Part shown: positions 1 through 64,000 of the stretch, piece by piece
How the letters are laid out: each line of letters begins with the position of its first letter
Numbering within the stretch: position 1 is the first letter of the stretch
DNA from: Sipunculus nudus
Taxonomy: Eukaryota; Annelida; Sipuncula; Golfingiida; Sipunculidae
Direction: 5' to 3'
NCBI GenBank assembly: GCA_026874595.1
Contig: CM049320.1
Coordinates: forward strand, 42,170,714-42,234,713
DNA length: 64,000 bases
Made by a program: the position numbers and the translations under genes
The notes under the pieces: generated by a model
Told to the model about the DNA's origin: nothing
Databases searched by the model: none
What the model saw: only the letters and a program-made list of their open reading frames with translations

Positions 1-171
1 GAAAAGAATAGTAATGTTATATGAATAGGTAAATTTTAAAAATCATCGAAATGTATAATATAATATTTCTCAACAGTTAATCTTATGGCCATGACAGCTA
101 AAAATTAAGTCACATGAATTTTGCCCAATATTCCTGATTGAGTGTTCCAGTGTCATAGTATGCATGGTCTA

Positions 172-690
172 GCCAACACTGGTGGCCCCACTGATGGCAT
201 GATATGGGGGATTTACCATCGAAATGCATTATGGTCATGTGTTGTTAAAACCAGATCTGAAATTGTTTATTAAAGACATATAGAAATTTCTATTTGTCTT
301 ACTTAATCTTTGTTGATTATTCTTTTTTTATTTTTAATTGCAAAAGAAGTATAATAGTAGTTGGTTTAAAAACCGATCTCTGCCAATTGATCACAATGGC
401 AGCCATGTTTTATCTCGCCAAAGGATCAGGAAGCATTAAAATATGGAAAAAACACAAATAATTTCTCTTTGAGGGATTAAATATTTTATCTGAATTCTAC
501 AACACAAAAATTACACCCTGCACATTAACACATCATTAGATATGAACACTGGCGCAGCATAGCTGCCCTTTAAAGGAAATAGTCAAGAAAGATGGAAATA
601 AGAAATAATCATAAACTATATACATTTATATGTAAGGGATCTAATTGGTCAAAAATTTTACATCTGAAATATTATCAATTGGTCATACTG
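172..690. repeat. Dispersed repeat D, copy 1
   Basis: Aligns by eye, in the same orientation, with 32757-33265. Shared blocks include the region around AAATTTCTAT (about 280), GGCAGCCATG (about 399), CAAATAATTTCTCTT (about 455) and AATTGGTCA before exon 13. It ends within a few bases of the USP5 exon 13 donor. Class not recognised. Confidence 0.65.
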
Positions 691-696
691 ACTCAC

Positions 697-754
697 AGTT
701 TTTCTCCCTTTGCTTCAGCTTGTTTCTTCTTTGCTTCATAAGCAGCAACTTCCT
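697..754 (-). CDS. USP5: USP5 exon 13, last exon in view
   Basis: Completes Glu491 and encodes [18 protein letters not shown] (to 509) plus two bases, matching the Lys/Glu-rich helix after AALNKEE in the family. Acceptor TTTTAACAG, donor GTGAGT. The following intron leaves the window; I found no further USP5 exon between 1 and 696. Confidence 0.9.
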
Positions 755-3700
755 CTGTTAAAAGTAACATTTAGATGTGTATGACAACTATAAGAGTGGA
801 AAATTTAGAGAGTTATAGAAACAAAATCACTGGTATCCTATTTTCTTTAACAACTGAGCAGTCATTCATACAGTAACCTGTAACATTTAATCACAAAGGT
901 ACCTGAAATATCTGGTATATTCTTATCACAATTGACTACTTACTATCCTCAGCAACTTATTAAACTTTTCAATCATTTCCTCATACAGCTATCTGCAGCC
1001 ATCTGGTATCTGCTATATAATAGTTACAAATGTTCCTGCCAAATTTACCCAGTCCTTTGTTGGCAAAGCAGAACTCCATCATATGCTAAGCCGACAAAAT
1101 AATAAAATTAGTCATTTATGCACTGCCAAAAATAATTTTCTTGAAAAAATAAAATTTATTATCCAAAGAAATTTTTCTGAACATTCCTTATCCAAAGAAA
1201 TGTTTCTGTTGACAAGCAATCCTCAAGTTATTTTTTCTTGATTTATAGGCAGCATGCTTAAAGTCAAGAAAAAACGTCTAGATTTTCTTAAGACATCTTA
1301 TCACATAAAAATTCCATCATAATATCTGCAGATATTTCTTGCCCTATTGTTTTCTGAGAGCAAGAAATATTTTCTATTCAGAATAAAAAAATTCTAATCA
1401 AAAGAAAAACTTTCCTTAACAATTACAAGAAAAAGATTTTTTTTTTATATTAAGAAATTATAGGGAGTGGGGCAAGAAAATTTATCTTTTCATGAAAATT
1501 ATTTTTGGCAGTGTGAAAAATATGGCTGCAACTGATAAAAAATTGACATGTACTGGATGTACATGTTGTTATAAGGGTGTACCTTTGTTAACGGCTGCCT
1601 CAACAGGGATTGGGACACTGAGTAGAAAGCTGTCTTGTGTGGTATACTTGACTTTCTTGGACTGTGTACACTGTACTCTCTCCTCCACCTGGAATTTGAG
1701 GCTGTCTGTTGGGTTTTCAGATCCTCTGCTGTTCCTCTGGAAAAAATATGGAGAAGCTACAGATGTTGGGGAAGGTTGAAAACCTCTGAATGATGCAAAA
1801 ATCATGACTTTTCAAGGAGTAAACATAGATTAAGGCTCATGTCTGAGCTGACAACTCACTTAATTTTGAGTAGAAAATTAATGTTAACACAGTGACTGTG
1901 TAATTCATATGTACAATTATAATATATATGTATAATGTGCAAGCAATTAAAATCTTCTTCCATGATGCAATGAGGTGTTGATAACTTTTTTACAATACCT
2001 CTGCCTATTTAAATCTTAGTTTCAAAGGCACATAATTTGTATTTTTAAGGGTTTTTATGGCTGTAGAAGGCAAGTGACTACAACTGTAAATCATTTAGGT
2101 GGTAATCATTCTGTAAAATGAATGAGTGAAACATTCCATAAGGTTGGAAGAGATGTTCTTTGAGCTATAAAAATATCAGCCACATGTTATAAAAGATTAT
2201 ACAAACATCTACAATACTTAATGTTGGGTGAGCTGAAAATATAAAGGCCCAAACATGTGGTATGTAAAGAAATTAGCTCTATTAATTCACTCCAGTCAAT
2301 GTACTCACTAAAAAACAACAGTATTTAATACTGAAGTCCCAATCTACCTACCCATCCTCTTCATGCCCATAAGTCCCAATGTTCTACCTATATGTAAGAG
2401 GTAACTTACTACATATTGCCTTGGTCAAATCCCAAATGTTTTAAGGCTATCTGCGTGAACAAACCTTATTCATCCATGGTATATAACAATCAAGAATTCA
2501 AGATGTGCCTAGTGGTACATGAAAGTATACTGGCAATATCTGTCCTGACTTACCTTTCCTCATATATTTACAATCACTTACCTGGAACATCCATCTCACA
2601 CTGATACTTTATGCGGTCAGGTTGTGGCAAAAAACAGTTTGTACTTTAGTCTGTTTAAATGAGGACACAACTAGTGCCAGATCAGCCCTCTTACATTATA
2701 CGGCCAGATCACTGGCCTGCCAGAGTGCCTGAACATCTATGTCTGAGGAACGCATTATAAGGCCCCATGAGGATGCAAATATTTTCGTCATTTTTGACAA
2801 CGCCTCATTGCTTACAAGTATTATGTCACTTAAAATAAACCTGCTAGACCTTTTAATAAGTTTCTTATCTCTCAAATGACACCTACCATGTGTGTGAAAT
2901 ATTCCGTAATAACTCAATATATTTGTATATTTTTCTGCATTTATTGGAGATTTCTGCCTGCTGCCCAATCACAAGTAAGTATGTCTGCTAAGGCATCTCT
3001 GATTGGCTGATTATGAGGGTAGCCGAAACACTTCAGATTAGTTTTCAGCTTTGCCACTAGAGGGCCTCGCTGTTTATAAGCAAAAACATGCTTGCCCTTC
3101 GCTCAGTTCATGCTAAAATTGGCGAAGTCTTGCACATGTCAGCGGAGAAGCAGTTCTTGTTGTATTTGACAGTTCCACTGTGTGAACAGTCAATGATGCT
3201 CATCCAGGTGTATGACAAAAACAATTGTGTGTGTACTATACGCATCACTCCCAGTGGAAAATCAGCGAGAGCACTGGAGAAATCACGGAGATTTTTTTGA
3301 GATTTTTTAAAGGATTTTTTATGCAATAATTATAAAAAATAAACTTAATACTACATGGATAATTCTACCATATTACTATTCACGTTTGTTTCAACTGTTA
3401 TAATACTGATTTTATCAATAATCCCAGCATAATTATTTTTGAGCTATCAGTGTAAACTCTGTGAATTCTCAAAACGGATATCAAGATGATATTGATAACT
3501 GAAAAATCAAATTCACAGTACGTGTATTTTTAAAACAATATTTATGGATTTTATAAAAACTGAATTTAAATTATCATTATAGCTGTCACTGTGCAAACAG
3601 CCCTATAACAATATGATTGTAAGTTGATTATTTTGCAAATACAGATACTAATAATAACAACCTTAGATAAAATATATGATTATAATACATAAATCAATAC

Positions 3701-6700
3701 TACCAATAAAGAAAAAAAAGAGAGAAAAAAGTTAACAGTGCAGGCCATGTTAATCTAATATTATTTTTAAATAATTGAAAATAAATTTACAATTATGTTT
3801 AACATTCAATGATATGATGGTAAAGATAAAAATAAAAATTAATATTATTCTTATTCTCCTTCTTATTGTTATAATTATGACTATAAACATCAGCTTGGAA
3901 AGAAGACTGTAATCACTGGATTAATATTTGGTCTAATCAGCAAGGGCACGTTTTAAAATTAGCTCTAAATACACAAGATTCAATTCTTTTTCCAGTGGAA
4001 ATAAAAATATAAGAGTAACATGGTAAAGGTTTTCTGTCGATTTCAATGCTTATGTTCAGCTATAAGTGCATACATAGCCATGACGTTCTCACAAAAATAT
4101 CTCCTGGTCCTCCGACTTTTAGACTCTAACTTAGTCAGTCTCTCATACCCATATCTCATTCAGTTTGCACTTAGAGGCTGCTAGCCGCCCATACCTCATA
4201 AGAGCACATGTTATACTGTCATTAAGTGGTCACACAACATGTAAATGGGGACCTAATGGACCAGGTTGGTGTATGCAGAGATATGGTTATAAAGCGTGGC
4301 CTGGTCCTGTGGGACGGTCCTCAATTTGGCTTGTGTCTCGACTCAGCTGGAGGGTTCGAACTGAGTCGTGTTTGTCACAGCTAGGACACAACCTACTAGT
4401 TACATTTGACACAACCCTGATGAATAACACCTCATTCCACCACCCTGTGTCCACCTGTTTTTTTTTTTTAGATAATTTTCTTAGTTGACTTTTTTTCAAT
4501 TATTTCCCAAATGCTGCAAGTATGGGAGTAACAACATAATATCTCAACAAAGAATTGTAGAATAAATCTCCAGTTTATGTTTCACAATTTTTTTTACTCT
4601 TTAAATGATCCGACAGATTACCGGTAGATGTCTCCCTGACGTTTATCAATAATTATGTTTCTAAAATGATGTGTATGGTAGGTATTTATTTACCTTGTTG
4701 AAAATTAGGCTCTTTAATATTTTGCCTTACATTACCATTTTACCCTTGAAATATAACTACAGTAGTAAAATATTCTATAGGAAAAGACAGATGGACCTGA
4801 GTGGATGAAACAGACTACAGTTAGATGACAGACAAGTCAGTTACCTCGATCATATTAATTAAATGAAGGAGGAACTCCTGAGCATCCTGCTGTCTCTTGG
4901 TGGAGAACTCTGGGTGACCGCGGCCGACCAGCATCTTGAACATCTGTGGTCGTATCCCCTCCTGATACTGGAAATAATTACATTTTTATTCCACTCAATA
5001 TAATATAATTAAATAATTATATAAAGTAGATAATATTATAGTTCATATTCAGTGTTTCCTCCAGAGATCTTTAAAAAATGTACACTGTAAATGTTTAGGG
5101 TATGAAAGTAGGAACTTCCAAATCTTTGCTACATTTATTTTTCTCACTGTTAACAATAATGTTACTAACCTTCAATTAAATGCTGCAATGATACATTCAG
5201 ATATGTATTACTCTCAATAAAGTACAAACATATACAGTTAAATTTAGTTGACATTTAAAACAACATAATTTACCAAAGATAACAAGAAAAGATTTTACTA
5301 AATATTTGCCATTCAGCTGGTTTACAACATACGCTTAATATTTTTACTTGTGTTTAAAAATAACTTATATAAACAATTTGGTAAAATAAGGCCAGCCATT
5401 CATCTACCTTGCCTATAGAATTTATGTGATTTCTGGCTAGTCTGCAAAATTATTAAAGAACTTTAGGTAATTCCTGTTAATTAAGGAATTCACATCCTCT
5501 GTGATGGATGTATGAGCTTGTTTATCTGCAGGATGTTTGTAAACAAAGCAATGTTCACAAACAGAAAGAAACATGTCAGCTAATTTGGTTGGCTGAATAC
5601 CCAATGAAGCTGAAAGGATACTAGCTGCAAAACAACCTTTGCAAAACTCTGGTTTATCAGATTAACTACAAGATATCACTTGAATGCATTTAGATTATTT
5701 AGGCAGGCCCCCAAAAGGTTATAAACACTGGTTTTAAAAAAAAAAAAAACAGCCTGTGTTTGATGAGATCTGCATTTTTGGGCTAATGTTTATTCAAAGT
5801 TCAAGGGATTATCTTTAGTTAATATCAATAATCAGAATAGTCCCCGTTAAGCATTTATAATTATTTATGAATTTCCTTCACATTCTACGGACAATACCTT
5901 TATAACAGGCTCTCCTCCGGCTGCTGCTTGACTGGGTGGAGGTTTAGAGTATTCTCCAGACAGAAGACCGTATCCTAACTTGGCCCTGTAAACACAATAA
6001 ACTAAAAACTGATAAAGGCTGTGTTTCTTTGGATGTCCATGTAAAAAAAAAATCCTGTTCAACAAAATGGTTCCAGTTGGTGCATCTTAAAATGCTTGTT
6101 TCTATTATGTTTTCAAAATGTTTTACTGTTTGTCATCAATTTAATTAGTAAGTCACAAAGCAGTATGTCAACCTTTTTTGTGTAATTAAATATAAATTTT
6201 TTAGGTTAACTGCCATGTAGTGATGAAAAACATCATTTTTTTTTTAATCCTGGAAATCCAAGAAATATCATCAAATGTTACAAATCATCTTCTTTCATTC
6301 TTCTTAATGAGTGTTTATACCACTTTTACAAGTATTAAAGTTTCTTATATGAATAAGTATGTGAATGTGTATGTCTTGAACAAAGAGGATAAGCTACAAT
6401 ACGGCTAGTCAACAAGCCACTACATTTATCTGCTGAAATCAGAGTGGGACAGGTGAAATGAGGCATGTATTGAGTGGCAAGGGGTAATAGACTGAGGTGT
6501 TGTGCATATTAGCATGGATGTCTGCAGCCGAAATTTGTATGTAGGTGGCGCCACCTGCCATAAAATCCTGAAAGCTGTCCAAGTTGCATACATGTGCAAA
6601 ATTTTAGGCAGATAAGTCAAACCACTACTTGTATATGAGTGATTTTATCCCAAGGCAGACAAACAGAAAGAGGCTGTGCGAAAATGGTTGCAGGTGGCGC

Positions 6701-9700
6701 CACCAATTTTGTGTATGATTAAGAGCTATGTGAGATCTATACACATGCAAAATTTCAGGGGGATATATCCAACCAGTCCTGAGATATAAGCCTGAATATG
6801 TGCAGCGTTAACATAAATGTAGGTGGCACCACCTGCCAAAAAAATTGAGAAAGCTGTCCAAGATGTTTATACATGCAAAATTTTAGGCAGACGAGTCAAA
6901 TCACTGCCGATATATGAGTGATTTCATCCTAAGGCAGAAAAACAGACGGATGCTGTTAACAAGGCCTACAGGCCTAATGCAAACCTGTGCAAAGTTTGGG
7001 AGTATGAATGGAGGTTAATTTTTAAAATTTAATATTGATCCTCTTACGTCCTACATATCTATCTTAGTCATTATGATTTCAGCAAAATGGACGTTTCGGA
7101 CCTGCACGTTTCAGACTAGGACATTTTAAAACTAGAATATGGGTAGTCGACAAGCGACTATTTGTATCCGCAGAAATCAGAGTGGGACTGGTGAAGTGAG
7201 GCATTAATTAAGTAGCAAGGGGAATAGAGTGAGGTGTGTTGCATATTAGCATGGATGTCTGCAGTGTAATGTGAATGTAGGTGGCGCCAACTGTCATAAA
7301 ATCGAGAAAACTGTCCAGGATGTAACAAGGGACCCATGGGTCACGGTGCTCAGCTGAAGTTTGAAATTTTTGCAAATTCAAAATATGCAAAATATTCTAT
7401 TGTAATGTTTTTCATTTATATAAGCATATGAGAAGCTATGAGGAAAGGGGCCCTCCTACTTGGTTATAGTAAAGTTCTAAATATATGATTGCAAACTAAT
7501 ACTCTGACAAGACTGTCATGAAGAAAAACAGTAACAGTTTTGAGACACTGTGATGCATATGAAAAATTTACAGATGGACAGGCAAGTGGACAGAATGGGC
7601 TAATACCTTTATTTCACTTTCAAGAGAATAATGCATTTAAGTTTATATATAAGCCTATTTTTTAGCATATCCACTTTTTCCATTAATAGTTTTTATCTGA
7701 TTCGGTATTTTTATTTACAAGTTTTATAAATCTGCAATACGAAAACTGAAAATATAAGTTAAAATATTATAAGTTTTATAAATTTGCAATACGAAAACTG
7801 AAAATATAAGTTAAAATATTAGAATTCTAAGTTGCAATCATTATATATCCAGAGTGTAGCTCATATTGGGTCATATTATGCATACACATATATTTTATTA
7901 TTTTTATATCACAAATGTTTAAACTGAATTTAAAAGAAAATAATGCCACAACATGGCATCTACAAGATTATTCCTTGAATAAATGGAATTAATTTTCCAT
8001 TAATAGTTTTTATCTGATTCGTTATTTTTATTTACGAGTTTTATAAATTTGCAATACAAAAACTGAAAATATAAGTTAAAATATTAGAATTCTACGTTGC
8101 AATCATTATATATCCAGAGTGTAGCTCATATTGGGTCATATTATGCATACACATATATTTTATTATTTTTAAATCACCAATGTTTAAACTGAATTTAAAA
8201 GAAAATAATGCCACAACATGGCATCTACAAGATTATTCCTTGAATCACTAATAAAATGTTTTGCAAATTTTGCTTAATTTTATTCACTGAAATGAAATAA
8301 AAGATTCATTAAATTTGATAAAAAAAAACATCTTTTTAAATAAAGTATACACACTGTTGGTTGAATGAGGGACAAACAATATCATTGTGCTAATTACTAT
8401 CTCAGCTATAATTTATTACTGGAATTAATAGTCAATTTCACACCTGGTGAAGTTTTTACTCTTCTAAAGTAAGGAATTACTTATCTGATGAACATCCACA
8501 CTTTCATACCAATACATCACTTTGTGGACACAATTCAATGTGCACTTTAATCATGGTAACCCTGGTGGCACAATACAAAATCTAAAATGTAGCATAGCCA
8601 AGAATAAAATAAAATACAGAAAATTATAACATTCATCTAGTTAAGGCACCATCTTGGGGGGGGGAGAGGGCAGAGAAGAAGCCTGCTAGTAGTGGCCAAG
8701 CTGTGCCAAGGCAAGCTGCCTGGGGTCAGTTACATAATGCGAGTGAAGGCTGTACTACCAGGTGGGCTAGATGTAAACAACACTTGACATGGTGTATGGA
8801 AACTTGAATAAAAGCTACTCTTTTCAATCAATTCCTTAAATTTCAGATTTTAAAAGATTAAATCCTAATGTATATATTTTGTGAAAATTAAATCAACAGT
8901 GCTTGCAGGGAAAAAATGTGCCATTGCCAAAGTTGGACAAAATTTAAGGTATTGATTTTTTATTTATGCTAATAACTTGACAAATTTGCAAAATTCAGAT
9001 CTAATTTTGGGTAAACAATTGAATCTTGATTAAATAAAGTAATATTCCTGAAAAAAAGTCTCCAGCTTCAGCAATTCTCATGTTAGATGAGTAAATATAT
9101 TTCCTGATTCTTTAAAAATTGCGTTATATTTTGGCCAATAACTTCAAAATAATACCTAATACTGACCTAAATTTTGGTATGTTCATAGAAAATGTATGGA
9201 AGAAAATGAATACTAAATATGATCAAAAACAGATCAGTGGTTTTGATATAAGCAGGCCTGAAGTGTAACAATGGCTTTTTAATGGAAAACGGAGGTTTTT
9301 CCTTAATATCTCAAAGGAAAAAAGTCTTAATGACCCAATTTTCGGTATGGTAGGAGATTTTGGGGACATCTAATGGTATGCAAAGTTTTGGATCCGTAGG
9401 TCCAACGGTTTTAAAACGTGCCCTGTTAACAGACAGACGGCCAGATGGCTGGACGACGGACAAAGGACCACGACTATAGCTCAGGTGATTTATAGTCAGC
9501 TGAGCTAAAAACCTGCATAGTTCAGGTGGATATGTCAAACCACTGCTGAGATATGAGTGATTTTATCCAAAGGCAAATGACCAGATGGATGCAGTGCATA
9601 AGTGGTTGCAGGTGGCGCCACCAGTTTTCCCTATGATAAAGAGCTATGTGAGATCTATACATATGCAAAATTTTGGCCCAATCTGTCAAACGGTTCTCAA

Positions 9701-12700
9701 GATAAAAGCTTGGATGTCTGCTGAGTAAACTTGAATGTAGGTGGCGCCACCTGTCATAAAATCAAGACACCTGTCATATAATCAAGAAAGCTGTCCAGAA
9801 TGTATAAACCTGCAAAATTTCAGGTGGATAAGTCGAACAAATGCTGAGATATGAGTGATTTTATCCAAAGGCAGATGAACAGATGGACATTGTGCATAAA
9901 TGGTTGCAGGTGGCACCACCAAATTTGCCTATGATGAAGAGCTATGTGAATACACATGCAAAATTTTGGCTCAATCAGTCAAACAGTTCCTGAGACATGA
10001 GCTTGGATGTCTGCAGCCTAAACATGATTGTACTATTTGTAGGTGGCGCCACCTGCTATAAAATCGGGAAAGCTGTCCAGGATGTATAAACCTGCAAATT
10101 TTCAGGTAGATAAGTCAAACCACTGCCGAGATATCAGTGATATTATCCCGAGGCAGATGAACAGATGGACGCTGTGCAAAAATGGTTGCAGGTGGAGCCA
10201 CCATTTTAGTATATGCTATAAAGCTATCAAAGGGCTACAGTTGTGCAAATTTTTTAGCCTGATCAGTCAAACGGTTCCCGAGAGATTTGGGTTTACGTGT
10301 AGAAACAGACGCACAAATGGACACTGGGCTGCGAGGAAAGGTCAGAGGTCAACCAAAAATGAGGGCGCAGCAGTTCACATGTGACCTGATGATAAACCCG
10401 ATTCACTTAAAATGCAAACCAAGTTTTTTCAACTAGATATTTCTTGGCACCGCAGGTGCCATAGTATCGCCAGACAATTAATCCCCCCCCCCTTTAAGAA
10501 TAGGCCCCCAATCTTCAGCAACAATTAATATCAGACCACACTCATAGAAAAGGTCATTCTCATAGAAAAGGTCATGATCCAAATTTCAATATACATCATT
10601 CCCTAACCCATGTCTATGTATATGCAAGAAATCTGTCCATTAGTTTTTGACTTATAATGCTCACAGTAATGATAAATGGCAATGATGGGGTATTAAACGG
10701 CACAAAACAAGTTAAAGAATAACAGGTGGCGCCACCTGTTTCCGGTACATGACAATACTTTCCAAGATCTTCGAACATGTTGATTTTTGGACCAATGCAT
10801 GCATCCCTTATTGAGATATTAATGATTTTGTGTAATTTTCACCATATATGGCAATATTCAAGGTCAAGGCCACTCTAATAGGAAAGGTCATGACCCCAAT
10901 TTATATATACATTATCCCATAACCCATGTCTATGTATATGCATAATATGAAAGAAATCTGTCCATTAGTTTTTGACTTATAATGCTCACAGGTTATAAAT
11001 GTACTGTTAAGTGGCAATGATGGGGTATTAAACGGCATGAAAAGAAGTAAAAGAATAACAGGTGGCACCACCTGTTTCCCATACATGACATCACTATCCA
11101 AGATCTTCGTTCAAGTTGATTTTTGGACCAATCAATCCATCCCTTATTGAGAAATTAATGATTTTGTGTGATTTTCACCATATATGGCAATATTCAAGGT
11201 CAAGGCCACTCATTGGAAAGGTCATGACCCCTATTCAAATAAACATTATCCTATAACCCATATCCATGTATATGCATAATATGAAAGAAATTTGTCCATT
11301 AGTTTTTGACTTATAATGCTCACAGTACTGATAAATGGCAATGATGGGGTATTAAACGGCACAAAACAAGTAAAAGAATAACAGGTGGCGCCACCTGTTT
11401 CCGGTACATGACAATACTTTCCAAGATATTCGAACATGTTGATTTTTGGACCAATGCATGCATCCCTTATTAAGATATTAATGATTTGTGTAATTTTTCA
11501 CCATATATGGCAATATTCAAGGTCAAGGCCACTCTAATAGGAAAGGTCATGACCCCAATTTAAATATACATCATCCCATAACCCATGTCTATGTAAATGC
11601 ATAATATGAAAGAAATCTGTCCATTAGTTTTTGACTTATAATGCTTACAGGTTATAAATGTACTGTTAAGTGGCAATGATGGGATATTAAACGGCACAAA
11701 ACAAGTAAAAGAATAACAGGTGGCGCCACCTGTTTCCGGTACATGACATTACTATCCAAGATCTTTGGTCAAGTTGATTTTTGGACCAATGCATGCATCC
11801 CTTATTGAGAAATTAATGATTTTGTGTGATTTTCACCATATATGGCAATATTCAAGGTCAAGGCCACTCTAATAGGAAAGGTCATGACCCCAATTTAAAT
11901 AAACATCATCCCATAACCCATATCTATGTACTTGCATAATATGAAAGAAATCTGTCCATTAGTTTTTGACTTATAATGCTCACAGTACTGTCAAGTAGCA
12001 ATTTTGGGGATATTAAACGGCATGAAAACAAGTAAAGAATAATAGGTGGCGCCACCAGTTTCTGGAACATGACAACCCTATCCATGATCTTCGATCAACT
12101 TGATTTTGGGATCAATCCATGCAAGTTTTCTTGATATTTAAGAATTTGTGTGATTTTCCCCAAAATTGAACCTATTCAAGGTCAAGGTCACTCTCCTAGT
12201 TGAGGTCATGACCTCATTTTAAATAGGAGCGTCCTCTCACCCATATCTATACATATACCAAGTTTGGTAAAGATCCGTGAAATATTTTTTGAGTTATTGT
12301 GTCCAAAAGAAATCTCTGCGGCGGCGGCGGCGGCGCGACCGTGCCTAAACCATAGTATCTCCAGACTATGTCTGGCGATACAATTAGTTGAAAGATATAG
12401 TTCCAATAATTTGGGAATTCTGCATCTAGACATTGTGTCTAGAAGTCTACGTCTAGACACATTGTCTAGAAACCAGACAGAGCCTGGTCAGTTGCCTTGG
12501 AGATGTCTGGACCCCACCTGGTTGTATTGAGTGACCTCTTGAATTGGCTGCTGAAACTCAGCATGTTGTCAAATCTGTTTTCAAACACAGAAAGCCTTTT
12601 TCAATTGGCTACACTGCTTTTTTAAAGCTGCATTTACCCAATCTATTCTTATAAAAATGACAGAACCCTACCATAGAATTAATTCTTGTAAAGTTTAAAC

Positions 12701-15700
12701 CAATTAGCTTAACCGTTTCATCATAAAACAGTGTATAAGCTAGAAACATCTAAAATTACATTTTCACTTGTTAAAAAATCAATGTAGGTGGCGCCACCAA
12801 TACCTCCATTTCAGATATGACATATGTGACAAACATTGGCATAAATTTTGCTGACGATAGTTCTAGCCGTTTCTGAGATTTTAATTTTAGTGTGCTTTTT
12901 TGGACAGATGACTAAGTTCAACCTCCTGTAACTTGGCCAAAAGTATCCGAATTAGAACCATTCAAACAAACTTGAGAAAGATTGTTCCAGGGATCATTTC
13001 TGTGAAATATTGGACAATTTGGCTGGACAGTTTCAGGAAGAAGATTTTTAAAGCTTTTTTAGCTTTTTCCCTTTAAAAACTCAGAAAATGCAGTTAGAAA
13101 AAAATTATCAAAATCTGATAGAATTTTTCAGATGACTGTTTATTTGCAAAAAATTTGGTGATTCTAGCTTCTGCTGTTTTTGAGATAGTTATGGTTAACG
13201 TACAGACGACGCACGCAGACAATGCTGCACCATAGCATAAGCTCACAGATTCACTAAAAATGGTTGCAGGTGGAGCCACCAGTTTTACATATGATAAAGA
13301 ACTATGTGAAATATATACACATGCAAAATTACAGGAGGATCCATCAAACCAGTCCTGAGATATAAGCCTGGATGTCTGAAGCCTGAACATGAATGTAGGT
13401 GGTGCCACCTGTCATAAAATCAAAAAAGCTTTCCAGGATGCATACACATGCAAAATTTTAGGTGGATAAGTCAAACCACTGCAGAGATATAAGTGATATT
13501 ATCCCAAGGCAGATGAACAGATGGACGCTGTGCAAAATTGGTTGCATGTGGCACCACCATTTTTTATGTATGTAATAAAGCTATCCAAGGGCTACATTTA
13601 TGCAAAATTTTTAGCCTGATTGGTCAAACGAGTCGGAAGATATGTGGGTTAATATGTCAAAACATACACACAGATGGACACACTGGAGAGAGGAAAGGTC
13701 AGAGGTCTAAAAATTATTTTGGCACCAGTTCACATGTGACCTGATAATCATGTAAAGTTTCAGAAAAATCTGTCCTATGGTCTCAGAGTTCTATTCAGGA
13801 AACTTGGTTTTGGCGGATACAAATATGAAATAAATATAAATGAACAAACAACCAAAGCCAGTTTTAAAAGAAGTGACAGTTCAAGAAAAATATATTCACA
13901 TTTGGATGTTAAAATCTGTTGTAGGATCAGTAGGTGCAGCTCTGAACATCTCTTCTGCTCTGTTGGCATATCTGAAAAATTACCAAAACAAACAAAACTT
14001 ACAGATACATGCATATATATGCTTAACATAGAGTACAATGCAGGTTTTTGACTGCAGGCACCCTCTAACCACTTTACCACATGAGAAATCCCTTACTCAG
14101 AACAAAGCATATTTTCTTGACAATTTGAACAGAACTGCTATTATACCAGTTCCCTCAGGTTACTAGATAAAGAATATTTTATAATATAATAAAGATATTT
14201 TAAAAAAGAACTTATAAAAAAAATGAAACCAATGAGACAATGCCATTTCTCTGATTAAATTCATCTGTTCAGACTAAATCAAATTCCCATATGACAGTGA
14301 ATGAAGGAAACAATCCCGTGAAAACAGAGCGAGTTGAGCTCAGGTCTAGGTTCATCATCCTGTCTTTACATCTGTATGAGGAATATCTGAGTAGTGGGCA
14401 TAATACTTTCTGAGACAAGAAAAGGTAATGCTCATGTCTAAATAACATCTTGAATTGAAACTGTTATTCTTTAGAAAAAAAAACATTAAAAGATGACACC
14501 AACATGATTGTCTTAAGGCTTAAATGGACAAAATGTGAAACCTAGAAAATATCAGAGCTACAGTTAACACAGAATTGTCAGAATCAAATGTTGAACAAAT
14601 AATTTTTTCAGAGGAAATAAGTAAGAATCAAAATATCATAGGGACTATTCAACTTTCATGTTGACAACTTGCATTAACTGCTTGTTAGTAATTTCCCACA
14701 AACCTTTGCTGAAAGTCTGGTACAGTGAATAAAACCTGCATCACAGAGTTCATGTAGCAGCTGTTGCCTAGGTTACGCATCCCTGTGCATCCTGGTCCAT
14801 ACACGGGTTCAAGTTTACTGCCTGCTTCCTGGATGACGTCCCACTCCCCGATCTTCTGGTTCAGATCAATCTCCAGCTCAGCCATACTCTTGTCTGTCTG
14901 AAGCAGATAATGTTAACACTTGAGGTCTCAGGACTGTATCAGGAGTCGTCCTACCGGTACACAGTTTCGTTTTTTTTTAAATATTACTATGCTAAATATA
15001 TTCTCTACAATATGCTTGTAAACTGAGTGATTTCTCAATACTGGCTGAAAGTTTGAAAATTAACAAAATTTTACTAGCTTTGTATATTGGTATTTTATCT
15101 TTTAATCAATATTTCTTGGGGAATTTATGAGTTGTTGACATGTATTATGCAGAGGTTTTCTTTTATTTTTTCACTTGACAGCTGTAGACATGTTGAGAGC
15201 CCTCCTGCATTTATTCATTATGGGCCATAAATAAAGACAGTAAGTGGTGTCAGACCAACTTGGGTGTAAGTGTAGAAGTGATCTGCAGAAAAATTACCTT
15301 TTCTAAGTCCAAGATGTTAATACCAAAGTGAGCAAGATGTTTAGCCAGGAAAGGATCTTCAACCATGTCATCTTCATCATAGGAGTAAACATCTACAATG
15401 GACATGATGAGAAGGTAAAAATCAGGACAACGCACATAATAGCTAGTCGTGTATGAATACATCGATAAATATGGAGATACTGCAAACAACAGGACACTGC
15501 ATACATTAATTCTGCAAGAAATCATAGCTAAATAATTTTAAGGGGACACTGCATGCAACTGGCATCTTCTTGCAGGAAAATGTGGCTATAAAGGGATAAT
15601 GCATACAGTAAATTTCCTATAAACCACATCAAACTGCAAGAAAACATGAAAAACTAGAATGAGGTTGGATGTGCAATGCAAAATCATATTTCTTTGGACC

Positions 15701-18700
15701 TTCACTATGGGCCTCCCATGCCCAAATGAGAGGAAAAAAATATACACTACTTCAAAAGTCATAGCATTCACAAAACAAGGGACCCATGGGTCACTGTGCT
15801 CAGCTGAAGTTGACCTTGAAGGTAAAAATCTAAAATAATAGAGGTAATATAGGCCATTGATTGTTTTATATGATTGGTTTATATTGATGTGCAAGAAATT
15901 GTTGCAAATATAATATTTTGTGACCTGACCATGTGTTTCCTAATGTTTAAACTGAAGCATGTAAGCAGTATGTGAACAAATAACCTGTAATATTACCATG
16001 ATCATTAGTTGGCTTTTTGATTAACTGTTGACATTTCAGTAGTTTACACATTTTTTCAATTGAATCTATTTTTTTTATAATATATATTATTAAGTATATG
16101 TATTTTTTTTATTTTATGAAATGTCTACAGTTGAAATATAACTAATGTCCACAGTCCACAGATGAAAGGACTTTGTGGTGGTGTGGGGGGGTAGAATGGT
16201 GGGAGTTACAATATATCTGTATTGTTATAGTGTATATACATAGGATTTTCACTTAATTCAACAATGCTTACAGGATAAAAGAGTTCATTCAAAATACGTA
16301 ATACCTAAAATAGGACAGGCTGGTAGACAAACAAAGCTGATAATATATGAAGTTTCAATTATTTCCTAATTTTTTACACATTTGCAAAAAAAACTAATGT
16401 CCCAGTGCACAGGAATCAATGGCAGCAGAGGGGAAGAGGGAGATGGTGGGATTAACAACACTTCTGCATACACATACAGGGCAAACAAAGCCTGATCTCC
16501 AATTCTGCTGAGGCAGGAAAAAAATTAACAAATGTTTGTATTAGATCCTCATTTTTGATCACATCAATTTTTTATCATAAGTTTGTATTTCCAATATGAC
16601 ATATATATCTAATATAAAAGTTGATTAATAATTCTAAATTGCATCATCATAAGTCTCAATCTTTTCAGACAACACTACATCAAGCATACAAATGTTTATT
16701 TATTTTTTATCACAAAAATAAATTTGCAAAACAATAAATATCTAAATACAATACTTGATTCAGATTTCACAATTTTAAATTGTGCCTTTATTTATCCATA
16801 ATTTGCCTCATATTTTAAAAACTTAAGCTTACTAATGGGTTTAATTATATTTGTTAAAATCATTTAAAAGAAAATGGATTTCTTTAAAAATGCTACATTA
16901 ACACAACATGGCATCTTCTGGATTACACCTCAAATTATGTTTTCAAGGAAAGTTTATGTATATTGGAGTGGAAACAGTATCAATTACTGCATAACATTTG
17001 GTTAGTTGGGTTTGCATGGGGGGGGGGGGGGGTGGGGGGGAGTGGATTTCCAGTGACCTGGAGTGGGACCCTGCATCTGGATAAAGCAACTGACTACAAT
17101 AGAGCCCCAAGAAAAAAAATCAATAACTTGCCAAATTTTTAAGCTTTGTTTTTCAAATTTCAGATTTAAACAAATAAAATACTTATGTTTACATGCTGTG
17201 AAAAATAAATCAATAGTACTTACAGGAAAATAACGTGCCATGGTCAAAGTTGGGCAAAAAGCTCAGTTGACCTATAGTCAGCTGAGCTAAAAATTCTATT
17301 CAGGCCAATTCATCCTTGAAGATAAAGGTCACCTGTTTCCATACACTTCTGTGATTTGTCTTAAAACATTTCAAGTAACAAATTTCATGGAAAAAATGTT
17401 GAGTGGTTCAAAAGTGATAATGTAAACCAAATATTTTTATTTCTGCTGCTTTGACATTAAAATGACTTTATGGAGGTCAAAGTCACCAGTTTTCAAATAC
17501 TTCTAGATAATAGATTTTTGTAGAAATCTTTTATGAAATTACGAGGCAAATTTCATGAAATTATACCGAGTATTTCAAAAGATATAATGTTCACAAATAA
17601 TTTCTTTTTCCAGCTGATTTGACCTTTAAGATCTAGGTCAAAGAAACCAGTTTTCAAACCCACGATTAACCTGGTTGAAACAATAAGCGTTTCAAATTTG
17701 AGGGGAAATATGTGATACTTCAAAGGCTTTGCGGTTCACAAACTGTTTCTATTACGGCCAATTTGACCTTGATGTGGATTTAAATTTCAAATTTTATATA
17801 ACAATGAAGGGCCATTCATAAGTTATCATATTCACAAGAAATGACACAGATGACATACAAACAGTATATGTCTCCCCTCATGGGAAGCGGCACATAATAC
17901 CATTCCAGCAAATTATTAAGGATGGAGGAGTTACCAACCTCTGCTGGCACAAATTACTCTTTAGTAAACTTGATGTTGTTGCTCTGCATACATCTAACTA
18001 GAAGGTATTAAACAGAGAGCAAGCTTTCTCATCCAAACATCAAAGTAGCTCACCTGCACCATCAGCTGTGATAGTTCCTAGCTTTACTGCTAGGGGGTAC
18101 TTTGTCTCAGCATAAGAATCCACTGCGTGATTGTTGCCTCCCGATCCGTCCCAGAACCGCCTGCCACACAGGATGCTGCCATCTGTCAGGTTCAGCCACA
18201 AGTTCTCCTTCAGGTCACAGCGTTCACACTTCCAGCCACGAGGAGGGATTTTCTTCCCATTGTCCAGCTGCAGCAGGTTCTCAGCGTGTCTGTCAAATAC
18301 AGTACCAACTAGAATAGCTTTGTTTTTGTAGGCACAAAACAGATATGTCTCCACCATGGGCCATTCCCATATTGAGGGGAGGAAATATGCGAATCTCAAA
18401 TATTATGGCCATATAAACAAATTTGCAGATTCAACCATGAAGACCAAGGTCACCAAATCTTGAACTACAAACGGACCATGGCAGAGAGAACTGGTGTTCT
18501 AATCTATGGAAAAATTCTTCAGTATTTCAAAACTTATGAGGGTCACAATAATGCCAGAATTGCACAGATCACCAGTACCTGAAATCTTCTGAGAACTTTG
18601 GTAAAAAAAAATTGTGTGGCAAATTTGAGGGAAAATATGCAAATTTTCATAAGTTATCACATTCACAAGAAATCCTAAAGGTGATGAACCATAAACTGGT

Positions 18701-21700
18701 TTCTTTTATCTTTAAGATCATGGTCAAAATCACAAATTTTCAGATTTGTTTGAAACAAGTTGTTGTCAGATTATGCTGTGTTAAAAACAGTAGCCTTTAT
18801 GAGGAGGTCCTATCAAACTGGGCATAGGAATGAGGTCCTGTCAAAAAGCAGATCTACTGTCATCTTGTATTTGTGATCTATCACATCCATGCTGCTTGAC
18901 TGTGTTGTTACTTATTTATTATGTAAAGTAAAATCATTCAATGGTCTGTCATTGTCTCAATTTTGAATTATAAAATCTGTTTCTTTTTTATTTACTATAC
19001 ACATAAATGTGACAGGACATGGCTTACTATTATAATGAGATGAAGAGGGCATTTCTTACTTTGAGATGGTCCTCTTCTCCCCATCCCAGGTACCAGCCAT
19101 CGCAGCCAGCTCCTCAGCCTTAGCAGCTGAGTCTGCAGCAATAATGGCTGCTGTAGAGATCTGGATCTGCAGGATAATTAATGAATTGTAATACATGCAG
19201 AATTTCATCAAGAAGATTACCACACTGTTAAACATAGAATATCATTCAAAGAAAAAGGACAATTTCCATTACTGATGTTATATATTTGTTTAAATTGACG
19301 CATAAGTCTATGTAGCATTTCTGCGGGAGAAACTGTCATCTTTTAAATGCCCAGGTGGTATCGTTTCCCAATCCCCCAGTAGATGGTGACACAATGGAAC
19401 TTAAAAAACTGAGACAACTAGAATACGGGTAAATGACAAGTGCCTATGTTTATCTGCCAAAATCAGAGTAGGTCGGGTGAAGTGAGGCATCAATTGAGTG
19501 GCAAGGGGAAATAGAGTGAGATGTGTTACATATTAGCATGGATGTTTGCCACATAAACATAATTGTACCTGCCACAACTTGTTATTCGAAAGATAAACTA
19601 TCCAAGATATATACATATGCCAAATTTCAGGTGGATAAGTCATTCCACTGCTGAGATATGAGTGATTTTATCCCACAGCAGAAAACAGATGAACACTGTG
19701 CAAAAATGGTTGCAGGTGGCACCACCAGTTTCTTGCATTATAAAGAGCTATATGAGATCTGAACACATGCAAAATTTCTGGATGATAAGTCAAACCAGTC
19801 TGAAGATATTAGCATGGTTGTCTGCAGAATGAACATGAATGAAGGTGGCACCATCTGTCATAAAACCAAGAAAGCAATCCAGGATGTTTATGCATGCTAA
19901 ATTTCAGGTGAATAAGTCAAAACTACTGCTGAGACATGATTGATTTCAACCCAAGGCAGACTAAAAGATTCAAGCTGTGCAAAAATGATTGCAGATGGCG
20001 CCACCATTTTCCTGTATGATAAAGAGATATGTGAGATCTAAACAAATGCAAAATTTGAGGAAGATATGTAAAACCAGTCCTGAGATATAAGCATTGATGT
20101 CTGCAACGTGAATGTGAATGCTGGTGGCACCACCTGTCAAAAAATCAAGAAAGCTATCCATGATGTATAAGCATGCCAAATTTCAGGTGAATTAGTCAAA
20201 CCACTGCAGAGATGAGTGATTTTAACCCAAGTCAGATGAACAGATGGACACTGTGCAAAATGGTTGCAGTTTGCACCACCAGTTAATTGTATGATATTAA
20301 ACTACCTAAAAGCTATACTGGTGCAAAATTTTAGCCTGATCGGTCAAACCAGTCCAAAGATATGAGGTTTAATGTGGAAACACAGACCCACAGATGGACA
20401 CACTGCATAGAGGAAACGTCACAGGTCAACGCAAAATGGTTAGGCACAAGTTCAAATGTGACCCAATAATTGGGTAAAGTTTAAGAAAATTGGTCAAATG
20501 GTCTCAGAGGAGTACTCCGGAAATGAATACAGTGACGGTGGCACGGACCCCGTCAAAAACAGTATCCACAAAATTTTTTTTGGTGGATACAATTAATGAG
20601 ACAAGAGATTTAACCAGGGGATGACAATTATATGAGCTATATAATAAAGATTATGGTCATATTATACTTTGGAATAAGATAACAAAATATTTGTAATCCC
20701 AACACAATGATATCATATTTCCAGGTAAACACTTAACTAAAGCTATGTTCAATGGCCTCTCTGTTTCTCTTTCTCTCTGCCAATTTTTCGATTCTAAGAA
20801 AACCCCAGACCTTGCTTCTGTAGTAAATACTGCTCTGATAGCATATAAAACTGTTCCTTTTGTTCTTTCACTTCTTTGAACATGTTTTTGTCACATATTT
20901 TACCTCATGCTCTTACCTCATGTACTTACCACATCAGGCAGTTCAGCATTTGGCAGGGGTATTTCTGTCCAGTCCGGGAGAACAACCACGGAATTATGTT
21001 CCTCTATCTCAAATTTCTTCTCATTAAGATCAAAACCACCTTCTATGCCTGTTGCATCACAGTACAGAAAAAATACAGATTTTACAATTTTAATGGTAAA
21101 ATATTCTATTAAACATTAAACACAAATAAATATGCAAGGCATTTTATCTTCTGAAAGTCAAGTAATCATCTATGTATACTCCTCCGCATGCTGTACATGA
21201 CAAAAACTATTCAGTAATATAAACTGTGCTTTGATACTTAATCCATTCCTTGAAACAGAAAGATAGAAAGGATATCAGACTTAGAAAAAAATAAATTATG
21301 GTAGGTCTGACTTGCCTAACACTGACTTGTTTAACACCATGTGTGTGCATCAAAATACATTCATGCATGTATGAAAATGATAAACAGAAGATTGATACAA
21401 AGCCTTACCTATTGCCAGCTTGGTGGGTTTCTTTTTGGGTGGATCATCTTCTGAAGGAGGGATCTTTGTAAAAGAAGGAAATGTTTGTTAAGGGCATCAT
21501 CTTTTGTAAATCACATAGTACGAATCAAAGAAACCATAACAAACTGACACCTACAAAATAGATCTTATGTGCTTGCAAACATCTAGTTCTAGAAGGGATC
21601 TATTCTGATATCTGATGCATATATAACATGGGCACTGCAAATCAGAGCATCCCTTTGCAAGGGAGCCTAAAAATTATATGTGGTGTAGATGAGGAGGGCA

Positions 21701-24249
21701 GCTCTCTGACCATGACCTTTGACTCTGTGATCTCAAAATCCAGAGGTTTCTTTATCTGTGGATGAGTGAGCCATATGTGCAAGATGAAAGGTTTTGGTCA
21801 AATGGTTTAGCTTAAAATTGATCCGCAAGCTTTTGTCAAGAAGTGGGTCCTGTGGCCTTGACCTATGGCCCCTTGACCTCAATATCGAAAAAGTTCTTCT
21901 CTGTGGGTGGGTAAGCCATAGGCACAAGATTAAAGGTTTTGGTCAAATGGTTTGACTTATGGGACAACAAGCCAAGCCTGGTCAGACAAGACAGACGCAC
22001 GCATGAAAAGAGGCTTTACTTTATCCCCTTGAAGTTCCACGGGATAATAATGATGACCCCTTTGGGAAAGTTATGTCCAAAAGCACCACTCCCACGGTGC
22101 ATAGGCTGTCAGTTTTTCATATCCACATGTTTATGTTGTTCTGTTTGTCAACATTGGCATGTGGACCATGTTTTATAACATCTGATGCACTGATCAGTAG
22201 GGCATTATAAAAACTTTTCTTTGCTGGATATAATAATATAATGTTCTTTAATATATACCAAAAGTAAGCCACAAATCAGGTCAATTCTGCAAATAAGGCA
22301 AGTGAATAGTTGGCTTTAATACTTTATATAAATCTAAGCAAATATAAATTGAAAATTTGTTTTGCCTGAATCTAATACTTTTCAAATTAAGCTATATTCA
22401 ATAACAATTCATGAGGGATGTTCTTGCTAGTTCTTACCTTTTGTTAAATAACATGTATTTTTTTCCTTTTTTTAAGAACACACTACTTAAATGCTGAGTT
22501 ACTGTTTTGCACTGACCTCCCTCTTGATCCTCCTCATGTGCAGGAACACAGCATTCCCAGTCTTCTGGTAGTGCTGCTCCACATACTTCTTGCCAAACCC
22601 CAGGAAGCTGTTCATGCAGATGTATAAACCTGTCTCACATTCCTGCAAGCACAAGCAATCACCACTGTATTCAAATTCATACAAAAGGAGTATCAGCATG
22701 TATTGAAGAGTAATATGATTGCCAAAAGCTCTGAGAGGATTCAATAATGAAACTCTAAAACAAGCACAATCTTCATAAATAGAAAAAATGCAATCTTCAC
22801 ATTTATTTTAATATGTATTGACCCAAAAGATAGAGAAATTACCAACACTACAAATGTGATACATATTACTTTACTTTATGTTGGTAATGCCACCGGAACT
22901 TCCTGTTTACAGCCTGGAGGTGGACCAGCTTGCCAGCCCAGATAGCCCACTCTACTTCAAAGGCTACAGGGATAAAAGATTTGTAATTACAGCTGCCTAG
23001 GCTAGGTAACCTCCTTGACAGGGGTGAAAGCTTTGTACATGTAATTAATCAAAGCCTGAAGGTAATTTCCAGTATTGCACAAGCCTGGAATACCTAAATA
23101 TAACAGATACATTAACTTAAGTTCCATGTACAGATACCATGTACCTCCTACTCAAGAAAGCCAGGTACAAGTACTGGTACTCTGAATTGTGTACCTAGGT
23201 ACAGTTAAAGGTACCTGGCCAAAACCCTGGTTTAAAGTGTTTTTCTGTTCTTGAATTATCATGTTATGAACTGATACCTAATAATGTTTGCTCACTCATT
23301 TCTTTTTCTCATGGTTGCCAAATTATTGGACAAATAGCCACTCTGATAAATCAAAAATAAATTTAATATTTTTGACTGCCAAAATTTCATTATTTTTTTA
23401 AATATTAAAAAATGACTAAACACACAGCACTTTGGAACAATCTTGTAAATTATGCAAACATTTAAAAAGTCTTCAGAATGTATGACTGTAACACTAAATA
23501 ACGTACAAAATCCAATTTGATTTTTCTATCCATTGTTAACTTTTGTATAATATTTGTTCAACTGATTAAACACATAATGTACAGTATGAATACACAAAAC
23601 AGAAACACTTTTTCCAGATGTTATTACTTTCATATTAATAATAAATAATTAAACATTAACATATAAATCATTCTAAATAATATAATCATCATATCTGCAT
23701 TTCAACAATATTGATGGTATTTTCAAAATATACTTGTATTTATTCTTTCCAAACTATTTTAACAAGCAAATTTCAGTGTCATTTTGATGTTCTTCGATAC
23801 TGAATCTTGGCAAATTTGGGGATTTTATTTTGTTCAAGATCACTATCACTGAGTCAGTGAGTCTGATGAATCAATATAGTAGAAAATATTTTGGTAATGC
23901 TGTGTTGATATTTTAAGTTACGTCTACTTTTTAAAGTACCTGTCTGTTAATTTTTCTGTATTAAATTTTCAGCCTTCATCCGTTTTATATTTTAAACATT
24001 ATTTTTTATTAATTTGATAAAAATAAAATTTTGATTTTTGACAGATGATGACCGATCTCTTTTCTGAACCTTATTAGGAAACATTATCTTGGCTCTAAGA
24101 AAGAATCGTGAACACAGATGACCAGAGCCCAAGTACGAATAACTCACAGGGGTGTCGAAGCAGAAACAGCATTCATCCTTGTACACTTTTTCTCCTCCAA
24201 ACGGGGAGCGGATTTTACGCAGATGAGGTTGCAGTTTGCCGGCTGCCAT
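697..24249 (-). CDS. USP5: USP5 (isopeptidase T) deubiquitinase, 5' part, 13 exons
   Basis: Ubiquitin-specific protease that disassembles free (unanchored) ubiquitin chains in cytosol and nucleus. Thirteen exons join in phase to 1,529 coding bases, 509 residues plus two bases, with no stop; the gene runs off the left edge, so the catalytic His box and both UBA domains of this roughly 850-residue family are not in view. Residues 35-76 fit the N-terminal variant UBP domain. The canonical ZnF-UBP has zinc ligands C191, C194, C211 and H224, and ubiquitin-tail contacts W201, R213, Y251, Y253 and D256, each eight below the human number. The Cys box places the nucleophile at C327 (NSCYMN). [12 protein letters not shown] is the QQD box. 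USP13 is the alternative name in vertebrates; an invertebrate gene may be ancestral to both, but the CDCA3 neighbour supports USP5. Start chosen at 24249 because its context (A at -3, G at +4) beats the in-frame ATG at 24255. Confidence 0.96.
1583..1736 (-). CDS. USP5: USP5 exon 12
   Basis: Encodes residues 440-490 plus one base, starting [20 protein letters not shown] and ending [11 protein letters not shown]. Acceptor TTTTCCAG, donor GTACAC. Intron 12 (755-1582) is AT-rich with repeated short AAGAAAWTT-like words and no visible gene. Confidence 0.95.
3002..3300 (+). other. Intronic promoter-like segment with CTCF-like core and short ORF
   Basis: Within USP5 intron 11, on the opposite strand. 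It has an inverted CCAAT (ATTGGCTG, 3002-3009), CCACTAGAGGGC at 3054-3065 (matches the CTCF core consensus), TTTATAAG at 3073-3080, and a 70-codon open frame from ATG 3088 to 3300 that I do not recognise. Base composition is richer in GC than the flanks. It could be an old repeat rather than a gene. Confidence 0.3.
4845..4967 (-). CDS. USP5: USP5 exon 11, QQD box
   Basis: Encodes residues 399-439, starting [20 protein letters not shown] and containing [17 protein letters not shown], a hallmark of USP catalytic domains. Acceptor TATTTCCAG, donor GTAACT, phase 0 on both sides. Intron 11 (1737-4844) is AT-rich; see the promoter-like segment at 3002-3300. Confidence 0.97.
5898..5985 (-). CDS. USP5: USP5 exon 10
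   Basis: Completes Met369 and encodes residues 370-398, beginning [15 protein letters not shown]. Acceptor TGTTTACAG, donor GTATTG, ends phase 0. Intron 10 (4968-5897) is AT-rich, with a short poly-A run near 5737. Confidence 0.95.
6395..6960. mobile_element. Repeat family A, partial copy
   Basis: Starts like the 19445 copy (TCTGCTGAAATCAGAGTGGG) and contains about two units of the family. Blocks are GGTGGCGCCACC, CATGCAAAATTTTAGGCAGA, GATATGAGTGATTT and CAAAAATGGTTGCAGGTGG. Right terminus missing. Confidence 0.75.
7133..7325. mobile_element. Repeat family A, 5' fragment
   Basis: Begins AATATGGGTAGTCGACAAG with TTTGTATCCGCAGAAATC (terminal repeat) and stops after the first GGTGGCGCC block. 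It runs into a separate short repeat, GGGACCCATGGGTCACGG (7329-7346), which recurs at 15780. Confidence 0.7.
7676..8245. repeat. Direct duplication of about 250-300 bases
   Basis: 7676-7980 and 7993-8245 are near-identical head-to-tail copies running from TTTTCCATTAATAG to GATTATTCCTTGAAT. The first copy carries an extra internal 51-base duplication (AAGTTTTATAAAT..AAAATATTA twice). A diverged relative is visible near 16690-16940. Confidence 0.9.
8640..9515. repeat. Mollusc-type dispersed repeat
   Basis: The part 8880-9515 shares blocks with 17160-17290: AAATCAACAGTGCTTGC against AAATCAATAGTACTTAC, and TATAGTCAGCTGAGCTAAAA at both right ends. A G tract lies at 8657. No coding sequence seen. 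Confidence 0.5.
9520..10395. mobile_element. Repeat family A, copy cut by the 330-bp array
   Basis: Nearly three tandem sub-units carrying GGTGGCGCCACC or close variants at about 9612, 9739, 9910, 10042 and 10190. It ends in the family's 3' part (CAGTTCACATGTGACCTGAT) at about 10395, where the array-bearing repeat begins. Confidence 0.75.
10435..12385. repeat. 330-bp tandem array with higher-order dimer
   Basis: Five unit landmarks carry (A)ACAGGTGGCGCCACCTG or close variants, at about 10724, 11061, 11383, 11718 and 12044. Spacings alternate 337, 322, 335 and 326, so the true repeat is a dimer of about 659. Long units contain CAGGTTATAAATGTACTGTTAAG where short ones have CAGTACTGATAAA. Each unit carries TCAAGGTCAAGG. 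The array is flanked by CATAGTATCGCCAGAC at 10459 and CATAGTATCTCCAGAC at 12353, then a hairpin. A (CGG)n run lies at 12317-12333. Confidence 0.9.
12363..12387. other. Hairpin at the right edge of the array
   Basis: CCAGAC-TAT-GTCTGG lies within TATCTCCAGAC and GTCTGGCGATA, an 11-base stem with one mismatch. The stem sequence also stands at the left edge of the array. Confidence 0.7.
12425..12470. repeat. Double TCTAGACA palindrome
   Basis: 12425-12443 and 12452-12470 are each imperfect palindromes (TCTAGACA..TGTCTAGA). They are also inverted copies of one another with one mismatch, giving two alternative hairpins. Confidence 0.8.
12780..13250. repeat. Unclassified dispersed repeat
   Basis: Begins with GTAGGTGGCGCCACCAAT and ends with a GACGACGCACGCAGAC block before the next family A copy. 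The inner text (GATAGTTCTAGCCGTTTCTG) recurs in altered form at 13158-13185. No open frame supported. Confidence 0.45.
13250..13830. mobile_element. Repeat family A, 3' copy with terminal repeat
   Basis: Contains the family blocks and the right terminus TTTTGGCGGATACAAATA (13807-13824), the reverse complement of the left terminus seen at 7166 and 19445. It lies just outside USP5 exon 9. Confidence 0.8.
13900..13971 (-). CDS. USP5: USP5 exon 9 (72 bases)
   Basis: Found by phase matching: one base of Arg345, then [23 protein letters not shown], and two bases of Met369. It fits the family segment between the Cys box and the AKLGHGLLSG block. Acceptor TTTTTCAG; the donor is GTGAAT. Intron 9 (5986-13899) is the longest and is almost entirely repeats. 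Confidence 0.93.
14704..14897 (-). CDS. USP5: USP5 exon 8, Cys box
   Basis: Encodes residues 281-344 plus two bases, including [19 protein letters not shown] with the nucleophile C327. Acceptor CTGCTTCAG, donor GTTTGT. The split Arg codon (AG/A) is completed by exon 9, which fixes the donor exactly. Intron 8 (13972-14703) shows nothing else. Confidence 0.97.
15298..15392 (-). CDS. USP5: USP5 exon 7
   Basis: Encodes the rest of Asp249 to residue 280: [20 protein letters not shown] and onward. Y251, Y253 and D256 correspond to human Y259, Y261 and D264 of the ubiquitin-tail pocket. Acceptor CATTGTAG, donor GTAATT. Intron 7 (14898-15297) is short and unremarkable. Confidence 0.96.
17018..17040. 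repeat. Poly-G tract
   Basis: Fifteen G, one T, seven G. Likely G-quadruplex forming; inside USP5 intron 6. Confidence 0.95.
17300..17830. repeat. Diverged tandem repeats of about 160 bases
   Basis: Repeating order of a TTTGACCTT-like block, AGGTCA(A)AG, CACCAGTTTTCAAA and AAATTTCATG; at least three units. A related stretch lies at 18420-18740. Both are in USP5 introns; no coding sequence. Confidence 0.65.
18054..18289 (-). CDS. USP5: USP5 exon 6, ZnF-UBP core
   Basis: Largest exon seen. It gives the last base of codon 170, residues 171-248 and one base of Asp249. It holds zinc ligands C191 and C194 (CERC), C211 (CGRR) and H224 (NNHAV), and contacts W201 and R213. Acceptor TTGACAG, donor GTGAGC. 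Intron 6 (15393-18053) contains AT-rich sequence, a long G tract at 17018-17040 and diverged tandem repeats at 17300-17830. Confidence 0.97.
19060..19166 (-). CDS. USP5: USP5 exon 5
   Basis: Encodes residues 135-169 plus two bases, an Ala-rich helix linker leading to TWDGEERTIS. The acceptor is ambiguous: CCTGCAG (used here) or the AG six bases further in, which would drop two residues (Ile-Gln) and keep frame. Donor GTAAGA. Intron 5 (18290-19059) has short direct repeats but no other gene. Confidence 0.9.
19445..20594. mobile_element. Repeat family A, most complete copy (about 1.15 kb)
   Basis: Left end TATGTTTATCTGCCAAAA (19445-19462) is inverted relative to the right end TTTGGTGGATACAATTA (about 20577). 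Other copies give the cleaner consensus pair TATTTGTATCCGCCAAAA and TTTTGGCGGATACAAATA. The interior holds about three sub-units of roughly 300 bases with GGTGGCRCCACC, ATGCAAAATTTC and GATATGAGTGATTT. No open frame, so non-autonomous. Superfamily not identified. Confidence 0.75.
20930..21048 (-). CDS. USP5: USP5 exon 4
   Basis: Encodes Gly95 (second and third bases) to residue 134, starting [17 protein letters not shown] and including VVLPDW. Acceptor GCAACAG, donor GTAAGT, ends phase 0. Intron 4 (19167-20929) is largely one copy of the 1.15 kb repeat family described at 19445-20594. Confidence 0.95.
21409..21463 (-). CDS. USP5: USP5 exon 3 (small)
   Basis: A 55-base exon for residues 77-94 plus one base: [18 protein letters not shown]. 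It matches the basic linker of the family, which ends KKPTRLAIG in human. Acceptor TTTACAAAG, donor GTAAGG. The split Gly codon is completed by exon 4. Intron 3 (21049-21408) shows nothing notable. Confidence 0.93.
21660..21960. repeat. TGACC-rich tandem repeat, two units
   Basis: Two units of about 165 bases, each with a TGACCNNTGACC-like block, GTGRGTGAGCCATA, GCACAAGAT and AAAGGTTTTGGTCAAATGG. Relatives lie at 38620-39090. Inside USP5 intron 2. Confidence 0.75.
22250..22330. repeat. Short repeat shared with CDCA3 intron
   Basis: AGTAAGCCACAAATCA..GTGAATAGTTGGCTTTAA resembles AGTAAGCCAGAAATCA..GTGAATAGCTGGCTTTAA at 36150-36210. Class unknown. Confidence 0.5.
22517..22642 (-). CDS. USP5: USP5 exon 2
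   Basis: Encodes residues 35-76, starting [20 protein letters not shown], the best conserved block of the N-terminal variant UBP domain. Acceptor CTTGCAG, donor GTCAGT, both phase 0. Intron 2 (21464-22516) carries two TGACC-rich repeat units at 21660-21960. Confidence 0.95.
23118..23229 (-). mobile_element. hAT-type element, single-end fragment
   Basis: On the minus strand it reads CAGGGTTTTGGCCAGGTACC and continues with the same GTACCTAGGTACAC and TGAGTAGGAGGTAC blocks as the left end of the 30100-30792 element. Only one end is present. Confidence 0.75.
24148..24249 (-). CDS. USP5: USP5 exon 1 (start exon)
   Basis: Encodes residues 1-34, ending CCFCFDTP, phase 0, followed by donor GTGAGT. 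Another in-frame ATG lies two codons upstream at 24255-24253. The first intron (22643-24147) is AT-rich and holds only a fragment of a hAT-type element near 23118-23229. Confidence 0.9.
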
Positions 24250-24336
24250 GATCATAAGAGGCGGAAGTAGAAACTAAGTATTTACGGTAGTGACGGAACC
24301 TGCTGTCTCATGCAGTTCTTACGGCAGTTAGATTAT

Positions 24337-24423
24337 CCAATAAGATCCATTCTACAAAACAGATGGTGGCTTCGAGATGCATCCTGAAATATGATTGGTC
24401 GAGGCGCGAAATTTAACTTTGAA
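24337..24423. promoter_or_regulatory. Probable USP5/CDCA3 bidirectional promoter
   Basis: CCAAT box at 24337-24341, inverted CCAAT (ATTGG) at 24394-24398, E2F-type GGCGCGAAA at 24403-24411 and CHR-type TTTGAA at 24418-24423, all 90-175 bases upstream of the USP5 start. NF-Y, E2F/CDE and CHR elements in this order are the known signature of G2/M gene promoters. Here they read toward CDCA3, not USP5. That it drives both genes is inference. Confidence 0.55.
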
Positions 24424-24429
24424 AACAAC

Positions 24430-24483
24430 TCGGTGGGTCAAAGGGACACGAGAAAGAAAAGTGAAGAGACCACGAAGTAACTT
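24430..24483 (+). other. Candidate non-coding first exon of CDCA3
   Basis: Directly downstream of the CHR-type site on the plus strand, ending at a GTAAGA donor (24484). It would splice to the acceptor at 32122. A rival candidate ends at 31277. No transcript evidence can be seen from DNA. Confidence 0.25.
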
Positions 24484-24838
24484 GTAAGAAGACTACTGGT
24501 GGGTTTCATCATAATGTACATGTTCATTTTATCACCACTACGATGAGATACAGATCTGTTGTCAATGCAATATTTGGGAAACATTGTATTTTTATGCATA
24601 ACGGGATAGCAGTCCTAATTGAGCATGCAACAAAACAAATTTTGTCGCAGTGCCAGTGGGAATGTGGGATTTCGTAAAAATTTGGGTTCACCAATTAAGT
24701 GTTTATAATGCATTGAACCCACATATCTCGGGGGAAAAGCATTATACGGGAATGAACTTCATGGGGCTAAAACACCTAATGAACCCATATTTTCGGTTTT
24801 TAAAAATGGAGGTTGAATGCCCTTTAGTACTATAGTCC

Positions 24839-27800
24839 GGGTGTGACTATTTTAGTATTTACCGTCCGGGACCCACTGAATACCGTCTGGAACATAGCTG
24901 TACTGCCCGGGTCACTAAGACACCGTCCCAGACACCATAATAAGCTTAAAAGTATTACTTAAATGCATACAGGCCTTCTGGGGCCGACCAGGCCTCCAGT
25001 ATGCCGTCCGGGTCAACGAAATATACTACATTTCAAAACACTCAAAGATCATGTGATTATATTCCACAGCTAGTGATTATTATATTTTAATATGAATATT
25101 TTAGTTTAACTCCATGTTAATTATTATTATTATTCTTAATCTATTATTAATATTATTATTATTATTCATGCATTCTGAATATACTTCTTCCGCCCAGAAT
25201 ACCGTATGGGCGGTTCGACTTTTTACCGAAACCGACCTCTTTTACCGGAACTGACTTTAAAATATATTAAATTGCATTTAGTTACATTTTCTATTTCCAT
25301 ATTCTCAGACAGTGTGAAACATATTGTAATACAGTAACAACACAACATAATAAACACGATAAAATACAAGGTTTTGTGAAATGATCATAACATAAAAGTA
25401 CCTCATTTTCCATTTATGTTCACTTGTAAATATTTGTTCAGTTTAATAACATAATTCAATTTTTATGTAAAGAGGACAATTTCATGTAATTTTCAATTTA
25501 ATTTACATTTGGACAAGTAAAATTTCCTCAGTAAAATTATAATATTTTCAGCATCTTTTCCAAAACAATTTTGAATATTCTGAACAAAAGCAGAATGACA
25601 GAATTTTAGAATGAAAGAAACAATTCTGATTAGTCCATCATACTCTGATTTTTTCTCTCATTTTTGTTCTCATTGAGCAACTGCAGGGTGTGATGAACTG
25701 ATTAGGGGTGCTAATGACTGGCTGGCTGCCCTCACCCCTAAGCTTGTCACTCTAAGCTGTTGAGGCAGCTCTATACAAGGAAATCCCCACTATACTGTGC
25801 AAAACTTTGAGTGGATCATTTAATTTAATATTTGAGAAAGCAGTTTATTTTGACATTTTGACTTAATTATCATAAATTTGATAAAATACATAAGCAGCTG
25901 AAAGTCATCATCCAGCGTTGTCAATTTATGAAGAAACGTGTAGAAAGTTGCAAAGTATACATTAATAAGTTTATCTAATATGTTCTGCCATTTTAACATC
26001 ATGTCCTAAATATTGCCAAAAAACAATGGGCGCCCCTTGGTGGGACAAATTTTATCGACTGGGAGGGCCTAAATATATAGCAGCATCCCCACAGGACTAA
26101 TTTTTAGTATTTGTAGATTCCTGATGGCCCAGGTATGAAAATTAATGCAAAAAAAAGATGTTAAAAAGAAAACTTCTCCTTTGCGTTCATATAATTATTT
26201 CTGAATTCATATTTCAAATATGGTACATGTACAACACTAAGAGATAAATAAATCTAACAATCCAAGGTGATAAGGACAGAAATGTTCAAGGCATTCCATG
26301 CATTTGTCATGAATAAATAAGCTGTTTGAATGAATTCTTACTCAAACTGATCATGATTGACTGTATAGTGGAATTTCACATTTGTTTTTCAAATGATACA
26401 AGTTGTAATCATAAAACCCATTAACTTGATGCTTAACATCGATAGGTCCAGATGAAATAGATTTTAAAACAGGAGTCATGAGCTGTTGGTCACTGTCTTT
26501 GTAATAATCTGGATACTGTATAACTGCAAATATTGTAGTTGGTGTAGGCTATGTATCTGTTTCCATGGATATCTCCAGAGGGGAGAGAGCACAAGAGCTA
26601 GGGGTAGATACTGTAGATCAGTAAATTGTCATGGTCCATATCTTAAGTTTACTTGCCATATGAGGTATTTGTTGTTGACAAAGACATGTAATTTATAATA
26701 ACATAATACATGGATTTATAGAATATAAGTCCTGAATTATTATGAAAGTGTTCGGCTTTTGCTTTTTTTAATTATTTTGATACTGGAATATCCATGCTGA
26801 CTGATCTGCTGTTTTGCAATTTCACTATAAGAAACAATTGGGGTGAAGTAAAGTAAGATGATATGTGTGTTCTTCAAGTCAGTTCCAGTACCATTTTAAG
26901 CAGATCCATGTAAGATATTGGTAGTCACACTTGGTTGAAACTCATCAAGTTATGTGATTATAAAATATGTTTTAAAATAACTTAAACAAGTGCTTTATTT
27001 TCTTTTGAGTTCTGATAAAATGCAGTCAGTTTTGGTCAGTTCCAGTAATATGAACTCAGTTTCGGTCAGTTCCGATAGGTTCTGGTCAGTTCCTGTAAAA
27101 GTCAAGCCCCTGTATGGGGCAACAAAACCCAGCCCCGAAAAGGCTCGAGATCAACCATGTGCAATAGCCAAATTGAATATACTATGTAATATTTACACTC
27201 AAAAGATATTACGATTATATTTTTAATAAGAATTAAATTGTTTGGTAGGCCTATACTGCCATGGTAATGATCATGATATAATTATTATAATTAGTAATCA
27301 TGTATTCAGAATGTTATTATACCTGCCAATAAACCGTCCGGGGCAATAGAACTAGCCCTGAAAAATTCTCACCTAGTCAAGGACGACAGTCGGGGGGAAA
27401 ACTGACCCTTTGATCATCAACCGCCTGTCACTGATTGCTCCATCGAAACCATGCACGTCTGTCGTTGTGACATAATTAATTAGCCAAGTGGTGTGATTAG
27501 TAGTTGTTATACAATGCGTTGAACCATTACCATCTTCCCGGTTTGACGGCTGTGGTCTATGGTGCTGTCACAGATACATGCCGTGTGCTTATCCGTACGT
27601 TTTGTTGTAATTATATAGCGTCATAAATTATATTTGCAATACATAATGCTTTCAACAATACACATATCAATAAAGGCCTAATCTGGACAGTAAAATCATG
27701 TACTTGACATCAATAAGTGTCTGTATGCATTTAAGTAAAACTTTTTTTATCTAGTTCTGGTGTCCAGGTACAGCTCGGTCCCGGACGATATTCAGGGTGT

Positions 27801-27843
27801 CCCGGATGTTTACAGACGTCCCGGACGGTAAATGGTCACACCG
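24839..27843. mobile_element. Mutator-like (MULE) non-autonomous element, 3.0 kb
   Basis: Ends GGGTGTGAC and GTCACACCG are inverted. The similarity extends inward through TTTACCGTCCGGGAC, CTGAATAYCGTC and AGCTGTAC for about 80 bases, with looser inverted blocks (GACTTTT.ACMGGAACTGAC) further in. Exact 9-bp target duplications CTATAGTCC flank it (24830-24838 and 27844-27852). Long TIRs with 9-bp duplications are typical of Mutator-like elements. No transposase frame is visible. Confidence 0.8.
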
Positions 27844-27844
27844 C

Positions 27845-28433
27845 TATAGTCCATCCCAATACCCGTGTCCGCATGTTTTTTTGCGATAATTATTTTAAGG
27901 AGATTCTTTAAAAATGGTCTGGCCTGAAGTAGATAAACAGGTATTCCACCGATTTTGTGTAAAGTAGTTATATATCATTTAAAACGTATTTACTTTGCAA
28001 CTCTTTGGCGTTATTTATGGTGAAATACCGTGGATGGCACCTTGCCGGCACTGCTGGACCGTACATTCCTCTATTGTACACTTTCCATGTCTAAGGCTGC
28101 GTTTGGCATTTGTTAGACAACAGTGACATCACAAAGACGTCACAGTGATTGGTCGGGCGTCACCTTCAATTAACTGATGTCAGAAGTTTGACTGGCTTGT
28201 TTATTATCAGTTTTCAGGCAAGGAATAAGTCGTAAACGCTGTAACCTGTTTTGTCATATTTTGAATTACTTGTATCATACAAATTCTCAAAGCAAGGTAA
28301 GGCATTACTTTTTATGCAGGTAGTCGGCGGAATAGCTCCTACAACCTTTGAACAAGAAAGATTTACACTGCTTTCCTTGTATGAAACATAATCCCAGAAA
28401 AACATGTGGACACAGGTACTGGAACGGACTATA
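27845..28433. mobile_element. TIR MITE, 0.59 kb
   Basis: Ends TATAGTCCATCCCAATACCC and, inverted, TATAGTCCGTTCCAGTACCT; both continue into GTGTCCRCATGTTTTT, about 36 bases of TIR. A second copy starts at 63487. Its left tip overlaps the MULE target duplication, so the MULE inserted into this terminus. No open frame. Superfamily uncertain (Tc1/mariner-like if the TA at the tips is the target site). Confidence 0.8.
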
Positions 28434-28464
28434 CAAAGTACAATATTAGGCTTCTCTTATACCT

Positions 28465-29826
28465 CAGGGTTGGCAATTTCTTCCAAGAGGCGGTTCCTTC
28501 CATGGAAACTTCCGGCTCGGAAGAATTAGTTTCCTCCATTTCTTCCAGAAGAAATTTTCAAATTTCATGTGAGAATATATAAAACTAATAAATTTTTAGC
28601 TTTATTTCTGCCATAAACATAATCTGTTCCATCTTATTTGCAAATATGAAGGTTTATATTAATGTATAGTGTTATCTTAGAATGTATCATTCTTTGTTTA
28701 ATTCAGTTGGACAATATGCCTCCTGTAGTTTTGAGTTAGTTTAGGTGTCATAATTCAAAATCAATGGACACAGGTTTCTGTCCGGTGAACCATGCAATGA
28801 TAAACAGGTGATTACCTACAAAAGTGTAGTCTAGTTATTCCTGACTGCACAGAGAGGCAGGGTATGGGGAAGCCATGTCATAATTAACAGGTTTTCATCT
28901 ACTATACTAATCAAACGGTCAAACTGCTCCTTGTTTTAACAGATTATTACCCAGCAGATACACATGCACAGAGATAGGGTTACCTATCTCCAGCAGGCAT
29001 ACAGAACATGGTTTCTTTGGCACAAATATATAAGATAAGGGAGCATATGTTCCATGCAGTAGGCCTATACTGTGTACCTACTATTCAGACAACACATACA
29101 ATAACAGATACAAAATGTTTTGAGGAGGATGCCCAAAAGATGCGGTTTGGGAACTCTTTGTAAGAGTAGAAGTAGGTGGCAAATAAGCAAGCTATCAATT
29201 TTTGTTATATTTTGTAAGAAATGCACTTGGCATACTATTTAGATTCTACATTAGTGAGTTGGTATGTAGCACTGCATGCACCTTGGCAGCTATGCATTTG
29301 ACTCTTAAGATATAGATGGGAATATGTAGTATATCAATCAGTAATTCTTTGTCATACAAAAGTAACTTTGCTGAGTGAAACAAATTAAGTAAGAACTAGT
29401 TAGTAAGTTACAGTAAACTTCCTCTAACCTTCATGTGAATACAGGTAGACATTTAAACATGAATCTTTTGTTAATTAACATGTTAACACATACTGTGCAA
29501 CACTACATATTTAAATAGTTGAAATACACATCCATCATGCAGCTGCAATTTTGGCAATACTATATGAATAAAACTAACAGAATCATATTTAGAATAATTG
29601 GAGCTTTATTCCTGTACACTGAATAAAAGTCATATTGTTTTATTTTATTCAGAAGAAAGAAAAATAGTTCAAATATCTGTTTTTATTTCCACGTATCACT
29701 CTTACTGTCCACAAAATTCCACTTTCATCCATTACTTCCGGAAGTAAGTGGAGAAAACCCCATTTCCTCCAATTTCTTCCAATGTCTCGGAAGAAATACA
29801 TTTCTTCTGGAAGAAAACCAACCCAG
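28465..29826. mobile_element. hAT-type non-autonomous element, 1.36 kb
   Basis: Left end CAGGGTTGGCAATTTCTTCC, right end GGAAGAAAACCAACCCAG, with exact 8-bp target duplications TTATACCT at 28457-28464 and 29827-29834. Both ends carry several TTTCTTCC / GGAAGAAA words. No transposase seen. Confidence 0.92.
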
Positions 29827-30099
29827 TTATACCTTACTATAAATAATATATTAATTATTTGTCAGTTGCTTGGTTATACTTTTGCGGGATTGTGCATTTG
29901 GCAGGTTTTTGTTAAAGACCTATTTTACATTTTTTTGACACATTATTTCCAAATTTTGATTATTCTAAAATAAGGAGAAATGTTAACTAGTATAAGAATA
30001 AGGCTTACAGTGTTTGCTAACCAATATATGTTAGATATAATGAGCAAAAAATGCTCAAATATAGCTTGTTTTCTTGGCAATGTCTAGCCCGCCACGTAC

Positions 30100-30792
30100 C
30101 AGGGTTGGGGCCAGGTACTTGTACCTGTACCTAGGTACACATTTCAGAGTACCTGTACCTGCACCTACCGGTCATGAGTAGGAAGTACCTTGTACCTGTA
30201 CCTGAAACTATAGTACCTGTACCGGGAACAAGGTACTCCAGATACATTTTCATATTTTCAGTTTTTTAAGTTTTTTTCTCTTTTAGTTTTAAATTTTTAT
30301 ACCTTTAGTGTAAAATAATCAGCAAGCTATCAGTGTGATAAACTGCTCATGAACTGAATTGTTATCACACCTCCAGAATGGTCACATGTGTGAAATCAGC
30401 TGTAACCACTTATTAAGCAAATCATTCGATTATACTGTATTTGGTGCTGTTAATGAACTTTTAAGTACACAAATATCATGTTTGTGAATGTATGGTGTCA
30501 TACTCTACTTGGTGCACTTTATGGACTTTTAATACACTTGCAATTTGCATATCATGTTTGTGAATGTATGGTGCCATACAGATAATAAGTTCTAACAAAA
30601 TATACCTGAGCAAATGACTTCAATATTGTTTGATAGAAAAAAGGCATGTTAACTTGCATATACATGAATTTATGCCGTTATTATTAACCGTAAAATGTCT
30701 TTGAAGTAATCCTAAAATAAATGTACCTGTACCTGGCCAATTCACAAGTACCTGTACCTAGGTACTTTCACTTGTACCTGGCCCCAACCCTG
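30100..30792. mobile_element. hAT-type non-autonomous element, 0.69 kb
   Basis: Left end CAGGGTTGGGGCCAGGTACT, right end GTACCTGGCCCCAACCCTG, with exact 8-bp target duplications CCACGTAC at 30092-30099 and 30793-30800. Both subterminal zones are packed with GTACCTGTACC words. Confidence 0.95.
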
Positions 30793-31209
30793 CCACGTAC
30801 AGACTCCATTTATGTGATATGGAGTCCGACCATCTGGCGGTGAGAGTTCACCCTGCGGTACATGGAGGGACCTTTAACATGAAATACCACTGCTTGTTGT
30901 GTGATAGAGAAGCAAACTTGTATTTATATATAAAAATAAACTTAATATGTTTCAGATTAAATCGATATCACCTTAATGTGCACCTGTAAATGTTTTTTAT
31001 CCTTTGAACTGTCGGGGTTCAGTTGTTGCATGCGCAACAGAACAATGCCCGAAAAGGAATCCCATGCAAATTAGGTGGGCTTTACATGCAAATGAGGAAT
31101 TCAGGGGGGCTTTTCCAAGGAATGCCAGTGCCGTGCACTGGGATAGACCATATTTTCATAAGCATCCTTCCCATCATACATTTCTTGTTGTCAGTGATGC
31201 TAATTTCCT

Positions 31210-31277
31210 ATTGGCTGTTCCAACTTGAAGGCTTCAGCAGCCTGACGGAGACAAAGTAATATCTGACTTCATTCAGA
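31210..31277 (+). promoter_or_regulatory. Alternative CDCA3 promoter and leader exon candidate
   Basis: Inverted CCAAT box ATTGGCTG (31210-31217) followed by a GC-richer stretch ending at a strong donor, CAGA/GTAAGT (31277/31278). It is 0.85 kb from the CDCA3 acceptor at 32122, a typical first-intron length. Competes with 24430-24483. Confidence 0.3.
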
Positions 31278-32122
31278 GTAAGTGCCCATACTTGAATATA
31301 AACTGATCATTCAACAAAAGTTTCAGTCCCAACGGGGTCCAAGCATCTGTAACAATAATAATATGTGGGGATGGACTAGTGTCCTCTTGTTACACTAGGC
31401 ATATACATGTCTTAGGGTTCCAAGGATCCGTACAACCTTGGATAGTATAGACTCTCCCCGCCAGAGGCTGCAGCGCTTGATCATTGTTTACTAATATATG
31501 TCAGTGCAGCAAGACTCCAGCAAGGCAATGTCATGCATTACATTATGGCGGACAATGAATATATGAGCCAATGAATTCAACTTTAGAGGCATTTTGTCTC
31601 TCAAACAACACCACCTTTCATTATATGACCCTTATTTTTCTAAAAAAAATTATTCATCTCTTGTATATAACAAAATATTACCTTAGATTATAATTTGCAT
31701 TAAAGATTGTAAGAAATAATCCTCTAAAAAAACGCTAAAATTCACAATTTCCCCTTGCTATAAATAATATATTGATATTTTGTCAGTTGCTTAGTTATTC
31801 AGTGTCATTTCTTTACTTATTTTTCTTGGTATGACATATACTTGAGGTCATTGACCAGTATACCAAATGTGGGTTCTTTATTAACAGACATTAATCAGTT
31901 AAAATACCAAGTTGAGATCAGGCAGACCCACTCTGCAATGAAAGAATAGGAGCATAAATAACAAACCAACTTACTGGGGGGGGGGGGAATTTACATTTTA
32001 AATATATTTGATAGGCCCTTGACAAAGTATGTGTATGAACACGCACATTGATTTTAAGCTTAAAGCTGCCCCGCACTAATTATCCTGCATTGCGTAGTAA
32101 CTTGATTTTTATTCCTCTGCAG

Positions 32123-32399
32123 AATCACCAGGACCTTGTGAATTGTACTGTACATGTTGTCACCATGGGAGCACTACAGACCAAGGAGTTCACCGAGATG
32201 TTAGAGGAGGAGTGTGCTGCCACACCTGAACCCAAACTCCGTTCCCTCTCAGCGCAGTTCGACCCTCGCTCACCCACAGCAGACATCACACGCACACCTA
32301 TCATGGTGGAGAAAACCCCCGACAATATACTAGACCCCAGGTCACCTTCAAATACCATCACAAGGACACCAATATACTCTTACATGGAGCAAAAGCAAG
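32123..32399 (+). CDS. CDCA3: CDCA3 coding exon 1 with 5' leader
   Basis: Acceptor CTCTGCAG at 32122, then 42 untranslated bases, ATG at 32165, residues 1-78 plus one base of Gly79, donor GTGAAA. Intron 1 (32400-33706) contains dispersed repeat D copy 2 and AT-rich sequence. Confidence 0.92.
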
Positions 32400-35300
32400 G
32401 TGAAATTTTTCTTCATTTAGACATTTAAACCTTCCATATAAACTGATGAAAATTCTCCCATTAGGCCAAAAAATTTTAGAAAATGTTTCTCAGGCACATA
32501 TTTCAGAAAGTGATGCTGGCGGATAGCTTTTATTTATTTAATTTTTCCACCATGAAAATATCTTAAAATATCATTATTTCTCATGCATGGGCAATAGAAA
32601 TGACAACCAATGGTTAACATGAGATTATAAACGATGTATACAATTACATGGAATTAGTCAAAAGGATCCTTGAAATATGTGACATTTCTTTTGCATGGAA
32701 TATTAACATGCAAACCAGATTATGTAGGACTATGGGTGTCAAAATCTTTGCCGTCAACCCAGAATACATGGGCGCCGCCAATGGTCATGACATTGGGATT
32801 CCCCCATTGAAATGCATGATTGTCATGCATTGTTAAAGCAAGATCCAAGATTGTTAAATAAAGAGATGCATTTGAAATTTCTATAAGTCTTATATTATCT
32901 TAATTGATATTTCTTATTTAAATTTTAATTCCAAATAAATAAATTGGAAGTTTGGCAGCCATCTTTATTCTCATCGAATGGTCACGAAGCATGAGAATAT
33001 TAAAAATATGCAAATAATTTCTCTTATACATTTGAATTCTATCACACATAAATTAGACCAATTCCAAGTGTTTATTTAAAGGTTAGTATAGTTTATTTTT
33101 ACAGAAACAAGCATGTTATCACTTCATTAGCTATGAACAGTACTGGCACGTAGGGACCAATACAGAAAATAGTTCACAAAGACAGAATTATTAGATATAT
33201 TAATCATAGTACCAGTAAACAATGTTAAAGTCCAACTGGTCAAAAGTTTTACAGGAATTATCAATGTATTGAAGTATATTCAAGGATAAAAATGGTTCAT
33301 TTATCACTAGGAGAGAAACTGGCAGATGCTGCAGTCACAGATTTTTTTATTAGCAACCAAGCATGTTACTAGATTACCACATGACATTTGGACAACTAAA
33401 AGGTTTGACATGGGGGGTTGGTTAAAGTGACGCCAGCAGTTCCTGATTTGCAGATTTACACAACATGGTGTAACTTGCATCTTGGAAAACAAGGAAAAAA
33501 TTTTGAATTTACATTTTTTTTTTCCCCAGACACTGAATTTTAGGAAGGTTCCTGAAATGAGGGAAGAGTCAGATACTGGTACTTTGTTGCCAAAAAAAAA
33601 GAGAAAATGATCAGTCTGATTTATTTTATCATATGCCCCAACAGCATATCTGATTGAAGATCTGTGGTTGTTTTTTTGTGTGATTTTAATTCTGTATATA
33701 TTTTAGGAAAGAAGGATGCACAGTCAGACACAGCACTGCAGAAGGCAGTGAGTGAGGACAGTCTTATTCACCCAGCAGACTCCTCACTATCAGATTCCCT
33801 CATGGGGCTAGCTCCTCTTGACCTTGATGCAGCGACTGACCTTGAAACCAAACTCATCACAGAAGTGAAACCAAATCCAGCGCCTGTCCCTGGTATGTCA
33901 CCTTTTTAATATTGTACTGCCATCTCGAGACGCAATAGATCAGCGTTCAGCTTGAAAGTGACACACCCTGTCCTGCTTGCGGTTAGATCAGACTGGAAGA
34001 TTAATCCCATCTTAACGCTCAAGTCTCAGCCCCACTAACTGGTAGACTTACAGATCATTAAATGTAGCATGCTTTATCTTTTGGCAGCAATATCATATGT
34101 TTGTCCCTCAACAAAATATCAAATACTCTTCATAATTGTGCATGAAATACACCACCACTCAGCTTACAAATTTTACTGGTGTGCTGTTCATGTACAATTC
34201 TGGGGATAATTAGAAATTTAGTTGAAGGACAAGCATGACATTACTTCCGAAAGAAAATGCATGCTACATTTTATGAAACTAGAGTAAAATTTACTGTTAG
34301 TCAGGCTGTGATTAGAGCCATTAGCTTAGACAAGCCTACTGGCCTGACCTTACATCCCGTAGAACATTTTCTCACTTTCCTGCTTGACACTTGATGGGCT
34401 TGGCATGAGAGTGGACTTAATTATATAACCTCGAGAGTTTTCAAAGGTCCTTTAAAACCAGAAAGACATGGAACATAGGATTCAAAGCACTGAAATCTTT
34501 GAGGTTTTGATGTTTACTGCAGGGCCTTTACACCAATTACACTCAAAGAATGGTAATCAAACAAATTAGATTTGGGTTATCACAGTTTTAAAACAGGAGC
34601 TGGATGCTCAGTGTGATACCTTTCTCTCAATGGTCCACTTGGCCTTGTATCAGTGCCTAATGGTGAATTCAGGCAAGTCCTGCTTAACAAAGGAGTGACC
34701 AAAGCAAAGTATCTGTAGAAAAATAGAAAGCTGTCTTCTAAGCAATGCAGGTCACTATACTGGGATGCACCCAAAATTGTGTAAACTTGCATTAACTAAT
34801 TCAGCCCCTGTTCCCAGGTTCATTGAACTGTACCTCCATGGATTTAACTTTATGATGTTCCTGAATCCAGATCATGTGCTGGATCCACCAAAAGTTAATC
34901 AATTCTTTATTGGCAAATTCTGGAAATGCCTTGAAAATTTTGTCAGATTATATTGTTAACAAACATACAAACAGGGATGGACACATACCCTCATGGCAGA
35001 GGCAATTAATTGATATCTGCATGAAGGTTAAACAGATGGTACAGTTCATAGATAATTAGAATGGACATATGTAAACTCACAAACAAGGGTGAATGCATAC
35101 CCTCCTGACAGAGACAATGACTGCAGTGTATAACTTCATAAGGAGTGTTCAGGTCCTTCTTCAAAGTTTAACTGGCCTTCAGTACCATCATGTCATGCTG
35201 CCATCCTAGTAATAAATTTTATTATTGAATGGGGTCCAAAAGATTAATGGATTATAAGCAATTTTTTTTTTTCAGTTACTGGTAGTCTGTCATTTGGTCA

Positions 35301-37224
35301 AGCTCAAAAGTTCAAATATGCAGTTTGGGTCATAGAAAATTTTAGTAAGATCCTAAAACCTCTACACTTCTGTAAATATCCTAGATAAAGTGTGGCCTGG
35401 AGGTGCAGAATTCCTGAATATGACCTATTGTTTGTTCCATCCCCTCATGTCCATTGGTCTACTGTTTGCTAGGAAATTTTATATTACCAGTAGTTACATT
35501 TTGAGGGCGAAAATGGAAACAATTTTCAACAAAGTAAAACTACACTCGTAGTAGTATTGATTGTATTCATAAATCATATTTGATGATTGAAAGATAAAAA
35601 GATTACCAACAGTCAATTAGGAAGTGTTCACACCATGTTTGGTCCAGACAAGTTCTTTGAAGTTAGTTTCCTCGTTCACGCCTTGTTCATAAGGTTGTGT
35701 TCTCTTCACAACGTCTACAGGACACTTGTCATGGACAAGTTATGTATGACAGCCTCTAAAACTGGCCATAAGATGTCGCCAACTGTCGAGCCATTTCACA
35801 GAAACTTATTCAAAACTTTCAATTCCCTCCAATATAAACAAAAAAGACCAACCCTGCTATTTTTTTATTTATTAAATTTCTCCTATCGCCCACATGCTAT
35901 AAATATTATATGCACCCTCAAATATTTTGTTTCCTGAAATTTTCTGCTGTCCTGCAATATTTAATGCCTGTTCACTGTTGATGCCAAACAATGGGCTGAC
36001 CTTAACTGGACCCTGAAACAGGTCACTCTAATCTTTATTTATCTGCATAGTGCATGTACCTTGTTAACTTACATCCAATACATCCATCACAGAACCCTCT
36101 TAAGAACTTTTCTTGACATAAATTACATGCATTTCATTAATATGTGCGCAGAGTAAGCCAGAAATCATATAAATTCTACTGATAGGCTAGGTGAATAGCT
36201 GGCTTTAAGCTGAGCAAGGCCTTGAGAAGTGACTGTCCAAAAAGCCATTGACCAATATCAGATGAGCAGACAGTCTGTGATGTCAGTGTGAACTTTTTTA
36301 GGATGATAGGATTGTATTAAGTAAAATCGTATAGTCAATATAAGCCACTGTCCTAAGTGTTTTGAATGGTGAATGTTGTTTGGTTTGAAATATAGTTGAT
36401 AGGTGTCAGCACATCTTTGATATTGTGTTTTGAGTTGTCTCCTTTGCCTTTCCTGATATCTTATTCCTGGTTGTTGTCCATACAAAACTAATACATTGAT
36501 ATAAAAATGAACCAGATATATTGCCTCTGGTGCTAGTTCCTTATTGAATTTTTCAATCACAAAGTATTAAGTAACTTGTCAGTACACAGTTGTTTATACT
36601 TTTTTTAAACTTATTAAACAGTTTTGTTTTCAATGACCTCCTAATCATCTTTTAATTCATCAGCTTCTTGCTTTTGACATGGCAGTTTACGTAACTAACT
36701 TTTCAGAATACACTGCAGATGTAACATTTTAAATTTTCAGATAAATTTTGCATTTTCTACACATTAAAACATGTCTTTATTTAAAATACATTTACTCAGT
36801 AACATTTGAAGATATGTTTGTGAAATTTTCAGCATTAACTGACAGACAAATGAATAAATATGTTATCCAGTAATGGAAGATGCCCTTGTTATTTTATTCA
36901 GCAGTTGGACCTCCAAGTGTGAAGAAAGGAAAAGACAAAGAAAAGACAGTGGTGAAAAAGGTCAAGGTCAAAGAAGCACAGAAGTCACAGCCCAAGGTCA
37001 GAGATAATACTCCAAGGTCACCGCTCAAGATCATGGGAGGAGTTCAGCATTCTCCTCGTGGACTGTGTCATGTTGATTCCAACTCTCCACGGTCTATCGT
37101 GCAGCGTAAACAAGCCAGTCGCCTTGGAATGGTCCAGAAAAGTCCCAGTCGGAAACAGTTAAACCTTAGCTCCACAAAATATAGCCAACTCATGGCACAG
37201 GACAAGGAAAACATGCACTGCTGA
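32165..37224 (+). CDS. CDCA3: CDCA3 (trigger of mitotic entry, Tome-1), 3 coding exons
   Basis: Cell-division-cycle-associated protein 3; in vertebrates it acts with SKP1/SCF to promote WEE1 destruction and is itself removed by APC/C-Cdh1. Exons 32165-32399, 33707-33892 and 36902-37224 join in phase to 247 residues (human about 268). Hallmarks: two copies of the family repeat, DPRSPTADITRTPI (residues 33-46) and DPRSPSNTITRTPI (57-70); an acidic Ser-rich middle (LDLDAATDLE); a third SP-rich block NTPRSPLKIMGG; and a KEN box three residues before the C-terminus (DKENMHC). Start ATG has an ideal CACCATGG context. MGALQTK also fits the N-myristoylation pattern, as does the human N-terminus, which is inference only. 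Confidence 0.93.
32757..33265. repeat. Dispersed repeat D, copy 2
   Basis: Same-strand relative of 172-690 (see there), inside CDCA3 intron 1. Similarity runs from a GGTGGCC/GGGCGCC block to AACTGGTCAAAAGTTTTACA. Class not recognised. Confidence 0.65.
33707..33892 (+). CDS. CDCA3: CDCA3 coding exon 2
   Basis: Completes Gly79 and encodes KKDAQSDTALQKAVSEDSLI through VPNPAP-like text to residue 140 plus one base. Acceptor ATATTTTAG, donor GTATGT. Acidic and serine-rich, as in the human middle region. Intron 2 (33893-36901) is AT-rich with no secure feature apart from the short repeat near 36150. Confidence 0.9.
36902..37224 (+). CDS. CDCA3: CDCA3 terminal coding exon
   Basis: Encodes residues 141-247 and stop TGA at 37222-37224. 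Very basic start (KKGKDKEKTVVKKVKVKEA), then NTPRSPLK, SPRG and SPSRKQLNL, and the C-terminal KEN box. The acceptor is a CAGCAG tandem (36899-36904): using the second AG removes one residue and keeps frame. Confidence 0.93.
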
Positions 37225-38068
37225 GGTGCTTTATATGACAGTGGTTTACTCAGCCTGTTAAACCTGCAGTCATGTGTCAAGTCAACTGTTTCTTAACATC
37301 GCAAGTCATTGGATACCACACATAGGGAACTAAACTTTTGTAATCATGGACAAGACTTTCATGTACACATGCAACATAACTTTAATTCATATGACCTTGA
37401 ACAGACAAGGAAGTATACTCCTTTGACAGTGGTTATACTTGTCAGTTGTCCCAGATCTCCATTTACACTGCTGCTTTCTATAACAAGATTCTCAGAGCAA
37501 AAACCAATAATTAGACCTGTGGGATTGTGGTATCATCTTGTGCATCAAGCTTCAAACTTTAAACATGTGACATGGTCTGATTCATGGCCCTTGCCAGAAC
37601 CGGTGCAAACAGATATTGTCTTTCTATATTTAAAATTTGGAGCTGATGCACAATGCAAAACCATTGGTCGGATTACAATTGTGTACTCTGAGCCAGCCCT
37701 GGTGGTGGAAACCAGAGAATCTTGCTATACAAAACAGCGGTTAAAGCGAAGGAGATCAGATGACTGCTGTATATAATCGCTGCATGGGGAGTGTGCAGGA
37801 GTGGCTTAGTGCTCCTATCAGGGGGTGTAATTATATTATCATGTGGTCCCCTGGCTGTCTGTTAACCAATGATCAAGTTACTCACTTTCAGTATGACAGT
37901 CTGCATTTGTAGATATATAATATTCATTTCTTTCATAGGCTGATTTTAATATGCTGGCTTTCACTGCAGCCTTTTAAGGCATTATCTATAAGGGGCAAGA
38001 TATGTTTCAGTTGGGATTAAGACAAGAATCATGCATCCTGTGATCACACTAGGTTTTATTTTAATAAA
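37225..38068 (+). other. CDCA3 3' untranslated region to first good poly(A) signal
   Basis: AATAAA at 38063-38068 is the first strong signal after the stop. The stretch contains an open frame of 155 codons (37309-37776) with no recognisable domain. Being downstream of the CDCA3 stop in the same exon it is best read as untranslated sequence, though its length is noted under findings. Confidence 0.55.
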
Positions 38069-38619
38069 ATAAAATTTTTTATGAGTATTTTCTGCAGGTT
38101 AATCAGTGTATAGGAATAAGCAATCAGTCACATATCATTTATAGCTGTTTGTGACATGTCTCTGAAAACAAGCAATACATGCTATACTATAATGTATTGT
38201 ATTTTTATAGTAATTGAAAGGAAATGTAAGTTTTAGGACTTCTTAGTGTTCAAGGTTACTGAGCAAATATATAGTTTTCATGCCTTTGTATTATATCTGT
38301 ATGTGTAACATCACTGGTATGTATTGATATTTTATAATTATAATATATTTTGAAACAATTTTTATTCACTTTCATTATAAACATTGTTCTTTCATAATCA
38401 AAAGTAAAATGATCCCCTGCATTTCAGCCAAATCATCTTTTTTAAAACGTTGCTTTAATATTTAGAAGATTTTTTAACTGATGCTTGGAACTTCTTTCAC
38501 TCATTTTACCCTTTTCCAACACAAGTTGGAAGATATTAACACTTCAGCTTTAGTGCATACATAGTTTAGGCCTTCCCTCAGTGGATATTTCAAAATTTGG
38601 GTTATGTCATCAAGTTTGG

Positions 38620-39090
38620 AGCCAATCCGTCTACTCAAACTGGAGTTATTGGACGATAAACTAATTTGTGAATGGATGGACCCTGTGGCCTTGACCTTGT
38701 GAAAACAAAATCATAAAGAATATTCCCCTTTAGCAGGCGAGTTACAGGCGAGTTGGGATGAAATGTTTGTCTCAAAATGCATCTGCAATCTTTTTTAAAG
38801 AAGTGGGTCCTGTGACCTTGACCTTTGATCTCGTGACCCAAAATTCCGTAGTCCTTACTTTGGTGGTGGATCATATATAAGTCAAGCTTGAAATCAATAT
38901 TTCCATCCAATCTAGAGTTATCATCCAGAAACAAATTTCAAGACAGAAGGCCCCTTGAACTTTGACCTTGCAACCCTAAATTCAATCCTGATTCCCCCCT
39001 ATTGGCAGATAGCTATTTGTGCAAGATGGAAGGTCTGGGATGAAAAGTGTGGCTTAAAATACATCCACAATCTTTTTAAATAAGTGCAAA
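38620..39090. repeat. TGACCTTGACC tandem repeat, about three units
   Basis: Units of about 150 bases with GTGGGTCCTGTGACCTTGAC-like starts, a TGATCTCGTGACC block and AAAATRCATCYRCAATCTTTTT ends. Related to 21660-21960. Confidence 0.75.
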
Positions 39091-39291
39091 TAATTAAAAC
39101 TATAGCATATATAAACGTACGTTAATCTGATCAAATTTGAATATTTTTTTTTACCCGAGGTACTTTAATCTGTCTATAACAAGAGAAATAATACATGTAT
39201 TGATTATATACATAATTCCACAAATTTATTCAGGTATACAAATTGATGCAAATGATCTCATTAAATATATAAACTACAACAATTAATCCAT

Positions 39292-39695
39292 AAACAGTCC
39301 CTCTCCACGCCCCAGCCCGACAGCGGACGGCTTCACAAACAACCCAACGCTCCAGCCCGTCACCTGACCCCCTAACAAACAGCCCCTCTCCAGGCCCGTC
39401 AGATGAAGACCTCGCAAGCAACCCTTTCTACAAGTCCCGGCCCGATTGATGCCCCCCTCCCCCACAAACCACCCCTTCCACGCCCTGGCCCGTAAGCTGA
39501 TGGCCTCACAACTAACCCTTCTCCACGCCCTGGCCCGTCACCTGACCCCTTAACAAACAATCCATCTTAATGCCCCGGCCGGTCAGCTGACGCCCTCATA
39601 AGCAACCTTTTCAGTGTCTGCAAGCCCCGGCCCGTCAGCTGACCCCCCTACAAACAACCCCTCCCCCCCCCCCCCCCCCGGCCCGTCATCTGATA
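39292..39695. repeat. C-rich minisatellite
   Basis: About nine imperfect units of 45-57 bases built on CCCYGGCCCGTCACCTGACC and ACAAACAACCCCT, ending in a run of 17 C (39663-39679). Strikingly GC-rich and strand-skewed against AT-rich flanks. The open frames across it are repeat artefacts. Confidence 0.85.
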
Positions 39696-39710
39696 TGATA
39701 TTAAACCAAT

Positions 39711-39731
39711 AATATATATATATATATATAT
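39711..39731. repeat. (TA)n microsatellite
   Basis: About ten TA units directly after the C-rich minisatellite. Confidence 0.9.
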
Positions 39732-39862
39732 TTATTGTTAAATATGTTAAAAATTACTTTCTAGTTTTTCTCTACTTTAATCCTTGATATAGCGAGCCAG
39801 GTCTATTACATTAATAATGAGCGGGACATTGAACCAATCAAATGACTTGTGCAAACTTATTT

Positions 39863-40082
39863 CAGAGGAGGGATCCAGGAAATAGTAAAAGGAGGGATCT
39901 AGCCCGGGAGGACTAGTGGCTCATCCTAAAAAAAGGTGCCCCTGTCCGGAAAAGAGGGGGTCCAGGCCGCAAAAAAAAAAATGGTCTGAACCCCCCCCCC
40001 CCCCCAAAAAAAAAAAAAAAATTGCGGCGGCTGAAAAAAGTGGGAGTCCGGGCCTCGTGGAACCCCCCTCTGGATCCGCTTC
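39863..40082. mobile_element. Short hAT-like relic with CAGNGGNGGATCC ends
   Basis: Left end CAGAGGAGGGATCCAGG, right end CTGGATCCGCTTC (inverted). The inside holds A runs and a 15-C run (39991-40005). No clear target duplication; very small and decayed. Confidence 0.5.
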
Positions 40083-40159
40083 AAATCCTTATTTTCTGCG
40101 GCTGCCGGAGCACGTCTCTTGTGCTTGTCATGACCAACACCTATGACTAGGTCTCTACT

Positions 40160-41017
40160 TTTGATGATTGCCTCATAGTAAAATTTGCAGATGACGTAAC
40201 AGTTTCTAGGCTCATCCGGGGAAATAATGAAAGTGTTTACCGCAATGAAATTAAAACTCTAACTTCGTGCTACTCTGAAAACAATCTGGAGTTAAATGTA
40301 AAGAAAACCATTTAGACGAAAGAAAACTGAAATATTACCCTTAGTAATTGAAGGCTCTGAGGTTGAAATCGTTGACCGTTTTAAATTTTTAGGAATTTTT
40401 TTCTTCTTATTTGAAGTGGGTCGAAAATGTTAATGACTGCTTAAAGAAGGCACAACAACGTTTATTCTTTCTAAGGAACCTAAAAGATTTCGGGCTCAGT
40501 CAACCGATTTTATTAAAGTTTTACCGGGCGGTAATTCAGGGAGTCCTGACGTTTTCAGTCACTTGGGGGGGGGGGGGGGCAGTATCACGGTCGAGGAAAG
40601 GAACCATCTTTCGAGGGTAGTTAGAACAGCTGAGAGGATCATTGGGGTTCCTTTACCCACAGTTCACACATATTTCAAACACGATTGATGAAGAAAGCAA
40701 ACGACATTATAGAAGATTATAGTCATCCAGCGCACTATTTTTTTAATGAAATCGGGGTTCGCGACAGGTCGCTATCAGGCAATTCCAAAAGAACTCAAAC
40801 TAGCACTTACGCGTCAGTCGTTCGGGAATTAAATATATCACTTGCAGCTCAATAATCTAGTCAAATAATCTTAGTCATACGTCTTTTTTTCTATACACAA
40901 TTTTATTTTATTACTTTTTGTTTAATGTGTTTGTTTCAGCAAGCCAGTCAAGCCAAATACTATTGTATGTGATGATTTTATTACATATATATAGCAATAA
41001 ACTATCTTATCTTAACT
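40160..41017 (+). pseudogene. LINE relic, CR1/Jockey-like reverse transcriptase C-terminus
   Basis: Broken translation in several frames: the catalytic-box tail FADDVTVSRL at about 40183, ENNLELNVKK at about 40281, FKFLGIFF at 40384, KKAQQRLFFLRNLKDFGLSQ at about 40444, and VVRTAERIIG at about 40616. Frameshifts include a G run at 40565-40580. 5' truncated; 3' end AATAAACTATCTTATCTTA is a short repeated tail typical of CR1/L2-group elements. Confidence 0.8.
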
Positions 41018-41247
41018 TATGGGACCTGACGTTGAATTAGTACATTAACTTGAGTAATGGTCCAGACTACTCTGGTGCTATTTTTAGACCGAACGTTTAG
41101 CATTGCTGGGAGTGCATTAGAGATTTGACAACTCAAATAAAGCAATGTTAACCTGGCCCGTTTCTGTTGCACAAGTGTTCCTGTTCAGACAGTATATTGT
41201 TCACATTTTGTTCTTTGGGTTCAGACTTATTCAGTATTCATTAAATC

Positions 41248-41264
41248 GACGCCAGTCTGGCGTC
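41248..41264. other. Perfect short hairpin
   Basis: GACGCCAG-T-CTGGCGTC: eight-base arms around a single base. No associated gene. Confidence 0.6.
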
Positions 41265-41797
41265 TCGCTGAATCCAAGTTTGTGAAAACGTGGCTACTAC
41301 AGACTCGATAGTATAGGAAGATGTTATCATCAGTCTCCAGTCCCAGGTTTTACTAGCCAAAGATTAAACGTTTATGCGTTTCCATGCAGTGGGCTGGGCA
41401 AGTGTCATTTTGCATGCGTGGTGATTGAGGTCACTCTCATTTTCCGTAAATTTAATCAAAGTCCGATCTGGGTTGGTTTGTCTGCAGCTAATGGAGGACC
41501 GGAGTAAATAGCTGAAATTTTACATACCTGTCCACCATGTTCTTTTCTCGGAAGCAGCAGATCATGCGGGATTTAAATCAGTCTGCGAAGGTTTATGTCA
41601 CAAGTGATACCTGTACGGTCAGACTCATCCCGTCCAGTCTACTTAGTTTCTCGAACCCGATAGCTCAATTACATAGGCGTCAGTTTGTGGTTTTGGTGAT
41701 AGTTTCTGATAGTAATAAAAATGGGATGCCTTAATACGTCCGATGTACACCTCTGTTTTAAAGCTCTGCTGACTGTATGTCATCTGATCTATATAAG

Positions 41798-41860
41798 CAG
41801 TGGCGGATCCAGGATTTTGCTAAACGGACCGGGGGGGGGGGGGGGGGCACAAGGGTCAAA
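41798..41860. mobile_element. hAT-like terminus with poly-G tract
   Basis: CAGTGGCGGATCCAGGATTT followed by 17 G (41831-41847). The opposite end was not found; a candidate lies somewhere before 42400. Confidence 0.55.
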
Positions 41861-41999
41861 CAAAACTTTAAACCTTGCTTCAGTCAGCATCTCTACAATT
41901 AGGAACACCAAATGTCTCAAGCAACTGTAACAAGGCCATGTGTCCAGTTGCCCATGTCCTAAATAATGCCACTTGTTAAGCCGCGGGCTTATAAGGCCG

Positions 42000-43800
42000 A
42001 TTTGACGTACGAAACAAATGGGTTTTGTCGGCCCAAGTTAGGACAAAAAATAACATATAAAATTACCAATTGAACGTGTAATATAAAATGTAAAAAAAAA
42101 ACTTGTTGTGAAAAAGATGTGATTGGCGTCTAACAGTTCATTAAACAAGAGGTAACTCTACGTTCCCAACCACTAGGGTTGCTCTGAGTTCTCATAAAAG
42201 AGAGTGAAACTGGGGGGCATATCGGAAGAAATAGTTAGGAAGAGGATAAACATGATACAAAAAATTTACTCTTTTATGTCATTTACAGATGTAATACTAT
42301 TTGATTGAAAGGGACATGCGAGGCATGCAAGGCGGCAAAAAAATGAAAGCTAAGGGGGGAGGGGAGTACGTGCCCCCTGTGCATATTCCTCTGGGTTAGG
42401 GACAGGCCCGTTGTCCATCATCTGGACGATGACCCGTCCTTCATTCCGGTGACAACCAGGGCACGTTGTAATCGTTAGGCCCAGGAAGATGTAGCTCCAC
42501 AGGCTCACAACTCCCGTATTTCTTCCGGAGAAATAAAAAAAAATAGGTTACTGTGACCAACACTCCGTGAAAAGGACTGCAAACGCGCTATATTTAGCAC
42601 CTTTGAAGGCAAGATTCCTGTTTGTAATAATTCATACAAATATAGACCGATGTCACAGGAAAAACTGGATAGATTGTCCTTAACTTTGGTATATTAACCA
42701 ATCATCACTGTTGCAGAATTTTTTTACAGTTACACGTTTTTCTTATTTTTTTGAGAATGAAAATTCATAGCCATTGCTCTAACCAGCAAAGCAGAAGCCG
42801 TAAAGTAAACACAGGAAGTTCAAACATTTTGTGCTTACAGGCCTTGGTAAGTTATCATTGAAAATTCAGGACGTTGTCTCTGTTATATTTCCCCGAGCTG
42901 AAGACAAAACATATTCATCATCTCTTAAGTAGAGAATCTTCATACTGAAAATACATACAAAAGGCCCGATTTCTCAGGAACAGCTGAAGTTGTAATAAAA
43001 TTTGTGGTGACGGGGTTCTTACATTCTTAAAAAGTCATGATTTTTGAGATTTTAAATATCAGTACTTAAAAAGTCATGATTGTTTTTTGAAAATTCTCAA
43101 AAGTCATGAAAAAGTCATAAAAATGTTTTGTATCAACTTAATATTCATCAAAGATTGAACGTACATAATACATGAAAACAACCAAAACCAGACTACACCT
43201 GGGCCTTTCTCCCATCCGCTCTTAATTCCCCTTCTGGGCGGTCAACTCTCCATTGCCGTCATGCTATTCATACGAATTTCCTCATTCAGCTAAACAGCTG
43301 TGTCCAAGATACCCAATTTCAATAATTGAGAGTTGTTCGTAGGATACCAAGCGAACCAAATTCTTAGCTTGTCTCTAGTGGAGTATAATCATGGCAATTG
43401 CGAGTTTTGTGCTAATGCAGTTTGACGTCATATAGACGTGCGGTAGAGAGGGGTTTCATGGGGTCGAACCCCAACCCAAGGTATAACAAAATACAACCTA
43501 TTTGTCAGTAATGAATACGTATACTTCCAGAAAAAAGGTCGTGGTCTCAAGAAAGTGTTTTGACCTACATTTACAGCCATGTTTTCATGGTAACCAATGT
43601 AATTTACAAGGTCATAATAATTTTTAAATAAATAGCCATAACTCTTTTACTTTTACACATAGAAAAATGAAACGAGCACCAAAATGCGGGAAATAACATG
43701 GCGATTATTATATTGTACATGTATTTTGTATTCCTTATTTGTTTAACTTATGGAAATATATGTAAATAAATGTATATTTATAATTTAAAAAGTGCATTTT
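42000..43800. other. No gene recognised
   Basis: Mixed AT-rich sequence. Only a small direct repeat (TTAAAAAGTCATGATTKTTT, twice, 43025-43095) stands out. Confidence 0.5.
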
Positions 43801-43812
43801 TAGCCATCACAG

Positions 43813-45651
43813 CACTGAAAACCAAAAATGTGTTTGGGAACACATTCAAATGTGTACGAGACTTGTATCTGAGATGAGGCATTAAAATGTGTACAGAAAC
43901 ACATTAATGTGTATGATAAATTTAATGTGTTTTGTAACACATCATAAATGTGTTTGGGAACACATATAAATGTGTTTCGGAACACACATAGGCGTGTTTC
44001 GGAACACACACGTGTGTTTGGAAACACATAGAGATGTGTTAGAGAGTTGTATCTGGGACGAGGCATTAAATGTGTACGGAAACACAGTAAATGTGTATGA
44101 TAATATAAATGTGTTCTGAAACGCATTCTGAATGTGCTAAAATGTGTTCTGCAAAAGTTCCAAATACATGTAGCTTGCCTGGTCTTGAGACTGGAATAAG
44201 TAAGGAATAAAAGTATCTAATCCATATAATTCAGCTGTATATTCACCTGTAACACAGAAAACAAATAACAAAAGCAGTTACACAAATTTGAACCATTTAT
44301 CATAATATTTTCACCGTATATTTATTCAGTTTATGAAAAAAAATATATTATAGTCCTTGTCCTAATTGAATACAGAGACACAGGTCTCTAATGATGTTTT
44401 TCTGTAGTATGCAGGCCAAGAATCTGAGTAAAACACCCCAGATTATAACTAAACCAAGTGATGCACATACTATAATATACAGAAATGGGGTATATATGTA
44501 GAGTGCAAGTTGCCGAAATGTCATAATATATGGTAAATATAAGTTCAATGAGTCTGGAGTAATTGTGCATTCATCTATCATGTAGCTCTCTTAATTGGAT
44601 CACCAGCAGTCTTGAGACAGCCTCATTTCGCTCCTCTTCTTGAAGAGCATAAAGACTTGGGTGGGCTTAAGTCCTATAAAATAAGAAAACGAACGTATAA
44701 GAAATTAAAAAAAACAAACAGGCATGAAACAAATTGCAGTTGTATATTAGCATTTACTACTCGGGTTGGGAGGGGGCGGGGCATATATGTAGCTAAGTCA
44801 CCAACATAACAAGAGTGTGGCTGTATAAAAGCACGCTGCGACTGTGACAACCTTATAGGGTTACAAACCTGACCCTGTTCTACAACAAGCTGCCTGCTGT
44901 CTTATCAGCAGTTGTTACATGTGCCCTGTACTGAGCGAAGCTTCATGAACTTTGTGCATGGCCCTGCATGCATACACATGCATATACAGTGAACAGTTGG
45001 AATTATATAATAATAACGTCTTTGGTAATGTTAAGTTGTTAAGTACGACAAAAATATGTTATATACATGTATAATATAAATCTCCTTGCACATTCCTTGT
45101 TAACTGCATGACTGTATACATATTATTTTAGGGGCAATGTCGCAGTCAGGCAGGCATGCAATGCAGGCATCATCATCTAAATCTGGATAATTAACACTCA
45201 GTGCTCTTACTCACTGTACATATAGTTAAGACATTCCACATATAGCCGATTTTGAAAAAAACAATACATTCTTAACTTACCTCAGACCTTGCAGCATGTA
45301 CTCTGCCAGTTATGTCTGCTGAGATGATGGGCCACCCGAACAAAGACCAGACTGTTTTTGAATTTGGCGGTTATGTATCACGTGACAACCAACTCCCTCT
45401 CGTGGAAAGGCGCATACACATTACATGTGTTTTGAAACACATACTCAAACACAGTAGATGTGTTCCCAAACACATTTCCAAACACATTTTGGAAAACAGA
45501 TGTGTTTGAGCGGAATAATGCGTTTGGTAACACAGTGAGTGTGTTCTGACTAAACGAAACACATTTAATGCCTCATACACAGCAAAATTTGATGTGTTTG
45601 AGTTCCGGAACACGCTAAATGTGTTCCCGTACACATTTTTGATTTTCAGTG
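43813..45651. mobile_element. CACTG-ended TIR element (CMC/EnSpm-like), 1.84 kb
   Basis: Left end CACTGAAAACCAAAAATGTG, right end (inverted) CACTGAAAATCAAAAATGTG, followed on both sides by GGAACACATT-type text. Both subterminal zones (43830-44130 and 45415-45645) are filled with ATGTGTTNNNNAACACAT quasi-palindromes and share GAGGCATTAAATGTG in inverted orientation. No transposase is visible. CACTG ends fit CMC-group elements. The expected 3-bp target duplication is not clear: flanks match only over AG. Confidence 0.8.
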
Positions 45652-46369
45652 AGGTAAAAATGTTTTAAAAATCTTATTCATTCTTTGCTTAAATTTCCCT
45701 TTAGGACAGGGAACATAAATTCCTCATTATTTATAACTTTGGTTCAGTTATATGGCCTGTTTATGCATGCAAAAGTTTATGCGAAGAAAGTTACCATAAT
45801 ATAAATTTTGTATATATAGCCATCACTGGTACTGTTCTTGCAGTTATATAACCTGCAACTGTATCTGTTACGAGTAGAGTGCATAAATAATATTCATCGG
45901 GAAAGCTATTTTATGCGTAAATAATTTGCAATATATTGGATAAATAATGTTATTTATATTCTGAAGCTTATGGGGGAAAGAAGTTTTCATGAAGATTGCG
46001 ATTACTGGGGGTAACATGTGTAAAACCATGTCGTTCATTACTGTTGTCGGATTCCAGATCCAACCTATTGTTTGCACACTTATGTCGAATAGTGTGTAGC
46101 TTGTGTCATTCTCTGGAATTTTCATATAGATTTTTGCAAAAATACTTTTTTCATAACCTTAGATCCATATTAAAACCAGGTCAAGATGGCTACTGAGTTT
46201 CGGAATTTAGACTGAATAACGGCGTCGGTCATCGTATAAGGAAGTGTGTACGGACATATGGTTATTTATACGTCAGTCGGAATCTCTAAACAGGCCACAA
46301 GAACGGACGGGTAAAGCATAAACTGTAAAGTTAATAACTTTTTTAGCAAATGACCGCCAACTCTCGCTG

Positions 46370-48521
46370 TCCATGTTTGACACACACCTGACTAGAGGAC
46401 AGCAGCCCGTCTCACCTGAGTGAGTTCTTCCATTGAATTGTCTGACAATAGGCCTGAAACGTCGGAAAACCCCTCTCTCTATTATAACCATGTCAACTTC
46501 AAGTCAAATAACGGCCACGCCACTCTCCACGGGGATTTCAGATAGACGGCTGTTAGAAATAATCTGGCAAAAGGTTAATTCGCTGGATCGACTCAAGGTC
46601 AGTGTTCCAAAGCTTGATGTGCGAGTGAGTAAAGTAGAAACTTCAATTAAGTCCATTGAAAATCAGGTTAAAGACCTGCTTGTGGCACGAGCTTTTTTGA
46701 GAAACAGGTAAAAATTCAGAAAAACACTTTTGAAAATGTTAAGTGCAATTCTATTAATAAATCAGATATTGACATCATGAAAAGGGAAACTGTTGATATT
46801 AGCAATCGAATTACATGGATATATTAATTAAAAGAAGATACTAAAGCTCCATGGAAAGTAATCTTTGAAATAATTATGAAGGATATTGGTGGTTTTGGAC
46901 AAATGTGATATAATTTTGATAAAGGTCGTATACCTTAAAGGTGCATGCCCATTCACCTTCTTTTCGAAAAAGAACTTGTGTGTTTCTGGCTTCCTCTGTG
47001 TATATATAAATGATCTAATGGTGATTTCGGTTGATAAAATTTCTTATAAAGCCTTCATGATGTATGAAATTGTTTATCAACAACATGTTTGTAAACACAG
47101 CTATGTTGACAAACGGGAAAAACGTAACCTAAGGTGGTAGGTTGCATATATGCGGAGATAGAAAGGTCAATTGTGTCAAAACACCATTTGTAAAGCTCTG
47201 GCTTACCTGACTTGCTGCCAGATGCCCTTGTCGAATTTGTTTTATTTTGCTGGGCCCCCACCTGTTGTTATCAAATTGATATAAACAAAAGCAGCAGCCT
47301 GTGTGCGGTCATATTCACGTTTCCTGGTCTATTTCTGTAAAAGCTCCAAGGGATTACCTTTAGTTTATAAAGGTCAGATAGGTGATTAGGCCCCTTTAAA
47401 ATTGCCTCCCTTTTACAAAAAAAAAATGTTTATTGTACTGGGCAGATTATTCAACCGATAAACTCGAAGATTTAGACAGGATTTTGCAAGACAGGATCTT
47501 TGGAACAATAAATATATACAAAAATATAATTATTGGCTATACATTAACATTATGGGCAGACAGGGTTTCAATACTATCGTGGATCTTATTGATAGTACAG
47601 GTTCATTGAAAAAATGGGATGACACGAGCTTGCCATTTCGCTGTTTTATGTCTGGGCATGCTATATGGAGGACCATTCCTATTGAAAGGCGCTCAATACT
47701 AAGAGCTCAGTGGTCGAGGGATTATGGCGGAAATCGAAGCATTACAAAATAGTACTCAGTACAAATGCAAGCAGGATTTACGCTAGTCTATTAAATATGA
47801 AAGCTGAGGAACCGACCAGTCGAACAATGTTTGAATCGGTGCTTTCAGATGCTGTATTAAATTGGAAAAACATATATACATTTATGTACAGGATAACATT
47901 AGGTACAAAACTAACTGTTTTCCAGCACAAAATCTTGCACAATATTCTACCAACATCTTTTATATCGTTGGTCGATTCGGGAATCTCCTAGGTGTAGATA
48001 CTGTTTTGAAGAAACCGAAACACTGCACCATTTATAAGTTTCCCGTTTCGAGACGAAAAATTGTTATATGTTATTCAGGGATAAACTCAGCTGTCATGTA
48101 GAATTACCGAATGTTTCTAAAGAAAATAATTTTTTTTGGAATGACACCAATAAAAACTGAAAATTTGCTTATGAATCATGTAATCTTATTATATAAATAT
48201 TATGTTTTTATTAATAGAGAGGAACGTACGGTTCTTAATCATGCAGGATTTTTTAATTTACTGAAAGACACGAAAAGAATCGGATATTATGTAGCAAGAA
48301 GGAACGGAGCAATCTCAGTGTATAATAAAAAGTGGAAAATTTTGGTAGAATTATTTTGAATATTTTGAATATTCAAACAAACATGTATTTGTGTGTATTT
48401 TTTAATATGACTATGTTTTATGTTCATGTATGTATGTCTGTTATCATCATTTTTATGTTTTACGTACATGTTTGTTTGTCTGATATGTAATTTGATGTGA
48501 ATAATATGTTAAAAAAAAAAA
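46370..48521 (+). pseudogene. L1/Tx1-like LINE with internal loss
   Basis: An ORF1-like start at ATG 46490 (MSTSSQITATPL, then a coiled-coil-like VSVPKLDVRVSKVETSIKSI) runs to 46711 and decays after KREIVDISNR-type text. From about 47440 the text resembles the ORF2 C-terminus: NWKNIYTFMYRITLGTKLTV (47852 on), the SPRCRYC..ETLHHL zinc-knuckle motif at about 47981-48036, and LLKDTKRIGYYVARRNGAIS before the stop at 48359. It ends in 11 A (48511-48521). The reverse-transcriptase core is absent, and several frameshifts and stops break the rest. Confidence 0.75.
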
Positions 48522-51300
48522 CGGGTCATATATCACTCAAAAACCGACATTTTAGACAGGGTAAGGCAAGTACATTTTCATAAGCCTTAATAGAAAACTC
48601 TTCTTGATTGATTCTAGGGTAGTTTTTCCTTTAGAATCAAGTTCTGTATATTAAAAGTGTTGTACTTTACTTATTAAATTAGATAATTTGCATATTTGAA
48701 TGAATTGGTGGAATTAATCATACAATAAATATAGATGTATAGATTATTTGGCTTTTTATGGGAAAAAAAATAAAGTATTTCGGGTACAAAACATTCAAAT
48801 ATGATAAGATATAACGTATTTCTGTATAAAATCTTATATTATTTTAAAAATTAAATGGAGATAAATCATGCAAATTGGAAAAATTATTGAGATTTAGGAG
48901 GTTGGCCCCTAGTCTAACAGAGGAGAAGTTTAAAATGATACGTATATGAGACGAATAAAAATGGTATAGGTATTTCACTGTCGTTTGAGCACTATAAAAA
49001 ATAATAACTTAAGCCTCTCAGTAAGAGATGTTAAATCATAAAAAAATGCTTTTTTAGATATTTTTCAGTGATGAAAGACTGTCGTGTATTGAAAATTGCA
49101 ATTTAAAAAATAAGTTTAATGCCATATCCCTTGCCTCCCGGACCTGCTATTGCATCGCGAATTTATCTTGCCCATACTCCAAGCACTTGTGTATCTCTTA
49201 TAAAGTTCATAACTAGACAACAACTGATTAATATTATATTATTTGTAAGAAAGCCTTATTCAAAAGGCCAATGAGGCCTCATGTATGTACGTGTAACATT
49301 CCTTAGCGCATTCCATATGGTTTGGCGGGAAACCGTTGCCGCCTACATCTGTATTCACTGATTCGGCCCGTACTCCTGTTTGTAGAACTTACTGGACGTT
49401 ATGAAAACACACTCCGGTCTAATGAATGAATCGCTTAAACCAAGAGTTAAAATATTTAAGGTTAAAAAATTTAAAAAAAAAAAAAAAAACGGAGGATTGG
49501 CGAAAGACATATTCCTGACAGATGTAGTAGAAAAAGAGGCAGGGTATACTTAAATGGAATGAGTAAACAACACCAAGGGCGCAACAGTTTTCCCGCTCTT
49601 TCACTCCCCGGTAACTTCGACGGTGTTTTCCGGTGCAAGAAATTGTTGCATACTTCCAAATGATATGTATTATAAAACTATCTGAAAGTTGTGCGGTGTT
49701 TAAAATAAACTGTAATATCACTTTTTTTTTTTAATAAATCTTCCTACAACTCGCCTTATTTTAACTCCATGTCCTGTTCACAGATTGTAAATTTGCGCAT
49801 GGCTGATGGCAAGGAATTTTATGACAGGACTTAAACGATTAGGAATCGGCTAAACACATATAGGGGTAGTTTTACTGTATGAAAGAACAAATGAGAACAT
49901 ATTATATTCCATTATTATGTAGATAGGGACATCATAATTTTAAATAATATATTGGTAAACAAAAGCGTTATGTGAACGATAACAGGGGAATTAAATGCCG
50001 ACATGAACTCAGTTTAAAGTAATAGGTTCACAATCATCCTATTAGTATCTTTTGTTACTGGATATCTTTAAGGAAGTTAAAATTAATAACTTTTGTGTGA
50101 AACGGAAACATAATAAGTAAATTAGTATTAATTAAGAAACTGAAATAATCTTTATTTCTTACACTTCTGTAGTATTCAAATAAAGTAGTTTAATGTGCGC
50201 CTGTATGAAACGATAACATTTATCGAAGTGGTGAAACATTTATGTAAATGTTGGAGTTCTTGCTAACCTCAGTTAAACAGTGTTTGTCTTCTGATACCAT
50301 ATACCACCCTGATTGTACTCTCGGGTTGTTTCATCTCTGTGTTTGAAAGTAATGTAATTGACAGTTTTGAAAGCTTGTCATGTGTTATTTTTCACTCTCA
50401 AGATTAAAAAGTTTTCATTAAAACATAGAAACTTTAAAAAAAACCACTTTGCAAGACTGAACGGTTCAACCGGATTGTTTTTCTCAATCATTCCATGTGT
50501 TCATTTTAATAGTTTATTATCCTAAACATGAAGCCTATGAAAATATTCTTTTTTTTTATGGATGAGAGGAAAATAAAAAAAATACACATTTTATAAATAA
50601 TGACTCTTAAATATATTTAACTATATATGTATTCTATAAGCTATATTCTTCATATATAAATGATCAAGGATCATCTGCACTGACAGTTTGCCAAGTAACA
50701 TTTAGATGTCATAGTGACGAGGAAAGGTCATGATGTTTTTGTCGCAGGTCCGGAAAAAGTCCGGAAAAAATCATGAAATTTTGATTTGCTCGAAGTGTTT
50801 GAACCCAGGGTGATAACTGGGCCTGAAAAAAAAATTAATAGCTGGCGCCATCTATAATTTCTCAATTTATGTACTTTTCTTTTGTGCCATTGGTCCGTTT
50901 GTCACGGGGAGCGTACGGTATTGGTTGCACCCAGGGAGTCTAAACTCGACGTGAAAAAAAGACGTATTTAATTGATTGTTTGTTTCCCTCTATGAGGCGC
51001 TGTTGTACTTCTTTTAAAGCATCGATTCACCAGTACCTATTCAATCAAAAGACAAGGGTAAGGCTCATTGGTACCAATTCGCCTCAGTTAAAATAGGTAC
51101 TTGATTTAAAAGAAAGACACTGAAATAAAAAGAATACAATAAACGGATAAAGTTTATGTTTAAGGAGGGATATATATAATACATATTTCGTGGCTTTTAA
51201 ACATGTTCTATACTGTTCATGGAAAAGAACTAGAGGCGCCGGAAATTTGAGTGAAGACAGCCCAATTTTGATATAATCGACTAACAGCAGAGTTAGGTCC
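48522..51300. other. No gene recognised
   Basis: AT-rich, with an 18-A run at about 49472 and only short non-descript frames. Confidence 0.5.
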
Positions 51301-51311
51301 GAGTGCAATGA

Positions 51312-51796
51312 AAATACTTGAGTACAAGTACGATTATTTTAGTTATTTGTATGAAAGTACTCGTGTACGAGTAAAGAGTACTCCAAATGTACTCATTAGT
51401 ACTGTAATGAGTACTTTAAGCAGTTAAACCTTAGATGTAGAGTGAAAATAAATCAATGCCTTCTGTTTGATGTCATAAAAAAAATTATAATTTGTGAAGC
51501 TTATGAAATGTCTACTCAAGTTGTTTATTTTACATGTAACTAAAAAAAATCAAGAGCGATAAGAGCTGCTTCACGTTTAAATCAGAATAATTGTTTTGAA
51601 CAATCTGATAATATTCTATAACGCAAGCCAACATGTAAGAAGCTGATACACTCGGTGCGAATGGCGTTAATGTTCCCTAAATTCATGAGTCCCCTATCCA
51701 AATACATTCCTTTGAGTTTAGCTATGCCAATTTTAATTAGAAATTTCTATGTTTAAATTTAGAGTTATATAAACATACATCTTCTTGGTATTCCTG

Positions 51797-51860
<64 letters not shown>

Positions 51861-52503
51861 CAGAGAGAGAGAGAGAGAAAGAGAGATGCTGTGATAGAGT
51901 ACATGATAGCTAGGGTCACTTACTTTGAGTGTGACTGAGTGTACCAGGAGAAAGTCTCACACATTTTTAACAAGTAACAAGAGTGAGAGGGGCAGAGGCA
52001 TAGAACACAAGCAGGAAAACCCAAAGTCTTTTAATTGGCATAAGCCTGATGAAATCTATTATAACTGGCCTGCCAGCAGTGATAAGGGCTTCATGTTTAT
52101 GTTAGCAATCTCTCTGCCACCAACATCCCAACAATCATACTTAACACCTATGAATGGGTGTGCAACACTAATTGGGATGTGGGTTTCATCTTATACAGCA
52201 GGCCAGTGCCCTAATACACACATACAACTGGATGATCTGCTGCTCTTTGCCAATCTTGTGTCAATGATATGTGTATGAAATTAGTGTTTGGTTCCCCCCC
52301 CCCACAAACAATATTAATATGGATATATGTATGTATGTATGTGTATCACTTGTGTATAAAAATATATAATTTTATACTCGTTTTTAGGAGTACTTACATA
52401 GTACTCGGGTACAAGTGTGATTACTTAGGTCATTTTGAAGGAAGTACTCGATAACGAGTACTGAGTACTCTAAATAGTACCCATAAGTACAAGTACTTCG
52501 AGT
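51312..52503. repeat. Direct repeat pair of GAGTAC-rich text about 1.08 kb apart
   Basis: 51320-51420 and 52400-52500 align head to tail: GTACAAGT, GATTA, AAGTACTCG, ACGAGT, AGAGTACTC. Between them lie a (TA)n tract (51799-51857), a (GA)n tract (51862-51886) and an unrecognised 117-codon frame (51925-52278). It could be two copies of one repeat or the ends of an unclassified element. Confidence 0.6.
51799..51886. repeat. (TA)n then (GA)n microsatellite
   Basis: About 29 TA units followed by about 12 GA units. The translated YIYIYI frame across it is an artefact. Confidence 0.97.
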
Positions 52504-53974
52504 ACAACAACTTTTGGAGAATATGAATATGTAAGCCTAACAGGGATCGTAATTCTTTGAAATGTTGACCCAATTTGAAATGTCGAAAGTTTTAATCAAT
52601 CACTTTCGTTTTGACATTTCTGAGGAACTATTAAACATGTGTTATTATGGTACAGCGTCCTTATGGATACAACCGGTAGTATTTTTTTGTACGCTGTGAT
52701 TGAATGTAGACCTGTTTAACATAACAAACTATCCATTTCCTTACGAAGTAAGAATGGGGCTGGGTTTTAGACTGATCGGCTCTGTTATTGGCTTTGCTGC
52801 TCTGAAAATCACGGAGCTCTACGATTTCATCAGCTCTGCGAAACCATTATAAGGCGAGGTACCAGGGTAGCAGGGGATCTACAAGTTACCATTATGCGAA
52901 TATTTCGTTTTTGTGTATTTTCATTATTTTTAATGTGGGGAAACATCTAGGATTTCTTCCTTCTCAACCGATTGGTACACAAGGAAAAATGCCTTTCCGT
53001 GCATGTGTGTTTCCTGTCTTAGTAAAGCGGAAAGGAATTATTAATATATTAAACGACCCCTGCCGAGAGGACAGGATGTATATTTTGGACGAATGCTGGA
53101 TTATGCTAATGAATGATATGACTCTAGTGCGCTTTTGTACATCAGAGGCTGCTTTCAGTTGGACACTATTTCGGCCATGCAGAGCTAGAGGATTATCTGG
53201 ACCACATTTTTTACCGTCGTGAGATAGGGCAATCGAGACCTTTTACACGCACTATTCTAGGGCAGAGTTTAAGTACGTGTAAATTCCCTAACGAGTCAAT
53301 GTGCACAAATGTCATCTAGTTGAAGCTACCTTTATTCTACAGGACGGAGCTGACTTGGGATGCAATTCCTATCTGGTGATCCAGAATGTTTGCGGAGGAA
53401 AATTTGCGGTCTCGGAGTGCTTTCTAGTTTTGTCTATATGTCTACTTCAATAAATTCAAAGGAATTATGTTGGTAAATTTATATTGGTGTCGTGTCTCGA
53501 TCTCTACATTTCTTGCTACCAGGCACTTCGTCTTCATGAGGTCTGAGAATATTCAAACAACCTTCAATTTAGCTTTGAAATATGTTAAATAAATCCCCTA
53601 TGATTTACTTTGGTTGCATGCCTTTATTTCAGTTTGTATTTCTGGGAATTTCTGGGGGGGGGGGGGGTTCAGTTCCAAGGGGTTCCTTTTTCCTGATAAA
53701 TCATTTGTAAATAATTTTATATAAAAAATATATCAATGACTCCATTAATTGAAAAAAATATGTAATCCATTGGCTTACACTCACTTTCCATCACATTAGT
53801 ATACATGATTGGAATGCTGAAAATAACCTTAATTAGATTTCCTATATAAAATCAAAGTTTTGTTGTTGGTATGAAGACTTTAAAATTTCAAGAACAATTT
53901 TTATTTCTAAAAAAGCCATATATCGCATATCTGGCAAGAGGTATGCATTTAACAATAACATCATCATCATCCAT
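52504..53974. other. No gene recognised
   Basis: Contains a poly-G run near 53656 and a 103-codon frame (52911-53222) without a recognisable domain; neither is supported as a gene. Confidence 0.45.
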
Positions 53975-53990
53975 ACAAATTGTTTTGATA

Positions 53991-54424
53991 CCGGCTTCTG
54001 TGGCTCAGGGGTAGAGCGCAGGACTCAAAGCCGGGAGATCGTGGGTTCGAATCTCAGCCGAGGCGGTCGGCCCCTACCCAGGGTGAGCGCTCTGCAGGCT
54101 TAATGGGAAGGCTGTGCCCTACAGCCGTGTATCACTCACATACGAGTGCGTCTTTGGGGGGTTCCTCGGTGTTATGACCCAGCAATGGGGATGATTATAC
54201 ACCCAGGACCCGCAGGTGCGGTAGACACCGGGCCTGGGTGACACCAGGATATAAAAATGATAGGAAGCGAGTGCTACCGCCCTGTCAAGTAGTCCCAAAC
54301 CGAAATGGAATCTCTGCAGATGTACATACTTAGTTAAGACTTAGTTAAGTCAGCATTAAAAAAATGGAGGCGGTTACCTCCACCAAAAAAAAAATTATTA
54401 AAAAAAAAAAAAAAACAAAAAAAA
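53991..54424 (+). mobile_element. tRNA-derived SINE, full length, with 16-bp target duplication
   Basis: Head reads like a tRNA with a polymerase III A box (TGGCTCAGGGGTAGAGCG) and B box (GGTTCGAATCT). A body of about 280 bases follows, and the tail is A-rich from about 54385. Exact 16-bp duplications ACAAATTGTTTTGATA flank it at 53975-53990 and 54425-54440. Intact promoter boxes and perfect duplications point to a recent insertion moved by a LINE. Confidence 0.95.
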
Positions 54425-54440
54425 ACAAATTGTTTTGATA

Positions 54441-55100
54441 AAGTAGCCAAAAACTGTTTGAGAAGAATCATTTTGTTCTATTTGGCTAGTTGAATTGTGA
54501 ATACAAGTAACTTTAATAAACATGAATTTATATCATGATCTGTTCCTTCTTCGAACTATTCTTAACCATTTATCATGTATAGTAGTGATTTTAATTGGAA
54601 TGGGTTCAGTTAGTGTCATACTGGAGCTTACTGGTGCCTGGTGCAAGGGCAGGCATGGCATGTCCGGTGGTAATTTTAGGTCACCCTGCTATCTTGGTAG
54701 CATCACAGATATTTCATCAAGACAAGCAGTACTCAAACTCAAAAGAGTGCTACTGCCAGTCACAATCCCAGATGCCATTCAAGTCTTAACCAAATTAACT
54801 TAATTAGAAATTTTTAATTTGATTTCTTTTAATTAACTTTAATTTGAAAAATGTGAAGTCTACGGGCGGTATTTTATGACATGCGTTCTTTGAAACATAA
54901 TTGTGTGATGTAGCGCTATATATCTCGATAACAACTTGTGAGTTACTTTTATGCTGTTCATATGCCCTTTACTTTTGTCTCATATAATTACGTATATACT
55001 ACTTTTAAGAGGAATGTAATTTGCACCACTTTCATCACTTTGATCGAAATTGGAATAATATACAAACATTCAATGACACACCACAATGCGCACTATATAC

Positions 55101-55153
<53 letters not shown>

Positions 55154-56481
55154 AAGGATTCAGTGAGGCAGTTAATGCACTATATCTTGAATTCAATTTC
55201 AGAAGTATTATTGCAAGACTTTAGAATAAGGATATGAAGAAACTACAACCTGTCTGAATGATAAAATTATCTCGCAATATCAATTACAATAAATTATGTC
55301 ACTTGTTCATCTGAAGTATAAGATAGAAAAAAGTACTTGCACCCCCTCCTCCAAAAAAAAGACTTTGCAACATGCCCTCCTCCTAAAGAGTGAGTTTTAC
55401 ATGACCACCTGTACCCCTTGAAGCAAGGCCCATGGTGTCACTTATATACTGTTGGTGGGATAATATCAGTCCCTGCAGGGTTATGGTAGCGTGTGTATAT
55501 GATCCAGACAGAGCGGCAAGGTTTCTTTATCTGCAAAAAAATTATACGACTTCTCCATGTCGGCTGCGTTAATTAATAATTCCTCATTTAATTCAAATAA
55601 GGTTTCGTGTTATTCTTGGAAGACATTAATGTTTGGTCTGTGCGATTTTGTTTGTGAACATGATCTATCTGAACGTGATAATTATCCTAAAATTTCTTCT
55701 CGAAAACTTAGGTAGAGTTAGTGAACCAGTCACCTTGACCTTTACCATCAAGATTAAATAAGATAACTTCAAATTAGAAATTTTAGAAACTTCAAAATAG
55801 TCCCCATAATGTTTGCAGAAAGGATATATATCTAAGATTGGGACGGTTTACGATTGAGACATTTATGCACCATGTAATCAATAATCAATTTTCATGCAAA
55901 ATAACCTCTTTTTTATTTCCTTATGATTTAAAAGAAATAATCCGGTCAAGAAAACAAGTCCTTCATTCATTCCTGGTTAGAGGGAGCTATTAACATACCA
56001 GGTATATTATACATGAAATATAGTAGATTCACTCTAAAATACTGGTATTACGAAACCTGTCAATATTTTTCATAACTGTTTGCTAACACCTGTACAAGTG
56101 GAAAAAAGCATGCATCGGGGGCGCATAGCCTAAACATTAGCGCGCTTGTGTCCTTTTTTTCGAGATTTTTTTAACATTCCAATCGGTGTTTGTTCTGTGT
56201 TTCTTCTTTCTTGATTCTTGATTTGGAATTGTCACCCATGGTCACAGGACCGGGCCTCTAGTCACGTAGTCTTGTTATGGCGAACAGACGCACGTAGACT
56301 ATATTCATTCACACACAGAACCAGAGCAACAAAACCGGTGATCTGGAGATATTAAGCACGTGTGTCGAGGTCAGTGCGCACGAAACCTGCGGTAGTGACA
56401 ATGCATTGATACATCTTTATGAAGCTCTACTTTATGTATCGAGCATTTTGATCCTGGAAAAGCAATCAAACCCTTTCAGAA

Positions 56482-56551
<70 letters not shown>

Positions 56552-58080
56552 ATAATGTTACGCCAACCTAAACGACATTGGACACATACAATACGATGTA
56601 TTTTACTTTTGTCTCTTCCATGTTTTCAAAAGCACAGTTTCATACTTTACTTAATGATTAATTCAACATCAGGCAAAAATCATGGTTGATGAACAATTAC
56701 TAATACTTCGAGGCATATCGTCATTCAGTTTATCATCACCCCACTTAAAGCGGCTTTCTTCGTGACTAGGATCATTTTGTTCTATTTAAAAACAATTTTC
56801 TAATTTTTATCTCTGCCAGGTTTTATTTTATCGCCGTCGTGTGGTTATTAATTAGCTTAGAATATTTTTTTCTGTAATCGAATTCCAGCTGTGTATTCCC
56901 TCCATGGACCTGGTGGACCGTAACACATATTTGTCTTTATAGCACACATTAAAATTTGTTATGATCCTTGCGGAGGTTTATATGTGGTCTCAGGCTACTT
57001 TCTAGTTTCAGGATACAGCAAAATAGATAGACCATCGATTAATATCCGAGTAGACAGATTACTGTAAGGTTAAAAATATTATACGAGGTAAAATATTCTA
57101 TTGGGTGTCCTTCGAATTAAAAAAAAATAATTTAGTGATTTTAAATTTAAGGAATTTTGACAGGGATATTTCCTTAAGTGTTTTTTTTTTAATATTTGTG
57201 TATGTGTCGGGAGAAGTGGTTAGGAGAACAATTACAGTTGAAAGAAATTCTTAGAATTTCAACTCCAACAAGTCCTTGCGGAGGTCCCTGATCAGTTTTG
57301 TCCCGCCATAGTCGTGTGTCCGTTATCACCAGTGCCCTTTGATTTTCTACGTCTCTATTTTTAAACAACCAATCAGAGCTAAGGCGTGACCGTCTCTTAC
57401 CGTGACCCAAATCAAGACAAATTCAATATATTTTTCCCGTCGAAAAGAGCTTTCTAAAATGAAATTGCAAATGTTCCTAAAGTGAATACGTGATGAATTT
57501 ATATAGGTAGGATACATAATGCATCTTTGAATGGTTACATCCACTGGCCATCAAGGAACCATGGAAACAGTCTGAAAGTTGTCTCGGTAAAAGGTCCAAG
57601 GTCGGTCTATGGAAAGAAGGAGTACTTCCTGAGTGCGTGACCCTCGCACCTCCAAGGGTTATTCAATATCAGAGACATATTTATGTCCCAGAACATTCTC
57701 AGGAATGTATGTAAACATTGTTTCATTTTCCCCCATTTAAATTAGCCAGTCCACTTTTCTAACGCAACTTAACGTGTCTATTCTGAAAGAAAAAAAAATT
57801 CTTTACAGAGTTATGTGTGAAAATTCGAAATCTGGTCGAATTATATAAGAATAAACAAAACTAAATTTTCAAAATATAAACTTTAAAACTCTGGAATTTT
57901 GGGAAATTTTGTAAACATTTATAAAAAAACCTTCCAAGTGAAAGCCTGAAATGGCAAATAACTTGAGGAATAAGACATGATCAGGGGCGGATTAAGAAAA
58001 TCCTGTAAAATCTTGGAAATAAAAACATTTGCGCTTTATTGCCTTATTACCGAAAAGAAGCCGTTTTATTTCCTACATCT
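54441..58080. other. No gene recognised; two microsatellites
   Basis: AT-rich. Holds (TA)n at 55102-55147 and 56485-56554, and a lone hAT-like terminus CAGGGGCGGATTAAG at 57982. Short frames here have no recognisable content. Confidence 0.5.
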
Positions 58081-58081
58081 G

Positions 58082-59061
58082 CACTGTTAGGAATAAAAGG
58101 TATTTTGTTAGAAAAAAATGGCGGAACCTTATAATGGCAGATTACATAATCGTGACGAGCACCAATTTTGTTACGGAGATAAAAAAATCAGATACCGCAA
58201 CACTAGGCAGCGTGAAATGTCTAGGGGAATGAATAAAGACGTCGGTGTTTTTTTTGTGAACAAATAATTACAATTTATTCTGAGAACAATCCTTACATTA
58301 CAATACAATAAATCAATACAATTACACAGTATAACAAATGTACATCACCAGAGTTTCCGGATCCTAGGCTTTGATTTCAGGATACCACCACTGTCACAGC
58401 TCAACAAATGTCCTTTATTACAAATAATCCAGATGGACAGTTCATGTAAATCTTCTCAGAGAATAGTCCGATTTAATCTCTAAATCAGTCTGTTGAAATC
58501 CAAAAGTGAAGTTCTGGAAATAATCCCAAAATCAAACTGAAGACAATCCATATTTCGTCTGTAAAAGTCCGTAGAATAACTGTTAGTTCTGCAATTATCG
58601 GAAAGGTCCCAAAACTGACGGGAGAGTCACACTCTACCGTGTCCGCTGGTATTTTTCTCTGTGCCGGCTCTAAACACAACCCCTATTTATTGCTTTTTCA
58701 CCCGAAGTTCAGAAACTTTCATTTTCACGAATATTCCAAACACAACAATACACACGCGCCCATAGTGCATGAACACACAATTCTAGACTACAACGAGGGC
58801 TGTGTCTCCACACGCCACGGTTCCACCAGTACGGTTCCCATAGCAACGATCAGGGCTTGAGCCTAACACCAATCAGAACGCCATAATAAACAGATACACG
58901 TAACATGGTATTTTATAAAATACCTTATTAAAGGTATCTCTGAAATACCTTGAATAAGATATTTTATAAAGGGCATTTCAAAATACCATTAAAGGGTTTT
59001 TTGTATTTGGACACTTAAAAACCCTTTTCATACCTATTAAAATACACTTTTTCTAACAGTG
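58082..59061. mobile_element. CACTGTTAG-ended TIR element, 0.98 kb
   Basis: Left CACTGTTAGGAATAAAAGG then TATTTTG; right, inverted, CACTGTTAGAAAAAGTG then TATTTT. The right third contains a perfect 18-base palindrome GGTATTTTATAAAATACC (58907-58924) and repeated AAAGGTATTT words. No open frame; no clear target duplication. Confidence 0.65.
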
Positions 59062-59199
59062 TTTGAGAGTTATGTATAAAGTCGTGACCTGTGCCATGGT
59101 GTTGAGCCATCCTTTTCTGCGAATTCGTATCCGTCCTGATATAGGCCTAGGTTGAGGAAGCATTATGTTCCAAGGAGGATTATACTGGTAATAACAAAC

Positions 59200-60052
59200 A
59201 CGAAAAAAAGATAGCAAAAGATGTCATTGTGTCACGTATACATCTATTCGGACATCTAGGAAAGACACAAATGTGCGACAAAAATGGAAAATTCGATGAA
59301 AAAGGTTGGATGATAAGCATTCTAAGGAAGTCGTGGAAAAATCTGTTCAGTGAAGAAAGGGATTTCATTCTCGATACATTGCGAGAACCAGGGAGAATGA
59401 TCGCGTGTACACACGGCACAAAAGAATCATTCCTGTGATATACTGTATCACGAAACATCTAGATTTAAAGAAGAAAATAGTGTCTGCGGGGGCTTATGGA
59501 GGGGAAAAACAAGTATTCACTATATAGGAGCCGACAAAATAGAAGTTAACAGTGAAGCATAAATAGGAAACGTTTAGAAAGGGGACTTCCATTAGGCTGT
59601 AAGAAACTGTACCCTGAAAGTGATTACATCTTTCAGCAGGATGGTGCAACTTCACATACAGGTCATAGAACTCTAGGACACAACAACATTTGCAACATAT
59701 TGCCCCCGAATTCATTAGGGACGAGCTTCCCAAACAAAGCCCAGACTGCATGCTATCTAATCGATTATGCAATTTGGATTCTGAAAAAGCTGTCCCGCAC
59801 ATAATATGATTGTTGTATGACTGTGACTTGTGTAAGGAAAGATAACGCATGCATGGCAACGACAGCGTGAAAATGTGTGTGCCGGACGAACTGAAAAGTT
59901 TAATAAAAGAAAAAGACCTCAATGAGAAAATCAAGCAAAATTGGCAGAAAATAGCCCTGGAAGAGATTAGCGACCATATTAACTCATGGAACAAACGTTT
60001 GAGAGCAGTTTGTAGAGAAGACGGAGGGCCTATTGACCACCTATTCAACTGA
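59200..60052 (+). pseudogene. Mariner-type transposase relic
   Basis: Decayed coding text in several frames: IHLFGHLGKTQMCDKNGKFD at about 59240, FQQDGATSHT at 59631-59660 with the second DDE Asp at 59640-59642, LPKQSPDC near 59725, and a C-terminus ISSWKKRLRAV-like (INSWNKRLRAVCREDGGPID) with stop at 60050-60052. At least two frame breaks and internal stops. The 184-codon frame on the other strand is only its shadow. Confidence 0.75.
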
Positions 60053-60105
60053 GCGAAGAATTGTCGGGTTTGATACCAAATGCCGGAATTGCAAATTTGG
60101 ACATC

Positions 60106-60110
<5 letters not shown>

Positions 60111-60151
<41 letters not shown>
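60111..60151. repeat. (TA)n microsatellite
   Basis: About 20 AT units, 60 bases after the transposase relic. Confidence 0.95.
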
Positions 60152-60157
<6 letters not shown>

Positions 60158-60515
60158 GTTTTTGTGACCATAAAGGATATGTACATTACCATTTCTTAGC
60201 AAGTCGACGGTAGTAAGCATGTGGACAAAAGATTTTTGCTATCTGCTGTAAAAGCTTTGTCAAACTAAACATGCTGATTTCATACATCTTTCCGTGCACG
60301 AGATAAGACAGGAGCCTATGGTCCAAGCAGTATCACGAAATAAGAATGTTTTCATGCCCTCGAATGAAATTTCCATGAATAATCCTTGCGGATGACGTTA
60401 TTTCAGATGGGGATCCCCCAGCGTTCGTTGCAACAGAGTGCCAAAGGAAGCTACCGTACTTGTTAATTTCAGTTTCTCTGCTCCTACCCTCAGGTAAGCA
60501 TGGTATTGAACCAAT

Positions 60516-60703
60516 TTACTTATTAAAGGCACCAAGCTTTTTCCTCATTTCCATCATATCATAGTCCAAAACCTGCGTTGACACCTTTATTGTATGATTA
60601 CAAGCATACTGCGTTCCTTTTATCTCATCTTTGAAGAAGACTCGGTCAGTTTCGCGCGGTTTCCGCCTACATGGAAGATTGAAATGATTTACACTGGTGT
60701 TCA
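60516..60703 (-). CDS. Candidate terminal exon of an unknown gene
   Basis: On the minus strand, a polypyrimidine tract and TTTTTTTTCAG acceptor precede about 61 codons in the frame NTSVNHFNLPCRRKPRETDR...KLGAFNK, ending in TAA. A strong acceptor and balanced amino-acid composition set it apart from nearby frames, but I recognise no domain and see no neighbouring exon. Could be chance or a transposon remnant. Confidence 0.25.
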
Positions 60704-61044
60704 CTGAAAAAAAATTTAGCATCGCCGGATGTTCATTTCATAAATTTGTCATTATTAGAGAAACATAATCAGGTACAAAAGACACGTTTATTTATTATGC
60801 CATGTTTTACCAAACACGTTTCAATATTCTGTGGTTTGATTCTTAATCTTAAAGTTTAAATTTTGCGTTATTTGACTTCAGGAATAAGACCTATAGGCAG
60901 GTGATTTGTCATTTAGACTGAAACCTTATTGGTTGGCAAAGTGGAGAAGCAAAATATTGATATTACAAATAATAACATATATAGTTTAAGACATATGTAT
61001 AATATTAGATATGCTAATAATGAAAAAGTATTTCCACTCGTACT

Positions 61045-61280
61045 GACCTCTGAGGTCTAGGGGTAGAGCACAGGGCTTAAAGCAGAGAGGTCTGCAGGAA
61101 TAATGGGAAGGTTCTGCCCCTCAGCCGTCCATCACTCACAAACGAGCACTCACAAACGAAACGCCAGGATACAAAGATAGGATAATAGGACGCGAGCTTT
61201 ACCATCCTGCCACAGTCTCAAACCGAAATGAAACACTACAGCATAAAACAAACGGATGCGGTTTCTTTCACACAAAAAAG
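61045..61280 (+). mobile_element. Decayed SINE copy lacking the B box
   Basis: Aligns with 53991 onward: TCTAGGGGTAGAGCACAGGG, then a deletion that removes the B box and following bases, then CTGCAGG.ATAATGGGAAGG, CAGCCGTCCATCACTCACA, GCCAGGATA and AACCGAAATG. No intact tail or target duplication. Confidence 0.85.
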
Positions 61281-61836
61281 TATTCAAACTCGTTAGATGT
61301 TGCTTTGGATTCTCATCTTATTGATAAGACTCTGTTTTCCGCATATTAAATATACAATGATTAATGGAACCTTCACAGAACATCTCGAAAATTGACCCCC
61401 TCAAATATGAAGTCTCGTAGTATCATTGCCTTTGAGTGGAGCTGATAGACAGTTTAACCGTTTATCCTATTGTTTCGTTTGAGTTTAACATATTGTATCA
61501 CTTATATCAAGTTATTTATTAAATGTACCATATTTTAATCTTTATTCAGATGTCATTTTATTGAACTATATATATGCTGTGCACGTTTTCCATCTTTAAC
61601 TATTTTTTTCTGTACAAACGATAATAAACACGTACAAAGTTCGGTGCTTCCTTCCTAACAAGGTACTTTTTGTTACAAAAACCTGACCTAGTTTACCGGT
61701 GAAGGAATTTGATAATATTAAGACAAGTGGCCGGGCCTTCAGCGACCGGTGGTACTTTTTTTGTAGGAAATCCACATAGACACCCGGCATTGGCTGGTGT
61801 GTTTCAGGGATCCTACTTTTTCAAGTGTTATATAAT

Positions 61837-62069
61837 CAGAAGCGGATCCAGAGTTAGGTAGGTGTGTTGGGGGGGGGGGGGGGGGAACTGCTCTGGACCC
61901 CACCAAAACCTTTCACAGCTGCCACAGCCTTTTTAAAGGGTTTCAAACAAATATTTTCGGTCTAGATCTTCGGTCCCTTTTCCGGTCCCTTTTTCGACAT
62001 TTTTTATGTTTTTCTCATTAGGCTCTCTAGGTTTGACTTCCCTTTTCCAATATCCTTGATCCGCCCCCG
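61837..62069. mobile_element. Short hAT-like element with poly-G tract
   Basis: Left end CAGAAGCGGATCCAGAG, right end CTTGATCCGCCCCCG (inverted), with 17 G at 61869-61885. The target duplication is not convincing (only ATAAT shared). Confidence 0.6.
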
Positions 62070-63486
62070 ATAATGCAAAATATAAGAAGGTTGCAAAAAG
62101 CGTCCCAAGGTGCAGCACCAGGTGACATTCTCATTAGAGTAAGTTTGATAATGATTTAGAAGAGAAAAACGGCAGGAAGCAAGTGGTCCCTTGTGTTAAT
62201 GAAAATTGCGTCATCATCAGACAAAATGCTATGGTTTTAATGGTTCTGACGAATCCTCAAATGAACACCACATGAATAGAATGGTTGGGGATGGGGTGTC
62301 GCTGTTAACACACGCACGCAAACACACCCACTTTTATAGATCGCTTGAAGATGCCGACCTCAGATCTGTCCCTGTTTACTGTACGTGTCCTGCGTGCGTG
62401 GTCTGCTTCAGCCCATCACTGAGTAACACAGACAGAGCTATTCTCTATCAAAGAAATCAAAAATCTTGTTTGATGTGGAGACTAGTCCAGCATAAACAAA
62501 ATTTACGGAGTCAAACACGAAATCTTTCTATGGCATGTCTGTTCGTTAGAAACCATGGACGTAGACGGTGCAGTCACTTGTTTGCACTTGATACTTTTAT
62601 CAAAGTAATATACTTTTCCAGGAAAGACTACTTTTTATACTTGTTTTCTTACTTTTTTATGTTAATATGTTTGGTATACTTTTCAGTTCGGTTCTTTACC
62701 CAAGACTTTGATTTACTTTAGACTGTTTACACACTTATTTAAATTTTCGTAGGGGTGGTCAAGGTTTCAGAATAGTGTTATTTTATTGAGTTGACATGTG
62801 CTGTGCCATTGAATTTTGCATTATACATAAATTACTAGAAATATTTTAACTACTGATGAATCATGCGCACGCAACTACTAGCTTGCACTTGTTCAGAAGC
62901 ATCATATACGAAAAACAAATGACAGTTTCGCATTGATTTATACTCATGTTTTGCTTTTTTACATTTTTTCCAGACTATTTTATTTGATACTTTTCAACCA
63001 AGTTCAAAGCAAGGGTTATTTTCTTCACGGGAGTCTGTGCGTTTGCGTGTCCGCAAGATAACTGATAATATAGATCGATCTGGTAAAATTTGGTGTAAAT
63101 CTGATCGTAAATAACCTAGGAATTATTGTTTTATGGGGATTCATTGTATATTTGTTTACACTAGGAATTTTAACATGTGACCATATGGCTATCTTTGGAG
63201 TGAAGAGAGAACAATGAAGTAATTCGATATGCCGTTTCTCTGAAAGGTGTCGGTACTCAATGTTGTTGGGGATCAAGGTTGTTGTTCGTTATTTTTATAG
63301 TCAAAGACAGCAAAATCACAAATATTTTCAATGAAAAAAAATTCTCCGGAATATATATTAACATTATAACCATGTCATTGTCTTCCGCGATATGTTTCAG
63401 TCGACATATCGGATGCTTGTTTCATTCATGTATGATTTTCTCATGACACCTTGATTAACAGCAAACATACAATCAATGTAATCAAC
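62070..63486. other. No gene recognised
   Basis: A 171-codon frame (62206-62721) has low-complexity, Phe-rich C-terminal text and no known domain. I do not call it a gene. Confidence 0.45.
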
Positions 63487-64000
63487 TATAAAGTCCGTCC
63501 CAAAACCCTTGTCCCCTAATTGTTTTCGCTGTGATTATTTTAAGAATATTTGATTAATAAAGTCCTTTGGCCTAAACTGGATATGCAGATATTCCGCCAA
63601 TTAAAAAAAAGTATTTACTATTTTGCGACTCTTTTTGCGTTCTTTATGCTGATGGACAGTGGATGGCGCATTCCTCCATGGTACACTTTCCATGTCTATG
63701 CATGGTTGTGTGTGGTGTTTTTTAGACGTCACAAAGACGTAAAAATGGTCGTACGCGTATGACCTTCAATTGACTTACGTCTTCATCTTGCCTGGTTTGT
63801 TCCTGATCGGTACCCCGGCGATGAAAAAGTCATTAACGTTGGAGTATGTGTTTCTTTCAAAGTCAATGAAAGGTAAGGCGTAATTTTAACGCAGGCAGTC
63901 GGCGGAACAGCTCTGCAACCTTTGGACCAGGACTGTTTATACTGCTTCACTTGTAAGCTGTAGTTGTATGAAAGTTTGTCCTGGAAAAAAACGTGGACAC
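63487..64000. mobile_element. TIR MITE, second copy, cut by window edge
   Basis: Colinear with 27845-28433: TATAAAGTCCGTCCCAAAAC start, ATTCCGCCAATT, CACTTTCCATGTCTA, GACGTCACAAAGACGT, GCAGTCGGCGGAACAGCTC, and CGTGGACAC at the window end. Confidence 0.88.

Follow-up and report, generated by a model that had tools for sequence, protein, structure and literature searches.

USP5 and CDCA3 as a divergent gene pair in Sipunculus nudus, with a probable compact promoter between them

In the annelid Sipunculus nudus, USP5, the gene of a ubiquitin-recycling enzyme, and CDCA3 (TOME-1), a mitosis gene, are divergent neighbours that probably descend as a pair from the bilaterian ancestor and share one compact, bidirectional promoter, located at about 24250-24500. 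What is new concerns the start of CDCA3: the sequence suggests a small control region, common to both genes, beside USP5. Positions refer to the window, i.e. the whole stretch of 64,000 nucleotides analysed (contig CM049320.1, 42,170,714 to 42,234,713); negative positions lie to its left. Most of what is known about the promoter grammar of the cell cycle (CHR, E2F, CCAAT) comes from mammals and flies. A single-copy pair whose start region could be aligned between an invertebrate and human would give this grammar a date, and would test whether overlapping promoters preserve gene order. An easy misreading is corrected as well: 7.9 kb between start codons can conceal a promoter of ~200 bp.

The two genes and their arrangement

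USP5 is read from the minus strand, with the start codon at 24255 or 24249. Its 5' part fills the window leftwards (1..24255), and the gene continues to a stop just past position -8680. Coding exon 1 (24148..24255, donor after 24148) encodes the first part of the variant UBP zinc finger. Further coding exons reside on the same strand at 22642-22517, 21048-20930, 19166-19059, 18289-about 18054, 15392-15298, 14897-about 14703, 5985-5898, 4967-4845 and 1736-about 1584, along with a small one placed roughly, near 21430; one further exon is expected in the stretch from 14.7 to 6.0 kb, where none could be located. PF17807, the variant UBP zinc finger, is divided between exon 1 (2.8e-07) and exon 2 (2.5e-15), and PF02148 and PF00443 match the ORFs 18040-18402 and 14685-14912, respectively; all three exceed the Pfam cut-off. 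Seventeen exon peptides, joined by hand into a query of 751 aa, aligned to human USP5 (PDB 3ihp) with E=4.8e-287 in three stretches (residues 32-98, 120-372 and 391-852 of 854). The alignment spans the Cys and His boxes, found here as GNSCYMNS and GHYVCH, and both UBA regions; the UBA entries 2dag and 2dak were also matched. The predicted protein hence combines PF17807, the UBP zinc finger, a UCH domain with Cys/His boxes and two UBA domains, the set that marks USP5/USP13 deubiquitinases. The gene is single-copy, as PF17807 has two matches in the 1.43 Gb genome, both of them the USP5 exons at this one locus.

CDCA3 is read from the plus strand. The first coding exon (32123..32399) carries the ATG at 32165, in CACCATGG context, and is followed by coding exons at 33707..33892 and 36905..37224, the acceptor of the latter being 36905 or 36902. 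The three exons splice in phase into an intact frame of 246 aa (247 aa with acceptor 36902), which ends in DKENMHC-stop and therefore in a KEN box. Two tandem DPRSP-I-RTPI repeats and the C-terminal KEN box occur in the same order in human CDCA3, and an RxxL D-box (RSPL) is found in exon 3 upstream of the KEN box; both boxes are putative degrons. The human sequence used was checked against residues published in PMC9926468 and PMC8163776; with it, blastp gave 42% over 67 aa with E=1e-9, the alignment being weak outside the motifs, and the local alignment score was 135, the maximum among 2000 shuffles being 96. By its predicted protein, in similarity including the repeats as in the KEN box and D-box, the right-hand gene is a CDCA3 orthologue. 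It is single-copy too: a genome search at E up to 10 returned 3 matches, all its own exons, and the assignment made in the first-pass annotation meets no competitor elsewhere in the genome.

The names, strands and divergence proposed in that annotation, USP5 leftward and CDCA3 rightward, are correct. The genes lie on opposite strands with 5' ends facing and 7910 bp from ATG to ATG. No gene was recognised in the interval, where 10 of the 79 ORFs of at least 40 aa were scanned against Pfam and gave nothing above the cut-off (the best value, 0.091, is below it). In the window as a whole no Rfam family reached the gathering score, and ARAGORN detected no tRNA.

The start region of CDCA3

The stretch 24394-24423, at a distance of 163 bp from the USP5 ATG, holds three elements in a cluster: a CCAAT box, an E2F site that fits the consensus exactly and a CHR of canonical sequence. 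The CCAAT box (24394..24398, minus strand, ATTGG on the plus strand) is inside a match to the NF-Y sequence RRCCAATSR. The E2F site GGCGCGAAA (reverse complement TTTCGCGCC; 24403..24411, plus strand) matches exactly TTT(c/g)GCGC(c/g), the consensus quoted in an excerpt of PMC8629999, and the CHR element TTTGAA (24418..24423, plus strand) follows after 6 nt. Another CCAAT box is on the plus strand at 24337..24341, and an ETS-type site, ACTTCCGC (24261..24268, minus strand; a consensus match only), lies just upstream of the USP5 ATG. CpG density at the cluster ranks in the 97th-98th percentile for the window, and the stretch was free of repeat cover in the comparison made.

Nineteen motifs were tried in the search. 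The simulated expectation for the CCAAT/E2F/CHR triple per 500 bp is 1.25e-4 under a window model and 3.1e-4 under a CpG-rich model. On both strands of 144 kb there are 266 TTYGAA hexamers, and only the one at 24418 is preceded, within 29 bases, by an E2F core; upon shuffling the window, the E2F-CHR string appeared in 1 of 100 replicates and ATTGG-E2F-CHR in none of 100. An E2F+CHR pair is expected 0.4-1.2 times anywhere in 144 kb; what stands out here is only the placement and the triple. Across the whole genome the strict pattern was counted at 5 sites and its reversed control at 11, and no gene was recognised in the 3-kb loci around the 4 sites other than the present one; the pattern is therefore no general mark of mitotic genes in this organism.

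The acceptor at 32123 scores at the 99.7th percentile with a generic splice matrix, not trained on Sipunculus nudus. It ranks second among the 19 acceptors of both genes, outscoring 17 of the 18 others (16 of USP5, 2 of CDCA3), and only the USP5 acceptor at -6908 is stronger. Plus-strand AG sites scoring as high make up 0.27%, about one per 7 kb. An acceptor of this strength directly before the first coding exon suggests that a non-coding CDCA3 exon should exist upstream. The candidate is 24425..24498 (plus strand), the start of which is uncertain; donor candidates are at 24433 (98.4th percentile), 24484 (93.1st) and 24499 (99.6th). The corresponding 5'UTR intron, predicted at 24499..32122 on the plus strand, would measure about 7.6 kb; no gene was recognised in it, and about 14% of it recurs in other sequence compared. 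Taken together, acceptor and motif cluster suggest that most of the 7.9 kb gap is a 5'UTR intron and that a compact bidirectional promoter precedes it. The distance that matters is then probably the roughly 0.1-0.2 kb from one predicted start site to the other, rather than the 7910 bp between ATGs.

It is unlikely that the genes have two separate promoters, with CDCA3 starting inside the 7.6 kb, for instance within another CpG-rich stretch (27.2-28.3 kb) or close to 32.1 kb, and with the cluster serving USP5 or being there by chance. The wide separation of the ATGs fits such a view, as do the CpG-rich stretch, of which only 27845-28434 was seen as repeat, further donor-like sites over the 96th percentile at 24841, 25688, 26133 and 26267, and the lack of genome-wide enrichment of the strict pattern. 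Yet CpG o/e lies at 0.1-0.35 in the windows of 400 bases that lead up to 32123, which is not promoter-like, the acceptor suggests an internal coding exon, and the triple is expected about 1-3e-4 times within 500 bp.

Persistence of the pair

Human CDCA3 and USP5 are divergent, with starts under 1 kb apart. In excerpts of two papers, neither giving orientation, LEPREL2, GNB3, CDCA3 and USP5 are among the CD4-locus genes conserved from mammals to fish (PMC4470515), and the ape order is GNB3, CDCA3, TPI1, with USP5 named among omitted neighbouring loci (PMC12077880). The adjacency in human asserted by the first-pass annotation is thus backed by vertebrate linkage, and the linkage claimed across bilaterians is seen at two points, the Sipunculus nudus genome and vertebrates. 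The neighbourhood differs from human 12p13 (GNB3-CDCA3-USP5-TPI1) in the predicted 7.6 kb 5'UTR intron and in TPI, which is on the same chromosome as the pair, 36 Mb distant. The old block is therefore broken and the pair intact: USP5-CDCA3 outlasted its surroundings. Visual inspection of ~31 kb beyond USP5 and 67 kb beyond CDCA3, in which a gene of short exons could be missed, revealed no further host gene.

Ancestral neighbours may also never have been separated, with no common element under selection. Given a genome of 1.43 Gb, the genes lie close together, so that few breakpoints would land between them, and TPI has stayed on the same chromosome; but TPI moved far off, the flanks hold no other recognised host gene, and the motif cluster is located between the starts, all of which makes passive retention rather improbable. 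By far the least credible reading, that the right-hand gene encodes another protein with proline-directed phosphosite repeats, can draw on the lack of a Pfam match and on the poor alignment apart from the motifs, but is contradicted by the blastp and shuffle values, by the common repeats and KEN box and by the genome search, which held no better match.

The constraint on splitting the promoter, as formerly suggested, gains support from the cluster, the strong acceptor and the lost TPI neighbour. Shared control in the sense of co-expression does not: the cluster is of G2/M type, and PMC4705690 has CDCA3 in its Table 1 and no USP5 in its main text. Common DNA with different outputs is likelier.

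A possible mode of action and known promoters

In the compact-promoter reading, transcription of CDCA3 would begin just past the CHR, and a short non-coding exon ending at a donor near 24499 would splice across the intron to 32123. USP5 would start on the opposite strand, no more than about 100 bp from its ATG, via the ETS-type site, and NF-Y at the CCAAT boxes would hold the region open. The E2F and CHR sites would be bound by DREAM (E2F4/5 plus LIN54), which would repress the CDCA3 side in G0/G1; MuvB with B-MYB/FOXM1 would activate that side in G2/M, and USP5 output would be constant. Two start regions overlapping in one small stretch may be what holds the genes together. It is conceivable, though somewhat doubtful, that already in the last common bilaterian ancestor USP5 and CDCA3 stood back to back on one DREAM/MuvB-type (CCAAT-E2F-CHR) promoter, and that this, rather than co-expression, held the pair for more than half a billion years, with the output of a single nucleosome-free stretch constant leftward and G2/M-gated rightward.

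The cluster resembles CHR and CDE/CHR promoters such as MKI67, as described in the excerpt of PMC8629999, in TTTGAA, an upstream E2F-type site and CCAAT boxes. It differs in its E2F site, a complete consensus separated from the CHR by 6 nt where MKI67 has a CDE at 4 nt, and in the divergent partner gene 163 bp away. According to PMC4705690, a CDE is not required, many genes using the CHR alone; the paper lists human CDCA3 as bound by DREAM and as having a conserved CHR no more than 1 kb from the start. In the Sipunculus nudus genome, half of an encoded LIN54-type CXC repeat scores over the cut-off. An excerpt of PMC6292497 describes a set of 372 chordate ancestral bidirectional promoters, similarly made of divergent pairs long kept and enriched in housekeeping functions; the Sipunculus nudus pair differs in being outside vertebrates.

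Structure and identity of the USP5-CDCA3 pair

The first-pass annotation had read USP5 and CDCA3 as a divergent pair with no gene between them, and this arrangement holds. USP5 runs on the minus strand from an ATG at 24255 or 24249 of the window (C15:42170714-42234713; genome of 1.43 Gb in 153 contigs), and its 3' end lies beyond the left window edge, just past -8680. Its exons carry the Pfam domains PF17807 (split between exons 1 and 2), PF02148 and PF00443. Human USP5 (PDB 3ihp) aligns with 17 hand-joined exon peptides at E=4.8e-287, across the Cys box, the His box and both UBA regions. The hand-joined peptide lacks at least two expected exons; one exon absent from the join was later located near 21430, and a simple motif search of the interval 5986-14702 did not find the exon expected there. 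The only PF17807 matches in the genome are the two USP5 exons 1 and 2, hence a single USP5/USP13 gene is present; vertebrates have both USP5 and USP13, so the host probably falls outside that group. One arm of an inverted repeat pair (23108-23231 and 30098-30221; 124 nt, 80% complementary) sits inside USP5 intron 1, the other inside the USP5-CDCA3 gap.

CDCA3 lies on the plus strand, with exons at 32123-32399, 33707-33892 and 36905-37224 that join in phase from an ATG at 32165 into a product of 246 aa (247 aa if the acceptor at 36902 is used). A genome search with this protein at E up to 10 brings up three matches, each of them one of its own exons. Blastp aligns it with human CDCA3 over 67 aa at 42% (E=1e-9), a stretch that spans two DPRSP-I-RTPI repeats; the local score is 135, and 2000 shuffles reach at most 96. 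Both proteins have a KEN box near the C terminus. The human CDCA3 sequence used was checked against published residues. It matches 15 residues given in passages of PMC9926468 and PMC8163776, namely Ser193, Arg198, Arg220, Ser222, Glu226, Ser229, Glu230, Leu231, Gly234, Lys244, Gln254, Lys258, Glu259, Gln261 and Glu267. It departs from one sentence in the discussion of PMC8163776, which has Glu256 and Glu231 in place of its His256 and Leu231; a passage of PMC9926468 has Leu231 and Glu226, in conflict with the Glu231 of PMC8163776. No Pfam match was obtained with an early version of CDCA3 carrying a misjoined third exon, or with its two main ORFs alone. The single match in a PDB search (E=0.66) was put down to chance.

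None of the 10 intergenic ORFs scanned against Pfam, out of 79 of at least 40 aa, scored over the cut-off (best E=0.091, sub-threshold), and neither Rfam families at gathering score nor tRNAs were found in the whole window. About 14% of the gap recurs in the other sequence compared. Splice scores were computed with a generic, hand-written matrix rather than one trained on Sipunculus nudus. The AG at 32123 ranks at the 99.7th percentile among 7919 plus-strand AG sites in a 144-kb stretch, and only one of the other 18 USP5 and CDCA3 acceptors scores higher (USP5, -6908, 99.9th percentile), the remaining 17 ranging from the 81st to the 99.6th. So high a score suggests that the first coding exon of CDCA3 is probably internal, and preceded by a non-coding exon.

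A candidate promoter for both genes

A promoter shared by USP5 and CDCA3 probably lies next to the USP5 start. CpG density peaks at 24101-24600, where 400-base windows reach the 97th-98th percentile, and the repeat comparison left this segment uncovered. On the plus strand, 24394-24423 reads ATTGGTCGAGGCGCGAAATTTAACTTTGAA. This stretch combines a CCAAT box with a perfect match to the E2F consensus, as quoted in PMC8629999, and with a canonical CHR whose first base is 163 bp away from the USP5 ATG. The CHR is followed by candidate donors at 24433, 24484 and 24499 (98.4th, 93.1st and 99.6th percentiles), and additional donor-like sites continue as far as 26267. The scan took in 19 motifs, among which CHR, E2F and CCAAT are those expected for a mitotic gene; an ETS-type site was found at the USP5 start, and nothing of use came from NRF1, YY1, DRE, CRE, the GC box and the other motifs scanned. 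A second CpG peak at 27.2-28.3 kb was judged less likely as the CDCA3 promoter, because part of it, 27845-28434, recurs as a repeat.

The 144-kb stretch contains 266 TTYGAA hexamers on both strands, and the one at 24418 alone has an E2F core within 29 bases upstream. Two models, each used to simulate 24 Mb of sequence, yielded totals of 6 and 15 triples of CCAAT, E2F and CHR, corresponding to 1.25e-4 to 3.1e-4 per 500 bp, or 0.036 to 0.09 per 144 kb; for E2F with CHR but no CCAAT the expectation is 0.41 to 1.17 per 144 kb. Over this length, therefore, chance alone could produce the pair, but it is unlikely to have put the triple at 24394-24423. When the window was shuffled, the E2F-CHR string appeared in 1 of 100 replicates, and the version with ATTGG in none of 100.

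Across the 1.43 Gb, the strict pattern GGCGCGAAA-N(2,12)-TTTGAA has 5 matches, and the reversed control 11. No gene was recognised in the 3-kb loci around the four matches other than the one beside USP5. The pattern is therefore rare, and no general signature of mitotic genes in this genome. At C14:50387978 and C14:50396597, 8.6 kb from each other, the E2F-CHR string is found as a mirror-image pair; each copy adjoins a long tandem repeat, in which one frame reads LKGSSTAQLSRPPLQPI.

Proposed control of the pair

Most likely, a single short open region would feed both genes, the NF-Y, E2F and CHR sites belonging to the CDCA3 side. Given these sites, CDCA3 would be silenced by DREAM in resting cells, and raised by MuvB, B-MYB and FOXM1 in G2/M; its protein would then be cleared by APC/C-Cdh1 via the KEN box. 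We infer every step beyond the sequence motifs. Half of a CXC repeat, which we take to be LIN54, scores over the cut-off in the genome, which supplies a component that the DREAM mechanism needs. Control would be asymmetric, and USP5 and CDCA3 would thus be tied by shared DNA rather than by shared timing.

According to passages of PMC8629999, MKI67 is switched off by DREAM and on by MuvB, B-MYB and FOXM1 in the same way, and its CCAAT boxes govern level, not timing; the E2F-CHR spacer is 6 nt at 24394-24423, and 4 nt in the MKI67 CDE/CHR. Removal of human CDCA3 by APC/C-Cdh1 via its KEN box is described in parts of PMC9926468 and PMC8163776. In PMC4705690, CDCA3 is among 210 candidate human genes that DREAM binds and p53 represses, and whose start has a conserved CHR variant no more than 1 kb away; USP5 is absent from the main text. 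Neither gene is in the main text of PMC3815023, on human divergent pairs, and among the papers listed by a literature search there was no report of a shared or bidirectional USP5-CDCA3 promoter. Old divergent pairs are themselves an already-known kind of thing, since 372 putatively ancestral bidirectional promoters, mostly lost in vertebrates, are reported for chordates in PMC6292497.

Conservation and neighbourhood

The genes of the CD4 locus conserved from mammals to fish include LEPREL2, GNB3, CDCA3 and USP5 (passage of PMC4470515), and GNB3, CDCA3, TPI1 is the order in apes (passage of PMC12077880). The first-pass annotation had also called the pair ancient. This is likely, and its support consists of two points in the animal tree.

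The TPI neighbour is lost, and the pair retained. Split TPI exons reside at C15:6.01-6.13 Mb, on the same chromosome and 36 Mb off, and inspection by eye of ORFs, 85 aa or longer in the flanks and 55 aa or longer in the window, recognised neither TPI nor any other host gene beside the pair. By eye, the window ORF at 59151-59804 looks like a piece of a DDE transposase, and that at 40393-40620 like a piece of a reverse transcriptase. The TPI exons (C15:6014875-6126698; 8 matches) are host-like, and seem to form two copies separated by about 100 kb. Small contigs (C61, C62, C66-C69, C72, C75, C89 with two, and C90) carry eleven TIM genes that are full-length and lack introns, with open frames of 261 aa and almost equal scores; the assembly thus seems to include the genomes of several bacterial cobionts or symbionts that are nearly identical to one another.
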